A stretch of 64,000 nt of DNA, taken from NCBI RefSeq assembly GCF_901905185.1, contig NZ_CABFMQ020000131.1, positions 62,001-126,000 on the forward strand. Reading direction: 5' to 3'. Both the position numbers and the translations under genes were made by a program. The stretch is from Methylocella tundrae (GTDB lineage Bacteria; Pseudomonadota; Alphaproteobacteria; Rhizobiales; Beijerinckiaceae). Positions 1 through 64,000 of the stretch are shown here, piece by piece (the stretch's first letter is position 1; every line of letters starts with the position of its first letter). The notes under the pieces were generated by a model. The model was not told the DNA's origin and ran no database searches. It saw only the letters and a program-made list of their open reading frames with translations.

Positions 1-339
1 CTCGTCCACGCCAAGAGAAATGTCGAGCGGCTTATAGTCGGCGCCGTACTCTTTGCCAGCCCACATATCCTTGAACGGGATGCTCGGGCGTATGCCATTG
101 TAGGAAACTTCGGCCTCGTCGCAGCGGGTGACTGCCCGCGTAAGGGCGTCGTGTGCGGACCGATGAGCTTCGATCAATCGTAGGAGTTCTGACGAGACCG
201 CAGCCTCCACGGGAGCGGCAGCGGCGATCGTCGCCAACGACGCGCCCCCGGCAATGCCCATGCCAAGTTTCGCGAGGGCTGATCTGCGGTTGAGATTTGG
301 CAAGCCGGCATCGGCTGCCGGAACGGTGCTGTTCGGCAT
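1..339 (-). CDS. Hypothetical exported protein, C-terminus outside window
   Basis: An open frame runs from an ATG at 339 leftwards off the window edge, so only the first 113 residues are visible. The N-terminus has a twin-arginine-like stretch (NRRSALAKLG, about residues 17-26), a glycine/alanine-rich hydrophobic core and an Ala-x-Ala-type end near residue 45, which together look like a Tat or Sec signal. The mature part begins with a helical LLRLIEAHRSAHDAL segment. I know similar short proteins only as hypotheticals near mobile regions of Rhizobiales. It is divergent from the gene at 439. No function is assigned. Confidence 0.6.
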   Translation of the reverse strand, partial: MPNSTVPAADAGLPNLNRRSALAKLGMGIAGGASLATIAAAAPVEAAVSSELLRLIEAHRSAHDALTRAVTRCDEAEVSYNGIRPSIPFKDMWAGKEYGADYKPLDISLGVDE

Positions 340-370
340 TGTGGTTGCTCCATAGAAGCTGTTAATATGG

Positions 371-418
371 CTTCGAGCATCACTTGTAGATTGACTTCCA
401 GCATCACGTCAAGCATCG
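371..418. promoter_or_regulatory. Divergent intergenic region with AGCATC repeats
   Basis: Between the divergent starts at 339 and 439, the octamer AGCATCAC occurs at 376-383 and 400-407, and a shortened AGCATCG at 412-418. Spacing is 24 and 12 bases, about two turns and one turn of helix. That would suit an operator, but no cognate regulator is visible, so this is only a suggestion. Confidence 0.25.
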
Positions 419-438
419 TTTGGGGAATAGTGATTTTT

Positions 439-666
439 ATGGAGCAGGACAAAGTGCGCGAGAATCGTTTGCGCCGGGCGGCTGACCGGCAAGGGTACAG
501 ACTCGTCAAAAGCCGAAGCCGAGATCCGCGCGCTGTGGACTTCGGCCGCTATGCCCTAGTCGATGCTCAAACCGGAGGCGCTGTAAATCCCGCTCTTGCG
601 GACCGATGGACATGCAGTTGGACCCTCGATGAGGTTGAGGCGCACCTCGGCGGCATCGAGAAATGA
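439..666 (+). CDS. Small conserved hypothetical protein
   Basis: A 75-residue basic and polar protein. The frame stays open upstream to 367, but I chose the ATG at 439 because the extra 24 residues are low-complexity Ser/Thr/Ile translated from the repeat region. The sequence has an Arg-rich N-terminal helix (ENRLRRAADRQGYRLVKSR) followed by a beta-rich part (FGRYALVDAQTGG) and a closing acidic helix (LDEVEAHLGG). I recognise this pattern as a widespread small protein of alphaproteobacterial islands with no assigned function. It has no membrane segment or signal. DNA binding is possible but unproven. Confidence 0.5.
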   Translation: MEQDKVRENRLRRAADRQGYRLVKSRSRDPRAVDFGRYALVDAQTGGAVNPALADRWTCSWTLDEVEAHLGGIEK

Positions 667-894
667 GCTTATATTGTACATAGAACAGGCATGTTTTCGT
701 ACGATCTGCGATGGGACGAAAAAAATGAATTTTTGCGGGCCATTCAGCATGCTCTCGTCGCGCCGCTCTCTATGCTGTGACCGGCTTGTCGCCAAACGAG
801 GACAGGGCTGCGCAGATCATATACTATCTGGCTTTGACGATAACTGCGTACCAGACAGGGCTAATCTACCTGTGGAGCGTCAGGCTAAGAAGGG

Positions 895-1434
895 ATGGCT
901 AAAATGAATCTTGATTCACTCGAAGCTGGTATTCTTTCCAACTGCAAGCCTGGCGAACTGATCAAGCTTAAACTAGGAGAGCAAATTTATTTGGCGATTG
1001 TCACCGAATTTGAACGCACGCCATCAGACTATCGTCCAATTGTCATTCTGAACCGCCCGGACAGTCCGTTCATCATGAATGCAGCGGACTATGGGCAGGT
1101 AATAGTATTACGTTATGGTGATCGCTACGGCATTAGAGTTGATCAGCATTCTGAATTCTTTCTTGGTCAAAAGGCCGAATCCCGCAAATCTGGCTTAGTT
1201 CTTATGGCTCAGTCGAACGGCGAATCGCGGGCATATCTGCGCGCCGACGTTACTGGCGTGGTTGATAGCATTGTTCGATTCTATGACTTTCAAGATGGGA
1301 TCTTGAAGAGCCAGGCGGGCGTCCATCGCGTCACCTTGACGGGCTGGTCGATTTGGCTTGAGAATTCTTATAGAGAGTCCGTCGAGCACTCTGCCATTTT
1401 TTCTTTTGGCACGTCAGATCAGGCCGTTCCATGA
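895..1434 (+). CDS. Hypothetical protein, 179 aa
   Basis: This starts at ATG 895 behind an AAGAAGGG sequence that serves as ribosome binding site; a second in-frame ATG lies at 904. The protein is soluble and beta-rich (repeated patterns such as YRPIVILNR, GQVIVLRYGDRYGI and SGLVLMAQS) with no signal or membrane segment. Base composition is less GC-rich than in the flanking genes, which suggests acquisition. It stands alone on the plus strand between the edge genes and the minus-strand phage block. I do not recognise the family. Confidence 0.5.
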   Translation: MAKMNLDSLEAGILSNCKPGELIKLKLGEQIYLAIVTEFERTPSDYRPIVILNRPDSPFIMNAADYGQVIVLRYGDRYGIRVDQHSEFFLGQKAESRKSGLVLMAQSNGESRAYLRADVTGVVDSIVRFYDFQDGILKSQAGVHRVTLTGWSIWLENSYRESVEHSAIFSFGTSDQAVP

Positions 1435-1504
1435 GCCGAGGCGCTGAATGCGAAAGCAACCCAGCGCCTAACCGTATCGCGGTCCAATCGAAGACACCGC
1501 CCTT

Positions 1505-1921
1505 TTAGTCAACATGCGCAGCGGTTAGCAACGCGCTCTGGTTGTCGTCGAGACCAACCTCGCGAGCCGCTGCTTTGGCCTCAGGCGAGAGTCCGGCGAT
1601 CTTGTCGGAGCGCCTCGCTTCGGTCCGCTCGATGCCGAGTTCGCGGACAGCCCTTCGGACGCCTTTATCATTAGGCTGTATTCCTCCTAAAGGTGGGGCA
1701 AGTTGCCCCACCTTATCAGTCAGCCCGATCCACTCTGAGATAAGCTCGCTACGCTCCAACGCCGTCAGCTCGGCGCGGTGTAGGTTCTCCGCGATCTCCC
1801 ACAGGCGCGCTTGTTCGTCAGGCTCATCATAAAGGGTAAGACAAGGTATCTCGGACCATCCAAGTTTCTTAGCCGCCGCCAGTCGATGCGCGCCGGCGAC
1901 GAGGGCATACTGTCGTCGCAT
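1505..1921 (-). pseudogene. ParB-like nuclease domain protein, N-terminally truncated
   Basis: The 138-residue frame contains the second half of a ParB/Srx-type domain: LVAGAHRLAAAKKLGW (the GxRRLxAA-like box, with His in place of the first Arg) and an ENLHRAELTALERSE helix, both typical of phage and plasmid ParB-like proteins. The first part of the domain, which normally carries the conserved partner-recognition strands, is absent, because an in-frame TAG lies just upstream of the ATG at 1921. The C-terminus also stops abruptly after LDDNQSALL. It sits directly downstream of the tape measure gene. I read it as a remnant. A short functional protein cannot be excluded. Confidence 0.6.
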
Positions 1922-1950
1922 CGCTGCGCCGCCGGCTCCCTAACGCGCCA

Positions 1951-3768
1951 TTAAACCGCAACAAGGTTGATGTCAGGCGGCGACCAAGACGCATAGCTGT
2001 CGTAATATGGCGCCCGTGTCGGATACATCGCGCTTTGCATCTGGATCTTGGTGACAGCCTGCTCGACTTCCTGCCCGTCCACATGAAAATGCACGTGAAT
2101 GGGCTGCTCGCCTTTGCCGGGAGGGCCGGGCGTGTAGCTATTTTTGTGATACAGAGGTGACTGGGGGTCTGTCCCTGCATTGGACCCGTACATGCCACGC
2201 TTAAACCCACTGGGCGTCTGGTCATGCAGGAATTTCATAAAGTCGGCAGGAAGATTATTTATCTTCTCGACGAACCAAGAAAGCCCATCCCCGACGGCAT
2301 GGAGAACGCGGTTCGCACCCTCCCAATTTAGCGCGGCAAGCGCGGTGATGGCCGTCGCTATGCCGGCGACGCCTGCTGCTGCAGCTCCCGCGCCTGCGAA
2401 CGACGCAAGGCCAAGGATCACCGCTGCGCCGCCAAATGCTGCGAAACCAGCAGCTACCACCACCAAACCCTCACCGATCTGTTTTATCGTTTCCGGGTTC
2501 TTGTTCGCTAAGTTTCCGATGCTGGAAAACATATCGGTGACGTTCTTCATGACCGGGATCGCCGCCTGCATCAAAGGTGCGCCGATCGCCTCCATCATGG
2601 ATTTATACTGCGCATTATACGCCTGTTCGACACCGACAGGATTGTTGTTTGTAAATCCAGCGTAAGCCGCGTTCTGATCCTTGACCTCCCCAGCAAGGCG
2701 CATATCCTTGTCAATTTGCTGGCGAAATCCAGGAGCGCCCCACATCTCAACGGCCTTGGACGCATTTCGGTTAGGCGCGATTTTGGAAAGCAACTGCAGA
2801 AACTCAGACTCGTCGCCATGAGCCATTTTCATGAGGGCTGGATAAACAACATCATCGATCCAGCCGGGAAGATCGCCCGCATGCTCGCGTGCGCCGACCA
2901 TCGCGCCGGGCTGCAATTGCAGTCTGCCGCCGCCGAACCCGGTCTTTGTCGTCTTGCTCATGTCAATGAGGCCGGCCTGCGCCAAGACTTCCGCCTGCTG
3001 CTTCGAAAGCGTCGTCGCTCCCGTCTGCAACTGCTGAAGCGTCATCGCAACCGTGCCGGCCGTCGAGGCTCCTAGATCGGCCATCATGACCGCCATCGGA
3101 CCCATGGCTTTTTCGTCGGCGTTAATCCACGCCGTACCACCTCGCCGCGCGAAAGTCTGGAAGTCCTGCGGCGTCAACTTGCCGCCAAATGCCGTAATGA
3201 ATTTATAGGCGGTGTCCGTAAATGCGTCTAGCTTTTCAGGGTTTGTGGCGATGCCTTTCATTTCCGCAGAACGCATTATTTTGTAAAATTCAGTTCCTCT
3301 GCCGCTTTCGCCTTTTCCTGTAGTGCTGGCGATCAGCGCGTCCATCTTGAGCGCTTTGCCCGCGAGGAGCGCCGCCTCGTCGGTGGTCCCGGTAACGCCA
3401 CGCAACTCGCGAACGGTTTTTAGGTATTCGTCAGCGGAGGAAGTCGGGATCGCCTTTGCAATTTTCTCATAATACTCGGCCGTAAGCTTCAGTGTATCAA
3501 GATGAGAAACGCCCATGCGCTCCATCTGGTCTTGCTGGTTGAGCAATTCCTTGCCGGCGCTCGCGACATGCGCGAGGCCCTTCACAAGCTCGACCGAACC
3601 CCAGATGGCCGCAGCCCCGGCCATTACGGTCTTGATACGAGTCCAGCCGCCTTCAACGTCTTTGACGCGAGCGTTGAGATTGGCTAATTCGTTGGAGAGC
3701 GTCGCGATAACTGGCGACAATCCGTTGACGGCGGATAACTTAACCGCAACTTCATAGGGAATTGCCAT
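1951..3768 (-). CDS. Phage tail tape measure protein
   Basis: 605 residues from the ATG at 3768, preceded by AGAGG; a longer frame to 3852 is open, but its extra residues look non-coding. The N-terminal third is helical (an ATLSNELANLNARVKDVE segment). The middle is polar and contains TPQDFQTFARRGGTAW and GASTAGTVAMTLQQLQ, which are characteristic of tape measure proteins of small tailed phages. There is a long hydrophobic Gly/Ala membrane-like segment (around residues 440-490), and a His-rich tail contains HVHFHVDG. The protein sets tail length and helps eject DNA. At about 600 residues it is short, implying a short tail if it functions. Confidence 0.8.
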   Translation of the reverse strand: MAIPYEVAVKLSAVNGLSPVIATLSNELANLNARVKDVEGGWTRIKTVMAGAAAIWGSVELVKGLAHVASAGKELLNQQDQMERMGVSHLDTLKLTAEYYEKIAKAIPTSSADEYLKTVRELRGVTGTTDEAALLAGKALKMDALIASTTGKGESGRGTEFYKIMRSAEMKGIATNPEKLDAFTDTAYKFITAFGGKLTPQDFQTFARRGGTAWINADEKAMGPMAVMMADLGASTAGTVAMTLQQLQTGATTLSKQQAEVLAQAGLIDMSKTTKTGFGGGRLQLQPGAMVGAREHAGDLPGWIDDVVYPALMKMAHGDESEFLQLLSKIAPNRNASKAVEMWGAPGFRQQIDKDMRLAGEVKDQNAAYAGFTNNNPVGVEQAYNAQYKSMMEAIGAPLMQAAIPVMKNVTDMFSSIGNLANKNPETIKQIGEGLVVVAAGFAAFGGAAVILGLASFAGAGAAAAGVAGIATAITALAALNWEGANRVLHAVGDGLSWFVEKINNLPADFMKFLHDQTPSGFKRGMYGSNAGTDPQSPLYHKNSYTPGPPGKGEQPIHVHFHVDGQEVEQAVTKIQMQSAMYPTRAPYYDSYASWSPPDINLVAV

Positions 3769-3781
3769 CTCTATTCCTCTT

Positions 3782-3880
3782 TCAACGATGATGATGCGGC
3801 GGCCTGATGCGAAAGTTGCGGCCGGGATTCTTCTTGAACCACGCGCGATCAACCACGCCGTTCTGGATCAATGCAAACAT
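3782..3880 (-). CDS. Small phage ORF, 32 aa
   Basis: The ATG at 3880 opens a 32-residue frame that ends at 3782, filling the gap between the tail fibre stop (3884) and the tape measure start (3768). It reads MFALIQNGVVD followed by RAWFKKNPGRNF and ends in HHH. The WFxxNPxRxxRxR pattern occurs in small hypothetical phage proteins. The tight packing in the operon supports it as a real gene or the shortened remnant of one. Confidence 0.4.
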   Translation of the reverse strand: MFALIQNGVVDRAWFKKNPGRNFRIRPPHHHR

Positions 3881-3883
3881 TGG

Positions 3884-5653
3884 TTAACCCACCTCGGATA
3901 CGAGCACGAAACCGGGTTGCCCCGCGCGGCCATACGGATTGCCGGTCGGACCACCGTCGCCGCCTGCGCCGCCACTGCCAAAGAGACCAGAGAGATAAGG
4001 CACGCCGCCGGAGCCGATGACAACGATCGCTCCCGCCACATTGCCGTTCGAAAAGCCGGGGCTTCCCGCGCCGCCCGAGAACCCATACCCACCTGCGCCG
4101 CCAGTTCCGCCCGCCGTCCCGATCGCGCCAATCGCCGTCATTAACGATCCGAAAGACGACATGCCCCCATTGCCGTTCGATCCGGCTGCAGCTCCGGCTC
4201 CAACGGTGACGGCAATGCCAACACCCGGCGTCACAGGGAAATAGCCATAGCGGTATTCGCCCGCGCCGCCCCCCTGACCGGCCGTATAGCTGCTGCCGCC
4301 GACATTGCGGCCAGCGGCGCCCCCAGCCCATTGCTGCACAAGAACGAGGGAGCCGACTGGCGTAAACGTCCCGCTTGCTGTAAAAGGAACAATGCGCGAA
4401 ACGCCTTTCGGCAGCGGGTTCAAAAGCCGCAAATTCGTCCCGTCATAGAGGAACTGCGCTGCATAACCGCCAACGTTACTCATTTCGCCGCCCGATAGCG
4501 TCGCGCCGCTGGTGTTCAGGACAATGTTTTTCGCGCCTAGACCATTAAAATTAGCGGTGGACGCCGTTGTATTCGGATTAGCGATTGTAATTTCGTAAAG
4601 CGCCCCGGCAATGTAGGACGTGATGGCTGGCGAGACTGTTGCGACAATCGCGTTCGCCAACCCCGTATCGACGCCGTAATAGGTTCCAAAGCTCTGGAGG
4701 CCGGGACCCGTCAATTGCCAATTCGTGCCGTTGAAATCGAGATCGAGAACCATCCCGATTTTAATAGCCCCCGGCGCAAGCTGATTTCCGTATCCGTCAA
4801 GGATCGGAACCGCGCCAGAGATGCCATTCAGATTGAGCGTGACGTTGCCAGTATTCGTCGCCGTGGCGAGAATCCGTACGCTGAGATTGGAAAGAGAAGC
4901 CGGAGCCGGTGAGATGCTTGCCGTCAGCGCATTCGCTGTGCCGCCTGCGATGGCGAATGTCCATGCGTTCGACTGGACGTCATAGGGGATAGCGGGGAGC
5001 GTCGCGGGAATAAACGGCGCATTGGAAATCGGACTGATATTGCCGGACGAGATAGCGGTCGCGCCATTGGCTACGGTGACGACAAAAAGCCCTGTCCAGC
5101 CCGCATCGGCGGTTGGCGTAACCTGCGTGCCCGTTGATGCGGCTATGCCAGCTTTGATCTGATAGGCGACGGCTCCGGCGCGCACCGTGCTTTGGGCTGC
5201 GCCTGACCCCGTTCCACCGACTGGAGGGCCATAATAGGGCGAGCTCGGAGCGGTCGAGTTGTAATAATTCAGGACCATCGTCGATGTATCGGAATCCTGA
5301 TATTGGACTTCGACCAAAAACGCCTGGCTGTATCCTGTCGTCGCCGGAGGGGTGATGGTCAGCGTGACGGGATCGAGCAGGATGCCCTGCTTCATGATCG
5401 TATGCGCGGTATCGGCCGGGAGCGCGGACAATGCCGTCTGTTCAAGGTTTTCGAGCTGATAGATTTCGCCCGCGCCAAGAACAACGGCGAGAGACGCCAC
5501 GGTCGTCGGGGAGCAGGTAAAGCCATTGACGATCGTGTTCGTGCCGAGAACGCCAGCGACGAATTTAGCGAGCGCCGTCATCGTGAACTGGCCGAGATTG
5601 AGGACGTCCTTGGACGAAGGGACCGCCCCCGCGTACGTAATTACCCTATGCAT
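3884..5653 (-). CDS. Phage tail fibre / adhesin with glycine-rich tip
   Basis: 589 residues starting MHRVITYAG at 5653. Residues 1-150 resemble virion-attachment domains of tail fibres (LNLGQFTMTALAKFVAG, then a beta-rich LVEVQYQDSDTS segment). The middle is Thr/Ser/Asn-rich beta repeats (TGNVTLNLNGISGAV, DFNGTNWQL). From about residue 425 the C-terminus is dominated by GGxGG runs and ends in GRAGQPGFVLVSEVG, the organisation of polyglycine-sandwich receptor-binding tips. It should bind the host surface. The gene lies immediately upstream of the tape measure gene. The fibre type is inferred from composition and position. Confidence 0.75.
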   Translation of the reverse strand: MHRVITYAGAVPSSKDVLNLGQFTMTALAKFVAGVLGTNTIVNGFTCSPTTVASLAVVLGAGEIYQLENLEQTALSALPADTAHTIMKQGILLDPVTLTITPPATTGYSQAFLVEVQYQDSDTSTMVLNYYNSTAPSSPYYGPPVGGTGSGAAQSTVRAGAVAYQIKAGIAASTGTQVTPTADAGWTGLFVVTVANGATAISSGNISPISNAPFIPATLPAIPYDVQSNAWTFAIAGGTANALTASISPAPASLSNLSVRILATATNTGNVTLNLNGISGAVPILDGYGNQLAPGAIKIGMVLDLDFNGTNWQLTGPGLQSFGTYYGVDTGLANAIVATVSPAITSYIAGALYEITIANPNTTASTANFNGLGAKNIVLNTSGATLSGGEMSNVGGYAAQFLYDGTNLRLLNPLPKGVSRIVPFTASGTFTPVGSLVLVQQWAGGAAGRNVGGSSYTAGQGGGAGEYRYGYFPVTPGVGIAVTVGAGAAAGSNGNGGMSSFGSLMTAIGAIGTAGGTGGAGGYGFSGGAGSPGFSNGNVAGAIVVIGSGGVPYLSGLFGSGGAGGDGGPTGNPYGRAGQPGFVLVSEVG

Positions 5654-5700
5654 GCTTGTTTCCTATCGTTTGTAAGTGCGACGCCTCTCACGGCTCTCCC

Positions 5701-6291
5701 TCACGCAATGATGGCTGGAGCAGCCGCCGCCGACTGACGTCCAAGCTCATCAACGATGGCTGCTTTATGCTCCTTGATGGCGCCGACATCGGCAGGCGTC
5801 AGTGGCGCCGCCTTTGGCGCGCATATACTGCCATCAGCAAGCGTCAACTCGATGCCGCGACCGCGCAAACTCGACAGGAATGCGACAACATCGAACGCCC
5901 TCGACTGCGCCGCGCGCACAGCGTCGAATACACCGAGATCGCGCTGAAGTTTCTCCTGCTCAGAGTTGCGGCCGATCTCCAGCGTGCCGTCATCGTGCGC
6001 ATGCATCCGCTCAATCGGCGTCGCCGAGGCATATCGATCAAAGATCCAGATCGCTTCTTTCATCTTTTGGATGGCTACCGGAAGATGAAGCGTCGGGGCA
6101 TTTTCGAGCGTGCTTTTGTATAGCCGCCAGAGCCGAGGATTGCCCAAGGGTTCGTTCGCCGGATCACAGCGCCACGCTCCCTCGAAGGCGCGGGTGAGGC
6201 GGTCCTGAAGTTCTTTGAGAACCGCGATTTGTTCGGTCGGAGCCGGCCCCGCCATCGGCTGGCGCAAATTCTCTGGATTTAGCAAGGTCAT
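5701..6291 (-). CDS. Phage-associated protein with TubC-like docking end
   Basis: 196 residues from the ATG at 6291, which overlaps the stop of the upstream gene by 4 bases (ATGA), so the two are translationally coupled. The body is helical and charged. The C-terminal 55 residues (LRGRGIELTLADG, then LTPADVGAIKEHKAAIVDEL) match the small alpha-beta-beta-alpha shape of TubC N-terminal docking-like domains, which recur at the ends of phage and plasmid primase-like proteins. Its function here is unknown. It belongs to the run of coupled genes after the terminase. Confidence 0.6.
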   Translation of the reverse strand: MTLLNPENLRQPMAGPAPTEQIAVLKELQDRLTRAFEGAWRCDPANEPLGNPRLWRLYKSTLENAPTLHLPVAIQKMKEAIWIFDRYASATPIERMHAHDDGTLEIGRNSEQEKLQRDLGVFDAVRAAQSRAFDVVAFLSSLRGRGIELTLADGSICAPKAAPLTPADVGAIKEHKAAIVDELGRQSAAAAPAIIA

Positions 6292-6467
6292 TTTGGTTCT
6301 CCACCGTTCTTTTTCGGCTCGCCGCAAAGGCGTTCGATCTCGGCCCTCGACGCGGCAGCCCTCTGTCGCTCGGTGCGCTTGACGCCCGCCCGGTCCATTT
6401 CAGTCAAGGCGCGCTGCCACTGCTCGTCGGACATCTCCCGCGCATGCTTTTGGGTGTCTTCGGTCAT
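6288..6467 (-). CDS. Small phage hypothetical protein
   Basis: 59 residues (MTEDTQKHAREMSDEQWQ start) from the ATG at 6467, which overlaps the stop of the gene at 6464 by 4 bases. Its own stop overlaps the next start by 4 bases. It is very hydrophilic, Arg/Glu-rich and helical. The coupling on both sides supports expression. I see no recognisable domain. Confidence 0.55.
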   Translation of the reverse strand: MTEDTQKHAREMSDEQWQRALTEMDRAGVKRTERQRAAASRAEIERLCGEPKKNGGEPK

Positions 6468-7093
6468 GAAATACTTCCAAATAAATTGTTGATGATATGA
6501 AGCGGCACGCTCGCCTTGCGCTCGCACCACCATGTGACCAGGGCGACAGGTAGGCTCAGCCCGCCAATGGCGCCGTCACGGGCGCTTTCAAGTTCCGCCG
6601 CCAAGGCCGACGCTGCCGGCATGTCTTTGGCTATCCTCAGCCTGCCGGCGTCGAGGACGACGGCCAGCGCAGATCCAAGGTTGTTTCGAGGAATGCTGAA
6701 ATTGAAATCGCCGTCACCGGTTTCATTCGCGCCTTCGCTGACGGAAACGTTACATGAATGTATGCCAGCCTTGCGCAGTTCCTTCGCCACTGGCCGGCCA
6801 ACCGCGGTCAGGTCAGCGATGAGCGAAGGCGAGTGTTTCGCCGGCAGCAATGCCGACCTCAGCCGATGAAGCACATCGATCTGATCGGTGTATGGTCCTT
6901 GCGCTTGATGAAGATGCACGACGCCGTATGTTGTAGGTTGAGGCTGATCGTCCACAACATGTCGCATGCGCTCAATGACGGCGATGCTCGTTGGCATGCC
7001 GACGCCGCCGAACTGAACGCCGATGACGTAACCGACGCGGGATGTCCAACTGTCACCCAAAGATGCCTCCGACAAAGATCGGCTTGACGTCAT
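6464..7093 (-). CDS. RNase H-fold terminase-nuclease-like protein
   Basis: 209 residues. After a short N-terminus, YVIGVQFGGVGMPTSIAVIER has the shape of the first acidic strand of RNase H-fold nucleases (YxIGxDxG), but the usual Asp is replaced by Gln. Further on, SLIADLTAVGRPVAKELRKAGI matches the second strand (vDxTGVGrPv), with Asp retained in ADLTAVG. Similar proteins sit beside terminases in alphaproteobacterial phages. The start overlaps the terminase C-terminus by about 40 bases. The missing first acidic residue suggests a structural rather than catalytic role. This is inferred from motifs only. Confidence 0.6.
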   Translation of the reverse strand: MTSSRSLSEASLGDSWTSRVGYVIGVQFGGVGMPTSIAVIERMRHVVDDQPQPTTYGVVHLHQAQGPYTDQIDVLHRLRSALLPAKHSPSLIADLTAVGRPVAKELRKAGIHSCNVSVSEGANETGDGDFNFSIPRNNLGSALAVVLDAGRLRIAKDMPAASALAAELESARDGAIGGLSLPVALVTWWCERKASVPLHIINNLFGSIS

Positions 7094-8498
7094 GGGTTAA
7101 GGCCGCCTCGACGGATGCCTTGCGAAATGAGCGGGCGCCGCCAACAGCCAGCGTAATGACGCCGCATACTGCGTTGGCAAGGTCGTCATGGCCGCCCGGA
7201 GGATGGTCGATGCTGTCCCTGCCGCCGCGCGCTGTCCGACGCTCCAGGCTACAGAGTTCGGCAACCAGCTTTGGGTGGTCAAGAAACCGCACCTTGCCGG
7301 AATTGAGCAGCGGCAAACTCTCGCGATAGAGATCACTTTTAGGCTTAGCCGATTGTTCGCAGATAATTCCCTGCCGCATGAAGGCTTCGGCCACAAACTC
7401 GCTGCCCCAGCGGTCAGCCGTCACGCGCCGAATACCGTAGCGCTTCAATGTCTCGGCGAATTCCGCGACCACGCTTTCGGGCGAGAACGGCGGCTTAACG
7501 CCGCGCAGACAATCCAGGACGGCAACATCGCCCTCGGCGTGCGCGATCGCCATCGTCATCGCGTCCTGCCCACCGCCACCCGCCGCGTCGACGAATGCGA
7601 GATGGGCGTGAGACGGCGGAAGCTCAAAGCATCCGGGCTCGATCAGACTTTCGACGACATCAACCGAAACAAACGCCTCAAGGTCGGTTCGGAACTGCGC
7701 CCCATACTCAGCCGCGGCAGCAGCCGGATCGCGCTCGAATTCGCCGTCAACAAATGATTGAGGCACGGCCGGATTCATGACACGCGTCGCCGCTTGCCAT
7801 ACCAGATTCTGGGCGTCAGCCTTTCCATGCCACTTCCGGTAGGCATCCCAAAGCAAGCCGCGCCGGGAGTAAGGCGATGACGCGATGATTGTCATAGCGT
7901 CATCGCCGAAGGTCGCCATAGAGGCGCGAATGGCGTTAAAGACTTCGACGTCGGGGTTCGCGCTGTCTTCTCGCCTCCAAAAGGCGACTTCATCCAGCAA
8001 TGCGACGCAAACCGAACGGCCACGCACCGTCCGATACGAACAGGTCGCAACCTCGATGACGACGCGGCCCTTGAGCTCAATGCTGTCGGCGGTTTCGGAC
8101 TCGACAAGCTGCGACAGCATAGGAGCGGCAACGATACCTGATATGTAGCGCCGCAGGATCTTGGCTTGTTCCCGATCGGCCGCGACCAGCAGAATGACTG
8201 CACGCTCGCCAGGAGCGAGGTTGGCGCTCCAGTCTCGGAACAGGCCGAAGTAGCACGCCAAAAGCGCCATGACGAAGGTTTTGCCGCCTCTGCGCCCGCA
8301 AACGAGCCAGAGAAATCCAAAAGCCGCGACAGGAGCCTCAGCGCGGCCCGTACAGTCGCGAAACAGCCGAGCGCCGTAGTCGTCGAGGGGCAAGCCGAAG
8401 AGAGCCGCCAGCAGCGCTCGCCAAGCCTTCCACGACTCATGATCGCGAATGGCGGAGCCGAGCAGATGCGGGTCGTCGATGGCCTCAAGGATATTCAC
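7053..8498 (-). CDS. Phage terminase large subunit
   Basis: 481 residues if started at the GTG at 8498, 13 bases after the stop of the upstream small ORF; the frame is open to an ATG at 8636, but those residues overlap that ORF and look non-coding. The ATPase motor has Walker A CGRRGGKT (residues 67-74) and Walker B VALLDEVAF (Asp169-Glu170). The nuclease domain has an acidic strand AFVDAAGGGG (Asp304) and HDD (437-439) near the C-terminus. It packages DNA into procapsids and cuts concatemers. All key residues are present, so the motor looks intact, although no portal or capsid gene follows. Confidence 0.88.
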   Translation of the reverse strand: MNILEAIDDPHLLGSAIRDHESWKAWRALLAALFGLPLDDYGARLFRDCTGRAEAPVAAFGFLWLVCGRRGGKTFVMALLACYFGLFRDWSANLAPGERAVILLVAADREQAKILRRYISGIVAAPMLSQLVESETADSIELKGRVVIEVATCSYRTVRGRSVCVALLDEVAFWRREDSANPDVEVFNAIRASMATFGDDAMTIIASSPYSRRGLLWDAYRKWHGKADAQNLVWQAATRVMNPAVPQSFVDGEFERDPAAAAAEYGAQFRTDLEAFVSVDVVESLIEPGCFELPPSHAHLAFVDAAGGGGQDAMTMAIAHAEGDVAVLDCLRGVKPPFSPESVVAEFAETLKRYGIRRVTADRWGSEFVAEAFMRQGIICEQSAKPKSDLYRESLPLLNSGKVRFLDHPKLVAELCSLERRTARGGRDSIDHPPGGHDDLANAVCGVITLAVGGARSFRKASVEAALTHDVKPIFVGGIFG

Positions 8499-8511
8499 CG
8501 TGCGCTGAACC

Positions 8512-8778
8512 TCACTGCCGTCCGGGCCGGACAGAGCTTTCGCCCCGCCCGACGCCGCGACAGCTTCCCCCAGTCGGGTGTGTGGCCAACCCCGCCGAGA
8601 ACAGGGCGCGCCCAGTCTCTTTTTGCGCCGGACCAACCGGAGGCTTGGTTGCGCTCTCCGCCATCCCGGACCGAGCGTTTGGAGGCGAGCAGGGTATTCT
8701 ATGCGATGAGATCACAGTCCCGTGGTCGTCGGCGCCTGGATCAAAGAGGGTGCGCTCGATGCGAGTGATTAGGCTCAT
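8512..8778 (-). CDS. Small phage hypothetical protein before terminase
   Basis: 88 residues beginning MSLITRIERTLFDPGADD. The ATG at 8778 overlaps the stop of the terminase small subunit-like gene by 4 bases, and its stop lies 13 bases before the chosen terminase start, which fits a coupled operon. The N-terminal helix resembles short proteins often found at this position. The C-terminal half is Gly/Arg-rich and may be poorly conserved. No function is known. Confidence 0.5.
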   Translation of the reverse strand: MSLITRIERTLFDPGADDHGTVISSHRIPCSPPNARSGMAESATKPPVGPAQKETGRALFSAGLATHPTGGSCRGVGRGESSVRPGRQ

Positions 8779-9173
8779 GTATGGTCGCCCTTCGACTTAG
8801 AGGCGACGTAGGTCTTGAAGTCAGGGGTCACGTCGCGCTTGGCGCGTCTCAACCCCAGCCGCTGAAAGGCGCGGCCAATGCGATCGGAGAGCTGCCCGAA
8901 GACGTCAAGATCGATCGGCTCGCCAGCAACCGACTTCGCTTCGAGCTTTTCGCACTCGACGGACATCAACGCGCAGCGACGCGCAAGTTGGCGCTGGCCT
9001 TCGCTCAAGCCTTCCGCGCCGCCAAGATCGGAGATTATCTCGGCCAAGACATCGCGAAACCGGCGCGCTTCCTTTGATCGGCCGTCGACCGCGTCAACAA
9101 AGAGCTGCGATCCATTAGTGACGGCGCTTCGTGTGGTCGGCGAGCGTGCCGCTGTTGCTAAATCTTCGTCCAT
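8775..9173 (-). CDS. Terminase small subunit-like phage protein
   Basis: 132 residues. The central part (FRDVLAEIISDLGGAEGLSE and GQRQLARRCALMSVECEKLE) and the following DRIGRAFQRLGLRRAKRDVTPD form an all-helical protein that I recognise as the gene usually preceding large terminases in alphaproteobacterial prophages. It is thought to recognise DNA for packaging. It starts at ATG 9173, the first gene of the terminase run, with an upstream AT-richer region likely to hold its promoter. The product name is an inference from position and pattern. Confidence 0.65.
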   Translation of the reverse strand: MDEDLATAARSPTTRSAVTNGSQLFVDAVDGRSKEARRFRDVLAEIISDLGGAEGLSEGQRQLARRCALMSVECEKLEAKSVAGEPIDLDVFGQLSDRIGRAFQRLGLRRAKRDVTPDFKTYVASKSKGDHT

Positions 9174-9611
9174 TCGAAACCCTTGCGTTACCCCCGCATA
9201 ATACTCCGAATATGAACCATTCTACAAGATTGACATTACTAGACATTCTCGGACAGAGCACATGATGGAGTATCAGGAAACACAGATTTTCGGTCATTCG
9301 GACAATCGCTGAAGAAGCCAGCCGATCGCTGCCGGTTGTGCGCGATTCGATTTCTCGGCCTGTCCAATCGCTAATCGAAAGCCAACATCAGGCGACGATC
9401 TGAGCTACAGCACGGCCGTACAGATTTTTAGGCGGGAGGGTTGTTCGAACATTGGTCAAAAAGGCTTCCGAAAACTCCAAAGTATTGGCGCAGCTAAGGG
9501 AACAAGAGGAACAATGTGCCGGCGTGTTCCGCCCACCTGTTCCTTTCACGATGTAGGCCACGCGAACGGCTCCCACACCGCGACATGCCTGTCCGCTACT
9601 TGCGGGGAAGG
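9174..9611. other. Gene-free region upstream of terminase genes
   Basis: No convincing gene is seen. A minus-strand frame (9388-9675) has unlikely composition and runs into the repeat cluster. The stretch 9190-9260 is AT-richer than its surroundings and is the likely promoter region for the terminase operon, but no clear -35/-10 pair can be fixed by eye. Confidence 0.4.
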
Positions 9612-9742
9612 CCGCCGCTTCCACCAGCGGCGGTGCTTCCACCGCCATGGGGGTATATAGGGGGTGGAAGCACACAAATGGTGGAAGCTAGGTGGAAGGC
9701 ACTTTTGCTGTGGTGGAAGCTAGGTGGAAGAAATGGTGGAAA
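9612..9742. repeat. Iteron-like GGTGGAAG cluster with hairpin
   Basis: The octamer GGTGGAAG occurs directly at 9663-9670, 9680-9687, 9691-9698, 9712-9719 and 9723-9730, with a near copy at 9735-9742. It occurs inverted (CTTCCACC) at 9618-9625 and 9636-9643. Within this, GGTGGAAGCTAGGTGGAAG is repeated as a pair. The first inverted copy overlaps a perfect 8-bp stem (9612-9619 with 9626-9633, loop of 6). The cluster lies just downstream of the RepA-like ATPase gene. Such arrays often serve as replication origins or regulator binding sites; the role here is inferred. Confidence 0.7.
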
Positions 9743-9748
9743 CATCTC

Positions 9749-10909
9749 TCAAAGCCCTTCACCGTCGACGATGACGAGCCTCGATCGACGTCTCGACGGG
9801 GAACCTTCCTCAACGCTGGCGATCTTTCGAGCGCTTAACAGTCGGTCCATCGCCTGCTTGAAGGCATCCTTGCCGACGCTCCGCCCATCCGCATGGTTGG
9901 CAAATTCCGAAGGTGCATAGGACGTCCCTTTCTTGGCAGTGACGTTCCGGCCTTCCCTGGTGAACCGTCCGAGTAGTTCAAGGAAGAGCACGTCGATCTC
10001 GGCCGCTGAAAGTACGGATCTGCGGTTTCCTTCGGCAGGGACGAACCGCCCGCGATCCCACAAGAGAGAGATCGTCTCGCCGGTCGGCCCGTAGTTCGCC
10101 TTCATGACCGAGAGCTGTTTCAGCGCAGGGTTTGGCCTGTCGCCTTCGGCGGCTTTGGGTGGAGCGAGATACAGGCGGCTGCGAACGCTGTTGCTCCATC
10201 CGGTTGAGCCGGATGTTCCCGAGCCGCTGGTCATGCCCGAAAGGCTTGGGTGAGCCAGGACGAGGACCGCCAGTTCGAAGCGCATGGCGAGCCGTGTCAA
10301 CAGGCCGAGGAACTGTCGGGCCTGAGTGCGCACAATTTCGTCACCGCCGAAAGTGTCGGCGAGCGTATCGATGATGACCAGGCTTGGCCGTTGCTCTTCA
10401 ACAAGACGCTCAATAGCGCCAAACAGCGGAGAGTGCCTGAGAACACCGCCTCGCGCGTCGGGGAAGGCGAGAACGGCCTCGCGCCCTGCGAGATCGACAA
10501 TCTTCAGATTCGCCAGGGCGTTCCGGTCGATATAGTCGCGCCCCTCGATAATATCGGCGAGACGGCGATGGATTTCCGGGATGTCATCCTCGGCGGAGAT
10601 CATGAGAACGCCGCCCGGTTCCGGCGTGCGGCCGATCCAATCCGTCGCTGTAGCGACCGCAATGCCGAGCTGCAGAGCGAGTAGGCTCTTGCCGTCGCCT
10701 CCGTTCCCATAAAGCAGCGTCGTCTTTTCGAGTGGGATCATACCCGGCACAAGCCAGCGTCGTTCCGGCGCTGGAGCGCGAGCTAGCGAATCGGCGCCAA
10801 CAATCTTCAGCTCCGGGTGTGGCGCCTCAACCGTAGTCGCGCCGAAGTCCATCAGCGAATCGAGATAACCATCGTCAATCGGCGGAGGAGCGAGCGAATG
10901 TTGGCTCAA
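9749..10909 (-). CDS. RepA-like AAA ATPase (AAA_25 family)
   Basis: 386 residues. It has a RecA-type ATPase core with Walker A YGNGGDGKS (residues 67-75), Walker B SLVIIDTLAD (about 175-184) and a SAEDD box near residue 110 as in RepA/KaiC-like hexameric helicases of plasmids and phages. It is followed by a variable C-terminal part (SAAEIDVLFLELLGRF) that may be a winged helix. It likely unwinds or loads at the element's origin, which fits the repeat cluster immediately downstream. Its start overlaps the stop of the PC4-like gene by 4 bases. No separate primase is seen. Confidence 0.75.
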   Translation of the reverse strand: MSQHSLAPPPIDDGYLDSLMDFGATTVEAPHPELKIVGADSLARAPAPERRWLVPGMIPLEKTTLLYGNGGDGKSLLALQLGIAVATATDWIGRTPEPGGVLMISAEDDIPEIHRRLADIIEGRDYIDRNALANLKIVDLAGREAVLAFPDARGGVLRHSPLFGAIERLVEEQRPSLVIIDTLADTFGGDEIVRTQARQFLGLLTRLAMRFELAVLVLAHPSLSGMTSGSGTSGSTGWSNSVRSRLYLAPPKAAEGDRPNPALKQLSVMKANYGPTGETISLLWDRGRFVPAEGNRRSVLSAAEIDVLFLELLGRFTREGRNVTAKKGTSYAPSEFANHADGRSVGKDAFKQAMDRLLSARKIASVEEGSPSRRRSRLVIVDGEGL

Positions 10910-11196
10910 CGCCGGCCGCCTTTCCGCGAGGGGACGCGAGGCTCAAGAAGGCCGCCGCCTTCATCAAGCGTTGCTAATGCCGCCTCAAGCAGCTTGACGA
11001 GTTCGGGAAGCCGTGTCGGGCGGATCGCGACACCTTTCGTCGTCGGCGTCGGCCGTCCGCTGATGGCGCGGTCATAGACGCGGATATCGACATAGCGGAA
11101 GCCCTCGAAGTCTTTCAGAAAGACGCCGATCAGCTCCGCTTTGCTTTTCTCGACATAACCGATGAGAACACCGTCGCCGGCGCGGGGAGCGCTCAT
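10906..11196 (-). CDS. PC4-like single-strand DNA-binding protein
   Basis: 96 residues. The central segment KAELIGVFLKDFEGFRYVDIR followed by VYDRAISGRPTPTTKGVAIRP and an RLPELVKLLEAA helix has the beta-sheet plus helix pattern of transcriptional coactivator p15 (PC4)-like domains found in many alphaproteobacterial phages and plasmids. These bind single-stranded DNA and may aid replication or transcription. It is coupled on both sides by 4-base overlaps, so it is part of the replication operon. Confidence 0.65.
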   Translation of the reverse strand: MSAPRAGDGVLIGYVEKSKAELIGVFLKDFEGFRYVDIRVYDRAISGRPTPTTKGVAIRPTRLPELVKLLEAALATLDEGGGLLEPRVPSRKGGRR

Positions 11197-11444
11197 TCGG
11201 CGCCCCCGTTCTTCAGCGCCGTCAGATCATTTGCACACTGTGCGGCGGCGCGTACATGCGCGACCATGCACTTCAACGAGTAGGTGAGCCCGGCGTCATC
11301 GCTGAGATCCGCGAAAGTGCGAGCCAGTTCAGCACGATGGATCATAAAGCCCAATTGCTCGAAAATGGCGTCGCGCAGAAGTTCGAGTCTGGCCTGCTTA
11401 ACCCCGTCTGGATTAGATAGTTTTGGATTAGCAACAGCGTTCAT
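11193..11444 (-). CDS. Small phage hypothetical protein
   Basis: 83 residues, helical, with two Cys in the second half (LKCMVAHV and AAQCAND). Both start and stop overlap neighbours by 4 bases, showing translational coupling in the early operon. No domain is recognised. Confidence 0.5.
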   Translation of the reverse strand: MNAVANPKLSNPDGVKQARLELLRDAIFEQLGFMIHRAELARTFADLSDDAGLTYSLKCMVAHVRAAAQCANDLTALKNGGAE

Positions 11445-11644
11445 GACGCCCTCCTTTCGGGGAAGGCGAGCTCCGCGATCAGGCGAGCATGATCAGGCCG
11501 GACGTCGTAGCGCGAGGCCAGAAAGCGTTGTTGCAATTCGAGTGCGGAGAGTTTATTTTCGAAGCTGTTCCAGCCGCCAAGCAAGAACATTTCGGACCCG
11601 GCCGCCGCCGCATGGCGCGCCGGGTCTTCTCTGTTTAAGGCCAT
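11441..11644 (-). CDS. Small phage hypothetical protein
   Basis: 67 residues starting MALNREDPARH. The pattern LELQQRFLASRYDVRPDHARLIAELAF is seen in short conserved proteins of alphaproteobacterial prophages without known function. The stop overlaps the next gene by 4 bases. It lies 3 bases after the stop of the AlpA-like gene. Confidence 0.5.
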   Translation of the reverse strand: MALNREDPARHAAAAGSEMFLLGGWNSFENKLSALELQQRFLASRYDVRPDHARLIAELAFPERRAS

Positions 11645-11647
11645 CGA

Positions 11648-11905
11648 TCAAGCCGTCTCCCCGCAGGAGAGACGAGCGCGACCAAGCTTCCATGCCTCAA
11701 CCTCCGCGCGCCGGAAATACCACCGCCCATTGATCACGTGCGGCTTTGGAAAATTCAGGTTCGGATATTCAAGCCAGCGCGCCAGCGTGCGCCTGACGAC
11801 GCCTAACTCAGCCGCGATAACCATCGCGGGGATGAGCTTTTCAGAATTCTCCCTCGCCAAAATTGCGGAGGGTGCACTGCTTAATGATTCCGGTAGAGCG
11901 TTCAT
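11648..11905 (-). CDS. AlpA/excisionase-like DNA-binding protein
   Basis: 85 residues. The segment LIPAMVIAAELGVVRRTLARWL is a helix-turn-helix of the MerR/excisionase type, followed by NFPKPHVINGRWYFRRAEVEAW, the wing typical of AlpA-like and Xis-like proteins. Such proteins control excision and early gene expression of integrated elements. It is the first gene of the replication operon, close to the integrase gene, as in phage satellites and prophages. Confidence 0.75.
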   Translation of the reverse strand: MNALPESLSSAPSAILARENSEKLIPAMVIAAELGVVRRTLARWLEYPNLNFPKPHVINGRWYFRRAEVEAWKLGRARLSCGETA

Positions 11906-12009
11906 GGTAATCCTCTGTCTTGCCTTTGGAAGACATTTGGATTGAGCGCCGAGGACGGGCTGCTGTCACGAACGCTTTTGGGAACCTCTTTCAGAGCTTC
12001 CCAAAATAA

Positions 12010-12600
12010 TTATCTCTCCGACAATTCCCTCCGCCACTTGCCTAGCGTTTTTTCGCTGACACGCTTCCCGAGGCGGTCGGCCATTGCCGAAGCGATAGCC
12101 TTCAAGGGAGTTTTCTTGCCGGGAATCTTGGCGATTTCGTCGCTGAGGATCGATAGTTCGTACTCATGTTGCAACGCGCGCTGTTCCGCAAGGGCTTCCC
12201 GTGCGGCCGCCACGCCGCTCGACATGAGAAATATTTTCCCGCTGGCAGATGGAGCATTGCCGTAGTGACCAGCGGAGTAGGCGCCACTCATCAGAATCCA
12301 TAAGCAATAATGAGCGTGCTCGGCTACGCTGGCTTTTCCCCGTGCATCGATTTCGGTCAGAATAATCCTTGAGAGTTCGCTATATGCGTGATTGATATCT
12401 TCGCGACCATTCTCGGCATACTGGCGCTCAGAATACTGGCGGTTAGAGCACTCCCACCCTTCGCACTTCCCCGCGTCCGCAATCAAGTCGGGCACTTTGA
12501 CTACGACTGCTTCTTCGGCGAGCTTCCCAGACGCAATCGCGGAATCGAGCACTTCGATTAGGTATGTTGCGAAAGCGGCAGCGCCTCCCTGAGATTTCAT
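12010..12600 (-). CDS. Element-borne hypothetical protein with C-terminal helix-turn-helix
   Basis: 196 residues from ATG 12600, two bases after the integrase stop; a longer frame to 12678 overlaps integrase and is unlikely. A GTGGAGC sequence inside the integrase gene may serve as its ribosome binding site. The N-terminal half is helical. The C-terminal 45 residues (KTPLKAIASAMADRLGKRVSEKTLGKWRRE) look like a helix-turn-helix. It could be a regulator coupled to integrase, but I do not recognise a family. Confidence 0.5.
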   Translation of the reverse strand: MKSQGGAAAFATYLIEVLDSAIASGKLAEEAVVVKVPDLIADAGKCEGWECSNRQYSERQYAENGREDINHAYSELSRIILTEIDARGKASVAEHAHYCLWILMSGAYSAGHYGNAPSASGKIFLMSSGVAAAREALAEQRALQHEYELSILSDEIAKIPGKKTPLKAIASAMADRLGKRVSEKTLGKWRRELSER

Positions 12601-12602
12601 CG

Positions 12603-13838
12603 TCAGCTCCACGCCTTTAGCGGCAACACGTTCCCAGCAACCTCGCCGCTCACAAGTGTCGCGACGAACCGCCCCCAAGTCTCCAGCGCCGCGCGCTTCT
12701 CATCCGCAAAACTGTGCCGCTGATAGACGCCGACGATGCCCCGGAAGCTGCCGGAGACGTGGTTTAGCACCTTCTCGATCACCGGAAGATTGATCCCGAG
12801 CCGCGCTGCGCCGCTCGCGAAGGTCCGCCGCAGGTCGTGGATGACCCAGGCCGGCATGCCGGGCATCGTCCGCGCCAGTTCCTGATCGAGCCTTAGCTTG
12901 GCTCTGGCGAAGCCTGAAACAGGCGTCGTTCCGTTCGTCGTAAACACATAGCCCGCCTTCGATGAAACTCGCGGCAAAGCCTTCAAGACGCCGAGGGCGG
13001 CATTGGATAGCGGAACCACATGCTCGACGTCGTTCTTCGCCCGCGCCCGTGGAAGGGTCCAGGTCTTGGCGTCAAGATCAATCTCGTTCCAACGCATCTC
13101 AGCGACCTCATCGCGCCTTTGGCCGGTCAGAATGAGTAATTGGACCAGAGGCCCGAAAGGCCAGCCGATAGAAACTGCAGCCTTCCAGATAGCGCTAAGT
13201 TCTTCGTCGTTCAGGACTCGGTCACGGCTTCGGGCAACAGATGGCGACTTTACTCCTTCGCAAGGCGAGGACTTGACGATATCACGCTCCACGGCCCATG
13301 CGCACATGCGCCGCAGGGCGGCAAGAATCCGGTTGGCGGCGATCGGCGAGCCCCTATCGACAATCTTATCGAGGAGTTCATGAACGTCTGCCTTGCCGAT
13401 CTCGGAAAAATGACGACCCCTCCAAGCTCCGACGACTTCCTTGTTAAGCATCCGCTCGGTTTCGCCCCAGGACCTGGTATTCGCTTTTGCGTAGCGCTCA
13501 ATGAACGTTTCGACGACCTTCTCGACAAGATCTCGGTCAACCGGCGCCTTGTCGGCCTTTTTGGCCGCCTGCTTTTCGGCGGCCGGGTCGTCGCCGCCAG
13601 CGACCTTAACCAAAGCTCGGCTGGCGAGCTCTCGGGCGGACTTCAGATCGATCGCGGGATAAGTGCCGAGCGTAAGCTTCCGAGTTTGGCCTGACGACCG
13701 GTAGCGGACAGCCCAACTGGCTTTGCCGGTTGGCTGCAACACGAAGAAGAGGCCTCGGATGAGGCCGTCAGGCACTTCTTTTCTAGCGTCGCCCGGCTTC
13801 AGATTTTCGAGCGCCTTAACCGTCAGAGACTTCGCCAT
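12603..13838 (-). CDS. Tyrosine recombinase integrase (P4 type)
   Basis: 411 residues. The N-terminal arm-binding domain (DUF4102 type; FVLQPTGKASWAVRYRSSG) is followed by a core-binding domain and the catalytic domain with Arg241 (LILTGQRRDEV), His334 and Arg337 (VIHDLRRTF), His360 (VLNHVSG) and the nucleophile Tyr372 (GVYQRHSF). All five are present, so it should be active. It drives site-specific integration and excision of the phage-derived element. The gene begins 230 bases left of the tRNA-Thr 3' fragment, the usual place for an integrase near its attachment site. Confidence 0.9.
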   Translation of the reverse strand: MAKSLTVKALENLKPGDARKEVPDGLIRGLFFVLQPTGKASWAVRYRSSGQTRKLTLGTYPAIDLKSARELASRALVKVAGGDDPAAEKQAAKKADKAPVDRDLVEKVVETFIERYAKANTRSWGETERMLNKEVVGAWRGRHFSEIGKADVHELLDKIVDRGSPIAANRILAALRRMCAWAVERDIVKSSPCEGVKSPSVARSRDRVLNDEELSAIWKAAVSIGWPFGPLVQLLILTGQRRDEVAEMRWNEIDLDAKTWTLPRARAKNDVEHVVPLSNAALGVLKALPRVSSKAGYVFTTNGTTPVSGFARAKLRLDQELARTMPGMPAWVIHDLRRTFASGAARLGINLPVIEKVLNHVSGSFRGIVGVYQRHSFADEKRAALETWGRFVATLVSGEVAGNVLPLKAWS

Positions 13839-14067
13839 TTTTCCGCGTCCTGCAACACGGGAACCGAACCCGCGCCTAACAGAGGAGTCGAATTACCGCC
13901 GAATGAGGTAATCGCACGGGGGTAACGCGGGGTAACAAAACAAGGCCGTCTTACCGTGTTACCCAGCGTCTAAGACAATACCAGACATTTTCGCGATTAC
14001 AAGGTAACATTGACGATAATTTGGCGATACGATGTCCTCATATGTCAAGCGCTGTCTTGTGCAATTA

Positions 14068-14116
14068 TCTCATTCGTAATGAGGGGGTCGGGGGTTCGAA
14101 TCCCTCTTGCGCACCA
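14068..14116 (+). repeat. tRNA-Thr(CGT) 3' fragment, probable attR site
   Basis: The sequence contains an anticodon arm (TCTCA, loop TTCGTAA, TGAGG; anticodon CGT), a variable loop, a T-arm with TTCGAAT loop and an end in CACCA. The D-arm and a proper 5' half are missing, and the 3' acceptor strand is one base shorter than normal. It is therefore a tRNA 3' remnant, the typical crossover site of tyrosine integrases. Its orientation implies that the intact tRNA-Thr lies at the other end of the element, beyond the left edge of the window. Confidence 0.7.
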
Positions 14117-14279
14117 AATCACTGTCCGGCGGCGTCCGGAATAGTCATAAAATCAACTAAAATCAATGTGTTAAGGCTGTCTACTCGTCCAATGGCGTCC
14201 TTTGCGGCGCGTTGGTATCCGATCAAAAAGTTGGTACATTCGTTGGTACAACGTCGATACCAACAGAATGGATACCAAC

Positions 14280-15498
14280 ATGCCCCTTACCGACATTGAA
14301 ATCCGCAAGGCCAAGCCCAGCGAGCGCTTTGTCAAGCTATCGGACGGAGGCGGCCTGCAATTATGGATCATGCCGGATGGCGCGAAGCGGTGGCGACTCG
14401 CTTATCGGTTCGGCGGCGGGCAAAAAACGCTCGCGATCGGCGTCTACCCCGCAACGGGCTTCCGCGAGGCGCGAGACGCGCGGGAGGAGGCGAAACGGCT
14501 CTTGGCCGCTGGAACGGACCCCGTCGTTCGCGAAACAGGTCGCAAAGGCCACGAAGGCCACCGCATCCGCCAATACATTCGATGCCATAGCTGCCGAGCT
14601 TCTGGAGAAGAAAAGGCGAGAGTCGAAGGTTGATCGGACCTTGGGTAAGCTTGAATGGCTGCTCAGTCTCGCGCGGCCGCAATAGGTTCGCGTCCAATCG
14701 CCGAGATCACAGCGCCGGAAGTTTTGGCCGTCCTGCGCGGCGTCGAATCGCGCGGAAGGCATGAAACGGCCCGGCGACTCCGCGCAACCATCGGGGAGGT
14801 CTTCCGATTTGCAATCGCGACTGGGCGCGCTGAGGCCAATCCGACCGGCTCCCTAAAAGGAGCCCTGACCCCTCCGACAGTCCAGCATCGAGCAGCCATT
14901 ATTGAGCCCAAGGCGTTCGGCGGCGTGCTCCGAGCCATTGCAAACCTATGAAGGCGCGCCGGAAACGCGGGCGGGGCTCGAATTGCTCGCGCTGACCTTC
15001 GTCCGCCCCGGCGAGCTTAGCGCGGCGGAATGGACGGAAATTGATCCGGATGCGGCCGTCTGGTCGATACCGGGCGACAAAATGAAGATGAAGCGTCCGC
15101 ATCGGGTCCCGCTTGCGCCCCGCGTCGTCATTGTGCGAAAACTTCAAACGATAACCGGAAACGGGAAATTCCTTTTTCCGTCCGTCCGCTCGGCGGCGCG
15201 GTGTATGAGCGAAAACACGATCAGCGCGGCGCTTCGCCGTCTCGGATTCGGGAAAGACGAAATGACCGGCCACGGCTTCCGCTCGGCGGCGTCATCGATG
15301 CTGAACGAAAGCGGTCTGTGGAACGCCGACGCCATCGAGCGCCAACTCGCGCATGTCGATAACGACTCGGTCCGCCGCGCCTACCATCGCGCAGACTATT
15401 GGGATGAACGCGTCCGCATGATGGCGTGGCGGACGGATCGCTGCGAAGAGTTGCGGCGCGGCGGAATCGTGCTCGCGGTCCCGGAACTTTGTGCGTAA
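14280..15498 (+). pseudogene. Tyrosine integrase, broken by three frameshifts
   Basis: Homology to P4-type integrases runs through four pieces in different frames: about 14280-14515 (MPLTDIEIRKAKPS start, DUF4102 arm domain), about 14515-14690 (core-binding helices, ELLEKKRRESKVDRTL), about 14690-14940 (VLRGVESRGRHETARRL) and about 14940-15498 (catalytic domain). The catalytic residues survive in the last piece: Arg in FVRPGELS, His-x-x-Arg in GHGFRS, His in QLAHVD and Tyr in RAYHRADYW. It sits directly behind the tRNA-Thr fragment, so it probably belonged to a second element inserted at the same site, now immobile. Confidence 0.8.
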
Positions 15499-15514
15499 CG
15501 CCAGCGCATTTGGT

Positions 15515-15904
15515 CTAAGGCGAGACGTCTTGAAGAGTTTGAAGCGCAGTAGAATTTACGACCTTTCGTTCCTTGCCAAATGACAAAGCGACCGCTTCAT
15601 CGAGTGTCCAATGCGCTGCCTTGCTCCAGTGGTCGAAGTCCGCATCTGCGTTGGGATGATGAAAGAAGCGCCGATTGAAAAGAGCTTCGAGTTCATCTGA
15701 AGGGATCGCCCTGAGAACGGCGCGATGATCCGCCACTTGCATCGGTATCAGCGCCCGTTCCGTCATGCTCAAACGCGAGGAGACCTTCTGGTCGGTCTTT
15801 CCAGCTGATGGCAGGACAGCGAGAGTGCGAGGCGGAAACTTCCGGCCGACCAAAAATTCGATAGTATCTATGTCAGATAGCGTGACCATTGCGGTGCGGC
15901 TCAA
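15515..15904 (-). CDS. Hypothetical protein, possibly truncated
   Basis: 129 residues. The C-terminal part (DFDHWSKAAHWTLDEAVALSFGKE) is a motif I know from hypothetical proteins of Rhizobiales, often much longer than this one. Its first codon lies 20 bases from an IS3 transposase fragment on the other strand and its stop lies soon after the broken integrase, so both ends may be affected by insertions. No function can be given. Confidence 0.4.
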   Translation of the reverse strand: MSRTAMVTLSDIDTIEFLVGRKFPPRTLAVLPSAGKTDQKVSSRLSMTERALIPMQVADHRAVLRAIPSDELEALFNRRFFHHPNADADFDHWSKAAHWTLDEAVALSFGKERKVVNSTALQTLQDVSP

Positions 15905-15924
15905 CGTTGTCCCGCCGCCATCCG

Positions 15925-16044
15925 CTGCATCATTCAGATCGCGGAAGCCAATACACGAGCGAACCGCTCCGGCGGCTGATGGCCGATAATGGCGTCGAAT
16001 GCTCGATGAGCGGTTCAGGAAATGTTTGGGACAAACCCGCAGCA
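15925..16044 (+). pseudogene. IS3-family transposase OrfB fragment
   Basis: About 40 residues (HHSDRGSQYTSEPLRRLMAD, then GNVWDKPAA) match the conserved catalytic core of IS3-family OrfB around its second Asp (HHSDRG). The rest of the gene is missing on both sides. The DNA that follows (AAACCCGCAGCAGGTCAG, about 16033-16050) resembles the IS end seen at 22379-22404. It is a remnant only. Confidence 0.7.
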
Positions 16045-16153
16045 GGTCAGTCTTTGCACGCGGCTACACCGGCCGGACCGCCGATTGCATTGCCGCCGAT
16101 GGAGATGCCGGGCGCGAACTTAAGCGCGCCCGGTCCGCCCCAACATCAGTTCA

Positions 16154-17193
16154 TCACTGCTTTCCGCCGCCCCTTTTTCCGACGTGTTTATCGATCCAGT
16201 CCAGCACCACATCCGCAACCTGAAGGTTGTTTTTGTCCAGCATCATCATGTGGCTGTTGCCGTGGATGCCAATATCGGGCAGGTGGATGAAGGTAATGTC
16301 GCCACCCGCCGCCTTTATCCTGGCGACGTAGTTAGTGCAGCTCTGGTTTGCAGTGACCCACTGTGGGAAAAGTTCGATAAAGTCACCGAAGACAATCAAT
16401 TGCGGTATCTTGGCCAGAGTTTTGATCTGAACGTCTGTGAAGACATTGCAGTTATGCTCAAGTGTGATTAGCCCCTTTATTTTAGTGGTGTCCACCAAGG
16501 CCGAGAACTGCGGAAAGAAGCCCGATTCCGAATGACCCATCAAGACTGCGCCGTCGAGGCTTTTCGCCAACGTAGACAGATTGGTGTAGGTGGGGTTATC
16601 GGCTGGCAGCAAAGAATTCAGGTCCGGTATCTCCTGCTGGTAGAGCCCTTCTACCTGGGCGATGGGAAACTGAAGGTTTGTAAACGGCTGTCCAAACGTC
16701 AGTCCAAAGCGGAAGATGTTCCAGGACGATTGGTGGCTGACCTGCGTAATCGACGGCAGGCTACTAGGCGGCAGCGTGCCGGCCTTGACCTGGTTGAATA
16801 CGGTGGCGTCGAAGCCCGACCGCGCGCGCGACACCTGATCGACCACATAGGTCGGCCGGTTCCTTTGAACGAAGTACGTATTCCATCCCATGCGGCCGTC
16901 CGGCGTCTCCTCCCATGATTTACCGCTCAGGCAGCAGCCATGGATCATGACAACCGGGAAATGCCTTTTAGCGTCCTGCGGTATTTGGTACTGCACATAC
17001 ATTTGGTCGACGGTAATGTCGTTGTCGGGTGATACGGTCTCGGTCCGGCCACCCACAAAAAAACTGCCCTGCTCCTTAAGCTCGATCGCCAGTAGAAGTT
17101 GTATCCGACCGCTGCGGCGGCGCTCAAGAGCGTGACACCTGCAGTCAGGACCGCGGCTGTGGTCCTTGTTCGTAACCAAACATTTGGAGTCAT
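16154..17193 (-). pseudogene. Secreted alpha/beta hydrolase, single frameshift
   Basis: The signal peptide (MTPNVWLRTRTTAAVLTAG start, ATG 17193, behind GGGGG) reads in one frame. The rest, from KEQGSFFVGGRTE onward, reads in another, so a one-base loss near 17095 separates them. The body has the features of an alpha/beta hydrolase: VVMIHGCCLSGKSWE (oxyanion region), nucleophile elbow MGHSESG, a late IVFGDF acid region and a GIHGNSHMMM His loop. Family members are exported esterase-like enzymes. Without the frameshift it would be about 345 residues. It is either a recent pseudogene or a sequence error, and it is divergent from the esterase at 17811. Confidence 0.7.
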
Positions 17194-17430
17194 CTGTTTC
17201 CCCCCGAAACTGCCTTTTGCGGCGTTTATTGACATCACGAGTCCGTGATTTGGCGATCATAGAGGCGGAGCAAGGTTCAATCTTCCACGAAATTCCGCTC
17301 TCTATAAAAAATGGATATCTTCGGTGGCCGAGACACGGCGATGAAAGCTCAGGCTGGTCGGCATACCTCCGAAATCGATTTCATGATCCGTCTTCAACCG
17401 TAGTTTGGGGGTGTGCTTAAGCGCGGTGAC

Positions 17431-18100
17431 CCCTTGGTGACACGCTCGCCAGGGGAAATGAGCGGCAAGGGGCTTTCGGCCGCAAAAGCTTGCGCCGCGT
17501 CAAAAATGCGCCTGGCGTCAGCACAAACCGAGAAAATTATTTTCGATATTTGGCGCGAGGATGGCTCCGGGGCGGCTCGGGACTATCCGTTTACTGAATG
17601 GCCCGTGGCGTCAACTGCGCCATCGAGGGCATGGCGGAGCTTCTGGCGGGACTGTCGCGTTGGCCCCCGTCGCATTATGGGCTCCGCAACGGCATAGCCA
17701 TATTCTGATAGACGTCTGAATTTCGTGGAAGATTGGGCCAAGCGGCGCGACTACTCTCGATGCCGTCACATCGGTGTGGCGGATCAAATAAGAGCAATCG
17801 GGGTAGGAAAATGTCTAAGCTTTCAAAGCTGTGGCGGCGCCCGCGCTCACGCGCAGATACGTCACGCGCCTCAGGAGCAGGTTTCGCACTGAGCCTGCTT
17901 TTCGCGACCAGCGCCGCCTTGACGCCGCTTCAGGCGGACGCTGCCGGCAAACTTCGCGTCGAAACGAAGGAAGGCCCTGTCAAGGGTTTCCTCAACAACG
18001 GCGTCGCTGAATTCCTCGGCATTCCCTACGCGGCTCCGCCGATCGGCAATCTGCGCTGGAGGCCGCCGCAGAAGCATGAGCGCTGGACCAACGTGCTGCA
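17431..18100 (+). repeat. 670-bp direct repeat, copy 1
   Basis: This stretch is almost identical to 22407-23076 (offset 4976, only scattered substitutions and no indels seen). It covers about 380 bases upstream of the esterase start and the first 97 codons, through the signal peptide to the HERWTNVL motif, after which the two genes differ strongly. The upstream part contains an open frame, but nothing recognisable; it probably holds the promoter. Confidence 0.9.
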
Positions 18101-19496
18101 GGCGAAGACCTTCGGCCCGCAGTGTTTGCAAGTCACGACCCTTGGCCCGTTTGCGGGCCCTGCGAACGCCAATGAAGATTGTCTCTACCTAAACGTCTAC
18201 ACCCCGAACATCGATCCGGCTGCGAAGGAAAGCCTTCCGGTCATCGTGTGGATTCACGGCGGCGGTAATCTTGACGGAGCAAGCGACGGTTACGATGGAA
18301 CCAAAATGGCCGCGGACGGCCACACGGTCGTCGTCACCATCAATTATCGCCTCGGGCTTCTCGGCTTTCTCGCGCATCCCGCATTGGACGCCGAAGGACA
18401 TCTTTTCGCCAACTACGGCATCCTGGATCAGCAGGCTGTGCTCAGATGGGTGAAGCGCAACATCGGCCAATTCGGCGGCGACAAGAACAATGTGACGCTC
18501 GGCGGCCAGTCCGCCGGCTGCGTCGACACGGAATCCAATATGATGTCGCCGCTTTCAGCTGGCCTGTTCCATCGGGCGATCCTGCAAAGCGTCGTTCTGG
18601 AGCCGGCGGCATTGCCCACCGCGGAAGCCAAGGGCACAGCCTTTTCCGTCGCCGCAGGCTGCGGTTCGGGCACGGATGCGGCAACCGCCAAATGTCTGCG
18701 CAGCCTGACCGCTCAGCAGATCTTTACTCTGTCGGGAACAGCCAGCACCGCGGCCCCTTATACGAGCAATATTATTCAGGACGGACAGATCCTGCCGTCG
18801 AGGTTTGTGCCGGCGATCCAGGCAGGCCAGTTCAACCACGTGCCCGTCATGACCGGGACCACCGTGGACGAGCAGAACTTCGGCCTTGGCATTACGGAAT
18901 ACTTTAAAGACCCGCGCGTTCCGGCGTCGGAGGCGGACTACAACAACAGGATCGCGGCGTTCGGCAATCCCAACTTCCCACCTGGAACCGAAGCCAAGGC
19001 GAAATCTCTCTATCCGCTCTTTGCCTATTCTTCGCCACAGCTGGCGCTGGACGCGATCGGAACGGACTCGACGGCGTGCACGCAACGGCACACCAACCAG
19101 CTGCTTTCCAGCCAGGTGCCGGTCTACATGTATGAATTCGACGACAGGACGGCGCCGACCTACTTCCCCAAGATGCCCGGCTTCCAGGCCCTTGCGATGC
19201 ACACTGCCGACATCCAGTATCTGTTCCCACTCTGGCACGGCGGAAACTTAGGGATTCAACACGAGCTCAACAAAAAGCAAACGGATCTCTCCGATGAGTT
19301 AGTGACAGCCTGGACTAACTTCGCGTGGACCGGCAATCCGAACGGAATCGGCAACAGCCCGTGGCCGCGCTACAAGAATAAGCCCGACGCGCCTGGCATC
19401 CTGTCGGAAAACATTCCGGTTCTGTCGACGTTCACAGATGCGCAATACAATGCTGCGCATAAGTGCGACTTCTGGGATTCGATCTCGACCTATTGA
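17811..19496 (+). CDS. Secreted type-B carboxylesterase 1
   Basis: 561 residues from ATG 17811, preceded by GGGGTAGGAAA. The signal peptide is about residues 1-45 (cleavage near ADAAG). It has the type-B esterase core: EDCLYLNV (122-129), oxyanion hole HGGG (149-152), nucleophile elbow GGQSAG (Ser234), and the late MHTADIQYLF His region and AWTNFAWTGNPN end. It hydrolyses esters in the periplasm or outside the cell; the substrate is unknown. It is the first of three paralogues and is followed by a strong terminator. Confidence 0.85.
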   Translation: MSKLSKLWRRPRSRADTSRASGAGFALSLLFATSAALTPLQADAAGKLRVETKEGPVKGFLNNGVAEFLGIPYAAPPIGNLRWRPPQKHERWTNVLQAKTFGPQCLQVTTLGPFAGPANANEDCLYLNVYTPNIDPAAKESLPVIVWIHGGGNLDGASDGYDGTKMAADGHTVVVTINYRLGLLGFLAHPALDAEGHLFANYGILDQQAVLRWVKRNIGQFGGDKNNVTLGGQSAGCVDTESNMMSPLSAGLFHRAILQSVVLEPAALPTAEAKGTAFSVAAGCGSGTDAATAKCLRSLTAQQIFTLSGTASTAAPYTSNIIQDGQILPSRFVPAIQAGQFNHVPVMTGTTVDEQNFGLGITEYFKDPRVPASEADYNNRIAAFGNPNFPPGTEAKAKSLYPLFAYSSPQLALDAIGTDSTACTQRHTNQLLSSQVPVYMYEFDDRTAPTYFPKMPGFQALAMHTADIQYLFPLWHGGNLGIQHELNKKQTDLSDELVTAWTNFAWTGNPNGIGNSPWPRYKNKPDAPGILSENIPVLSTFTDAQYNAAHKCDFWDSISTY

Positions 19497-19540
19497 GCAA
19501 TTGAGGCAAGAACGCGTGAGGCTAAACGATACGCTAGAGT

Positions 19541-19566
19541 GACGGCCCAGTGGCCGTCGCTTTTTT
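19541..19566 (+). terminator. Rho-independent terminator after esterase 1
   Basis: The stem GACGGCC (19541-19547) pairs perfectly with GGCCGTC (19552-19558) across a CAGT loop and is followed by GC and six T residues. It is 45 bases behind the esterase 1 stop and in the right orientation. Confidence 0.85.
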
Positions 19567-19669
19567 GCGGACTGCATCGTGCCAATAGGCATGTAATGGA
19601 GCGCGGTGAGATCCCTTCGCAATGGCCGGAGCCAAAGCCGACCTGTTGATGTCGACGCTCTAATCCGGT

Positions 19670-20030
19670 CTACTCCCCCATGTGCAGTCTCGACTCGATC
19701 ACCCGCAGCCAAGACGCCATCCGCCAGCTTTTCCGGGTTAGGCGCGACCTCTCGGGCAACCTGGCTCCGTTGTCCGGCGTCTTCCCGACACGATGGCCCC
19801 GGTCGTCCGCCGAGCCCCGATGGCGAGCGTGCGCTGACCATGATGCGCTGGGGGCTTCCCGCCGCCCCCGAACCTCGCGGCGGCAGAGTTCCGCGATGGT
19901 GCCCGCCACGCAGGCCGTCCAACACGATGCCGATTTTCTCCTCGGCCGAGTATTGCCGCCGGGGCGCGCGACGGATCTCTTTCGCGACCTGGTCCGCCGG
20001 TTCCTTCATCGGCTCGGATTTCTGTCTCAT
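19670..20030 (-). pseudogene. IS3-family transposase OrfA remnant
   Basis: The start MRQKSEPMKEPADQVAKEIR and the next segment RQYSAEEKIGIVLDGLRGG are typical of an IS3-family OrfA helix-turn-helix. The frame then shifts; AGTIAELCRREVRG and later residues continue in other frames (about 19670-19909). No OrfB follows. It lies between esterases 1 and 2. Confidence 0.7.
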
Positions 20031-20136
20031 CTTCGCTCCTTGTACGGCTCCGATGAGCCAGAAACCCTCTCTTCCTCAACCCGCCAAATCTGTCTCACAG
20101 GCGCTGACGCAGGACACGCGCCGAAACTCAAGCTAA

Positions 20137-21846
20137 TCACGGATTTAGCGAGGCTGTAACCGCATCCCAGAAATCGCATTTGCGAAGCGCAGCGTATTGC
20201 GGGTCCGTCACCGTAGACATAGCCGGAATATCCTGGATCAGCCACTGCGGCTTAGTCGGGCTGTTCGTGTAGCGCGGCCAGGGGTAGTTGCCGACGCCGT
20301 TTGGGTTACCGGTCCAGGCGAAGTTCGTCCAGGCGGTGACGAGTTGATCGGAGAGAGCCGTCTGTTTCTTGTTCAGCGGATGTATTTTGCTCGGCGGAGC
20401 CGGCCCGCCATGCCACAATGGGAACAGATATTGAATGTCGCTCGTGTGGTAGGCGAGCGAGACGAAGTCCGGCATCTTCGGGAAGTAGAGCGGCGCGGTC
20501 TGGTCGTCGAACTCATATGTATACAGTGGGACATTGGGAGCGAGAATCTTGTCGAGTGCCCTTTGGGAGCAGATAGTCGTGTCTGTCACCAGCCGATTCC
20601 AGGCCAGCAGCGGGCTTGCAAAGGCGCTGAGCGGGTAGTTGGCCAAAACCTTCGCCGCCGTTCCGGCGGGATAGTGCGGCGTAGCATAGGTCGTGTTGAC
20701 GTAGTTGAGGTATTGCGCAGCAGTCGGCGGCACGCGCGGCGGACCGGAGAAATACTCGGTGATGCCGAGGAAAAAGGTCCACTCGTCCTCGGTGTTTCCG
20801 TTCATTACCGGGATGTGCATGTATTGGCCGGTGGCGAAAGCGGTTGCTTGTTGTATCGGTATGACGTTGGGATCCAGCATTACACCGGCTATGTATTGGC
20901 TCTGTGCGCTCTCGGTGCCCGCCAAAGCCTCGACCTGCGCCGCCGTCAGGCTGCGGAGGCATTTAGCTGTCGCCGCGTCCGTGCCCGATCCGCAGCCTGC
21001 CGCAACAGAGAAGGCGATTCCCTTCGCCTCGGCGGCCGCCGTCGTGGACAGCGTTCGGGGCGAGCACCAGCTTTCGCAAATCGCTCGCTGGAACAAGCCC
21101 TTTGCCAGTGGCGACACCATGTTGTACGAGGTGTCCGCCGCGCCCGCGGATTGGCCGCCCAGGGTCACGTTGTTCTTGTCGCCGCCGAATTTTGCAATGT
21201 TGCGCCGCACCCATTTCAGCGCGGCCTGCTGGTCGAGGATGCCATAATTGCCGAAGTAATGCCCTTCATTATCCAATGCCGGATGGGCGAACCAGCCCAT
21301 CAGGTTCAGGCGGTACGCCAAGGTTACGACGACGGTCTTGCCATCCGAGGCCATTTTGCTTCCGTCGTAGCCGGGGGTCCCGCCGTCGACGTTAGCGCCG
21401 CCGTGGATCCAGACGATCACCGGCAGCTTGGCCGACGGATCGAGGTTGGGCGTGAACACGTTGAGATAAAGACAATCCTCGTTGTTGTTTGGAGGACCGG
21501 CGAACGCGCCGAGGGTTGTAATCTGGGCGCAGATCGGCGCGTAAGCCTTGGCCTGCAGAACGTTGGTCCAATGCCCATGCTTCTTCGGCGGCATCCAGCG
21601 CAGATTACCGACTGGCGGTTCGGCGTAGGGAATGCCAAGGTACTCGGTGACGCCATTGACGAGGAAGCCATTGACCGGGCCCTCCTTCGTTTCGACGCGC
21701 AGCTTGCCTGCCGCCTGAACTTCTATCGGCGCCGCCAACGCGGCAGCGGCGGCCGCCAAGATAAGCGCCCGTGCGATTTTTGAAGAAAATTTCGCTCGGC
21801 TTAAATGCGCGCTCACAGCGCGCCGCAGTTTGGAAAGTGTCGACAT
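20137..21846 (-). CDS. Secreted type-B carboxylesterase 2
   Basis: 569 residues from ATG 21846 behind a GGAGGGAAT ribosome binding site. The signal peptide ends near VQAAG (about residue 47). Core motifs are EDCLYLNV, oxyanion hole WIHGGA, nucleophile elbow GGQSAG, an ENxE-like acid region (NGNTEDEWTFF) and YHTSDIQYLF. It is paralogous to the esterases at 17811 and 22787 along the whole length but is on the opposite strand and lacks the 670-bp repeat, so it split off earlier. The substrate is unknown; the enzyme should act outside the cytoplasm. Confidence 0.85.
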   Translation of the reverse strand: MSTLSKLRRAVSAHLSRAKFSSKIARALILAAAAAALAAPIEVQAAGKLRVETKEGPVNGFLVNGVTEYLGIPYAEPPVGNLRWMPPKKHGHWTNVLQAKAYAPICAQITTLGAFAGPPNNNEDCLYLNVFTPNLDPSAKLPVIVWIHGGANVDGGTPGYDGSKMASDGKTVVVTLAYRLNLMGWFAHPALDNEGHYFGNYGILDQQAALKWVRRNIAKFGGDKNNVTLGGQSAGAADTSYNMVSPLAKGLFQRAICESWCSPRTLSTTAAAEAKGIAFSVAAGCGSGTDAATAKCLRSLTAAQVEALAGTESAQSQYIAGVMLDPNVIPIQQATAFATGQYMHIPVMNGNTEDEWTFFLGITEYFSGPPRVPPTAAQYLNYVNTTYATPHYPAGTAAKVLANYPLSAFASPLLAWNRLVTDTTICSQRALDKILAPNVPLYTYEFDDQTAPLYFPKMPDFVSLAYHTSDIQYLFPLWHGGPAPPSKIHPLNKKQTALSDQLVTAWTNFAWTGNPNGVGNYPWPRYTNSPTKPQWLIQDIPAMSTVTDPQYAALRKCDFWDAVTASLNP

Positions 21847-21990
21847 ATTCCCTCCTGCCACCTTCGCGGTGCTTTCTGCCGCTAGCTATTGCGGCGGAGA
21901 GAATCGTAGCGCTACGAACATAGAGGAATCTATCATGAAGTTCCGTTTTTTATTACAAAATAGATATCGTTGAATACTCTATGCTTCGGG

Positions 21991-22404
21991 TTAAGGCAGA
22001 ATATCCTCAGAACGAGATAATATTGCTGCAGAGATAGAGTTTCTTTGGAGCGGCGTCGTGGGCATTGCTTGTGCAGTTCGACGGTCATCAGAGCAGGCTG
22101 CCCAACCTGGAATAACTGACGGCTTCCCTCCGGCCATTCCCAGGGGATCTCGTCGGCCTCCCATTTGCCCGTGGCCAGGAAAAGCCTGCGCCGGGTCCGA
22201 CATGAACTCCTTTATCCATCGCCGCAAAACATTCTCATGGAAATCGAGGTCCCGGCGCGCCTGCGCAACGCTGACGCCCCGATCCCGAACGGGCCGCATG
22301 GCTTCGATCTTGAACTCCTGGCTGAACTGTCGCCTTTGCATGGATCGCCTCCGGCTTCATGAAACACCTAAACGGGGTGTCCACGAAACCGGCAGCAGGT
22401 CAGC
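21991..22404 (-). mobile_element. IS3-family remnant with OrfA start and one end
   Basis: From ATG 22341 the frame reads QRRQFSQEFKIEA and later DLDFHENVLRRWIKEF, the OrfA helix-turn-helix of IS911-like IS3 elements, but leaves this pattern near 22150 and no OrfB is seen. To its right, GTCCACGAAACCGGCAGCAGGTCA (about 22380-22403) looks like the terminal inverted repeat of such elements. The other end is missing. The duplicated esterase promoter region begins 3 bases beyond this end. Confidence 0.65.
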
Positions 22405-22406
22405 CA

Positions 22407-23076
22407 CCCTTGGTGACACGCTCGCCAGGGGAAATGAGCGGCAATGGGCTTTCGGCCGCAAAAGCTTGCGCCGCGTCAAAAATGCGCCTGGCGTCAGCAC
22501 AAACCGAGAAAATTATTTTCGATATTTGGCGCGAGGATGGCCCCGGGGCGGCTCGGGACTATCCGTTTACTGAATGGCCCATGGCGTCAACCGCGCCATC
22601 GAGGGCATGGCGGAGCTTCTGGCGGGACTGTCGCGTTGGCCCCCCTCGCATTATGGGCTCCGCAACGGCATAGCCATATTCTGATAGACGCCTGAATTTC
22701 GTGGAAGATTGAGCCAAGCGGCGCGACTACTCTCGATGCCGTCACATCGGTGTGGCGGACCAAATAAGAGCAATCGGGGTAGGAAAATGTCTAAGCTTTC
22801 AAAGCTGTGGCGGCGCCTGCGCTCACGCGCAGATACGTCACGCGCCTCAGGAGCAGGTTTCGCACTGAGCCTGCTTTTCGCGACCAGCGCCGCCTTGACG
22901 CCGCTTCAGGCGGACGCTGCCGGCAAATTTCGCGTCGAAACGAAGGAAGGCCCTGTCAAGGGTTTCCTCAACAACGGCGTCGCTGAATTCCTTGGCATTC
23001 CCTACGCGGCTCCGCCGATCGGCAATCTGCGCTGGAGACCGCCGCAGAAGCATGAGCGCTGGACAAACGTGCTGCA
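22407..23076 (+). repeat. 670-bp direct repeat, copy 2
   Basis: This is the second copy of the repeat at 17431-18100. It starts beside an IS3-family terminal repeat and ends inside the esterase 3 gene at codon 97. The sharp loss of similarity at both ends points to a recent duplication or gene conversion event. Confidence 0.9.
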
Positions 23077-24520
23077 TGCGACCGCCTATGGCCCAAGCTG
23101 CGCGCAGATCTATGAACTCGGCCTCTTTGCGGGCCCCGCGAACAACAACGAAGACTGTCTCTATATCAATGTATTCACACCCGACGTTGATCCCGCTGGC
23201 AAAGAAAGGCTGCCCGTCATGTTCTGGAGTTATGGCGGCGCAGCCGTCGATGGCGAGAGCAATGATTATGATGGGAGCAAGCTCGCCCGTGACGGCCATA
23301 CGGTCGTCGTTACCTTCAACTATCGCCAGAACCTCTTCGGCTTCCTGGCGCATCCCGCCCTGGATCACGAGGGTCATTTGTTCGCCAATTATGGCATCCT
23401 CGACAACCAGTTTGCTCTTAAGTGGGTGAAGCGAAACATCGAAAAGTTTGGCGGCGATCCGAATAATGTCACGGTCTTTGGTCAATCTGCCGGGGCGAGA
23501 AACACAGGTTCCGAGGTATTGTCGCCGCTCGCCAAGGGTTTGTTCAACCGCGCGATCTTCGAAAGCGGCGCTATACCCATTGAAACGCCCTTAAGCATTG
23601 CTGAAGCGAAGGGGACAGCTTTTGCTGTCGCCGCGGGATGTGGCTCTTTATCGGATGCGGCTACCGCCAAATGTCTGCGCAGTCTGAGCGCGGCGCGGGT
23701 CGAGTCCTTTGCGGGAACAACGACAAGCTCCAACGGCGCTTATCTGGCGGGTTTGATCACGGACGGCCAAATCCTGCCGCTCCCGGCGATCGACCAGTAC
23801 CTGAGCGGCAACTTCAATCATGTTCCCATCATCAACGGGAATGCGGAAAACGAGGGCAATTTCTTCATCGCCCTGACGGAGTATTTCGAGTCGCCGCGCG
23901 CGCCGCTCACGGAAGCTCAATTTGTGGCGTATGTGAACAGTGTGTACAGCGGCAACGCTGGGCCTGGCGGGTCGCCGCCGGCATATCCGCCGGGGACTGT
24001 CGCGGCGGTTTTGGCCCAGTATCCACTCAGCGCCTATCCGAGTCCGCAATTGCAATGGGGCGCGTTGGAAACGGATGCTAATTACTCTTGCATCTCTCGC
24101 CACATGGATCAAATCCTGGCTAACCAAGTGCCTCTCTATACCTACGAATTCCGAGATCAAACTGCGCCCTTCTACTACCCTCCCATGCCCGGGTTCGCAT
24201 CCTTGGCGTATCACACGAGCGACATCCAATATTATTGGCCGCTCTATCACGGCGGACAAGGAACGCCACGCCCGCTCAACAGCAAGCAGGAGGAGCTCTC
24301 GGATCAGCTCGTGACCGCTTGGACGAATTTCGCATGGACAGGCAATCCGAATGGGCAAGGGAATAAACCCTGGCCGCGTTATAAAGCGCCCAATGGTCTT
24401 TTCCTGGCTGAAGACATCAAGCCGGCTGGGTTGTCGACATTTACGGCCGATCAATTCAGCGCTGAACATCACTGTGATTTCTGGGACAAACTGCTGGTGT
24501 ACAAGTCCACCACGCCCTAA
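22787..24520 (+). CDS. Secreted type-B carboxylesterase 3
   Basis: 577 residues from ATG 22787. Residues 1-97 are nearly identical to esterase 1 (same signal peptide), and the remainder is a diverged paralogue. It keeps NEDCLYINV, nucleophile elbow FGQSAG (Ser about 234), the acid region NGNAENEGNFF and YHTSDIQYYW. The oxyanion segment reads WSYGGA, with Tyr149 where esterases 1 and 2 have His, so catalysis or substrate choice may differ. It is followed by an IS630 remnant. Confidence 0.83.
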   Translation: MSKLSKLWRRLRSRADTSRASGAGFALSLLFATSAALTPLQADAAGKFRVETKEGPVKGFLNNGVAEFLGIPYAAPPIGNLRWRPPQKHERWTNVLHATAYGPSCAQIYELGLFAGPANNNEDCLYINVFTPDVDPAGKERLPVMFWSYGGAAVDGESNDYDGSKLARDGHTVVVTFNYRQNLFGFLAHPALDHEGHLFANYGILDNQFALKWVKRNIEKFGGDPNNVTVFGQSAGARNTGSEVLSPLAKGLFNRAIFESGAIPIETPLSIAEAKGTAFAVAAGCGSLSDAATAKCLRSLSAARVESFAGTTTSSNGAYLAGLITDGQILPLPAIDQYLSGNFNHVPIINGNAENEGNFFIALTEYFESPRAPLTEAQFVAYVNSVYSGNAGPGGSPPAYPPGTVAAVLAQYPLSAYPSPQLQWGALETDANYSCISRHMDQILANQVPLYTYEFRDQTAPFYYPPMPGFASLAYHTSDIQYYWPLYHGGQGTPRPLNSKQEELSDQLVTAWTNFAWTGNPNGQGNKPWPRYKAPNGLFLAEDIKPAGLSTFTADQFSAEHHCDFWDKLLVYKSTTP

Positions 24521-24654
24521 CATGGAAGCGTCATCCATGCACGAAAGCGGTTGATGGCCGCAAGGCCTTCAACCGCTGGAACCACTGCGGCGAGCAGCGC
24601 AACCCGGATTGCTCATCCCAAGTTCCAGTGTCGCTCAATTTTCAAATGTCAGCT

Positions 24655-25173
24655 TGATCTCGAACCGGAGCGCCTCGTATTTTTCGACGAAACTTGGGCG
24701 TCGACAAACATGGCGCGCCTGCGCGGAGGGGCTTTGAAGGGCGAGCGCCTGCGCGCCGCCATCCCGCATGGCCACTGGAAAACCACGACCTTCGTGGCGG
24801 GGTTGCGGCTTTCCGGTATGGCTTCGCCGATGGTCCTCGACGAGCCGATCAACCGCGATGCCTTCCAGGCCTATGTCGATCAGATCCTCGTTCCAGAACT
24901 CAACCTGGGCGACGTCGTGATCATGGACGATCTTGGCAGCCACAAGGGCCAGCCATACGCGCCGCGATCGGGGCGGCCGGCGCGCGCCTGCTCTTCCTGC
25001 CACCCTACAGTCCGGACTTCAATCCAATCGAGAACGCCTTTTCCAAGCTCAAAGCGCATCTGTGAGTGGCGGCCGAGCGAACCGTTGATGGTCTTTGGAG
25101 CAGGATCGGAAACGTCCTCGATCTCTTCACGCCGCAAGATTGCGCAAACTTCTTCGCCGCTGCAGGATATGAT
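24655..25173 (+). pseudogene. IS630-family transposase remnant
   Basis: The DDE core is visible in pieces: [14 protein letters not shown] (first Asp), [13 protein letters not shown] (second Asp), then after a frameshift near 24958 [21 protein letters not shown] (catalytic Glu), and after a stop at 25065 the usual C-terminal AERTVDGLWSRIG and ANFFAAAGY. The N-terminal DNA-binding half is missing. The element is dead. Confidence 0.8.
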
Positions 25174-25320
25174 CCGGATTCTAGTGAGCCGATACAGCTT
25201 CATTCCTGGGGATTGCTAAGGAGGCGCGCCTATCGGCGACTGCCAAACAATCTGAGTCCTGATGAAGGACGCTGCGCCCTGCGACAGTCGCGGCAATTTC
25301 AGCTTTTTCTCAAGGTGGGT

Positions 25321-25770
25321 CTATTCTCGCTCTGGGGTATCGGGCTTCGCCGAACCCCCAAGTATTGACGCGGTCCAGCTGAGATCGACCGCCTTTTTAG
25401 CAAATATGGCACCGCAAATGGCCGCAATCGCGACGAGACATAGAAAAAATACTATTCCAGAAGCCAGCCCATTGAAAATTATGATAAGGGCGGTCACACC
25501 AATAGTCACAGCAAGGACGGCGGACGTAGAAATAACAGCGATATTTCTTGCTGAAGTTTCTTTGCTAATGGCGTGTGTCGTCGCATCCATAATTTTATTT
25601 GCTAGCTCTGGATTATGCTGCGCAAGCTTCTCAAGCGCCGCAAGAGCGGATGGATGCACATTCAATGTCTCAGCGTTTACTGACACAGACAAAACGTTAG
25701 GTGGGAAATGCGCCTGTACGGGGGATGATATCTCCCCCGTCTTAGGTACCTCGCTATTCGCAGCGCTCAT
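25321..25770 (-). CDS. Small membrane protein of a two-gene module
   Basis: 149 residues. A soluble N-terminal part includes HPSALAALEKLAQHNPELANKIMDA, followed by two adjacent hydrophobic segments (about residues 77-98 and 101-125; NIAVISTSAVLAVTIGV and GIVFFLCLVAIAAICGAIF) and a short tail. The overall plan resembles DUF2335-like small membrane proteins, but I cannot confirm this. Its start overlaps the upstream gene by 17 bases, so both are made together. Base composition is AT-richer than the chromosome. Confidence 0.55.
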   Translation of the reverse strand: MSAANSEVPKTGEISSPVQAHFPPNVLSVSVNAETLNVHPSALAALEKLAQHNPELANKIMDATTHAISKETSARNIAVISTSAVLAVTIGVTALIIIFNGLASGIVFFLCLVAIAAICGAIFAKKAVDLSWTASILGGSAKPDTPERE

Positions 25771-26137
25771 TTTCTTGTTTTCCAGCGTCTACCGTAGCTT
25801 TCGCAATACTTTTATTCTGTTCTTCCGCATCCAAGAAAGCTCTTGCAATAGACCCGTTTGAATTGATCGTTCTAGTAAGTGTCCTTTCGAGCATGTCTGA
25901 CTTGCGATAAGTATCCCGAATAGCTCGCACGAACCCTCTTAACGAAAGGACGTCGACAATCCCTTCACAAATAGGATTTGTCCCGCGGATCTCTACAGTA
26001 AACACTTCGCCCATAAGATCAGACCCGCCGATTTCGTATATCTTCTCCGTGCCGGCGGACGAAATACGCTGTTGTTTGAACTTATGCCGCTGCAATCCCG
26101 TATATTTCTGTGTTACAGTTTGCCTATAATGGGACAT
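25754..26137 (-). CDS. Hypothetical protein, first gene of two-gene module
   Basis: 127 residues, soluble and basic at the N-terminus (SHYRQTVTQKYTGLQRHKFKQQ), then a beta-rich middle (GEVFTVEIRGTNPICEGIVDVLS) and a helical, polar C-terminus. It precedes and overlaps the small membrane protein gene. I see no known domain. The pairing of a soluble protein with a two-helix membrane protein in an island is reminiscent of toxin or defence modules, but nothing in the sequence proves that. Confidence 0.5.
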   Translation of the reverse strand: MSHYRQTVTQKYTGLQRHKFKQQRISSAGTEKIYEIGGSDLMGEVFTVEIRGTNPICEGIVDVLSLRGFVRAIRDTYRKSDMLERTLTRTINSNGSIARAFLDAEEQNKSIAKATVDAGKQENERCE

Positions 26138-26889
26138 GCTGGTCCCCTTTCATTCTAGCTCGTAGGATAGGCGTCAGAACGATTTGCACTGCGGTCTCGT
26201 AATGGTTATGAGTGTGAAACTCACGATCGTCAATCGCCTATACGCATAGAGGTTCGAACTGTCGCGAGCCTTAGTTGATAGCCTATTGTCACACTTTCAA
26301 GCATCGAAAACTCAATAGTGATGCGCCGTCACGGCATTGACGGCGCATCACAAGCAGCCCGCGCGTCCTCGCTTCTTCGCAGCGCCCATGAGGCGAAGGC
26401 ACCGCAACGGCCTCTGCCGGATTACGAATGGCAGATCGCGGCCGAGGGAGATAAAGAGCGATGGACTGGTTTGAGCGGGTCGCGCAGCCTTCGGCGTTTC
26501 GGATGGAGTTCATTGGCCATATCGACGGTCAAACCGAGCCCGAGATTCCGCACAAGATCGAGGGTCTTTTCAAAGACCTTAACGCCGATGTCGACGAGGG
26601 CAGCCGCCTCTGGTCGTCCATTCACGACGCTCGCGGCGCGGTAGGCTTCCGCGTGGCGCAAGGCGACGGATCTTGGATCGCGCATCGGTTCTGCGGCGAT
26701 TCGCGGCTTGGACGATGATCGTCGGGGATGAGCTGGAAGGGGTAGTTTCGGCCCGGCGGCATTCTAGGCGTGAACAATCCGAGATCAAACTCCACGGATT
26801 CTCCACGAGTGCCGTCGCTATGTTCTGCGGTTGTTCGCTGATTTCTGCCAAGTTGGGCCGACATTATATCGGCTAAGTGCTTGACTTAA
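26138..26889. other. 750-bp region without an assignable gene
   Basis: Short open frames exist on both strands around 26420-26720 (for example 26461-26718 plus and 26422-26685 minus), but they are mutually antisense, and neither shows a recognisable domain or clear ribosome binding site. The region probably holds decayed island DNA and the promoter of the module at 26137. Confidence 0.4.
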
Positions 26890-26939
26890 TGGTGGGCGCG
26901 ACAGGGATTGAACCTGTGACCCCTCCCGTGTGAAGGGAG
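26890..26939 (-). repeat. tRNA-Val 3' half duplicate, attachment site
   Basis: These 50 bases are identical to 34590-34639, the 3' half (anticodon arm to CCA) of the tRNA-Val gene. Past 26939 the similarity stops, so the 5' half is missing and this is not a tRNA gene. It marks one end of an element integrated into the tRNA-Val 3' end. The integrase remnant begins 209 bases away, inside the element. Confidence 0.88.
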
Positions 26940-27065
26940 ATAAACGCCGGTTACAGGAGGCTTATTGCGGCATAAGGAGTATATTTTGTTCTCCCGTTAA
27001 CCATTGATTTTATGTGTTTTTCCGCATTGCACGGGATATGTTAGGATTTGCGCGTTTAGTTCGAT

Positions 27066-27085
27066 CGTGCTGCCTATGTGCTACC
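27066..27085. repeat. Possible integrase arm site, matching 34521-34540
   Basis: CGTGCTGCCTATGTGCTACC here matches CGTGCTGCCTGCGTGCTACC at 34521-34540 at 18 of 20 positions. Both copies lie inside the tRNA-Val direct repeats, one near each end, as expected for arm-type binding sites of a tyrosine integrase. The role is inferred. Confidence 0.4.
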
Positions 27086-27106
27086 CAAAGCTCCGTTGGG
27101 TAGCAC
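27078..27106. promoter_or_regulatory. 11-bp perfect hairpin upstream of integrase
   Basis: GTGCTACCCAA (27078-27088) pairs perfectly with TTGGGTAGCAC (27096-27106) across a 7-base loop. No T-run follows. It lies 42 bases before the integrase start and overlaps the possible arm site, so it may be an operator or a structured attachment-arm sequence rather than a terminator. Confidence 0.5.
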
Positions 27107-27147
27107 CGCTTCCATAAAATTGGCTCCCTTGAGGGGCGCGGAGCCGG

Positions 27148-27698
27148 ATGCTATCTATGCCTAAGAGAAAGATCACCGACATTGTCGCAGCCGCCGCCGA
27201 GCCCAGCGAAGGCCAGCAAGAGCAAATCTATTGGGATACGGACGTTGTCGGCTTCGGGCTTCGTGTACGGCCATCCTCGAAAACCTGGATTATGGCTTAT
27301 CGCCCTGCTGGCGCGGGCCGGAGCGCGAACACTAAAAAGCTCAGGCTCTCGACTTTCCCGAGCGTCAAGACCGTCGAGGCGCGCAGGTTGGCGCGCGAAA
27401 TCGCTGGACGCATCGCGGCCGGCGAAGACCCGGCGGTCAACCGGACTGAGCTCAAGCGGAAGGAAACATCCAGCGTCGGCGCGCTCCTGGACCGCTACGG
27501 CGACGACCTCGCACGCCGAGGCTACGTCAACCGCGTGACAGTCATCAATGGCCTTGAGGCGCGCCTGGCGCCCTTTAAAGCGCGCGATATTAAGACCGTG
27601 TCCGGCGCCGATCTGTGGGCAATTATCGAAGCGCTGCAAAAGGTCGGCAAAGAAGGCGCCGCTGAAGACTTCCGATCGCGCGCACGCGCGTTTTTTAC
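27148..27698 (+). pseudogene. Tyrosine integrase N-terminal stump
   Basis: From ATG 27148 the frame encodes a DUF4102-type arm domain (IYWDTDVVGFGLRVRPSSK and WIMAYRPAGAGR) and part of the core-binding domain (LLDRYGDDLARRGYVNRVTV, then GKEGAAEDFRSRARAFF). At 27699 it is cut by the left end of the IS1595-type element. No catalytic domain with Arg-His-Arg-Tyr is found on the other side of the insertion. The integrase is dead. Its place next to the tRNA-Val fragment identifies it as the recombinase of this element. Confidence 0.8.
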
Positions 27699-27779
27699 GG
27701 CGATTATCCCGTACTTGACAAATCTCCCCGGCGACGGCATAGATGGCTGCGACAGGCCACATTTTCCTTTGCTATCCCA

Positions 27780-28637
27780 TTAATCCTCGCCTTCGTAGTC
27801 GGGCTCATTCTCGACTGCGGAAAACCTGCCTTTGGCGGGGTCGTACTTTCGAGCAAAATAACGTGTTCGGAGTGTTTTAAGCCGATCACGAAAGTGGATG
27901 TAGCCGAGTACATAAAGGTTCTTTCCATCTTGCACGCTGTTTTCGAATTCACACCCGAAAAAGCGCCCAGGAGGCACCTTATCACCGGGGCCGATCGTAT
28001 CTCCGAATTTATAGATGTCGGTAAGGTCCATATATTTCAATGGCTTAATATCAGGGTTGTCTCTTCTCAATGGCGAATTCATCGGCAGCCATGGTTCTTT
28101 CTGCCAATGAGCGAGGCATCCCCCGCTATCAACGACCGCATCCTCGCTACCGTTATTGACGCCCAAAAGAGCCCCAGAAATAATGGTTCCATGGATAAAT
28201 GGGGGCGGGACATTTGTGAGGGCAAACGCCTTTCCATGTCCCTTTTCCCAAATATGGAAGTGAGATACTTTAAGTTGCGGGGGATGGGCGAGCGTGAGTT
28301 GATCACGCGTGGCCTGGACAGCGTTAGTGGCTGCGTCGGCCGAGTCTTTGACAGGCCCATAAACCTTTCTCATTTCGCCCAGTTGGCAATAGAAAATAAT
28401 GGCAGTTATAAAGGTGAAGAGAGCAGTGAGGAACGATCCAAGAATCGTCAGTCGTTCTCGGCATTCCTTGCGATAATCAGCGCTCTTGCCTTTCTCGAGA
28501 TAGGCATGGAATTTCTCGGCTATTTTCAGCGCTATGCGGGATGGCCAGGAATTGCGGCATTGATAATAGCGTTCGTCTGCATTTCCGTTGCCGGTATTTG
28601 CGCTTTCTTTGTGACGATCACCGTCATCAATTGGCAT
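27780..28637 (-). CDS. IS1595 passenger membrane protein
   Basis: 285 residues. An N-terminal charged part is followed by one membrane helix (about residues 64-86, LTILGSFLTALFTFITAIIFYC) and a large soluble domain (AHPPQLKVSHFHIWEKG, GALLGVNNGSEDAVV, PGRFFGCEF, LYVLGYIHFRD) of beta-sandwich character. The gene starts 15 bases after the transposase stop and ends 57 bases inside the left inverted repeat, so it travels with the element. Passenger genes are known in some IS1595 subgroups. This protein's function is unknown; an envelope or sensing role is possible. Confidence 0.7.
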   Translation of the reverse strand: MPIDDGDRHKESANTGNGNADERYYQCRNSWPSRIALKIAEKFHAYLEKGKSADYRKECRERLTILGSFLTALFTFITAIIFYCQLGEMRKVYGPVKDSADAATNAVQATRDQLTLAHPPQLKVSHFHIWEKGHGKAFALTNVPPPFIHGTIISGALLGVNNGSEDAVVDSGGCLAHWQKEPWLPMNSPLRRDNPDIKPLKYMDLTDIYKFGDTIGPGDKVPPGRFFGCEFENSVQDGKNLYVLGYIHFRDRLKTLRTRYFARKYDPAKGRFSAVENEPDYEGED

Positions 28638-28652
28638 GAAGAGAAAGCTCCG

Positions 28653-29570
28653 CTAGCATCCCTTGATCGCCGTCCCAAAAATATCTGCATTGAGGCGATT
28701 ATTATATCGAAATTGGAACTCAGCAACGTAGAGGGGAAGGTATTTCTTACTGACCTTGTGGAAAGTTCCGACCATGCCGCGCTTCAGGATCGACCAGAAC
28801 CCCTCGATGGTCTGAGTATGCACAGCACCGATAACATATTGGCCGCGAGCATGATCAACTGTAGCGTGGGGATATTTCTTATCGAGGGGCCTGTAGCCTG
28901 TGAATTGGTCGGTGCAGAGCAAGCTGACTTTCGTCGATATGGCCTCACGCACAAACTCTGTGAGGGTAGCCGCCTGTACATTAGCGATGACGCGAGCAAC
29001 CACGTTGCCTTTGCGCTGGACCGCGCCCACGACAGTTTCCTTGCCGCAACCGCCTGTGCCACCGGAACCGTCCCCGCGCTTGTCCTTATGCCGATTTTTG
29101 GCTTTGCCGCCGACGAAAGTTTCATCAACTTCGACGATGCCCATCAGCTTTTGGAATTCTGCGTCGGCAAGTCCCGCGCGGATGCGGTGGCACATATACC
29201 AAGCCGTCTTATAGGAACCGATCTCCATTGTACGGTAGATCTGGAGTGCGCTGACGCCTTTTTTTGCGGTGAGCATTGCATGGATGACGCGGAACCACGT
29301 CTTGAGCGGCTTATTCGTGTTCTCGAAGATGGTATCGACCAAGACGGAGAACCGATAGCCGTCCGGCGCGCAAGCGCGGCATTGCCAGTGGAACTCTTGG
29401 TAGGACGAAGCGTCGTAAAGTTCGACATTCCCGCAGCGTGGGCAGGCGACGCCATCAGCCCAGCGGTGCGCAACCAGATAGGCTTTGCAAGCCGTTTCGT
29501 CGGGGAACATCTCCTCAAGCTGGGAGACGGTCAATTGCTTGATGATCTTGTCTTGTTTGGCGCGCGCCAT
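28653..29570 (-). CDS. IS1595-family transposase (ISXO2-like)
   Basis: 305 residues. An N-terminal zinc ribbon (Cys pairs in CPRCGNVELYD and CRACAPDG, about residues 43-70) is followed by the ISXO2-like DDE domain: GIVEVDETFVGGK (first Asp), LLCTDQFTGY (second Asp), HTQTIEGFWSILKRG (third acidic position) and the closing FQFRYNNR. The frame is uninterrupted and full length, so the element may still move. It is transcribed toward the passenger gene. Confidence 0.9.
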   Translation of the reverse strand: MARAKQDKIIKQLTVSQLEEMFPDETACKAYLVAHRWADGVACPRCGNVELYDASSYQEFHWQCRACAPDGYRFSVLVDTIFENTNKPLKTWFRVIHAMLTAKKGVSALQIYRTMEIGSYKTAWYMCHRIRAGLADAEFQKLMGIVEVDETFVGGKAKNRHKDKRGDGSGGTGGCGKETVVGAVQRKGNVVARVIANVQAATLTEFVREAISTKVSLLCTDQFTGYRPLDKKYPHATVDHARGQYVIGAVHTQTIEGFWSILKRGMVGTFHKVSKKYLPLYVAEFQFRYNNRLNADIFGTAIKGC

Positions 29571-29735
29571 GGCTGGTTCCCCTCATGTAGGGACAGGATG
29601 GCATGAGCCGAGGTGTTTGTCAAGTACGGGATAATCGCCCTTTGTTTGGATCCTCGCCGACTGCAAAGGAGCAGTCCTCCCGGTCGTTAAACGACTCCTA
29701 GCCACTCGTTGGAGGCTTCGCGATCGCCCGCCCCC

Positions 29736-30257
29736 TCAACTCCCGTCGAGCAAATGGTCCCGGATCAGCGCGCGGGCGCCGCGATCCCAGGAATAATCCG
29801 CGCCGATGCGCAGATCGCTTGTGCGCGTCAGGATGATGGCGCCGGTGTGGGCGTCGCGGATCACGAAACTCACCACATAATCGGTGCGGGTGATCCGCGT
29901 CACGATGCCGAGAAATGACTGATCGGCGCCGAGCTTTTCCGCGATGGGCGCCTCGCAGCCGTGGCATTCGCGCAAGCTGCGGTCCTTGACGCCCTCGCCC
30001 TGCGCGCCCGCGACATCGACCAGAGCATAGCGCCCGGACGCCGCGATGAGCTGGCGCGCCATGCTGGTGACGTCGTCGAGATGCCTCAAGTCGGCGGCGG
30101 GATCGCCCGCGATGCCGGCCCCGCCGCTGAAATCCTTGAGCTCGAAATCAAACAGCGCAAGCTTGACCGGAGCCGAATCGGCGCGGGCCGGAAGCGTCGC
30201 GAAAAGGGCGATGGCGCAGGCGGCGAACAGGCGGCGCTGGAAAATATTGGTTTTCAC
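29736..30257 (-). CDS. Periplasmic DUF2380/DUF3280-type protein 1
   Basis: 173 residues from GTG 30257, chosen because CAGGAA lies 5 bases upstream and the next residues form a signal peptide (VKTNIFQRRLFAACAIALF, cleavage near ARADS). The mature part has KLALFDFELKDFS, RYALVDVAGAQ, a CHGCEAP Cys pair, LGADQSFLGIVTRI, IRDAHTGAIIL and DYSWDRG, which I recognise as a small family of unknown periplasmic proteins common in methylotrophic alphaproteobacteria. It is paralogous to the gene at 30790 and divergent in orientation from the nearby kinase. Confidence 0.65.
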   Translation of the reverse strand: MKTNIFQRRLFAACAIALFATLPARADSAPVKLALFDFELKDFSGGAGIAGDPAADLRHLDDVTSMARQLIAASGRYALVDVAGAQGEGVKDRSLRECHGCEAPIAEKLGADQSFLGIVTRITRTDYVVSFVIRDAHTGAIILTRTSDLRIGADYSWDRGARALIRDHLLDGS

Positions 30258-30316
30258 TGGAATTCCTGCTGCAATGATCGGGTAAAGCGAAGGCCTCTCC
30301 ACCGCATGAAGAGGGG

Positions 30317-30766
30317 TCAGCGCGACGCGGTTTCCCGTTGCTTCGCCTCGTGCTCGATGCCGTCGATGAGCCCGGAGAGGGCGCCGAAAAGGAGAGGGAC
30401 CAGCTCCTCTTTCGCCTCCGGCGCGACGTCGATTTCGACGCGCCACGAGACTTCGGAACGGCCCTCCGGCGCGGGGCGGATCTCGACCGTCCCGACATAG
30501 CTCTTGACCGGAAAGGGCGAGCGCGTGCGCGTGTAGCGCAAGCGCCGGCGCTGATGATCGATCTCGTCGATGCGGTCCTCGATTTCGCCGCCGCCCGCGC
30601 TGGCGGCGAGGCGCAGGAAGCGCCGCGCGCCCACGCCCGCGCCTTCGACGCGGCAGCTCTCGATGAGGGGAAGCAAGCGGTCGAGGCCGCCGATGGAGGC
30701 GACGACGGCGAAGGCGGCGTCGGGCGGCGCGTCGATCCTTTTGATGGGGTTCACGGATTCAATCAT
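30317..30766 (-). CDS. SRPBCC / polyketide cyclase-like protein
   Basis: 149 residues from ATG 30766 behind GGGAG. The pattern (IKRIDAPPDAAFAVVASIGGLDRLLPLIESC near the start, YVGTVEIRPAPEGRSEVSWRVEI in the middle, LVPLLFGALSGLIDGI helix at the end) is the START/Bet v 1-like fold of SRPBCC proteins, which bind small hydrophobic ligands. It has no signal peptide, unlike its two neighbours. It is likely in one transcription unit with them. The ligand is unknown. Confidence 0.7.
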   Translation of the reverse strand: MIESVNPIKRIDAPPDAAFAVVASIGGLDRLLPLIESCRVEGAGVGARRFLRLAASAGGGEIEDRIDEIDHQRRRLRYTRTRSPFPVKSYVGTVEIRPAPEGRSEVSWRVEIDVAPEAKEELVPLLFGALSGLIDGIEHEAKQRETASR

Positions 30767-30789
30767 GGCAAGTCTCCCAAGGTGTGCTT

Positions 30790-31302
30790 TTACGAAGGCG
30801 GCAGCGCGGTGATCTCCTCGAAGATGAAGGCTTCGGCCCGACGCCAGGCGTCGTCCGTGTCGCCGCGAAAGGTGAACAGCTTGTCGAACAGGACGCGCCC
30901 CGTCTTGGCGTCGATCGCCTCGATCTTCGCCCATTGCACCAGCGTGCTCATCTTGTGGATCCCGCCGATAATGACGACGTCCGCGCCAGCTTCGCGCGCG
31001 GCGGCGAGGAGATTGGGAACAGTCGTGCTCGTGAGAGAGCATGGCTCGGGGCGGCACACCGGCGTCACGACCTGGAACTGCGAGCCTTTGGCGAGATCGC
31101 TCCTGAGGGCGCCCGCCAAGGCGGTGAGCCGCGCCTCATGCTCTTTGCGCTGATCGCGCACCTCGCCCGACGTGTCGAGATAGTCGAAGTCGATCACCGC
31201 GATCGCGCCGCCCTGCACCTTCGCGCCGGCATCCTCGGCCTTGCCGCAGGACGGCGCCAGCCACAGGCCGGCAGCTAGTATCGGAAGAAGTAAATGACGC
31301 AT
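30790..31302 (-). CDS. Periplasmic DUF2380/DUF3280-type protein 2
   Basis: 170 residues from ATG 31302. The signal segment is MRHLLLPILAAGLWLAPSCG, possibly a lipoprotein signal ending at Cys19. The mature part has AIAVIDFDYLDTSGEVRDQ, FQVVTPVCRPEPC (a Cys pair), ADVVIIGGIHKM, IDAKTGRVLFD and DTDDAWRRAE, parallel to the protein at 29736. The gene is the first of the minus-strand trio, divergent from the histidine kinase gene across a 187-bp promoter region, which suggests control by that kinase pair. Confidence 0.65.
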   Translation of the reverse strand: MRHLLLPILAAGLWLAPSCGKAEDAGAKVQGGAIAVIDFDYLDTSGEVRDQRKEHEARLTALAGALRSDLAKGSQFQVVTPVCRPEPCSLTSTTVPNLLAAAREAGADVVIIGGIHKMSTLVQWAKIEAIDAKTGRVLFDKLFTFRGDTDDAWRRAEAFIFEEITALPPS

Positions 31303-31489
31303 GTCGCAAATCCCCGTTGTTTCGCCGTCACCTTGCGCGGACGGCGGGCGGCCGGAAAGCGCGCGCGTCCCGGCTATGGCCGGGCAATTTGCCCGATCGT
31401 CCGCGCGCGCCTTCCATGGGGCGGGTTCCGCCTCTAGACTAAGCGCGGCTTTGCGGCTGCGGCCGCCAACCTCGCGAAAGAATTCGCCA

Positions 31490-32902
31490 ATGCGAGCGTC
31501 AAGGATCGACCTCAAGCTTCGGCTCGCCCTGCGCGTCGCCGCTCTGGCGGCGTTCTGTTTCGCCGCCGCCGCGGCTTACGTTCTGTTCGAGACGGACCAC
31601 GCCGCGCAGGCGCGGGCGAACTGGATCGCCGAGGTCCTCGCCAAAGACCTCGCGCTGCAACAGGGCCAGCTCCACTGGATCAAGGGCGCGCCCAGCCAGT
31701 TCCCCGATTTGCAGAGAATTGCGCCGGCGCTGATGGCGCCCGGCGTCTGCGTCGCCTATCGCGCGCGGGATGGCGAGATGATTCAGCGCCTGTGCAGCGG
31801 CGTCGCGCCCGGCGACGCCGGCGCCCCACAGCTTTTCGCCGACCTCTACCAGCGCCTGTTTGGCGCGGACCGGGAGTCGGCGCGTCGCGTCATCTACCAC
31901 GGCGAGGCGCAGGGGGAGGCTGTGGCGTCCATTGATCGCCAGAGCCTCATCGGACAGAGCTGGCATGAGACGAGCCGCCTCGTCGGGGTCCTCGCCGTCG
32001 CGTTGCTTGCGTTGTGCGTCCTTGTCTACGCTGCGCTCGCCGACGCCTTGCGGCCGACCCGGGCGATCCGCGCCGGGCTTCAGCGCCTCGCCGCCGGCGA
32101 TCTCTCGGCGCGTCTGCCGCCCTTCGACCTCGCCGAGCTTTCGGCGGTCGGCAACGTCTTCAATCATCTCGCCGGCAGCCTTGAGACGACGCTCGCCGAG
32201 CGCAACGCGCTGACGCAGCGGCTGATCGCGGTCCAGGACGAGGAGCGGCGCCATCTTGCGCGCGAGCTGCACGATGAATTCGGGCAGTGCCTCGCCGCCA
32301 TCGGTGCGGTCGCGGCCTCCGCCGCCCAGACCGCGCGGCGGGAGTATCCGGCGCTGGCGCCCGCGTGCCAGAGCATCGCCCGCACGGCCGCACATATGAT
32401 GGAGGTGCTGCGCGGCGCGCTTTTGCGCCTGCGTCCGCCCGATGTCGATGAGCTTGGCCTCGCCGCGAGCCTTGAAGGCTTGGTTTCTGGATGGAACGGC
32501 CGCTGCGCTGGCGGCACGCGTTTTTCAATCGAGCTTGGCGGCGAATTCGACGCGCTGCCGCGCGATTTCGCGGCGAGCCTTTACAGGATCGCGCAGGAAG
32601 CGATCACCAATGCGGCGAAACATGCAGAGGCTTCGCAGGTGACGCTGAGGCTTGACATGCGGGAGCCCGCCGAAGCGGATCAGCGCGCGCGCATCGAGCT
32701 TACCGTCGATGACGACGGCAAGGCCGGGGCCGACGTCTCGGTCAAATCCGGCATGGGGCTGCTTGGCATGCGCGAGCGCATCGCCGCGCTCGGCGGCGCA
32801 TTGAGCATCGAGACCTCGCGCCCGAGCGGGCTTCGCCTTCGCGCGCGAATTCCCGTCCCGCCAGCGGAAACGCCCCCGGACGAGACGAGGGACGCGGCGT
32901 GA
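31490..32902 (+). CDS. Membrane histidine kinase (NarL-partner type)
   Basis: 470 residues from ATG 31490. It has two membrane helices (about 13-33 and 163-185) around a periplasmic sensing loop of about 130 residues, a HAMP domain (about 186-240), a HisKA_3 dimerisation domain with phospho-acceptor His261 in RELHDEFGQ, and an HATPase domain (EAITNAAKHAEA N-box, GMGLLGMRER G-box). It phosphorylates the response regulator encoded next, whose start overlaps its stop. The layout matches FlhS-type kinases of C1 metabolism, but the signal cannot be deduced. Confidence 0.85.
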   Translation: MRASRIDLKLRLALRVAALAAFCFAAAAAYVLFETDHAAQARANWIAEVLAKDLALQQGQLHWIKGAPSQFPDLQRIAPALMAPGVCVAYRARDGEMIQRLCSGVAPGDAGAPQLFADLYQRLFGADRESARRVIYHGEAQGEAVASIDRQSLIGQSWHETSRLVGVLAVALLALCVLVYAALADALRPTRAIRAGLQRLAAGDLSARLPPFDLAELSAVGNVFNHLAGSLETTLAERNALTQRLIAVQDEERRHLARELHDEFGQCLAAIGAVAASAAQTARREYPALAPACQSIARTAAHMMEVLRGALLRLRPPDVDELGLAASLEGLVSGWNGRCAGGTRFSIELGGEFDALPRDFAASLYRIAQEAITNAAKHAEASQVTLRLDMREPAEADQRARIELTVDDDGKAGADVSVKSGMGLLGMRERIAALGGALSIETSRPSGLRLRARIPVPPAETPPDETRDAA

Positions 32903-33600
32903 CGGACGTTGCAATAATGCTCGTCGACGATCATGCGATAGTGCGCGAAGGCTATCGCGCGCTGTTGCAGCAACAACCGCGCCTCAAGGTCGTCGCCGAA
33001 GCGAGCGATGGCGCCGAGGCCTATCGTCTGTTCAAGCAAGCGAAGCCGGATCTCGTCATCATGGATCTAACCATGCCGGGCTTCGGCGGCGTCGAAGCTA
33101 TCAGGCGCATCCGGCAATGGGATCCCAATGCCCGCATTCTGGTCTTCACCATGCATCAGAACGCCGCTTACGCCGTGCAGGCGATCCGCGCCGGGGCGAA
33201 GGGCTATGTCACCAAAAGCAGTCCGCCCGAAGCGCTGGTGCGCGCCGCCTTCGATGTGCTGCAAGGCAGAATTGCGCTCAGCGCCGACATAGACCATGAG
33301 CTCGCGCTGAGCCGCGTCGCAGATGCGCCGGTCGCCACCGATGTGCTGACGCCGCGCGAGTTCGAGATTTTACGCATGTTGCTTGCGGAAAACTCGACCG
33401 AGGACATCGCCGGAATTCTTCACGTCAGCCCGAAGACGGTGGCGAATACGCGCTACCTCATCAAGAGCAAGCTTGGCGTTTCCTCCGACATTGAACTCGT
33501 TCTCGCGGCGCTGCGGCAGGGAATTTTGGGCGCGGGGGGCGATGTCGAGCGGAATTCGGGCAGCCCTTCGGCCGCGCCAGAGGCGCCAAAGCTCGCCTGA
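32899..33600 (+). CDS. LuxR/NarL-family response regulator
   Basis: 233 residues from GTG 32899, overlapping the kinase stop by 4 bases. The receiver domain has Asp10-Asp11 and phospho-acceptor Asp56 (LVIMDLTMPG), with Lys in GYVTKSSPP. The C-terminal LuxR helix-turn-helix (LTPREFEILRMLLAENSTED and SPKTVANTRYLIKSKLGV) binds DNA. It pairs with the kinase and probably regulates the divergent operon at 31302, its own operon, or C1-related genes elsewhere (FlhR-like arrangement; inference). Confidence 0.88.
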   Translation: MTDVAIMLVDDHAIVREGYRALLQQQPRLKVVAEASDGAEAYRLFKQAKPDLVIMDLTMPGFGGVEAIRRIRQWDPNARILVFTMHQNAAYAVQAIRAGAKGYVTKSSPPEALVRAAFDVLQGRIALSADIDHELALSRVADAPVATDVLTPREFEILRMLLAENSTEDIAGILHVSPKTVANTRYLIKSKLGVSSDIELVLAALRQGILGAGGDVERNSGSPSAAPEAPKLA

Positions 33601-33781
33601 AACCTGTATGATGCGGCTTCGCACGCCCCGGCGCGCTTTGAAATTGACCACAATTCGCGCTTTAGCTGCGCGATGCGCATAGGGCGCGAAAGATCGGGAG
33701 CGTGGCGGGGGCCTCGAACAAGCGAACTCTTGCAAGGCTGGCAAAACCAGCAAGGCTTAACCGCCGAGGCTCCAATCGCCG

Positions 33782-34066
33782 ATGAATCAGTTTAATCTGT
33801 CCTTTTCGCCGCTTCTGCCCTCATCCATTCTGATCGGCTTCGGCGTTCTGGCGCTGATCGTGGTCGCGCTCGGCATATATGCGCGCCGGCGCGGCGCATG
33901 GCTGCGCGCGCTCGGCCTTGGCCTCCTGCTGCTGGCGCTGGCCGATCGCTCCCTCGTTCGCGAAGACCGCGCGGGGCTGAAGGACGTCGTCGCCGTCGTC
34001 GTCGATCAGAGCGGCAGCCAGACCATCGGCGAACGGCAGGCGCAGACCGAGAAGCCGGAGTTATGA
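33782..34066 (+). pseudogene. Truncated membrane/VWA-like protein gene
   Basis: 94 residues remain: two membrane helices (LIGFGVLALIVVALGIYA and WLRALGLGLLLLALAD) followed by LVREDRAGLKDVVAVVVDQSGSQTIGERQAQTE. This is the N-terminus of a protein of roughly 690 residues, in which VVVDxSGSQ starts a von Willebrand-like domain. After QAQTE the reading breaks at about 34050-34063 and different DNA follows. The rest of the gene is absent from the window, so this is a breakpoint, not a simple stop mutation. Confidence 0.7.
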
Positions 34067-34493
34067 CATCACGTTTGGCCCTCTCGACTGTGCGACTGCG
34101 CTTTGTGGAGAGTATAGGCCGACGTCTGAACTGCAGCGCATCGTCGTCGCCCTACGCCGCCACGACAAGGTCTCAACCGAGACCGCGGCGCTCGACTATA
34201 TCGTCAAGATGGATGCCGAAGAGAGGCGAAAGGCATACGTCGAATTGGCGGAAGCCAACAAGGCTTACGCGAAGTTTCGCCAGCGATTGGATGATTTTGT
34301 GGCCTTTTTCGCTCCTGACAATATCGCGCGGATTGGAGCGTGGGCCAGCCATGCTTCCCATCCGCAGCCTTTCGAGGCTGCGTTGCTATCAGAGAGGGGC
34401 ATTTCGGTGGTATCCATGCGACAAGGGGCTCATCAATTCCGAGCGGTGCTGAATGATCTTTGGATTGCGATCCCGGATTGGCCAGAGCCGTAG
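34059..34493 (+). pseudogene. 3' part of an unknown gene, 5' end lost
   Basis: An open frame without a start codon enters from the breakpoint (YDITFGPLDCATALCGEY), continues through LQRIVVALRRHDKVSTETAA and DYIVKMDAEERRKAYVELAEANKAY, and ends at 34493. The first ATG is at 34209. It looks like the C-terminal 140 residues of a helical protein of the integrated element. I do not know the family. Translation could begin at 34209, but the frame before it appears equally coding. Confidence 0.5.
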
Positions 34494-34520
34494 CGCAACC
34501 GTCCAATTACAAGGTACGCC

Positions 34521-34540
34521 CGTGCTGCCTGCGTGCTACC
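34521..34540. repeat. Possible integrase arm site, matching 27066-27085
   Basis: This copy lies 50 bases inside the tRNA-Val gene end and matches the copy near the other end of the element at 18 of 20 positions. It is the counterpart of the site described at 27066. Confidence 0.4.
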
Positions 34541-34589
34541 TGACACGGCCGTCGCAAAAAGATATTACCAGCTAACTTATTGATTTTAG

Positions 34590-34664
34590 TGGTGGGCGCG
34601 ACAGGGATTGAACCTGTGACCCCTCCCGTGTGAAGGGAGTGCTCTCCCGCTGAGCTACGCGCCC
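34590..34664 (-). tRNA. tRNA-Val (anticodon CAC)
   Basis: Read on the minus strand, the cloverleaf is complete: acceptor GGGCGCG paired with CGCGCCC, D-arm with AGCGGGAGAGC, anticodon stem CTCCC/GGGAG with loop TTCACAC (anticodon CAC), T-loop TTCAATC and encoded CCA. It decodes GUG. Its 3' half is duplicated at 26890-26939, so it served as an integration target and was rebuilt intact. Confidence 0.93.
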
Positions 34665-34850
34665 GTCCGGCTCGCCGCCCGAAAGGGCTGGGTCGGATCG
34701 ACCGCCGCGAGACGAAGCGGTTCCTTTATGAAACGCCAAGGGTTGAAGTCAAGCTCGATTCACTGAATTGCCATGCATCTTGCGCGGGCGCCGAGGCTCA
34801 AAGAGGCCAAGAACCCTCCGGTTCTGGTGAAAGGCGCGCGGTAGGGCGCA

Positions 34851-35420
34851 TCATCGCTCCGCCCCCTCCATGACAAATGCCCAAAGACGGTCGTACCAGA
34901 GGGTCTGATCGGCCGGCGAGGAATGCGCGTTTGCCGGACTGGGGTTCGGCACGACGAAGAGGCGCGCGCCTGCGATGCGCAAAGGTTGCGCTCCGAGGAC
35001 CGCCTCGCTGTCCACCCCCAGCATTCGATGAAATATCCGGTAGGCCGTCATGCCATGGAAACAGGCGACGCCGGGGCGGTAGCGTTCGAGCTTTTCTATG
35101 AGAAGCGGCGCGCCCGCGGCAAACTCCGTCACATTGAGTTCGCTGGCCCGCGCCGTCGGTCGCGCGACCATGTCGGTGAAGCCGAATCCGTGGTCGAGCA
35201 AGGCGCGGTCATGCGTCGGGCCGAGCGAGGATGCGCCAATCGCCTCGCGCGCCGCCAGACTCAAGACTGAACGCGAGAAGGCAGGCCAGAATCTGTTCGT
35301 TTTGCGCGCGAAATAATGTCCCTGCGAAGCCGAGAAGATCGATGGATTGATGCCGACGAAGACCACTTTAAGGCCTTCGCGCAGAAGATCGGGCAGGCCG
35401 GGCGGATTTTCATCGTCCAT
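34851..35420 (-). CDS. mug: G:T/U mismatch-specific uracil-DNA glycosylase (Mug type)
   Basis: 189 residues from ATG 35420, chosen for an AAGGGG just upstream; a start at 35459 is possible. It has the Mug/UdgX-superfamily motifs VVFVGINPSIFSASQGHYF (motif 1, GINPS) and VVPNPSPANAHS (motif 2), plus NRFWPAFSRS. It removes uracil or thymine mispaired with guanine. The spelling of motif 2 (NPSPAN rather than NPSGLN) departs from the E. coli enzyme but is common in alphaproteobacteria. It is a single gene, opposite in orientation to the phosphoesterase. Confidence 0.8.
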   Translation of the reverse strand: MDDENPPGLPDLLREGLKVVFVGINPSIFSASQGHYFARKTNRFWPAFSRSVLSLAAREAIGASSLGPTHDRALLDHGFGFTDMVARPTARASELNVTEFAAGAPLLIEKLERYRPGVACFHGMTAYRIFHRMLGVDSEAVLGAQPLRIAGARLFVVPNPSPANAHSSPADQTLWYDRLWAFVMEGAER

Positions 35421-35564
35421 TGCCAGCCCCTTTGCCGGCCGCCGATCCCGCGTGGTCATTTTGCATAAAAATTCCGGACTTGTTCTTGAGCGTCAAAACA
35501 ACACAATGCGCAGCGTTTACAATCAAGTCGATTTGCGCCGGTTGGCCCGCCGCAGCTTAGGACA

Positions 35565-37118
35565 ATGATGAACATGCAGTTTGGACGTCTGGCCCTGACG
35601 AGCGGCTGTCTGATTTTCGCGCTCGCCGCCGCAGCGAACGCAGGCGATGCGCCGCCCGCTCCCAAGGGGCTCGAAAAAATCGAAACGATCGTTGTGCTCT
35701 ATGCGGAAAATCGCAGCTTCGATAACCTTTATAGCCGCTTTCCGGGCGCCAATGGCCTTCTCGATTTCAAACCCAGCGAAGCGCCGCAGCTCGATCGCGA
35801 CGGGGCGCCGCTGCCCGAATTGCCGCCGATCTGGGGCGGCCTGACGCCGAGAGGCGTCGAGCCGGCGGTTGACCAGGAGCGAACGGCCCATCTGCCCAAC
35901 GCGCCTTTTGCGATCGACGATCCCAAGGGTTTCAACACGCCGCTTAGCGTTCCGACGACCGATCTCGTCCATCGCTTCTATCAAAATCAGATGCAGATCA
36001 ATGGCGGCAAGAACGACAAATTCGTAGCCTATGGCGATTCCGGCGCTCTCGTCATGGGCCATTACGAAGGCCCGAACCTGCCGCTCTGGCCGATCGCGCA
36101 GCGCTATGTGCTGGCCGATAATTTCTTCATGGGCGCGTTCGGCGGCTCTTTTCTCAACCATTTCTTTCTCGCCTGCGCCTGCGCGCCGCGCTATCCGGGC
36201 GCGGACAAGAGCCCAGCCAAGGGGTTGATCTCGGTTGTCGATCCGGACGGCGTTTCGCTGACGCTCGACCCTAACGCGCCAAAGTCCGCGCTCGAACGTA
36301 TTCCGAAATTTGTCCGCGATGGCGCTCTGACGCCGGATTTCTACGCCGTCAACACGATGCAGCCGCCCTATCAGCCGAGCGGCGTCAAGCCCGCCCCTGG
36401 CGGCGATCCGGCCTATGCCGATCCCGATAAGCCAAGCACGCTGCCGCCGCAGACCGAATTGACCATCGGCGATCTTTTGAGCGCCAAGGGAGTCAGTTGG
36501 GCCTGGTACGCCGGCGCCTGGCAAGTGGCGCTCGACGGCGCCAAAGTCGAGCCCAATCCGAAGTTCCAGTTCCATCACCAGCCGTTCAACTATTTTGCCT
36601 CGATCGCTCCCGGGACGGCGGCGCGCGAGGAGCATTTGCGCGATGGCGGCCTTGGCGGTGATAAATTCATCGCGGCGATCGATACGGGAACGCTGCCGCA
36701 GGTGACGTTCTACAAACCGCAGGGCGATCTCAACGAACATCCCGGCTATTCCGACGTCATGGCGGGCGATGAGCATCTCGCCAATCTTGTCGCCCATCTC
36801 GAAAAGAGCCCGCAGTGGGCGCATATGGTCGTCGTCATCACCTACGACGAGAATGGCGGCTTCTGGGACCACGCCGCGCCGCCAAAGGGCGATCGTTGGG
36901 GGCCGGGGACGCGCATTCCGGCTTTTATCGTGTCGCCTTTCGCCAAGAAGGGTTTCATCGATCACACGCTCTACGATACGAGTTCAGTGCTGCGGCTCAT
37001 TACCGAACGATTCGGTCTGCCGACGCTGCCGGGCCTGCGGCGGCGCGCGGGCGCGATCGCGGCTGGCGGCCATCAGCTTGGGGACCTCACCGGCGCGCTT
37101 GATCTGGCGACGCCATGA
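35565..37118 (+). CDS. Exported acid phosphatase / phospholipase C-like phosphoesterase
   Basis: 517 residues with a signal peptide (cleavage near AANAG, about residue 27). It belongs to the phosphoesterase family of AcpA acid phosphatases and bacterial phospholipase C: IVVLYAENRSFDNLYS carries the metal and nucleophile-region Glu-Asn-Arg-Ser, FGGSFLNHFFLACACAP follows, and VVVITYDENGGFWDHAAPP is the second metal-binding block. It hydrolyses phosphate esters in the periplasm. Its stop overlaps the start of the next gene (ATGA). Confidence 0.82.
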   Translation: MMNMQFGRLALTSGCLIFALAAAANAGDAPPAPKGLEKIETIVVLYAENRSFDNLYSRFPGANGLLDFKPSEAPQLDRDGAPLPELPPIWGGLTPRGVEPAVDQERTAHLPNAPFAIDDPKGFNTPLSVPTTDLVHRFYQNQMQINGGKNDKFVAYGDSGALVMGHYEGPNLPLWPIAQRYVLADNFFMGAFGGSFLNHFFLACACAPRYPGADKSPAKGLISVVDPDGVSLTLDPNAPKSALERIPKFVRDGALTPDFYAVNTMQPPYQPSGVKPAPGGDPAYADPDKPSTLPPQTELTIGDLLSAKGVSWAWYAGAWQVALDGAKVEPNPKFQFHHQPFNYFASIAPGTAAREEHLRDGGLGGDKFIAAIDTGTLPQVTFYKPQGDLNEHPGYSDVMAGDEHLANLVAHLEKSPQWAHMVVVITYDENGGFWDHAAPPKGDRWGPGTRIPAFIVSPFAKKGFIDHTLYDTSSVLRLITERFGLPTLPGLRRRAGAIAAGGHQLGDLTGALDLATP

Positions 37119-38311
37119 ACTTACCTGCGGCCGCGCCGGCGACGAGGATTGAAGCCATGTTGATGCCGGCCACGCCTGACCTTGAGTCCAAAGTCGATGC
37201 GCTGGCTAATGATTTTGCGCGCCGCGCTGCGGAGCATGACGAAGCTGGATCGTTCCCGTTCGAGAATTTTGACGCCCTGCGCAAGGCCGGGCTTCTCGCG
37301 CTCACAGTCCCGCCTGCTCTCGGCGGCCTCGGCGGCGGCCTTCGCGCCGCCAATCGCGTCGTCAACGGCATAGGGGCGGGCGAGCCTTCAACCGCGCTGG
37401 TGCTGGCGCAGCAATATCTTTTCCACTTCCGGATGCTGCGTAATCCCCATTTTCCGCAGGCCTTGAGCGAGGAGATCGCGCGCTCGGCCGTCGCCGAGGG
37501 GGCGCTGTGCAATATGCTGCTGGTCGAGCCCGAGCTTGGCTCGCCGATCCGTGGCGGCTTGCCGGCGACGATCGCCCGCCGCGTCGAGGGCGGCTGGCGC
37601 ATCACGGGGCGAAAAATCTATTCGACCGGAAGCGTGGCGTTGAGTTGGATTGGCGTGTTTGCGCGCAGCGACGACGCCGATCCGCTGGTCGGCGCCTGGA
37701 TTATTTCGGGCGGCTCAGAAGGCGTCAGGATCGAGGAGAGCTGGGACCATCTCGGCATGCGCGCCAGCGCCAGCCATGACATGATCTTCGACAATGTTTT
37801 TGTCGCGGAAGACCGCGTCGTCGATCTGCGGCCCGCCGCGACCCAGCAGAAGCCGGACGATGTTGTCTCGGCGTGGATCGCCACCCTCTTCACTACGATT
37901 TATGACGGGGTCGCCCGCGCGGCGCGCGACTGGCTCGTAGCGTTTTTGCACAGTCGGAGGCCCTCTAACCTCGGCGCGTCTCTTGCCAGTTTGCCGCGAA
38001 TGCAGGAGGCGGTCGGCGCGATCGACGCTTTACTTTACGCGAACCGCGCTTTGCTCGCCGACATTGCCAGCCGCTGCGACAGCGGCGCGGCGCCTCCCGC
38101 GCGCGAGAGCCACTTCATGAAGCTCGCCGTCACGACGAACGCCATCGAGGCCGTCGCCAAGGCGCTGGAGGTCTCGGGCAATCCCGGCCTTTCGCGCCAT
38201 CATGCCCTGCAACGCCATTATCGCGATGTGCTGTGCGGACGGGTCCATTCACCGCAGAACGACGCCATTCGGCTGGACGCGGGGCGAGAGGCTCTGTCCA
38301 TTATCCCATGA
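37115..38311 (+). CDS. Acyl-CoA dehydrogenase-like flavoprotein
   Basis: 398 residues coupled to the phosphoesterase gene by a 4-base overlap. The acyl-CoA dehydrogenase fold is visible: N-terminal helices (FENFDALRKAGLLALTVPP), middle beta domain (CNMLLVEPELGSP and WRITGRKIYSTGS, DHLGMRASASHDMIFDNVFV) and C-terminal helical bundle. The family includes desaturases and FMN-dependent monooxygenase-like members (DszC type); the substrate cannot be read. No electron-transfer partner is encoded nearby. Confidence 0.75.
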   Translation: MNLPAAAPATRIEAMLMPATPDLESKVDALANDFARRAAEHDEAGSFPFENFDALRKAGLLALTVPPALGGLGGGLRAANRVVNGIGAGEPSTALVLAQQYLFHFRMLRNPHFPQALSEEIARSAVAEGALCNMLLVEPELGSPIRGGLPATIARRVEGGWRITGRKIYSTGSVALSWIGVFARSDDADPLVGAWIISGGSEGVRIEESWDHLGMRASASHDMIFDNVFVAEDRVVDLRPAATQQKPDDVVSAWIATLFTTIYDGVARAARDWLVAFLHSRRPSNLGASLASLPRMQEAVGAIDALLYANRALLADIASRCDSGAAPPARESHFMKLAVTTNAIEAVAKALEVSGNPGLSRHHALQRHYRDVLCGRVHSPQNDAIRLDAGREALSIIP

Positions 38312-38342
38312 TATTTGAGCCCGGCCGCATCGAACAGCGTCG

Positions 38343-39380
38343 CTACTTTTCCGTGATCTTCAGTTCGATCCGGCGATTGCGCCGATTGGCCTCGTCGCTG
38401 TCGCCGGGGTCGATCGGTTGGAACTCGCCGAAGCCGGCGGCGGCCAATCGCTGCGGCGATACGCCCTTCGAGGCGAGATATTGCACCACCGCGATCGCCC
38501 GCGCGGCCGACAGGGCCCAGTTCGATGGATATTGCGCTGATTGAATCGGCTTTTTGTCGGTGTGGCCATCGACGCGAACGATCCAGGGAATGTCCGGCGG
38601 GATCTCATGTTCAAGCTCGATCAGCGCGCTCGCCAGCTTGTCGAGTTCCGCGCGGCCTGCGGCGTCGAGGCTCGCCTGACTGGATTCAAACAGAAGTTCC
38701 GATTGGAAGATGAATCGGTCGCCAACGACGCTGACGCCCGGCCGGTCGCCGAGAATCTGGCGCAGGCGTCCGAAGAAATCGGAGCGGTAGCGGGCGAGCT
38801 CCTGCACCTTCTGGGCGAGAGCTACATTGAGCCGCGATCCGAGGTCGGCGATCTTCGTCTGCGATTCGGCCCCGGCCTTTTCCGAGGTGGCCAAAGCCTC
38901 TTCAACAGCGGCGAGCTGGCGCCTCAGGGCCGCGATCTGCTGATTGAGGATCTCGACCTGAGCCAGCGCCTTGGCCGATACGTCTTGCTGTGACTGTAAC
39001 TGCTGCTGCGCGCTGGCGGCGCGCGCGTCGGCCGCTTCGGCGCTTTGCGCCCCAGCGCCCTTTGAATCGATAATGCCCTGCAATCGGGCCTTGTCGTGTT
39101 GCTCGGCTTCGAGATTGGCCGACAGCGTGGCGGCCGTGTTCTCCACTTCCGCCTTGTTGCTGCGCTCAAGCGCGAGAAGCGCGCTGAGTTCCTCGATCTG
39201 GCGATTGAGCTTCGTCAGGGCGGTGTCTTTGCCGGTCACCTCCCGCGCCAGAAAGAATTGCGCCAGCATAAAGACCGACAAAAGAAAGATGATGACGAGA
39301 AGCATGGTCGAAAGCGCGTCGACGAAACCCGGCCAGTAATCGATGTGGCGCATCCGCTGCCGCGAACGAGTTGAAGCCAT
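38343..39380 (-). CDS. OmpA/MotB-like peptidoglycan-binding membrane protein
   Basis: 345 residues from ATG 39380. It has one N-terminal membrane helix (LSTMLLVIIFLLSVFMLAQFF), a long Gln/Ala-rich coiled coil (about residues 50-190), and a C-terminal OmpA domain (DGHTDKKPI, NWALSAARAIAVVQYL, GFGEFQPI, NRRNRRIEL) that anchors to peptidoglycan. It is downstream of a MotA-like gene and likely forms a stator-like or envelope-bridging complex with it. No flagellar genes are present. Confidence 0.8.
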   Translation of the reverse strand: MASTRSRQRMRHIDYWPGFVDALSTMLLVIIFLLSVFMLAQFFLAREVTGKDTALTKLNRQIEELSALLALERSNKAEVENTAATLSANLEAEQHDKARLQGIIDSKGAGAQSAEAADARAASAQQQLQSQQDVSAKALAQVEILNQQIAALRRQLAAVEEALATSEKAGAESQTKIADLGSRLNVALAQKVQELARYRSDFFGRLRQILGDRPGVSVVGDRFIFQSELLFESSQASLDAAGRAELDKLASALIELEHEIPPDIPWIVRVDGHTDKKPIQSAQYPSNWALSAARAIAVVQYLASKGVSPQRLAAAGFGEFQPIDPGDSDEANRRNRRIELKITEK

Positions 39381-39508
39381 CAAAATTGCTCGCTCATGAG
39401 GGCGCGGTGATTGAGGGTAGGGCGCCCCTGACTTATCGGGGCCTTGCTTGCCGCCGTTTCGTTAGAGCCGGACGGCCTCGGACCGAATTGCGACGCGATC
39501 TTTTTCAA

Positions 39509-40477
39509 TCAGCCGCGCTCCTTCAATTCTTCAGCGAGGCGCTGCAGAACGTCCTTGACCTCGCGTCCCTGCTCCGCCTGCGCTTCGACCCAGTCACGAA
39601 TGATCTGCTGCTCGGAGCGCATGTGCTGAACCAGCGCCTGAACGCCGTCGGCAAGATTGGCCACTGCGATCGACGTCGCCTTGGCCTGGCTTTGATCCGC
39701 GGAGGCCGCGAGCTTTTCGAGCGCGATGCGCAGTTCGGCCGGCAGCCCCTCGTAGCCGGAGGCGATTTCAGCGGGAGTTGCGATCGGAAGCGCCGTCAGA
39801 CTGTCTTCGAGTTCGCCGAAGAAGCGGTTTTGCGCCTGACCCGCCTGAAGATCGAGGAAGCCGAGCACGAGCGAGCCCGCGAGCCCGAACAAGGATGAGG
39901 TGAAGGATATGCTCATGCCCGCGATTGGCGCGGAAAGCCCGTTCTTGAGGTCGTCGAACATGACGCCGGCGTCCGAGCCGGTCTGCATCGATTTGATCAC
40001 GCCGCTGATCGAGCCGACCGTTTCGAGCAGACCCCAGAACGTGCCGAGCAGGCCGAGAAACACAAGGAGCCCGGTCAGATAGCGCGCCGTGTCGCGCGAT
40101 TCGTCGAGCCGCGCGCCGATCGTGTCGAGGACCACGCGGAGCGGCAGAGGCGCTGACGGATTGAAAGGTTTGGCGCCGAACAGCTGCGCCACGGGCGCCA
40201 GTAAAATCGGCGGCTTGACCCGCCTGGCCTCGCCTCGCAGCAGAGCGTTGGCCCATTTCACTTCGCGGAACAAGCGAATCACCTGTCGCAGTCCGAGAAT
40301 GATCCCGAATGTCAAAACGCCGATGATCAAGCCGTTGAGGCCCGGATTGGCCATGAAGGCGGTCGCGATCTGGCGATGCAAAATCAGCGCGCAAAAGCCC
40401 GCGAGGATGAGGAACGCCAGCATCCGCACGAGATAGATGACGGGAAACGAGAGGCGGCCGCGATCGTTACTGCCCAT
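39509..40477 (-). CDS. MotA/ExbB-like membrane protein
   Basis: 322 residues from ATG 40477 (a GTG at 40486 is possible). Two N-terminal membrane helices are followed by a cytoplasmic loop and two more helices with the MotA/TolQ/ExbB signature (YLTGLLVFLGLLGTFWGLLETV and AGMSISFTSSLFGLAGSLVLGF). The C-terminal part is coiled coil. It should use the ion gradient to act on its OmpA-like partner, encoded 128 bases downstream. The pair is conserved in Rhizobiales outside flagellar clusters; its task is not established. Confidence 0.78.
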   Translation of the reverse strand: MGSNDRGRLSFPVIYLVRMLAFLILAGFCALILHRQIATAFMANPGLNGLIIGVLTFGIILGLRQVIRLFREVKWANALLRGEARRVKPPILLAPVAQLFGAKPFNPSAPLPLRVVLDTIGARLDESRDTARYLTGLLVFLGLLGTFWGLLETVGSISGVIKSMQTGSDAGVMFDDLKNGLSAPIAGMSISFTSSLFGLAGSLVLGFLDLQAGQAQNRFFGELEDSLTALPIATPAEIASGYEGLPAELRIALEKLAASADQSQAKATSIAVANLADGVQALVQHMRSEQQIIRDWVEAQAEQGREVKDVLQRLAEELKERG

Positions 40478-40796
40478 GTCGATCACCGGCAGCGCGAGAG
40501 AGACCGTGCAACGAGGCGTCCGCGAAACTCATTGGCCGATCCTTTGACGAGGACTGTAACAAGATTTGGCGGGATCCGGCCAGAGCTTTGACCAGCCAGC
40601 CCGCGCGGCAAACAGACTAAAGGCGGCCTTGACCTTGCGCGCAACATCCAAATGGAGAGAATCCAGCGGCGTCGCGGACGTTCGGAGCGCATGCCGGACT
40701 AAGAAAAATCCGATATTTCAATCTCCTGCGCAACGAGAAAAATAGAAGGGCCGGAACTTTGAACAAAGGGAGACGTTGCAAAGCTCTGCGTAGATC
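40478..40796. other. Divergent promoter region
   Basis: About 320 bases between the divergent MotA-like and AI-2E family genes. No gene or repeat is seen. The stretch 40690-40760 is AT-richer and may hold promoters, but I cannot place them. Confidence 0.3.
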
Positions 40797-42812
40797 ATGG
40801 GGATGCCGGTGAGCGAATTGTTCGATGTTGTCGCCGCTCGTCCGCGCCGGAAGCGTGATTTTCAACGCACGGTCGACATGCTGGCGACCTTGGTCGCCCT
40901 CGTGTTCTCGGTCGGCGTGCTGTACATCGCGCGCGATATTCTCGTCCCCATTGCGATCGCCGTACTGTTGAGCTTCGTGCTGTCGCAGCCGATCCTCGTG
41001 CTGCGGCGCCTCGGCCTTCCCCGCGTCCCGGCTGTCATGATCGTCGTTGCCGGCGCCCTCTTCATCGCTTTCGCGGCCAGCGCCGCGTTGACCCGGCAGG
41101 TTTCGGAGCTTGCCGTCGACCTGCCGAAATATCAGACGACGATCAACGGCAAGATCAGCCGGTTGCGCGACCTCGTCTCGACGAACGCCGTTTTCGAGAA
41201 GGGCGCGACCGCGCTGAAAAGCATCGGCCATCTTGATCCGGCGCGGCCCTCGCCGGACGCCACGCCTTCGCCCTTGCAAAGTGGCGGGGAAAACATCGAG
41301 GCTCCGGTTCTGGTCGAGGTGCGCCAGCCGGCGCCGAGCCCCTTCGCTATGGTGCAAACCATTGTCGGGACGGCGTTGTCGCCTCTTGAGACGGCGGCGA
41401 TCGTCGTCATTTTCGTGATTTTCATCCTGCTGCAGCGCGAAGACCTGCGCAATCGCTTCATTCGTCTCGTCGGATGCGATGACTTGCAGCGCACGACAGT
41501 CGCCATGAATGATGCGGCCGGCCGGCTCAGCCGGTTTTTCCTGACCCAGACGCTCGTCAACGCCGCGTTCGGCGTCGTCGTAACCGCGGGTCTCTATATG
41601 ATCGGCGTTCCGAGCCCTATTCTGTTCGGAATCATCGCGTTCCTGATGCGCTTCGTGCCTTATGTGGGCGCGATCATTTCCGCCAGTTTTCCGTTCGCGC
41701 TCGCCGCGGCTGTTGATCCCGGCTGGGCCATGGCGCTGGAAACGCTCGCCCTGTTTCTGGTTCTCGAAATCCTCGTTGGCAACTTTGTCGAGCCTTTGCT
41801 GTATGGCCGCAATACCGGCCTCTCGCCGATCGCCGTCGTCGTTTCGGCGACGTTCTGGACCTGGCTGTGGGGACCGATCGGCCTTGTCCTCTCGACGCCT
41901 TTGACCGTCTGCCTCGTCGTCCTTGGCAGGCATGTCGATCAGCTCAGTTTCCTTGACGTCATCCTCGGCGACGCCCCGGCTCTGACCCCGGAAGAGCACT
42001 TTTACCAGCGCATGCTTGTTGGCGACGCGTCGGAAGTCGCCGATCAGGCCGAGCAATTTCTGAAGACCAGTTCGCTCATCGCCTATTACGACGATGTGGC
42101 GCTGAAGGGCCTTTTGATGGCGGAGGTCGATTTGAAGCGCGGCGTTCTGCATGAGGGCCGGCAGGAGCAGATCAAGGAAACCATCATGGAGGTGATCGAG
42201 AATTTATCCGATCACGTCGACGAGCCGCCCGCGGCGGTTCCAGAGCCGGCAAAAAGACCCTATGCCGATCTTGAGGATGGGCCCGCCGCGGCGCCTTCGC
42301 TCGAAATCCCGCCGGAGGATGCGCCCCGGCCGGCCGGACCGCGCAAGGCGGTGCTGTGCATCGCGGGCCGCAATGCGCTCGACGAGGCCGCGGCCGCTCT
42401 CCTGGCGCAAATGCTGGAAAAGCATGGAATGGAAGCCAAGCTCGAACCGCATCAGATGCTGACGATTGGCGGAATTCTGCATCTTACAGGATCGGGCGCG
42501 CAGATCATCTGTCTCTCGTATCTCGGAGGGGAGGTGAGCGCCGCGCGCGTGCGCTACGCCATCCGCCGCTTGCGCCGCCGCCTTCCGGAAGCCAGGATCA
42601 TCGCCGCCTTTTGGCAATGCGATCCGGAGAAGGCGAGTGAACTCTGTGGCCAGACCAAGGCGGACCTCTGCGCGACGCGCCTCGCCGAGGTCGTGGCCTT
42701 CTGCGTCGCCGAGGCCAAGGCGCATATTGATTCAGAAGGCCCCATTTCCGCGGATCCGCGCGGAATCGAACTTCGCGAGGAGCCGAATAGCGCGCTTGTC
42801 GGTGCGGCGTGA
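40797..42812 (+). CDS. AI-2E family transporter (PerM-like), long form
   Basis: 671 residues. The first 380 form the AI-2E family permease with about eight membrane helices (DILVPIAIAVLLSFVLSQPI, YMIGVPSPILFGIIAFLMRFVPYVG, PLLYGRNTGLSPIAVVVSATFWTWLWG are the conserved blocks). The rest is a cytoplasmic extension of about 290 residues with a Pro-rich linker and a second folded part (KAVLCIAGRNALDEAAAALLAQ, IICLSYLGGEVS). That extension is larger than in typical family members of 350-400 residues. Members export small molecules or ions; the substrate here is unknown. Confidence 0.8.
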   Translation: MGMPVSELFDVVAARPRRKRDFQRTVDMLATLVALVFSVGVLYIARDILVPIAIAVLLSFVLSQPILVLRRLGLPRVPAVMIVVAGALFIAFAASAALTRQVSELAVDLPKYQTTINGKISRLRDLVSTNAVFEKGATALKSIGHLDPARPSPDATPSPLQSGGENIEAPVLVEVRQPAPSPFAMVQTIVGTALSPLETAAIVVIFVIFILLQREDLRNRFIRLVGCDDLQRTTVAMNDAAGRLSRFFLTQTLVNAAFGVVVTAGLYMIGVPSPILFGIIAFLMRFVPYVGAIISASFPFALAAAVDPGWAMALETLALFLVLEILVGNFVEPLLYGRNTGLSPIAVVVSATFWTWLWGPIGLVLSTPLTVCLVVLGRHVDQLSFLDVILGDAPALTPEEHFYQRMLVGDASEVADQAEQFLKTSSLIAYYDDVALKGLLMAEVDLKRGVLHEGRQEQIKETIMEVIENLSDHVDEPPAAVPEPAKRPYADLEDGPAAAPSLEIPPEDAPRPAGPRKAVLCIAGRNALDEAAAALLAQMLEKHGMEAKLEPHQMLTIGGILHLTGSGAQIICLSYLGGEVSAARVRYAIRRLRRRLPEARIIAAFWQCDPEKASELCGQTKADLCATRLAEVVAFCVAEAKAHIDSEGPISADPRGIELREEPNSALVGAA

Positions 42813-42829
42813 TTCCTTTGGAAGTCATT

Positions 42830-43046
42830 CCGTCTCCAGAGCAGAATGCGTTCAAGGGGAATCGTATTCCGCTCTTTAAGCCTTTGTTTTAATGCATGAT
42901 GGTTGGCCCGAAAGCCTGCAACTTTTCGGCGTCATGCATCTCGCGCTTTCCGATCGAATTGAATCATTCGATTGATCAGAAATCGCTCCAGATTCAAAAG
43001 CTTGAGCACATTCTTGTCGATCAGATCAAACCGATCTGATCGGAAT
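42830..43046. repeat. Dispersed palindromic repeat, copy 1
   Basis: This region includes CCAGAGCAGAATGCGTTC near 42836, AAAAGCTTGAGCACATTC near 42997 and the palindrome GATCAGATCAAACCGATCTGATCGGAATATGC up to 43045. The same blocks appear in inverse order and complement at 48066-48200. The core GATCAGATC...GATCTGATC can form a hairpin. It is a REP-like intergenic repeat that ends just 6 bases from the mmcB stop and could form its transcript end. Confidence 0.7.
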
Positions 43047-43051
43047 ATGCT

Positions 43052-43537
43052 TTAGCCGATAGGGCCCATCGCCATCACCTCGGGATCGCTTAATCCGTGC
43101 AGCCGATGGGCGGCGGCGTGAGCGAAGCGCATCAGCACCGCGCGACGCGTCGCCGCCGCCAGGCGATGCTCCGGCGCCTCGCGCAAAATCTCCGCGCCAT
43201 ACGCGTCCGCGACAATGAGCCCGGCGTCGGGCGGCATGATCTCGACAGGCACGCTTTCAGGAATGGCGAAATAGAGCCGGTCGCAATGGGCGCGATATTC
43301 GCGCCATTTCATGTCCGCGCGAAAGTCGGCGATCGAGGATTTGATCTCGACGATATGGACGCCGCCGTCCGCCGCCAGCGCGACGATGTCGGCGCGTCTT
43401 CCGGACAATAAAGGAAGCTCGGTGACGGTCGAGAATCTCAGGCGCCGCAACAGACGCCGCGTTCCGCGCGCGACGAACAGCGCGGTCTCGGACTGCCGCC
43501 CATCTTGTGGCGTCAGAGTCTGCATCAACCGTGGCAT
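43052..43537 (-). CDS. mmcB: MmcB family DNA repair protein
   Basis: 161 residues. The core RRADIVALAADGGVHIVEIKSS is a PD-(D/E)xK nuclease motif, followed by KWREYRAHCDRLYFAIPES, which is the hallmark of MmcB (former DUF1052). In Caulobacter the protein belongs to the SOS response and supports translesion synthesis. Length and motifs are standard for the family. No clear LexA box was identified upstream. It is a single gene. Confidence 0.88.
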   Translation of the reverse strand: MPRLMQTLTPQDGRQSETALFVARGTRRLLRRLRFSTVTELPLLSGRRADIVALAADGGVHIVEIKSSIADFRADMKWREYRAHCDRLYFAIPESVPVEIMPPDAGLIVADAYGAEILREAPEHRLAAATRRAVLMRFAHAAAHRLHGLSDPEVMAMGPIG

Positions 43538-43707
43538 TTTGGACGTCGGCTCCGCGTCAAGCGTCGGGCGCTTTGACGAGGCGCCTTGACGCGCGATAGC
43601 ATAGAGGCCGAAGCATGCGCCAGACCGGCGCGCCGTTCAAGGCCCGGGTCTCAATCTCGCCGGCGCCGCGCGCCGTTCGACAGAGGCGCACGGCTCTTCG
43701 CGACGTC

Positions 43708-45546
43708 CTATTGCGCCGGCGGGTTCTTCGACGCGTCGACAATGCTGACGCGGTTCAAAGCCTGCGCCTGTTCGCTTGTCGCGGGTCCTTTGGTGAAATG
43801 AGCGGAGTCGAGCATGCTCGACGCGGCGCTGAACGCCATCTTGTAGCCGGCCAAAGGCATCGCGGAGAGAGCGTCCGGGATGATGCGGGCGGCCTGGCGC
43901 AGGCCCGTTATGGCCTGGCCCAACACCGACTGGGGCGGCGTTTCCGCCGTCGGCGCTTCGCTGGTCAGCTCGTTGTAATTCGATCGGTCGAGCCGCGCCG
44001 ATATGATTTCAGGCGCTTTGTCGTCCCTCGAGAGCGTCCTGCGCGGCCTTGGCGCGGTGTCGGGGCTGGCGGCGTAGCCAAGCACTGACGAGGGAAGACC
44101 CGGCTGGTCTTTTGGTCCGCGTGTGATGACGACGGGCAGGCTCGCCGCCCGCGCGAGCGGGGAGATCGCGTCGGGCTTCGCGGCTGTTTTGGCGGCCGCG
44201 GCCGCGCCCGCGTCCTGGCTGGTCTGAGGCGCGAGAGAAGCGACGCGAAGCAGCGCCTCCGGCCGGCTCGGAGGCGTCGGAACGTCGGCATAGGCGACGA
44301 GGTCCATCGGGCGAGAGGGCGGCAGCGGCGCCTCTGCGACGATTGTCTTTTCGGCCTTGTCCTTCTTGAGATCCTTCGCCGGCGCGCCGGCGTCCTGATC
44401 GGCGGCGGCGTCCTTCTCCCGGGGGACTGGCGTCGGAACCGGCGCTGGCGAAGGCTCCGGAGCGCGGGCGGCTGGCTGTGCGAGAGCCGCGACCTGCGTT
44501 GCATTCGCGGGCGCCGCCGGTTTCGCATCGGGCGGATTGCTAGCGGCGATCGCGGCCAACGCGGGAGCATCCTTCGCGGCGGCGCGCGCGGCGCGGCGCT
44601 CGGCTGCGGTCATCCGGGCGGGTGGCGAACTGGCGGCGGCGCCAGCTCCGTCGAGCGAAGCGACCTGTGTCGGGCCACGGCCAGGCGCGGCCTCGCGGCG
44701 GGCGATGGCCTCTTCTTCGCGATCATGATTGCCGAAGAGCCAGGCGAACAATCCGCCGCCGCCGCCTTGAGGCTGTGGAACATCGCTTGCGACGCCGCCG
44801 CGCGCGGTAATCTCGGCGCGGGCTTCTTCATAGCGCGGCAGCGCGCGGCCGTCGGCCGCGAGATCGACCGACTTGCCGTCCGGGAAGATGCGGGCGAGCT
44901 GTTCATAGCTCATGCGCGGCCAGTAGCGGACATTGCCGACGTCGAGATGAACGAAATTCTCTCTCGGATAATAGCCGACGCCGCCCCTTTGCAGACGCAT
45001 GCCGATTTCGCGGATTTGCTCCATCGACATGCCGGGCATGGTGGTGTCCATCGCCTTGCCGAGGATATGCTGCGAATATTCGGCGACTGCGTGAGACCTC
45101 GCGCGCAACATCGCATTGGTCTCGGGAGAGCGATAGGCGGAATAGACGACGACCGGCTGTGTTGCGCCGGCGGTCCGATAGACCTCCCAGATCACGTCGA
45201 ACAGACGCGGATCCATGTGAGTCTCGTCATTGTTGCGCCAGTCGCGCAGGAAATGATTGAGTTGTGCGAGGACGGCCGGATCATAAGATCCGTTGACTCG
45301 GAATGTCGCCTGGATGGATTCGCCGGTATGCGAATGATAAAGATTGAGCGTGCGGGTGTCGCCGTTGGCGACCGCCGTCTCGGTCGAGGAGCTTACGAAG
45401 AAGCTGCTCAGCAATGTGGCGACGTAAACCGCGGCGGCTCGGCGCGCCTGTTTTCCGAGAGTGATGCGGGGGCGGGCTAGACGCAATTGTGACTCTCGCA
45501 ATGGCCGGATGGACGGGGCGAACCCGTCTTCAGATGATGTTCGCAT
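43708..45546 (-). CDS. YcbK/DUF882 M15-type peptidase-like protein with long tail
   Basis: 612 residues. An N-terminal signal/membrane segment (RRAAAVYVATLLSSFFVSS, about 36-54) is followed by the DUF882 domain (about 65-245), in which EYSQHILGKAMD matches the SxHxxGxAxD zinc motif and NFVHLDVG the HxDxG motif of M15 peptidases that cut peptidoglycan cross-links. The remaining 360 residues are Ala/Pro-rich, low complexity and repetitive, and probably unstructured. The enzyme should act in the periplasm on the cell wall. Confidence 0.82.
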   Translation of the reverse strand: MRTSSEDGFAPSIRPLRESQLRLARPRITLGKQARRAAAVYVATLLSSFFVSSSTETAVANGDTRTLNLYHSHTGESIQATFRVNGSYDPAVLAQLNHFLRDWRNNDETHMDPRLFDVIWEVYRTAGATQPVVVYSAYRSPETNAMLRARSHAVAEYSQHILGKAMDTTMPGMSMEQIREIGMRLQRGGVGYYPRENFVHLDVGNVRYWPRMSYEQLARIFPDGKSVDLAADGRALPRYEEARAEITARGGVASDVPQPQGGGGGLFAWLFGNHDREEEAIARREAAPGRGPTQVASLDGAGAAASSPPARMTAAERRAARAAAKDAPALAAIAASNPPDAKPAAPANATQVAALAQPAARAPEPSPAPVPTPVPREKDAAADQDAGAPAKDLKKDKAEKTIVAEAPLPPSRPMDLVAYADVPTPPSRPEALLRVASLAPQTSQDAGAAAAAKTAAKPDAISPLARAASLPVVITRGPKDQPGLPSSVLGYAASPDTAPRPRRTLSRDDKAPEIISARLDRSNYNELTSEAPTAETPPQSVLGQAITGLRQAARIIPDALSAMPLAGYKMAFSAASSMLDSAHFTKGPATSEQAQALNRVSIVDASKNPPAQ

Positions 45547-45742
45547 TCATTAAACTTGAACCGTTAATGCCGCGTAGCATTGCGTAACATCTTGTGACAG
45601 GCGCTCCGCAAAACGACCTTGACGAATCTATGCGGCAAACCAAGGCTGTAGGTTAAGTCTTTGAATGTGGCGAGCGTGTGTCGCCCCCAGGGAATCGTCT
45701 TGGCGCTTTCCTTTCCTCAGTGAATTCAAGGAGATAAAAGAC

Positions 45743-46918
45743 TCAGGCGGCAAGGTCTGCGACGACGGCGTCGAGCACTGGAAAACCTTCCGCGCTGACC
45801 CTTACGCGACCCTGATGCGTATATTCCACCATGCCCTCGGCGATCAGCGAAGCGAGCCGTCGCGGGTCGAGGCCGTGGCCCGACATCGCCTCGAAGCGCC
45901 GGATTTCGATCCCCTCCGCAAGGCGAAGGCCCATCAGCAGGAATTCATCGCCCTGTTCCTCGGGCGATAGAGGCGCGTCCTCGCAAAGCCCATTGCCATT
46001 GGCCTCGACGGCGGCGAGCCATTTTTCGGGATCGCGCTCGCAGGCCTGCGCATGGCGCCCAGTCGCGGCGAGGATGCGGCCATGAGCGCCCGGACCAACC
46101 CCGGCATATTCGCCGTAGCGCCAGTAGATGAGATTATGCCGGCTCTCCGCGCCAGGGCGCGCATGATTGGAAATCTCATAAGCGGGAAGTCCGGCCTCGT
46201 TCATGATGTCCTGCGTCGCGTCCCAGAAATCGCGCCCAAGGTCTGCGTCGGGAACCGCAAGTTTGCCAGCCTCGCGCAGCCGCTCGAACATGGTGCCGGG
46301 TTCGATCGTCAACTGGTAGAGCGAAAGATGATCGCGCGCATAGGGCAGGGCGGCCTCAAGTTCGCGGCGCCAGTCCTCAACGCTCTGGCCGGGCCTCGCG
46401 TAAATCAGGTCGAAGGAGAAGCGGTCGAAGATCGAAGCGGCGAGCGCGACCGCGGTCATGGCGTCCGCGCTGGTGTGCGTGCGCCCGAGCGCTTTCAGAT
46501 CCGCGTCGTTCAGCGCCTGAACGCCTAGCGAGACTCGATTGACGCCGGCGGCGCGATAGCCGCGAAAGCGCTCGGCTTCGACGCTTGTCGGATTGGCCTC
46601 AAGGGTGATTTCCGCCTTCGTGTCTATCAGCCAATGGCGGGCCACGGCGTCGAGAATCGCGGCGACCGTCGATGGCTTCATCAGCGACGGCGTGCCCCCA
46701 CCAAAGAAGATCGAGGAGACCGCGCGGCCAGGCGTCAGAGCGGCCCGGTGGGCGAGTTCGGTCTCGAAGGCGGCGACGAAGCGCGCCTCGTCGATCGGCT
46801 GCTGCCGGACATGGCTGTTGAAATCGCAATAGGGGCATTTCGACAGGCAGAACGGCCAATGCACATAGACGCCGAAGCCGGGATCCTCGCCCTTCGGGGA
46901 TAGATCAGTCATGCTCAT
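45743..46918 (-). CDS. hemW: Radical SAM heme chaperone HemW
   Basis: 391 residues. The radical SAM cluster motif CLSKCPYC places Cys at 24, 28 and 31 in the HemW CxxxCxxC arrangement; IFFGGGTPSLM follows. The HemW C-terminal domain (GDEFLLMGLRLAEGIEI) is present, and an extra Phe after the cluster (YCDF) is typical of HemW rather than HemN. It binds and delivers heme to membrane cytochromes. In many Rhizobiales it follows rdgB; here rdgB lies 2 kb away, separated by two genes and a repeat. Confidence 0.9.
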   Translation of the reverse strand: MSMTDLSPKGEDPGFGVYVHWPFCLSKCPYCDFNSHVRQQPIDEARFVAAFETELAHRAALTPGRAVSSIFFGGGTPSLMKPSTVAAILDAVARHWLIDTKAEITLEANPTSVEAERFRGYRAAGVNRVSLGVQALNDADLKALGRTHTSADAMTAVALAASIFDRFSFDLIYARPGQSVEDWRRELEAALPYARDHLSLYQLTIEPGTMFERLREAGKLAVPDADLGRDFWDATQDIMNEAGLPAYEISNHARPGAESRHNLIYWRYGEYAGVGPGAHGRILAATGRHAQACERDPEKWLAAVEANGNGLCEDAPLSPEEQGDEFLLMGLRLAEGIEIRRFEAMSGHGLDPRRLASLIAEGMVEYTHQGRVRVSAEGFPVLDAVVADLAA

Positions 46919-47159
46919 CCGGGGTCACGCTCTTTCGGCGGCTGGTTGCGCCATGATGTGCGCGAAGCCGCGCCTTAATTACGGCCACACTCGTCGCTAG
47001 GTCTTGGGCCATGAAGCCGTCCATTTTGGCGCAGACTTCATGCGTTTGGCTACACATTTCAGATTTCCGCCGGCCGATTAAGAGTGCGTTCACTACGTTT
47101 AATTACCTTGGATGCAAAGAGATTTGCGTAAGCGTCGAATTTGCGAAAATGGGTGAACA

Positions 47160-48065
47160 TTGAGTTATCTCGATCCCCCGCCTATGCCGGCGCCGGTCGT
47201 CGTCATGAAAGACGTCGGCGGCTACGTAAACCAATATCAGAGCCAGACCGAACTCTATCGGGCGACGGACCGCGAAGTCCGGCTGCATGAGTGCCGCTCG
47301 GCCTGCACGCTGGCGCTCAGCCTTCCGAACGTCTGCGTCTATCCTGATAGCACGCTGAAATTTCATCTTGCTTACGATCCGCGCAATCATGAGAGCAATT
47401 ATGATGTGTCGCAGCAGCTCTTCAATTCCTATCCGCCGGCGGTGCGCGAGAAGCTCGGCCCTCTGACCCGGCAGTACAAGGTTTTGCGCGGCAGCGAACT
47501 GATCGCGCTCGGCGTTCGCAATTGTAACGCGCCGCGCCCTGGTGAGCCGCAGATCATGGTCGCCTCGAACGGGCAGCGCAAAGCCGCGCCTGCCGCGCTT
47601 GTCGCCGATGCGCGGACGCCAGCGGGCCCGCAGGCGTCGATGTTCGGCGGGCTGATGCGCAATGTCGCATCTGTCTTTGGCGCGTTTGGCGGCAAGTCCG
47701 AGCCGCAGCAGGCTCGCATCCAGATGGCGCGGGTCACGCCCGGCAAGCCGCCATCCTTTGAACAGCTCTCAACCGATGCGCCGCTACCGCCGCCGCGTCC
47801 TGTCGGGATCGCCACGCCAGCTGAGGACAGAGGCGAGGCCGCTGGCGCGCGCCTCGCGCCAAACGCAGCCGGCGTCGAAGCCGCGGATGAGATCGGATCG
47901 GCGGCTCGGCCTGTCGAGAGCGACGCGCCGCCCCCGTCAAGAGCGGGCGCGATGGAGATCACTTACGCTTACGGGATGGCGCGCGTGACTTTGCCGAAGG
48001 TTATTGGCGGCGCACAGAAAATACTACCGGCGCGCTTTGTCGCTTACGCGGAACTGGCTCGCTAG
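47160..48065 (+). CDS. ClpP/crotonase-like hypothetical protein
   Basis: 301 residues if started at TTG 47160, which directly follows an in-frame TGA; an ATG at 47184 gives 293. The region VVVMKDVGGYVNQYQSQTEL, then LHECRSACTLALSLPNVCVYP and LKFHLAYDP, resembles the ClpP-like serine hydrolase fold in small exported alphaproteobacterial proteins, with Ser in CRSAC as possible nucleophile and His in FHLAYD. No signal peptide is visible, so the 5' end may be missing. The C-terminal 130 residues are Pro/Ala-rich. Confidence 0.5.
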   Translation: MSYLDPPPMPAPVVVMKDVGGYVNQYQSQTELYRATDREVRLHECRSACTLALSLPNVCVYPDSTLKFHLAYDPRNHESNYDVSQQLFNSYPPAVREKLGPLTRQYKVLRGSELIALGVRNCNAPRPGEPQIMVASNGQRKAAPAALVADARTPAGPQASMFGGLMRNVASVFGAFGGKSEPQQARIQMARVTPGKPPSFEQLSTDAPLPPPRPVGIATPAEDRGEAAGARLAPNAAGVEAADEIGSAARPVESDAPPPSRAGAMEITYAYGMARVTLPKVIGGAQKILPARFVAYAELAR

Positions 48066-48200
48066 AGGATATTCCGATCAGATCGGTTCGATCTGATCGA
48101 CACGAATATGCTCAAGCTTTTGAGTCTGGAGCGAAGCGCTTGGTTTTCTCGGAAGAAACGTCAGCCGCGCGACCGCCTGAACGCATTCTGCTCTGGCGCC
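48066..48200. repeat. Dispersed palindromic repeat, copy 2 (inverted)
   Basis: The sequence GGATATTCCGATCAGATCGG, then TTCGATCTGATCGACACGAATATGCTCAAGC and TTTTGAGTCTGGAGC, and finally GAACGCATTCTGCTCTGG near 48179, is the reverse complement of blocks in 42830-43046 with a few changes. It starts immediately behind the stop at 48065. The two copies face each other across the mmcB-hemW block. Confidence 0.7.
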
Positions 48201-48265
48201 GTTGCGTCGCCGCCAGAGCGTGCGCCGCATCATCTCGCGCGTGGCGCTCTTCGGGCGGCGATTCT

Positions 48266-48574
48266 CTAAATGGACCGGGAAAGGCGCGGCGCGGCTCCGG
48301 CGGGGATGCGCCGGCTGGGCTTGCGCTCGACGACCACGGTGCGCGGCGTGCGGCCGCTCGAGGTTACGATCTGTTCGGCTTTGCGCGGCGGCGCGCTCTT
48401 CAGCAATTCGGCGCGCACCTCGGCGACGGGCATGTCCATCAGCGCGGCGGCGATCTCGACCTGCTCCAGCAATTGGTCGGTCAATCCCTGCGCGGCGAGG
48501 ATGGCCTCCTTCAGCGTCGGCGGGTCGTGGCGGACCCGGCGCGTTCCATATTTGGTATTCCAGACGGCGGACAT
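48266..48574 (-). CDS. Small conserved Rhizobiales protein
   Basis: 102 residues from ATG 48574 (a longer frame to 48613 is open). It begins AVWNTKYGTRRVRHDPPTL and continues EAILAAQGLTDQLLEQVEIAAALMDMP, followed by a basic tail with TVVVERK. This is a protein I recognise as conserved in Rhizobiales without a known function. It is soluble and helical. It precedes the rdgB-rph pair on the same strand but is separated from it by 114 bases. Confidence 0.65.
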   Translation of the reverse strand: MSAVWNTKYGTRRVRHDPPTLKEAILAAQGLTDQLLEQVEIAAALMDMPVAEVRAELLKSAPPRKAEQIVTSSGRTPRTVVVERKPSRRIPAGAAPRLSRSI

Positions 48575-48722
48575 CGCGCGCTTTCCCTGCAAATGCAACC
48601 CATTATATTGCACTGCAATATGATATTGCGCGAGGCGGGGTAAATCAAGTCCTCCGGCCGAGGTTTTCGCGAATTTGGCCGTTTTGACGCATCTTCCAGC
48701 CGGTCTCGGAAAGCGCTAAGCG

Positions 48723-49352
48723 CTAAGCGCCGAAGCAGCCCCGTGCAAAAGCCTGGAAGGCGCGCGCCCGGTGAGACAAGGCCGGCGACCCGTCCGGCGG
48801 AATCGCCTGCTTTTCTTCCAGCGTCATCTCGCCGAAGGTCTTGGTCAGATCTTCCGGCAGAAAGATCGGATCATAGCCAAACACCAGCGAGCCGCGCGCC
48901 GGAAAGACCAGTTCGCCGTCGACCCGTCCCTCAAAACTCCGGGTTTCGCCGTCTGGAAAGGCGAGTGTGAGCACGCAGATGAAATGCGCCTTGAACGGCG
49001 GCGCGGCGCCGGCCGATCGCAGCGCCTCCTCGACCTTCGCCCTTGCGACGCCGAAATCACGCGTCGGACCCGCCCAGCGCGCGGAATAAATCCCCGGCTC
49101 GCCCCCCAGCGCCTCGACGCAAAGCCCTGAATCGTCGGCGAGAGAGGGGCAATCGGCGCCCGCGGCGGCGGCGATCGCCTTCAGCTGCGAATTGGCGAGG
49201 AATGTCGATCCGGTTTCTTCCGGCTCCGGCAACCCAAGTTCGCCGGCCGAGACGGCCTTGACGCCGTAATGGTCGAGCAACTCGCGCATTTCCGCGAGCT
49301 TGCCTTCATTATGGGTCGCGATGACCAGTCTTCCATTGAGGCTGCGCGGCAT
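48723..49352 (-). CDS. rdgB: Non-canonical purine NTP pyrophosphatase (RdgB/HAM1)
   Basis: 209 residues. The nucleotide-binding motif THNEGK (residues 13-18), the LADDSGLCVEALGG block, the SARWAG block and the FGYDPIF/SHRARAF end are all present. It hydrolyses dITP, ITP and XTP to monophosphates, keeping deaminated purines out of DNA and RNA. Its ATG at 49352 directly adjoins the stop of rph (49353), so the two form an operon, an arrangement conserved in alphaproteobacteria. Confidence 0.93.
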   Translation of the reverse strand: MPRSLNGRLVIATHNEGKLAEMRELLDHYGVKAVSAGELGLPEPEETGSTFLANSQLKAIAAAAGADCPSLADDSGLCVEALGGEPGIYSARWAGPTRDFGVARAKVEEALRSAGAAPPFKAHFICVLTLAFPDGETRSFEGRVDGELVFPARGSLVFGYDPIFLPEDLTKTFGEMTLEEKQAIPPDGSPALSHRARAFQAFARGCFGA

Positions 49353-50066
49353 TCAGGCGACTGCGCACTTTTGCAGCTCGATGAGCTTCGAAACGCCGCC
49401 GCGCGCCAGCGTCAGCATGGAGTTCAACTGCGTTTCGGTGAATACGGCTGCTTCGGCCGTCGCCTGCACCTCGACAAGGGAGCCGGCGCCGGTCAAGACG
49501 AAATTGGCGTCGGTTTCGGCGGCGGAATCCTCGGCGTAGTCGAGGTCCAGGACAGCCTCGCCGTTAGAGACGCCGCAGGAAATCGCCGCGACATGATCAC
49601 GCAAGGGAAACTCCTTGATGATCGAGCGTCCATGCATCCATTTCAGGCAATCATGCAGCGCGACCCAGGCGCCCGTGATCGAGGCCGTCCGCGTGCCGCC
49701 GTCAGCCTGCAGCACGTCGCAGTCGAGCGTGATCTGGCGTTCGCCGAGGGCCTGCAGATTGGTCACTGCGCGCAGGCTGCGGCCGATGAGGCGCTGGATC
49801 TCCTGCGTCCGCCCCGACTGCTTGCCGGTGGTCGATTCCCGGCGCGTGCGCGTATGTGTCGCGCGCGGCAGCATGGCGTATTCGGCGGTGACCCAGCCGC
49901 GTCCCTGACCCCGTAGCCACGCCGGCGGCTTATCCTCCAGCGAGGCTGTGCAGAGCACATGCGTCGAGCCGAATTTGATCAGGCAGGAGCCTTCGGCATA
50001 GCGCGCGACATTGCGTTCGATCGTGACTGGCCGCAATTCGTCGGCGGCGCGTTGAGACGGACGCAT
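49353..50066 (-). CDS. rph: Ribonuclease PH
   Basis: 237 residues from ATG 50066. Typical blocks are [15 protein letters not shown] near the start, [25 protein letters not shown] and [18 protein letters not shown]. This phosphorolytic exonuclease trims tRNA 3' ends. All conserved phosphate- and RNA-binding Arg-rich segments are present and the length is normal. It is the first gene of the rph-rdgB unit. The hrcA gene, often divergent from rph, is not next to it here. Confidence 0.93.
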
Positions 50067-50210
50067 CAAAAACCCTCTTTTGAGTGAGGCGCATCTCTAG
50101 TGGGTCGTCCACAAATGCGCAACTGCGGCGGGTGGGACCTCTGTTCAATTTATCCGCGCGGCTGTATTGGAGGCTAAAAAGGGCAGGCAGGGAACCTCAA
50201 AGGAGCGAAA

Positions 50211-50570
50211 ATGCGCCGTCTCACGCTTGCAGCCGCGTCGCTGCTGGTCTTCGCTGCGGCGTTCGCAGACGCGCCCGCGCGCGCCGCCGGCAAGCCGACG
50301 CGGTTTTGGAACCTTACCTCATCGACCGTGACGGAGTTGCGCCTCGCGCCCGCTGGCACGCAGGAGTTTGGCGAAAACCAGTGTCTGAACGATAAGGACG
50401 CCGAGGTCGAGCATGACGAGCGGCTGAAGGTCACGGGTGTCGGGACGGGCCAGTATGACGCCCGGATCGGCTTTCCGGACGGGCGCGTTTGCGCCGCCAA
50501 AAACCTGCCGGTCGAGGCGGGGCAGGTGTTTTCTGTCGAGGACAAGGATCTGGTCGACTGCTCGAAGTGA
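50211..50570 (+). CDS. Small exported hypothetical protein
   Basis: 119 residues with a clear signal peptide (RRLTLAAASLLVFAAAF, cleavage near ARAAG about residue 27). It is preceded by AAAGGAGCG. The mature protein has FWNLTSSTVTELRLAPAGT, KVTGVGTGQYDARIGFPDG and a final DLVDCSK; two or three Cys could form a disulfide. The fold resembles small periplasmic beta-sandwich proteins. I know relatives as hypotheticals in Rhizobiales. It is divergent from rph. Confidence 0.65.
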   Translation: MRRLTLAAASLLVFAAAFADAPARAAGKPTRFWNLTSSTVTELRLAPAGTQEFGENQCLNDKDAEVEHDERLKVTGVGTGQYDARIGFPDGRVCAAKNLPVEAGQVFSVEDKDLVDCSK

Positions 50571-50584
50571 GGGGGGCGGGCGCG

Positions 50585-50836
50585 TCACCCCTTCCGCGGC
50601 GGCAGATTTTGTTGATCGCGCGGCGCCTCGATCACTTTCGTTGGCCGCGCGCGCCCGCCGAAAGCGGAAGCCGCCGCCATAAAGCCCTCCATGCGGCCTT
50701 CGAGCGCCGCCAGCCTTTTGTCGATCTCGACGACGCTGAGGGCGAGTTGCTCGACCTTCTTGGCTTGGCCGCTGATGCGCTCCTCGAGCAGCATCGCCGT
50801 TTTGAGGGCCTTCAGCGCATCGCCAACGGCGCTCAC
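50585..50836 (-). CDS. Small coiled-coil protein
   Basis: 83 residues. The segment EERISGQAKKVEQLALSVVEIDKRLAALEGRMEGF is a heptad-patterned coiled coil. The tail is basic and Pro-rich. Its ATG overlaps the stop of the ribbon-helix-helix gene by 4 bases. It may partner that protein. No family is recognised. Confidence 0.5.
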   Translation of the reverse strand: MSAVGDALKALKTAMLLEERISGQAKKVEQLALSVVEIDKRLAALEGRMEGFMAAASAFGGRARPTKVIEAPRDQQNLPPRKG

Positions 50837-51108
50837 TTCGCCGCGCGTCCAAAATACGCCAGCGCCGCGTCGAGAGCGGCGTCGGTGCGGTCAAGCTGCG
50901 CCAGCGTCGCGGCGTGAATGTCGGCGAAGCCGTCGGCAAGGGCGCGCAGCTCCGCCAGCGCCTCTTCGTCGGCGGGCTCATAGGCCAGCGCCGCGCGGCG
51001 GACGAATTCCGCCGTCGAAATCTTGCCGGCCTTTGCGGCCTTGCGTTCGACGAGCTCCTTGTCCCGCGCCGTGATGGGAACGATCAGCCGCTGACTGGCC
51101 AGACTCAT
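50833..51108 (-). CDS. Ribbon-helix-helix-like DNA-binding protein
   Basis: 91 residues from ATG 51108 (an ATG at 51120 is also in frame). The N-terminal RLIVPITARDKELVERKAAKAGKISTAEFVRRAALAYE has the strand-helix-helix shape of ribbon-helix-helix proteins of the antitoxin/mobilisation type. The C-terminus is an amphipathic helical stretch. It is coupled to a small coiled-coil gene. The pair could be a two-gene regulatory or partner unit, but a toxin is not evident. Confidence 0.6.
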   Translation of the reverse strand: MSLASQRLIVPITARDKELVERKAAKAGKISTAEFVRRAALAYEPADEEALAELRALADGFADIHAATLAQLDRTDAALDAALAYFGRAAK

Positions 51109-51180
51109 TGCCGCCTCCAATGTTAGACATGATCATATACATGATCCTGCGCGGAGCGGCAATGGCGTTAGGCGATCGGC

Positions 51181-51729
51181 TCAATGCCCTTCAAAACTCA
51201 TCAAGGTCCGCACCGGCACGCCGAGCGCCCTGATCTTGTCGGCTCCGCCAAGGTCCGGCAGATCGATCACGAAACAGGCGGCGACGACGTCGGCGCCGAT
51301 CTTCTTCAGGAGGCCGACCGCGCCCGTCGCCGTGCCCCCCGTAGCGATGAGGTCGTCAACGAGAATGACGCGCTCCCCGGCGACCACGGCGTCATCATGG
51401 ATTTCCATCTCGTCCAGCCCATATTCCAGCGAATAGGCGATCGAGACCTTGGTATGCGGCAGCTTTCCCTTCTTGCGGATCGGCACGAAGCCGGCTGAAA
51501 GCTGATGTGCGACAGCGCCGCCGAGGATGAAGCCGCGCGCTTCCATCCCTGCGACCTTGTCGATTTTGGCGCCTGACCAGGGCTGCACCAATTCGTCGAT
51601 GGCGCGACGAAAAGCGCGCGCGTCGCCAAGCAGCGTCGTGATGTCGCGAAACAGAATGCCGGGCTTTGGATAGTCGGGAATGGTGCGGATCGCGGCCTTG
51701 AGGTCGTATGTCTTGTCGTTCAAGGTCAT
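51181..51729 (-). CDS. apt: Adenine phosphoribosyltransferase
   Basis: 182 residues. The PRPP-binding motif [17 protein letters not shown] (about residues 116-132) and [20 protein letters not shown] and PIRKKGKLP blocks identify Apt, which converts adenine and PRPP to AMP. The ATG at 51729 overlaps the stop of the MTA phosphorylase gene (ATGA). The partnership makes sense: the phosphorylase frees adenine from methylthioadenosine and Apt recycles it. Confidence 0.94.
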
Positions 51730-52601
51730 GACTGATGGATCCGCCGCATGATCGCCTCTAGTTTCTTCATGAGAACAGGGTCGCGCGCCGATGGCGCAGT
51801 CAGAATCGCATTATCGAGGGCGCGGTCCGAGCCGACCGGGCAGGCCTCATGCTCGGCCGGAAAATCATGCAACATGCGAGCCAGAAGGCGCGCGGCATTG
51901 CCCGAGTTGGCGTTGACGATTTTGATCACTGAGGCGACGTCGACGTCGTCGTGGTCCGGGTGCCAGCAATCATAATCGGTGACCATCGCGACTGTCGCAT
52001 AGGATATTTCGGCCTCGCGCGCGAGTTTTGCCTCCGGCATCGCCGTCATGCCGATGACGTCATAGCCCGCCGCCTTATAGCTTCGCGATTCGGCGAGCGA
52101 GGAAAACTGCGGCCCCTCCATGCAGACATAGGTTCCGCCGGTGAGGCAGGGGATGGCCTCAGCCTGCGCGGCCAGGGCGATGCGCGCCTGCAGCGCCGGC
52201 GCGATGGGATGCGCCATTGAGACATGAGCGACGCAGCCATTGCCGAAGAACGAGCTTTGCCGCGCAAAGGTCCGGTCGACGAACTGGTCGATAAGGACGA
52301 ACAGGCCGGGATAAAGCTCCTCCTTGAAAGAGCCGCAGGCCGATACGGAAACAATGTCGGTGACGCCGGCGCGTTTCAACGCGTCGATATTGGCGCGGTA
52401 ATTGATGCCGGAGGGCGACAGGACATGGCCGCGCCCGTGGCGGGGCAAAAAAACCGCCTCCGTCGCGCCGATCCGGCCAAAATGCAGCGCATCCGACGGC
52501 TCGCCCCAGGGCGTTGTGACGCGCTCCTCGCGGATGTCTTCGAGGCCCGGCAGGTGATAGACGCCTGATCCGCCGATAATGCCTATGATCGCTTTGGCCA
52601 T
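51726..52601 (-). CDS. mtnP: S-methyl-5'-thioadenosine phosphorylase
   Basis: 291 residues. Markers are [13 protein letters not shown] at the start, [41 protein letters not shown] and MVTDYDCWH. The presence of GMTAMPEA and an Asp-Tyr-Asp motif points to the MTA/inosine phosphorylase subgroup. It splits methylthioadenosine from polyamine or homoserine-lactone synthesis into adenine and methylthioribose-1-phosphate. It is translationally coupled to apt. Confidence 0.92.
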
Positions 52602-52874
52602 TTGCCCCGCCTTTCAAGCGGCGCAGTTTTAACGCGGCGAGACGTCAGCGCAAGTGGCTGCGATGGTGTTCAGCATTCAGATTGATCGTCTATTTTGGGC
52701 CGTCGCCCTCCGGCGCAAAGCCGCTTTACGAGTTAAATCCGCCCTGATATTCCTGCAGCGCGGCGACCAGCGGGCGCAGGAAGCTGCGGCGCAATGTTTC
52801 CGCGGAACGGGCGCTGCAGAGCTTTATGCGCTTTACCGGCAGTTGCGCAGAACCGCGTAATGAGGAGTCGCTCC

Positions 52875-53603
52875 ATGATTCCACTCGACACCCATCTTCA
52901 GATCGGCTCCCTCCTTTTCGATGGGGTGGACCAGATAGATCTCACCGGCCCATTCGAGGTGTTGTCGCGTATCCCAAACTCGACCTACCGCATCTTCGCC
53001 AAGACGAGCGAGCCTATGCGGGACATGCGCGGTTTGTGGCTGACGCCGGATGGCGACCTGACCGAAGCGCCGCGGCTCGACGTCCTTCATATCCCCGGCG
53101 GATTCGGCCAGGAAGCGCTGATGGACGACGAGGAAATCCTTGCCTGGATGCGGTGGCAGGCGGCGGGGGCGCGATGTGTGTTTTCCGTGTGCACGGGCGC
53201 TCTCATCTGCGGCGCGGCCGGGCTGATCGAGGGGCGGCGGGCGACGACGCACTGGGCGTCGTTTCACCTCCTGCCCTATTTCGGCGCGATCCCTGTGAAC
53301 GAACGCGTCGTGATCGATGGGAACTGGGTGTTTGCCGCGGGCGTGACGGCGGGCATTGACGGCGCCTTGCGCGTTGCGGCGGAACTGCGCGGCGACGAGG
53401 CCGCCCAGAGCATCCAGCTCTACATGGCCTATGCGCCGGAGCCGCCCTTCAACAGCGGAGCGCCCGAAACCGCTCCGGCCGCCGTTTTGGACGAAGCGCG
53501 GCGCGCCGTCCGCGCCATAACGGCACAAAGGGAGGAGACGGCTCGCCGGGTGGCAAAACGTCTCGGCGTTACGGCGCCGTCCGCTCCAGCGAGCAGAGAA
53601 TAA
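52875..53603 (+). CDS. DJ-1/PfpI family protein (isonitrile hydratase-like)
   Basis: 242 residues from ATG 52875, with GAGGAG 7 bases upstream; ATG 52860 is a weaker alternative. The DJ-1/PfpI fold is clear: IGSLLFDGVDQIDLTGPFEVL, VLHIPGGFGQEAL, and the nucleophile elbow VFSVCTGALICGAAGLI with Cys as the active residue, followed by RRATTHWAS. This matches the isonitrile hydratase/ThiJ-like branch. The terminal 50 residues are an extra helical tail. The physiological substrate is unknown. Confidence 0.8.
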   Translation: MIPLDTHLQIGSLLFDGVDQIDLTGPFEVLSRIPNSTYRIFAKTSEPMRDMRGLWLTPDGDLTEAPRLDVLHIPGGFGQEALMDDEEILAWMRWQAAGARCVFSVCTGALICGAAGLIEGRRATTHWASFHLLPYFGAIPVNERVVIDGNWVFAAGVTAGIDGALRVAAELRGDEAAQSIQLYMAYAPEPPFNSGAPETAPAAVLDEARRAVRAITAQREETARRVAKRLGVTAPSAPASRE

Positions 53604-53850
53604 TGCGCTCCCTATGTGAAGCGCCGCCCTTTATCTTGAAGCCGGCGTGGCGGTAGGCGCGTCCGCGATGGCGGGCGGTCCGTGACGACAAATTCAAAGC
53701 AGAGCAAATCATCGTGACTGGCGTCACGGGCGAGCGCTGTGAGTTGTCCATTCATCCCGGGGTTTCAGCGTTAAATCCCGCATTCCCGCGTAACAAATCC
53801 GCCTTGGACGCCGTATCTTGCCTCTGAGGCGCACGCGCAGGGAGAGCCGC

Positions 53851-54804
53851 ATGTTTGTTCATCGCCGCAAAGGTTGGGAAATTCGCGAAAGCGAAGCGAC
53901 GCCGGAACATTTGTTTTTCGCGCGCCGCTCATTGCTCAAAGGCGGCGCGGCGGCGGCCGCGGCCTCATGGCTCGCCGCTCCCGCTTTCGCCGCAGACGAT
54001 CCCGCCGACGCGCTTTATCCGGCCAAGCGCAATGAGATATTCAAGCTCGACCGAGCCGTGACGCCGGAAGAGATCAATTCCCATTACAATAATTTTTACG
54101 AATTCGGCTCGACGAAGGATATTTTCGACGCCGCCCAGTCTCTCAAGACAAGGCCGTGGACGATCAAGATCGACGGGCTGGTGGAAAAACCCTTCGACAT
54201 CGGCATCGATGATCTCATCAAGTCGATGCCGCTGGAGGAAAGGCTCTATCGCCACCGCTGCGTCGAGGCCTGGGCGATGGCCGCGCCCTGGACCGGCTTT
54301 CCGCTGCGCGCGCTGGTTGAGGCCGCAAAGCCGCTCTCTGCCGCGAAATATGTGCGGATGGAGACCTTTCTCGATCGCGCCATGGCGCCTGGCCAGCGGC
54401 AGGCCTGGTATCCTTGGCCCTATGTCGAGGGCCTCACCATGGCGGAAGCCGCCAATGATCTGAGCTTTCTCGTCACCGGCGCCTATGGCAAGCCGCTCGG
54501 CAAGAGCTTCGGCGCGCCGCTGCGGCTGGCGACGCCCTGGAAATATGGGTTCAAATCGATCAAGTCGATCACGCGCATCTCTTTTGTCGCCGAGCGGCCA
54601 AAGACTTTTTGGGAGAGCCTGCAGGCGTCCGAATATGGTTTCTGGGCCAATGTGAACCCCGCCGTTCCGCACCCGCGCTGGAGCCAGGCGAGCGAGGAGG
54701 TGCTTGGAACGCAGGAGCGCCGTCCGACGCAGATCTTCAACGGTTATGGCGAATTCGTCGCCGGCCTCTATGTCGGCCTCGAAAAGGAGCGGCTCTTTGT
54801 CTGA
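53851..54804 (+). CDS. msrP: Methionine sulfoxide reductase catalytic subunit MsrP
   Basis: 317 residues from ATG 53851. The Tat signal (FFARRSLLKGG, residues 22-32) leads to a sulfite-oxidase-fold molybdopterin domain with Cys137 (YRHRCVEAW) as the molybdenum ligand. EEINSHYNNFYEFG and WKYGFKSIKSI are further hallmarks of MsrP/YedY. It repairs oxidised methionine in periplasmic proteins using electrons from the quinol-linked membrane partner MsrQ. No msrQ follows; the next gene is convergent. Confidence 0.92.
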   Translation: MFVHRRKGWEIRESEATPEHLFFARRSLLKGGAAAAAASWLAAPAFAADDPADALYPAKRNEIFKLDRAVTPEEINSHYNNFYEFGSTKDIFDAAQSLKTRPWTIKIDGLVEKPFDIGIDDLIKSMPLEERLYRHRCVEAWAMAAPWTGFPLRALVEAAKPLSAAKYVRMETFLDRAMAPGQRQAWYPWPYVEGLTMAEAANDLSFLVTGAYGKPLGKSFGAPLRLATPWKYGFKSIKSITRISFVAERPKTFWESLQASEYGFWANVNPAVPHPRWSQASEEVLGTQERRPTQIFNGYGEFVAGLYVGLEKERLFV

Positions 54805-54817
54805 GCCGCCTCTCGCA

Positions 54818-55321
54818 TCACTGCGCGTAGAATTGATAGACGGCGGAATAGCGGATGCGGGCGATATCGCCAAGATGCGCCGCGTCGCAGCCGTCCGGCG
54901 GCTCGACGCCGCCTTTCGTATCGATGCGGCGAATGTAATTGACGCTCGAGAGCGTGCCGAATGTCCCCAGATGCGTCTTGACCTTGAGCAGAAGCCAGGG
55001 CACTGAGCCGGCCTCTGGCGCGTCGCTCTTCGCCAAAAGATCGCCGGTGATCGCCGAGCCGTCGGCGAGCGTCCACATAGGCCCTTTGCCATGCGTGCCG
55101 ATTTCCCGGCCGCTATGATTGAAAAGCGACGCCGCCGGGCCGTCGAAAATCCAGACGAAGCCTTTTTCCTTTGCCGTGCAGACATAGACCTGTACGCCGC
55201 TGGCCTCTGCCGCGAGCAACAGGTTTGACCCGGAGGGCGGGCTTAGCGCATCCTGCGCCGACGCTTGCTGCGCGAGATTGATAAAGGCAAAGCTCCAAAG
55301 CGCGACAGCGATTCGCTTCAT
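54818..55321 (-). CDS. Exported DUF3455 protein
   Basis: 167 residues from ATG 55321 with a signal peptide ending near ASAQD (residue 22). The body shows GVQVYVCTAKEKGFVWIFDGPAASL, GPMWTLADGSAITG, VPWLLLKVKTHLGTFG and YIRRIDTKGGVEPPDGC, a set typical of DUF3455. Family function is unknown; members are exported and have a conserved Cys pair. Its stop is 14 bases from the msrP stop on the opposite strand. Confidence 0.75.
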   Translation of the reverse strand: MKRIAVALWSFAFINLAQQASAQDALSPPSGSNLLLAAEASGVQVYVCTAKEKGFVWIFDGPAASLFNHSGREIGTHGKGPMWTLADGSAITGDLLAKSDAPEAGSVPWLLLKVKTHLGTFGTLSSVNYIRRIDTKGGVEPPDGCDAAHLGDIARIRYSAVYQFYAQ

Positions 55322-55483
55322 GTTGATTCCCCCCTCGCCGCCAAGTCGCGGCGACAAGGAAGCTAGCCGAGGCGCGCCGGTGACGCCAGCCACAGACAGG
55401 GCCCATGATTTCTTCAGACGAACGAGCCGCAAAATGACGCCGCGGGACCCTTTTGGACCGGTCGGCCAGCGCCGGGCGCCGGC

Positions 55484-56575
55484 ATGAGCTGGTCGCCGCA
55501 GCAGGATGGCGCGCTTTCCGCCGTCTCCGCCTGGATGAAGCGCGGCGAGCCGCAGGTTTTTCGCCTGTTCGGCTATGCCGGCGCCGGCAAGACGACGCTC
55601 GCCAAACAGCTCGCCGAAGACGTCGACGGAGACGTCGCCTTCGCCGCCTTCACCGGCAAGGCGGCGCTGGTGCTGCGCTCCAAAGGCTGCAAAGGCGCGC
55701 GCACGATCCACAGCCTGATTTACCGCCCGCGCGAAGCCGACGTCGACGAGCCGACCTTTGTCCTGAATGAAGACAGCGCGGTCGCCAAGGCGAGCCTCGT
55801 CATCATTGACGAATGTTCGATGGTCGACGCTGACCTCGGCCGTGATCTTCTATCCTTCGGCAAGCCGGTGCTGGTGCTCGGCGATCCGGCGCAACTGCCG
55901 CCGGTGCGCGGCGGCGGCTTTTTCACGGAAGGGGAGCCGGACGTGATGCTCACGGAGGTGCACCGTCAGGCGGCGGATAACCCGATCATCAAAATGTCCA
56001 TGCTGGTGCGCGAAGGCCGCCGGCTCGACCCCGGCGCCTATGGCGAGAGCCGCGTCATCGGACGCAGAGAAATCGATTCGGCGGCCGTGACGGCGAGTGA
56101 CCAGCTTCTCGTCGGCTTGAACCGCACCCGGCGCTCCTACAATCGCAGAATGCGCGAATTATTCGGCTATCAATCGGAATTTCCAGAAGCCGGCGACAAG
56201 CTCGTCTGCCTTAAGAACGACAACACGAAAGGCCTCCTCAACGGCGGCATATGGATCGTCAAGACGACCGGAACAACCCGCAAGAAGAAGCTGGCGCTGA
56301 ATGTGGCGCCCGAAGACGATCCGACCCGCAAGACGCTGCGCATAGGCGTACTGCCGGAATTTTTCTCCGGCGCCGAAGACAGCCTTACGCCGAAAGCGCG
56401 CCGCGAATCGGATGAATTCGATTATGGCTACGCGCTTACCGTGCACAAGGCGCAGGGCTCGCAATGGAATTCCGTCGTGCTGTTCGATGAAAGCGGCGCC
56501 TTCCGGGAACACCGCAACCGATGGCTCTATACCGGCATCACGCGCGCGGCGGAAAGACTGACGGTTGTCATATGA
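55484..56575 (+). CDS. RecD-like ATP-dependent helicase
   Basis: 363 residues. A short superfamily 1B helicase: Walker A GYAGAGKTT (residues 30-38), AFTGKAALVLRSKG, Walker B LVIIDECSMVD, VLGDPAQLPPV (motif III), VHRQ and the UvrD_C_2 end DYGYALTVHKAQGSQW plus YTGITRAAERL. The N-terminal accessory domains of RecD and RecD2 are missing, making it a minimal 5'-3' helicase of the kind also seen in phages. The stop overlaps the first ABC transporter gene. Confidence 0.85.
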   Translation: MSWSPQQDGALSAVSAWMKRGEPQVFRLFGYAGAGKTTLAKQLAEDVDGDVAFAAFTGKAALVLRSKGCKGARTIHSLIYRPREADVDEPTFVLNEDSAVAKASLVIIDECSMVDADLGRDLLSFGKPVLVLGDPAQLPPVRGGGFFTEGEPDVMLTEVHRQAADNPIIKMSMLVREGRRLDPGAYGESRVIGRREIDSAAVTASDQLLVGLNRTRRSYNRRMRELFGYQSEFPEAGDKLVCLKNDNTKGLLNGGIWIVKTTGTTRKKKLALNVAPEDDPTRKTLRIGVLPEFFSGAEDSLTPKARRESDEFDYGYALTVHKAQGSQWNSVVLFDESGAFREHRNRWLYTGITRAAERLTVVI

Positions 56576-57495
56576 AGATCTCGCCGCAGCTCTCCCGCCG
56601 CGGCGTTCTTTTCGGCGCGCTGGCGCTTGGCGTGAGGAAAACTGTGGCGGCCGCGCCGGTCGTCGTGAGCTCGAAACTTGATCTGGAGGGCGCCCTTCTC
56701 GGGCAGATGATGCTCCTGGCTCTGGCCCGCGCCGGCGTTCCGACAATAAACGAGCTGCAGATCGGGCCAACGGCGATTTTGCGTCAGGGCTTGATCTCAG
56801 GCGCGGTCGATCTTTGCGTCGAATATACCGGCAATGGCGCCTTTTTCTTTCACCAGGAATCTGATCCGGTGTGGCGCGACGCGCGGCAGGGCTTTTTGCG
56901 CGTCGCAGAGTTGGACTATGCTCAAAATCGCCTCGTCTGGCTGCAGCCGGCGCCTGCCGATAATAGCTGGATCATCGCCATTCCGAAGGCGCTTGCGGCA
57001 GAGAAAAGCCTGCGCACGTTGGACGATTTCGCCGCCTTCGTCCGGGCCGGAAACAGGATCAGATTGGCGGCTTCGGCCGAATTCGTCGAAAGCGAGGCCG
57101 GGCTTCCGGCGTTTGAAACGGCCTATGGGTTCAATCTGCAGGCCTCGCAACTTCTGGTGCTGTCCGGCGGCGAGACGACGGCGACGATGAAGGCCGCCTC
57201 GGACGGAATTTCGGGCGTCAATGCGGCGATGGCCTATGGTTCCGATGGCGCGCTCAACGCGCTTGATCTTTTGCCGCTTGACGATCCGCGCCATGCGGAG
57301 CCTGTCTATGCGCCGGCGCCCGTCATTCGCGCCGCGACATTGGCGGAATATCCGCAGATAAGACAGGCATTGGCGCCAGTCTTCGCTGGCCTTGATCTTA
57401 CAACCTTGCGGGCGCTCAATGAGCGGGTGGCGGTCGAAGGCGAAGAGACGACCTTCGTTGCGCGCAATTATATGACGGCGCAAAATCTGTTATGA
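56572..57495 (+). CDS. Osmoprotectant-type ABC transporter substrate-binding protein
   Basis: 307 residues from ATG 56572, which overlaps the helicase stop (ATGA). The signal (ISPQLSRRGVLFGALAL) contains Arg-Arg. The binding domain has VVSSKLDLEGALLGQMMLL, NELQIGPTAILRQGLISGAVDLCVEYTG and ALAPVFAGLDLTTLRALN, the pattern of quaternary-amine (glycine betaine/choline, OpuC/OsmF-like) receptors. It delivers substrate to the two permeases encoded downstream. Substrate identity is inferred from the family. Confidence 0.83.
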   Translation: MKISPQLSRRGVLFGALALGVRKTVAAAPVVVSSKLDLEGALLGQMMLLALARAGVPTINELQIGPTAILRQGLISGAVDLCVEYTGNGAFFFHQESDPVWRDARQGFLRVAELDYAQNRLVWLQPAPADNSWIIAIPKALAAEKSLRTLDDFAAFVRAGNRIRLAASAEFVESEAGLPAFETAYGFNLQASQLLVLSGGETTATMKAASDGISGVNAAMAYGSDGALNALDLLPLDDPRHAEPVYAPAPVIRAATLAEYPQIRQALAPVFAGLDLTTLRALNERVAVEGEETTFVARNYMTAQNLL

Positions 57496-58661
57496 AAATC
57501 CTGCGCGCGCTCAAAATTCACGATCGCGTTTTATTGACGCTGTGTTGTATTGGCGCGCTCGCTGCGGCTTCAACCGCGTTCGTCAATTACGCCGGGAATC
57601 GCCTGGCTGACGGAGCGCCCTTATCCGTGTGGCAGGCTCCCTCGGCGGATCTTGGCGCCATCATATCAAGCTTTGCCGCGCTCGCCGGCCTGTCGTTTGT
57701 CGCGCAAGAAAAGCTCCGCGCATATGCCGCGCTGCTTGCGGCGGCGGCGTTGTTCTTTGCTTGCCTTGCCGGCGCGGGAGCATTCGCCCATGTCCTCGCC
57801 GCGACGGCGCCGCCGGCGGCGCGCATATCGCTTGGGGCCGCCTTCTGGATCCTTGGCGCGGTCGCTCTCCTCGCCATGTTGAACGCGATGCAGCGCGGCG
57901 CGCTTTCCCTCTGGCTGCGCGTGGCCGCAGGCGCGGCTGTCGCGCTGGGCTTTGCGCTTATGGCGCGCTGCGGCGTTTTCACCAGCCTCGCGCTCACCAG
58001 GGAGTTCATGGGGCGCCACGTGGAATTCCTGCAACAGCTCGCCCGCCATGTTGGCCTCGTCGGCGCCGCCGCGGCTTTTGCATTGATCATCAGCGTCCCG
58101 CTGACCGCGCTGGCTTTGCGTCACGCAGGCGCGCGCGGATGGCTTTTCGCGACGCTCGGAGTCGTGCAGACGATTCCATCGATTGCGCTTTTTGGCGCGT
58201 TGATCGCGCCGCTCTCCGCCCTCAGCGCACGGTTTCCGGCGCTGCGCGAGCTCGGCGTCGCCGGCGTTGGCCCAACGCCTGCGATCATCGCGCTGACACT
58301 CTACTCGCTGCCGCCGCTGGTGCGCATATTTGTTACGGGCTTCAATGCAGTCGCCTCGGAGGTGAAAGATGCGGCGATCGGCCTCGGCTTTGATCGGCGC
58401 CGTCTGTTCCTTTCGGTTGAATTGCCGCTGGCGCTGCCGGCCTTGATTTCGGGGCTGCGCGTCGTCGTCATTCAAGCCATCGGCCTTGCCGCCGTTGCAG
58501 CTTTAATCGGCGCCGGCGGACTTGGCGTCTTCGTTTTTCAGGGCATCGGACAATATGCGCTGGATCTTGTTCTGCTTGGCGCGATCCCGATCATTCTCCT
58601 GGCGCTCGCCGCCGATCTCATCTTTCAGATGCTGCTGGCGGCGGCGAGGAGGCGAGCATGA
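57492..58661 (+). CDS. ABC transporter permease with N-terminal membrane extension
   Basis: 389 residues, coupled to the binding protein gene by 4 bases. The first 165 residues contain about four to five extra membrane helices. The permease domain proper begins near EFMGRHVEFLQQLARHVGLVG and carries the coupling loop KDAAIGLGFDRRRLFLSVELPLALPALISGLR. The N-terminal extension resembles that of OsmY/YehW/YehY-type osmoprotectant permeases. It forms the membrane channel with the second permease. Confidence 0.85.
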   Translation: MKILRALKIHDRVLLTLCCIGALAAASTAFVNYAGNRLADGAPLSVWQAPSADLGAIISSFAALAGLSFVAQEKLRAYAALLAAAALFFACLAGAGAFAHVLAATAPPAARISLGAAFWILGAVALLAMLNAMQRGALSLWLRVAAGAAVALGFALMARCGVFTSLALTREFMGRHVEFLQQLARHVGLVGAAAAFALIISVPLTALALRHAGARGWLFATLGVVQTIPSIALFGALIAPLSALSARFPALRELGVAGVGPTPAIIALTLYSLPPLVRIFVTGFNAVASEVKDAAIGLGFDRRRLFLSVELPLALPALISGLRVVVIQAIGLAAVAALIGAGGLGVFVFQGIGQYALDLVLLGAIPIILLALAADLIFQMLLAAARRRA

Positions 58662-59623
58662 GCCTGTCGCCCATTATTGAACTGCAAAGCGTGTCGAAAT
58701 CCTTTGGCGCGACATCCGCCATCGAAAATCTCGTGCTGTCCATTGAGGCCGGTGCGTTTTGCGTGCTGGTAGGTCCCTCCGGCTGCGGTAAGTCGACGGT
58801 TCTGCGCATGATCAACGCGATGATCGCGCCGGATCTGGGCGTTGTTAGAGTGCGCGGACAAAACATCAGCGAGCTCGATCCCATTGAGCTGAGGCGCAGC
58901 ATTGGCTACGTCATACAATCGGTCGGGCTCTTTCCGCATTGGACTGTCGCCGCGAACATTGCAACCGTGCCTCGCCTGATGGGCTGGGACAAGGTCAAAA
59001 TCGCCGAGCGCGTCGAACATATCGCCGCCGCGCTGCAGATCGACCCGGCGTTGCTGCCTCGCTATCCGCGCCAGTTGTCGGGCGGCCAGCAGCAGCGCGT
59101 CGGCGTCGCCCGCGCTCTCGCCGCCGACCCGGACATTTTGTTGATGGACGAGCCTTTCGCCGCGCTCGATCCTGTCAGCCGCGCCGCTTTGCAGGGCGAG
59201 TTGCGGCGCCTGCACAAAGAGAGCGGAAAAACGATTGTCTTTGTCACGCATGACATGAACGAAGCCTTGCGCCTCGCGACCCATATTATTGTGATGGACA
59301 AGGGCCGCGTGATCCAGGCGGGCGCGCCCGCTGACATCCTGCTGAGGCCGCGCGATGCATTCGTCGAGGGCTTTCTCGGACGTGAGGATTTGCCTTTGAG
59401 GCTACTTGATCTTGCGACTGTCGGGGAGCGCACGCGGCCTGCCACGACCGCCGCCGGTTCAGCGGACGAGCCGATTGCGATCAGGGACACGGCGAGTCTG
59501 CGGCAGGCGCTGACCCTCATGCTCGAGCGTCATCGCGATCGGCTTGCCGTTGAAAATGAGCGCGGCGAACTGATGGGCGAAATCGCCGTCGCCGATGTTC
59601 TTGGAGCTGGCGATGCGGGTTAG
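58658..59623 (+). CDS. ABC transporter ATP-binding protein with CBS-like tail
   Basis: 321 residues, coupled by 4 bases to the permease gene. Walker A is GPSGCGKST (residues 39-47), the signature is LSGGQQQRVG and Walker B ILLMDEP; a switch His follows in FVTHDMNE. The C-terminal 65 residues (RQALTLMLERHRDRLAVENERGELMGEIAVADVL) look like a single CBS-type half domain, as in glycine betaine transporter ATPases, where it senses ionic strength. It drives uptake. Confidence 0.88.
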   Translation: MSLSPIIELQSVSKSFGATSAIENLVLSIEAGAFCVLVGPSGCGKSTVLRMINAMIAPDLGVVRVRGQNISELDPIELRRSIGYVIQSVGLFPHWTVAANIATVPRLMGWDKVKIAERVEHIAAALQIDPALLPRYPRQLSGGQQQRVGVARALAADPDILLMDEPFAALDPVSRAALQGELRRLHKESGKTIVFVTHDMNEALRLATHIIVMDKGRVIQAGAPADILLRPRDAFVEGFLGREDLPLRLLDLATVGERTRPATTAAGSADEPIAIRDTASLRQALTLMLERHRDRLAVENERGELMGEIAVADVLGAGDAG

Positions 59624-60371
59624 CATCATGGCGGCGGTTCGTGTGGTCGCGCGTCAGCCGGCGTTCTGGCTCGCGCTGCTGCTCGTCGGCGCGATCGGAT
59701 CGATGCGATGGAGCGCGCCTTTATTCGCCGCGCTGTTTCCGGGCGATCCGCGCCCCCTCTATTCGCGCGCAAGCTTCTTTGAATTGACGCTGGCGCATTG
59801 CGAACTCGCCGCGATATCGAGCCTTCTCGCGGCGGTTGTCGGGATCGGCCTCGCCGTCTTCGCCACGCGCGATTGCGGGCGCGAATTCGCGGCCATGATC
59901 AGCGCCATCGCCGCCGTTGGCCAGACGTTTCCGCCGGTCGCCGTTCTCGCCCTGGCCGTTCCGATCCTCGGCTATGGCGCGGCGCCGGCGCTTGCCGCTT
60001 TGAGCCTTTACGCCATTTTGCCCATTCTCGACGGCGCCCTGACGGGCTTGCACAATGTGCCCGCCGCCGCGCGGCAGGCGGCCGAAGGCATGGGCTTTGC
60101 TCCCCTTGGGCTCCTCTGGTGGATTGAGCTGCCGCTGGCTCTGCCTTTTATCCTTGCGGGTCTGCGCAACGCTGTCATCATCAACATTGGGACGGCGACG
60201 ATCGGCTCCAGCGTCGGCGCTCTTTCGCTAGGCTCGCCGATCCTCGAAGGGCTGTCGGCGTCAAATCCCGCATATGTCATTCAGGGCGCCCTGATCGTCG
60301 CGCTGCTGGCTGTGGCGGTCGATCGCGGATTTCAGTCCTTGGAGATGGCGCTCTGCGCTCCGCGCGGCTGA
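59613..60371 (+). CDS. Second ABC transporter permease
   Basis: 252 residues from ATG 59613, overlapping the ATPase gene by 11 bases; ATG 59628 is possible. It has about six membrane helices, with the coupling segment ARQAAEGMGFAPLGLLWWIELPLALPFILAGLRN and a conserved INIGTATIGSSVGA. It pairs with the first permease, giving the heterodimeric channel usual in this family. It is the last gene of the operon, which runs 55484-60371 without any gap. Confidence 0.85.
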   Translation: MRVSIMAAVRVVARQPAFWLALLLVGAIGSMRWSAPLFAALFPGDPRPLYSRASFFELTLAHCELAAISSLLAAVVGIGLAVFATRDCGREFAAMISAIAAVGQTFPPVAVLALAVPILGYGAAPALAALSLYAILPILDGALTGLHNVPAAARQAAEGMGFAPLGLLWWIELPLALPFILAGLRNAVIINIGTATIGSSVGALSLGSPILEGLSASNPAYVIQGALIVALLAVAVDRGFQSLEMALCAPRG

Positions 60372-60409
60372 ATCCGCGTTGCTCGCCCGGCGAGTCTGAT
60401 CATCAAGTT

Positions 60410-61183
60410 TTAGTTGACGACGGTTTTGCCGGGAAATTCGCAGAGATCGACGATCAGGCAGCGCTCGCACTCCGGCCGGCGCGCCTTGCAGACATAGCGG
60501 CCATGCAGAATGAGCCAATGATGCGCGTGCAACTTATGCGTGTCCGGAATAATCCGTTCGAGGCCGCGCTCGACGTCGAGGGGCGTCTTGCCGGGGGCGA
60601 GCGGAATGCGGTTAGAGACCCTGAAAATATGGGTGTCGACCGCGATCGTCGGCGCGCCGAAGGCGATGTTCAGCACGACATTGGCGGTCTTGCGGCCAAC
60701 GCCCGGGAGCCGTTCAAGCGCCTCCCGATCATTCGGAACGATCCCGCCTAAATTGTCGACGAGCTGCTGCGATAGGGCGATGACATGCTTCGCCTTGGTC
60801 CGGTAGAGGCCGATCGTCTTGATCATCTCGCGGAGTCTGTCTTCGCCGAGCGCCAACATTTTTTGCGGCGTATCGGCAATCGCGAACAGCGCCTTTGTCG
60901 CCTTGTTGACGCCGCTGTCCGTCGCCTGCGCCGACAGCACCACCGCGACCAGCAGGGTGAAAGGGTTCACATAGTCAAGTTCGCCCTTGGGATTTGGCGC
61001 TGCGGCGGCGAATCGGCGAAAAATTTCCTCGATGCGCGCTGCATCCGGAGATTCGCGGCGCGCGTTCGCCGGTTTCGGAGCCGTCGTCCCGCCTTGCTTT
61101 CGAGCGGCGGGCTTCACGCTTCCGGCGATCGCGCGCGCGGCGCCCTTGGCGACGGTAGCATTTGCAATAATTCTTTTGACCAT
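60410..61183 (-). CDS. nth: Endonuclease III
   Basis: 257 residues from ATG 61183. After a basic N-terminal extension of about 45 residues, the core matches Nth: FTLLVAVVLSAQATD, the helix-hairpin-helix LERLPGVGRKTANVVL with the catalytic Lys, AVDTHIFRVSNR with the catalytic Asp, and a 4Fe-4S cluster formed by Cys residues in CKARRPECERCLIVDLC. It removes oxidised pyrimidines from DNA. The extension is longer than in E. coli (211 residues) but usual in Rhizobiales. Confidence 0.93.
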   Translation of the reverse strand: MVKRIIANATVAKGAARAIAGSVKPAARKQGGTTAPKPANARRESPDAARIEEIFRRFAAAAPNPKGELDYVNPFTLLVAVVLSAQATDSGVNKATKALFAIADTPQKMLALGEDRLREMIKTIGLYRTKAKHVIALSQQLVDNLGGIVPNDREALERLPGVGRKTANVVLNIAFGAPTIAVDTHIFRVSNRIPLAPGKTPLDVERGLERIIPDTHKLHAHHWLILHGRYVCKARRPECERCLIVDLCEFPGKTVVN

Positions 61184-61229
61184 GGACGCGTTATAGTTTT
61201 CGATAGGGCGGGAGAGAAGGGCCTCTCGG

Positions 61230-61742
61230 ATGTCAGCTGCGAAAATCATCATCGGTGAAATGGAAGATCCCGCGCTTTTCGCCGCGCGGCTGAAACCACA
61301 TCGCTCGCTGGGGCGGCGGAACTTTCAGTTTCTGTTGATGGCATTTCTGGGGGCCAATATCGTCTCGAGCCTGCCGTTTATTTTTCTTGGCGCATGGCCC
61401 GTCGCGGGGTTCTTCGGGCTCGACGTCGCGCTTTTCTATTTCGCCTTCAAAGCGAATTACCGCGCCGCCCGCGCCTATGAGGACGTCCATGTGACGCCTT
61501 TTGAACTTCTCGTCGCCAAGGTCAGCGCCAAAGGGCGGCGGGACGAATGGCGTTTCAATCCAGCCTTTGTGCGCTTGGAGCGGGAGGAGCACGAGGAGTT
61601 CGGAACTTTGCGGCTGGCGCTCGTCTCGCGCGGCAAGAGCCTCGAAGTCGCGGCGTTCCTTGGGCCGGGCGAAAAAGCGGATTTTGCCAGCGCCCTGTCG
61701 CGCGCCCTTGCCGAGGCGCGGCGCGGACCTCGCTACTCCTGA
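61230..61742 (+). CDS. DUF2244 domain membrane protein
   Basis: 170 residues. The N-terminal FAARLKPHRSLGRRNFQFLL leads into two adjacent membrane helices (about 38-56 and 61-75), followed by the beta-rich soluble part with VTPFELLVAKVSAKG, FNPAFVRLEREEHEEFG and SRGKSLEVAAFLGPGEK; this is DUF2244. Function unknown. It is often found next to nth in alphaproteobacteria, as here, on the divergent strand 47 bases away. Confidence 0.8.
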   Translation: MSAAKIIIGEMEDPALFAARLKPHRSLGRRNFQFLLMAFLGANIVSSLPFIFLGAWPVAGFFGLDVALFYFAFKANYRAARAYEDVHVTPFELLVAKVSAKGRRDEWRFNPAFVRLEREEHEEFGTLRLALVSRGKSLEVAAFLGPGEKADFASALSRALAEARRGPRYS

Positions 61743-62126
61743 GCCTTCTTAGAGGGACAGCGGCAAGGCGAAAGAAAATCCGGCCGTCCCAAAGCGAACG
61801 GAACGGCCGGCCAGACAAGGCGCGCCAATGCTCGATCAGAAGCAGGACGCGGACTGTCCGAAGTCCGCGAAGGCATCGAAACCTCGCCTCGCAGGGCTAG
61901 CGTTTTTGGCGCTCTTCCGCTTGACCCAAATATGCTAGATCGTGAAAAAATGAATAAATTGGACGTGATTGCGGCGGATTCCGGATAAAGACCGGTCGCC
62001 GCTGCTCTGTCCGGTGAGATGGGGCGGTCTGCGAGGGCAGCCGCAAGGCGCGCGCCCAAAGGCGCCGCAGGCAAATGCAGGTTGCCGCGAGGATGCCGCG
62101 CCCCTGAGCCCGCGAAATCTGGGCGC
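61743..62126. other. Gene-free region with hairpin
   Basis: No convincing gene. CCGGCCGT (61780-61787) pairs with ACGGCCGG (61803-61810) across 15 bases, a likely transcript-end hairpin for the DUF2244 gene, though it has no T-run. The stretch 61925-61975 is AT-rich and could contain a promoter. Confidence 0.4.
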
Positions 62127-62480
62127 CTATCTTTCGCGGCCGTAATTATAGCCGCGATACAGCACGGGCGGCTCCGGAAAGATCACCGAGTCGGCATAAA
62201 GGCCGCGCGACTGGCAAACGGCGGTCGCGCGAAATCGCGCGGTGTCGCCGACAAGGTCCAACTGTGGCATGGGAACGACGCTGCAACGGGGGTCAGTTGC
62301 GAAGGCGTAAGGGGGCGGCGCTGGCGGCGGAGGCGGAGCATAGCTGCGCGGCCCATATCCAAGGTCGGCCGCCGCGGCGCCCGGCGCGCCGAGGGCCGAT
62401 AGCAGCACTAAGCCATAGGCCCACTTCTTCGCGGGCCTTAGCGATTGAGCGCCGGACGCGCCGGCGGCCAAGATGCTCAT
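62127..62480 (-). CDS. Small exported hypothetical protein
   Basis: 117 residues from ATG 62480, with a signal peptide (AYGLVLLSALGAPGAAAAD, cleavage near residue 38). The mature N-terminus is Pro/Tyr-rich (YGPRSYAPPPPPAPPPYAF), followed by CSVVPMPQLDLVGDTARFRATAVC with two Cys that may bond, and a PPVLYRGYNYGRER end. Such short secreted proteins are common in this order, with no known function. Confidence 0.55.
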   Translation of the reverse strand: MSILAAGASGAQSLRPAKKWAYGLVLLSALGAPGAAAADLGYGPRSYAPPPPPAPPPYAFATDPRCSVVPMPQLDLVGDTARFRATAVCQSRGLYADSVIFPEPPVLYRGYNYGRER

Positions 62481-62524
62481 CAATGTTTCTCCAGCGCAAG
62501 AACGCGGCATTCAAGATCATGACC

Positions 62525-62551
62525 GGCGAATCGAGGCCTGATTCGCCTTTT
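62525..62551 (+). terminator. Hairpin with T-run
   Basis: GGCGAATC (62525-62532) pairs with GATTCGCC (62540-62547) across a 7-base loop and is followed by TTTT on the plus strand. The adjacent genes are on the minus strand, so its natural direction is unclear. It sits between trcR (stop 62621) and the start at 62480 and may insulate the two. Confidence 0.5.
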
Positions 62552-62620
62552 GATCTTAGTTCCATTCTACGCGGAGAAACACCGAAAACACAACCAAAAA
62601 GAGAAAATTACAATTATAGG

Positions 62621-63337
62621 TTATTCTTTTACCTTTAGGCCTTTCAGACTCGCGAAGACCGAATGCACATCGATGTCTTCTTCAACCTCGTGCTGCTTGG
62701 CCGGCGCAACGCCGAACACCTCGGCTTCGGTGCGACGCTCTTCATGCGGCGGGCGCGTGGTCGTTTCGGCGGACATCAGGGTCTGGCTGTGATCTTCTTC
62801 GACATGCGGCCGATCTTTTGCAGCGCGATTGACTTCGAAATCGAGATCAATCTGCGAACAGAGGCCAAGCGTGACGGGGTCGGCCGGCGTCAACGCGGCT
62901 GAATTCCAGTGCGTCCGATTGCGAATGGCCTGCAATGTCGTTTTCGTAGTGCCGGCGAGGCGCATGATCTGCGCATCCTTCAGCTCGGGATGATTGCGCA
63001 CCAGCCACAAAATGGCGTTCGGGCGATCCTGGCGGCGCGAGAGCGGCGTGTAGCGGGCGCCGCGTTTGCGCGCCGGCTCCGGCAGCCGCACCTTGGAAAC
63101 CGCCAGTTGCAGCTGGCGATTGGAGTCTTTCTCCGCCGCGGCGATTTCTTCGCGGGTCAATTGTCCCGAAGTGATCGGATCATGGCCCTTGATCCCGGTC
63201 GCGACTTCGCCGTCCGCGATGCCTTTCACTTCGAGCGGGTGAAGTTTGCAGAAATTGGCGATCTGATCGAAAGTCAAAGACGTATTTTCGACGAGCCATA
63301 CAGCCGTGGCCTTAGGCATGAGCGGCGCATTGTTCAT
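62621..63337 (-). CDS. trcR: TrcR cell-cycle transcriptional regulator (DUF1013)
   Basis: 238 residues. The DUF1013 hallmark sequence is clear: MPKATAVWLVENTSLTFDQIA, then CKLHPLEVKGIADGEVA, DPITSGQLTREEI, RPNAILWLVRNHPELKDAQIM and TKTTLQAIRNRTHWN. The last segment is a helix-turn-helix. In Rhodobacter/Brucella-type bacteria TrcR is a conserved regulator of cell-cycle genes including ctrA. The terminal 60 residues are acidic and variable. Confidence 0.9.
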   Translation of the reverse strand: MNNAPLMPKATAVWLVENTSLTFDQIANFCKLHPLEVKGIADGEVATGIKGHDPITSGQLTREEIAAAEKDSNRQLQLAVSKVRLPEPARKRGARYTPLSRRQDRPNAILWLVRNHPELKDAQIMRLAGTTKTTLQAIRNRTHWNSAALTPADPVTLGLCSQIDLDFEVNRAAKDRPHVEEDHSQTLMSAETTTRPPHEERRTEAEVFGVAPAKQHEVEEDIDVHSVFASLKGLKVKE

Positions 63338-63663
63338 GTTTTACTTCTCCTTTGCGCTCGGAAACTTAAGAATTCCAGCAAGCAGCGCCGACGCGCTGTC
63401 CGGAGCGCCCGCCGCCGCGCAGGGGCGAGGCCCACGAGACGATGCTCACGAGACAAGGCTTAATCAATCAGCCATGACGGGAATAGTTACATTATAGGGA
63501 GCGCGGAGGCCGAAGGCAATGCGTTTGCCTTTTCACGAGGCAAATGTTTGTGTCGCCAGATGGCCCAGCCAAAACCGCGGCTGGGCTGGACTATCGCCCT
63601 TGGCTCTGACCATCATGATCAAACCGGGCCAAACAGGCTCCTGTTAAGGGATCCCCGCCTTTC
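63338..63663. other. Divergent promoter region with hairpin
   Basis: About 325 bases between trcR and the plus-strand gene at 63664. It contains an 8-bp hairpin, GCCCAGCC (63563-63570) with GGCTGGGC (63579-63586), without a T-run. Nothing else is recognised. Confidence 0.3.
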
Positions 63664-63981
63664 ATGATTCGCTTGACCTTGCAATTTATCGGCTTGTTCA
63701 TTCTGGCCAGCGCCTTCGCGGCCTTGGCCATCGATTCTTCCAGGTCCTTCGCGGCCGGACACGTGATCTTGACGGAATTGGGCGACACGGCCGCCGCGCT
63801 AGCGCCGAACAAGGCGGAGGCGTTGAGGGTTGCGATCAACGGGCACTGGCCGGCGCTCCTCGAAAGATCTCTAACGAAAGTTGCGCAACTGCCCACTTTT
63901 CTCGGGCTCGGCCTGATCGGGGCGCTCATGTTCTGGCTGGCGCGCAAGCCGCAGCCAAAGATCGGCTACTCCAGCCGGTAA
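63664..63981 (+). CDS. Conserved small membrane protein
   Basis: 105 residues with two membrane helices (LTLQFIGLFILASAFAALAI near the start, FLGLGLIGALMFWLARK near the end) and the conserved terminus KPQPKIGYSSR. I recognise this as a conserved Rhizobiales membrane protein, sometimes labelled PetM-like, without a proven role. The antisense frame at 63591-63947 is its shadow. Confidence 0.65.
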   Translation: MIRLTLQFIGLFILASAFAALAIDSSRSFAAGHVILTELGDTAAALAPNKAEALRVAINGHWPALLERSLTKVAQLPTFLGLGLIGALMFWLARKPQPKIGYSSR

Positions 63982-64000
63982 GCCATTCGGACCCCGTATT

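Follow-up and report, generated by a model that had tools for sequence, protein, structure and literature searches.

Genomic islands that insert into tRNA genes by means of a tyrosine integrase share a duplication of the 3' part of the tRNA, an integrase gene next to an attachment site, arm-like motifs, and absence from related genomes. The element described here, found in a 64,000-nucleotide stretch of the Methylocella tundrae genome (contig NZ_CABFMQ020000131.1, positions 62,001 to 126,000; hereinafter, the window), has all these features and is of an ordinary kind, 'P4-type' being a label for integrase islands with the PF13356 arm domain. It departs from such islands in two respects: the integrase is broken in both strains that carry the element, namely, the strain of the window (G000, a draft in 163 contigs) and a sister strain of the same species (G129), and the cargo is a regulator cluster that has a resident homolog. 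The tyrosine integrase is found beside one attachment site as a stump in G000, as a catalytic part in G129 and as an open frame in a relative, the phage-like element of Methylocella silvestris TVC (G040, contig C78). The TVC element resembles that of the window in its related integrase, the same tRNA-Val fragment and a similar arm motif, but it carries primase/helicase-, invertase- and ejection-like genes, none of which appeared among ten scanned ORFs of the window element.

Two further systems are relevant. The insertion sequence within the element matches the IS1595 family in its transposase families and terminal inverted repeats, but it lacks a target duplication, lies beside missing DNA and contains a passenger ORF. 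Gene conversion occurs between duplicates within one bacterial genome, for example, rRNA operons, and, as in such cases, the two copies in the G129 genome share a homogenized, sharp-edged tract; here, however, the partners are the cargo of a mobile element and its resident homolog, and the genes flanking them are about as divergent as those of different species. It is this exchange that makes the locus interesting. The overall account, under which an element in tRNA-Val captured a foreign cluster, lost its integrase and took part in an exchange in G129, appears to us highly probable.

The element at tRNA-Val

The intact tRNA-Val(CAC) gene, identified with ARAGORN, occupies positions 34590-34664 on the minus strand. 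The sequence-only reading had described a 50-bp direct repeat of this gene; the repeat proved to be longer, with 53 of 54 nt matching between the attachment site inside the gene (34586-34639, plus strand) and the distal copy, which is the 3' part of the tRNA (26886-26939, plus strand), and its exact 50-nt core is identical to tRNA nucleotides 26-75. A search of the window for two parts of the repeat, with up to three mismatches allowed, recovered these two sites only. An arm-type site, GTGCTGCC-N3-GTGCTACC (27067-27085, plus strand), lies beside an inverted GTGCTACC at 27099, and the arm-like match that had been noticed inside both ends is indeed present, this 19-mer recurring at 34522, with two mismatches, in the counterpart near the tRNA end (34521-34540, plus strand). 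With chance expectations in the window of 0.00 for the repeat parts and 0.02 for the arm 19-mer, an origin of the repeat by chance alone was rejected. In the TVC element, an arm-like motif, scored without a chance control, is found beside the integrase (three mismatches) and near the tRNA (two mismatches), and its distance from the tRNA is nearly equal to that in the window. The anatomy of the locus shows that, in both G000 and G129, an element is inserted at the 3' end of tRNA-Val(CAC), with a 50-nt tRNA fragment at the far end.

Two copies of the tRNA-Val half are present in 5 of the 15 genomes of the genus. The site is occupied in G000 and G129; G119, G120 and G121 carry the tRNA-Val half in a single copy, with conserved right-hand genes and no cluster, and so supply the unoccupied site with which a comparison had been proposed. 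The conserved right flank (34851-37118) consists of a uracil-DNA glycosylase gene (minus strand, PF03167) and a phosphoesterase gene (plus strand, PF04185), both of which also adjoin tRNA-Val in G119 and G120; among the matches listed, G121 has the phosphoesterase only.

The integrase stump (27148-27698, plus strand) lies at the end where it would be expected, as previously noted, and is cut by the IS1595 element; in Pfam, it contains the PF13356 arm DNA-binding domain only. Its amino acid sequence is 78% identical to the N-terminal portion of the integrase of TVC, a 396-aa protein whose open frame adjoins a 45-nt exact tRNA-Val fragment. G129 keeps the PF00589 part of the integrase, in a gene with no single open frame. 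For the TVC element, BL2 offers no clean empty site: the BL2 sequence past its tRNA was not found in positions 1-40000 of TVC contig C78.

The IS1595-family element (27699-29639, minus strand) has 24-nt perfect terminal repeats and encodes a transposase (28653-29570, minus strand; PF12762, NF033547) and a passenger ORF (27780-28637, minus strand) that has no Pfam, NCBIfam or PHROG match and only weakly matching homologs in 2 of the 396 other genomes of the order. Insertion by this family produces an 8-bp target duplication; the flanks here, TTTTTTAC and CTTTGTTT, contain none, which an adjacent deletion would explain. The G129 element lacks IS1595. Among the matches listed at more than 80% identity, G129 is collinear with the window at 26888-27698 (97.3%) and 29642-41649 (98.6%), and between these segments it has 3,968 bp that include the rest of the integrase and, in part, transposases, which may be later arrivals. 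Judged from its sequence, the element is dead in G000, where IS1595 stands in place of the catalytic half of the integrase and further DNA; we infer that IS1595 itself made the deletion.

A conjugative element or a prophage was rejected: Pfam detected neither relaxase or conjugation genes nor phage structural or replication genes among the ten scanned island ORFs of G000, and the sole PHROG match among three island ORFs was that of the integrase stump, to a family of unknown function.

The exchanged tract in G129

To the right of IS1595 lies the signalling cluster, and these two components make up most of the interior, just as the sequence-only reading had it. The cluster encodes two DUF3280 proteins (PF11684; ORF limits are given, the starts not being fixed), a (29736-30446) and b (30790-31515), and an SRPBCC/polyketide-cyclase-like ORF (30317-31057; PF10604), all on the minus strand, followed on the plus strand by a sensor histidine kinase with HAMP, HisKA_3 and HATPase_c domains (31499-32902) and a LuxR/NarL-type response regulator (32899-33600; PF00072, PF00196).

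G129 holds a second, chromosomal copy of the cluster. Over a tract corresponding to 30842-33532, with abrupt edges at 30841 and 33533, the island and chromosomal copies of G129 are nearly identical, with 4 differences in 2,641 bp (30860-33500) across the regulator, the kinase and one neighbor. Left of the tract, the same copies are about 22% apart, and the window allele of DUF3280 protein a is 77.7% identical to the G129 chromosomal copy. Silent divergence between island and chromosome in G129 reaches 0.39 and 0.37 in the two genes on the left, 0.016 in DUF3280b, 0.003 in the kinase and 0.000 in the first 200 codons of the regulator. Near-identity with sharp edges between otherwise divergent copies, the pattern by which intragenomic gene conversion is recognized, is what was found here. 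Moreover, at 13 of the 17 variable sites of the tract, both G129 copies have the same base and G000 a different one. Comparison of the copies shows an apparent exchange of about 2.7 kb, in which the G129 line's island and its resident cluster were the partners and which took place once the two islands had separated.

The direction of this exchange was likely from island to chromosome, such that about 2.7 kb, spanning the whole kinase gene and the greater part of both DUF3280b and the regulator, would have been copied into the chromosome of the G129 line. An older exchange from chromosome to island, making the tract the species' own allele, followed by a second event that homogenized the G129 copies, could be accommodated because the tree places the tract only weakly: it groups with G103 at a support of 66/67, although the AU test does not reject a position beside M. 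silvestris (p-AU 0.27), and the silent distances from the tract to G103 and to BL2 are alike. However, such a history requires two events with coincident edges, and no zone of intermediate divergence was seen inside the tract, so we consider it rather unlikely. That the chromosomal tract was replaced by island DNA of another strain, not by the island of G129 itself, seems improbable: the sequences would, admittedly, look much alike, but the G129 copies are only 4 differences apart, compared to 15 between the G129 and G000 islands.

The island may have been transferred from strain to strain and not descended from their ancestor, given that silent differences between the two islands are fewer in the cargo (12 of about 896) than between the strains' intact membrane-protein genes (20 of 546). 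Elsewhere in the island, G000 and G129 differ by 1.2-3.2%, compared to 1.65% in the right flank. The kinases of the two islands are separated by 4 silent and 4 replacement changes, and the kinase and regulator frames are open in G000; signs that selection acts on the island copies themselves are scant.

Origin and fate of the captured cluster

Identity comparison revealed, at 33782-34063 (plus strand), the 5' part of a gene for a DUF7408-like membrane protein, the gene that in M. silvestris comes after the cluster. This fragment is 83.9/81.3% identical to the BL2/TVC genes, compared to 77.6% to an intact copy elsewhere in G000, and it groups with M. silvestris with a local support of 0.98-0.99. 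A recent relocation of the resident cluster to tRNA-Val within the genome was rejected, the G000 copies of the membrane-protein gene being 22-26% apart. The truncated gene ends near 34063, where it is joined to the 3' remnant of a second, likewise truncated gene (34064-34493, plus strand), which matches only the C-terminal part of 298-401-aa frames from five other genomes. This right-end gene, which has no family match and has homologs in 5 of the 396 other genomes of the order, is probably the element's own. From the fused fragments, we infer a non-homologous join. Probably, the capture took place earlier, in a different lineage of Methylocella, one akin to M. silvestris, where the join would have brought about 4.3 kb of host chromosome into the element, beginning at DUF3280a and ending ~94 codons into the membrane-protein gene, and, by the same event, truncated the right-end gene.

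The cluster was found in many alphaproteobacterial genomes, with kinase and regulator matches listed at 50% identity or more and the weak loci L054-L061 left out. Among the matches listed, long DNA matches to the cluster come from 5 of the 15 Methylocella genomes searched (G000, G129, TVC, G076 and G103). In G000 and G129, the cluster is at tRNA-Val, with the repeat and the integrase; in the other three, no tRNA genes were detected around it in the 20 kb examined. Among the matches listed with more than 90 identical positions, the cluster is followed by the membrane-protein gene in two of the eight genomes compared (BL2 and TVC), and this order was seen at 1 of 51 loci; M. silvestris thus provides the cluster with a complete downstream gene that the sequence-only reading had suggested looking for. 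M. silvestris DNA alone does not account for the cargo, since the SRPBCC-like gene, present in both G129 copies, has no match at the cluster loci of G103, BL2 and TVC and finds its only counterpart outside the islands in the G129 chromosomal copy; no genome sampled represents the donor lineage.

These comparisons support the view that the signalling cluster is cargo of the tRNA-integrated element, seemingly from another species. The earlier reading had left a choice between cargo and rearrangement; genome comparison favors cargo, and rearrangement survives only in the narrow sense that IS1595 replaces the integrase end and neighboring DNA. It is very improbable, and already contradicted, that a rearrangement set a resident chromosomal segment, the cluster, beside the tRNA, with the element a small remnant: the wide occurrence of the cluster and the lack of a second copy in G000 would fit, but the cluster lies between the repeats in both strains, other element-like sequence lies outside it, the left-hand genes are about 22% from the resident ones of G129, and G119, G120 and G121 lack the cluster at tRNA-Val. 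An assembly artefact in either genome is hardly credible even for a draft such as G000, given that the island is present, at 97-99%, in two separate assemblies, that an assembler is unlikely to merge 22%-divergent copies, and that the 4 tract differences persist.

Neither a second close kinase in G000 nor a second copy of the resident cluster in its 163-contig draft was found; the resident cluster is missing from the draft, and the island copy is probably the only one. Tentatively, and with nearly even expectation, we propose that the foreign two-component regulator of an element that lost its integrase has twice displaced the resident allele within a single species: one strain had its allele overwritten, and in the other the foreign copy alone remains. 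If true, this would be a route for dead islands to rewrite core regulation. The likely chain of events in this soil methanotroph is capture of a chromosomal regulator by the element, transfer between species and loss of mobility, after which the resident copy was exchanged or lost. If the exchange ran from island to chromosome, regulator alleles would cross species and become resident with no trace of an element beside them, and ordinary comparisons of core regulators would be misleading.

A literature search for Methylocella and genomic islands returned no title on a tRNA-Val element, and titles on islands or gene conversion cannot show that such exchanges are unreported; no paper was found on DUF2380 together with a histidine kinase. 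No NCBIfam model scored above the cut-off for the kinase, nor among the 25 of 109 regulator matches listed. A gene that looks like fae lies 4.4 kb from the resident cluster of G129, and because of this proximity a possible formaldehyde-sensing role for the cluster was considered.

Attachment site and decay of the element

The element integrated at tRNA-Val(CAC) (26886-34639) is a decayed genomic island of an ordinary kind; what is worth keeping is the history of its cargo, foremost a sharply bounded exchange with a resident copy of the same gene cluster (DUF3280a, an SRPBCC ORF, DUF3280b, a kinase and a regulator). We searched the DNA of 15 Methylocella genomes, including the source of the window (4.52 Mb in 163 contigs, of which C131 supplies the window as bases 62001-126000) and that of the one same-species strain, G129 (3 contigs).

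The direct repeat, arm-like match and integrase stump described in the sequence-only reading were all recovered. The 3' 50 nt of tRNA-Val are duplicated exactly, and in a mismatch-tolerant search two parts of the repeat occurred nowhere else in the window, where no chance occurrence is expected; the 19-mer arm site was found again with 2 mismatches (0.02 expected in the window); and the stump comprises the arm-binding domain alone, ending exactly where an IS1595 element with perfect 24-nt terminal repeats begins. M. silvestris TVC encodes an open, 396-aa relative of the integrase (PF13356 and PF00589), with 75% DNA identity across the attachment site and the gene; next to this gene, 45 nt of the tRNA-Val fragment recur without a mismatch. 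A candidate arm motif lies beside this gene, with 3 mismatches to the window arm site, and another 48-66 nt past the TVC tRNA, with 2 mismatches, the window counterpart being at 50-68 nt. tRNA-Val is indeed a target of this integrase family.

The tRNA-Val half is present in 13 of the 15 genomes and in two copies in five (the window strain, G129, TVC, G123 and G128). In G128 (locus L227, C1:2908001-2926000), exact halves at 2914645-2914691 and at the tRNA (2954699) are 40 kb apart, so in this genome the site is probably occupied by a larger island. On the left, next to the distal attachment site (25180-26886), the window strain has 1.7 kb vs 0.67 kb in G129, and the two share no match above 80% identity until the tRNA fragment is reached; another insertion or deletion may have taken place here.

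G129 is collinear with the window across 26888-27698 (97.3%) and 29642-41649 (98.6%) and lacks IS1595, in place of which it has 3,968 bp containing the integrase catalytic part (PF00589) along with three transposase genes, complete or partial. No target duplication was found at the IS1595 flanks. The simplest reading is a deletion beside IS1595 in the line of the window strain; some of the G129 transposases may have arrived later. In G129, no single frame stays open across the integrase, so movement of the element is not expected in either strain. Among 396 other genomes of the order, just 2 contain a match to the passenger ORF of IS1595 (27780-28637; 285 aa), and a weak one.

Origin of the cargo

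Of the two options originally raised, cargo of the element or a cluster placed there by rearrangement, the cross-genome comparison favours cargo. G119 and G120 keep tRNA-Val together with the uracil-DNA glycosylase and phosphoesterase genes, and G121 keeps tRNA-Val with the phosphoesterase gene, all without the cluster. Among the matches listed, the cluster has long DNA counterparts in at least five of the 15 genomes (the window strain, G129, TVC, M. silvestris BL2 and G103), and in G122 and G127 the match is confined to DUF3280a. No tRNA gene was found in the 20 kb fetched around the cluster of TVC, BL2 and G103.

The proposed search for the cluster with a complete downstream gene was also productive: in BL2 it leads directly into a gene for a 699-aa membrane protein (DUF7408-like, under the Pfam cut-off), and the order in TVC is the same. 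The island carries a 5' fragment of this gene that is 83.9% identical to BL2 and 81.3% to TVC vs 77.6% to the intact gene elsewhere in the window strain, and that clusters with M. silvestris (local support 0.98-0.99). The distance from a YmdB-like gene to the membrane gene (approximate, from alignment ends) is ~0.2 kb in G103 and G119, where the cluster is absent from the gap, ~1.8 kb in G120, ~1.1 kb in G121, ~2.2-2.3 kb in the window strain, which has a beta-propeller gene inside, and in G129, and ~6.3 kb in BL2 and ~9.7 kb in TVC, cluster included. Given this spacing and the position of the cluster, the island-type gene order is found in two of the eight genomes. Among 51 loci fetched by the regulator, some of which stop close to it, the membrane gene is near the cluster in one (TVC). 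The gap itself is a variable spot, of ~0.2 kb in two species and 1-10 kb in the remaining six genomes (L137 9000-15331; L143 3761-5989).

Near 34063, the membrane-gene fragment is joined to a frame that corresponds to no more than the C-terminal part of proteins whose own frames span 298-401 aa; these occur in 5 of 396 other genomes. Two truncated genes meeting at one point indicate non-homologous joining, either prior to capture or in the course of it.

Exchange with the resident cluster

G129 has a second, chromosomal copy of the cluster (L177), without the membrane gene. In the left genes, its two copies are well diverged: DUF3280a is 77.3% identical with silent divergence of 0.39, and the SRPBCC gene 78.5% with 0.37 (50 silent sites), slightly below the between-species value (0.47-0.50 for the intact membrane gene among Methylocella species). 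Across 30842-33532, that is, most of DUF3280b, the kinase and most of the regulator, they are near-identical, with 4 differences in 30860-33500 vs 15 differences in the tract between the two islands. Silent divergence in this tract is 0.016 in DUF3280b, 0.003 in the kinase and 0.000 in the first 200 codons of the regulator; protein-level selection therefore cannot account for the near-identity.

The tract contains 17 variable sites: 13 separate the G129 pair from the window strain, 2 are peculiar to L177 and 2 to the G129 island. When the 13 are polarized by visual inspection against the outgroups G103, BL2 and TVC, 7 prove to be changes in the window strain and 3 changes in the G129 pair, the last 3 being ambiguous. 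The exchange therefore postdates the parting of the two islands. The island of the window strain stands outside the exchange yet has the same allele, which was therefore on the island beforehand; read as one event, the transfer went from island to chromosome. Set against this reading, the affinity of the tract is ambiguous: it groups with G103 (support 66/67), and a grouping with M. silvestris is not rejected (p-AU 0.27). Possibly, an older event from chromosome to island was followed by a second exchange. It is also possible that the donor was the island of another strain.

Regarding age, 12 of ~896 silent sites in the cargo genes differ between the two islands, fewer than in the intact membrane gene (20 of 546); the islands differ by 2.2% in the integrase part, 3.2% in the gene fragment and 1.2% at the right end, and the right flank by 1.65%. 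The island was likely inherited from the ancestor of both strains, but may instead have passed between strains later.

State of the cluster and other features of the window

The window strain has one close kinase copy (the next best is 32% identical), and its 163-contig draft contains no second match to the G129 resident cluster besides the island. The outer flanks of that cluster map to contigs C84, C13 and C93; the adjoining stretches have short or scattered matches only. In NCBIfam, no model scored above cut-off for the kinase, and none did among the 25 listed matches of the regulator. Both genes are open in the island. For the most part, their dN/dS against other species (~0.08-0.24) records the time preceding capture; the changes that separate the two islands are too few to gauge selection (kinase, 4 silent and 4 replacement; regulator, 2 silent and 1 replacement).

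Elsewhere, 14069-14111 exactly repeats 43 nt (nt 28-70) of tRNA-Thr(CGT) (C131:60372-60447), just left of the window, and phage-integrase matches lie nearby at 12747-13211 (-) and 14962-15396 (+); together they point to another tRNA island, of ~15.7 kb. Two carboxylesterase-like genes (named from translation; 17431-18712 and 22407-23691) are ~84% alike, in direct orientation and 5 kb apart.
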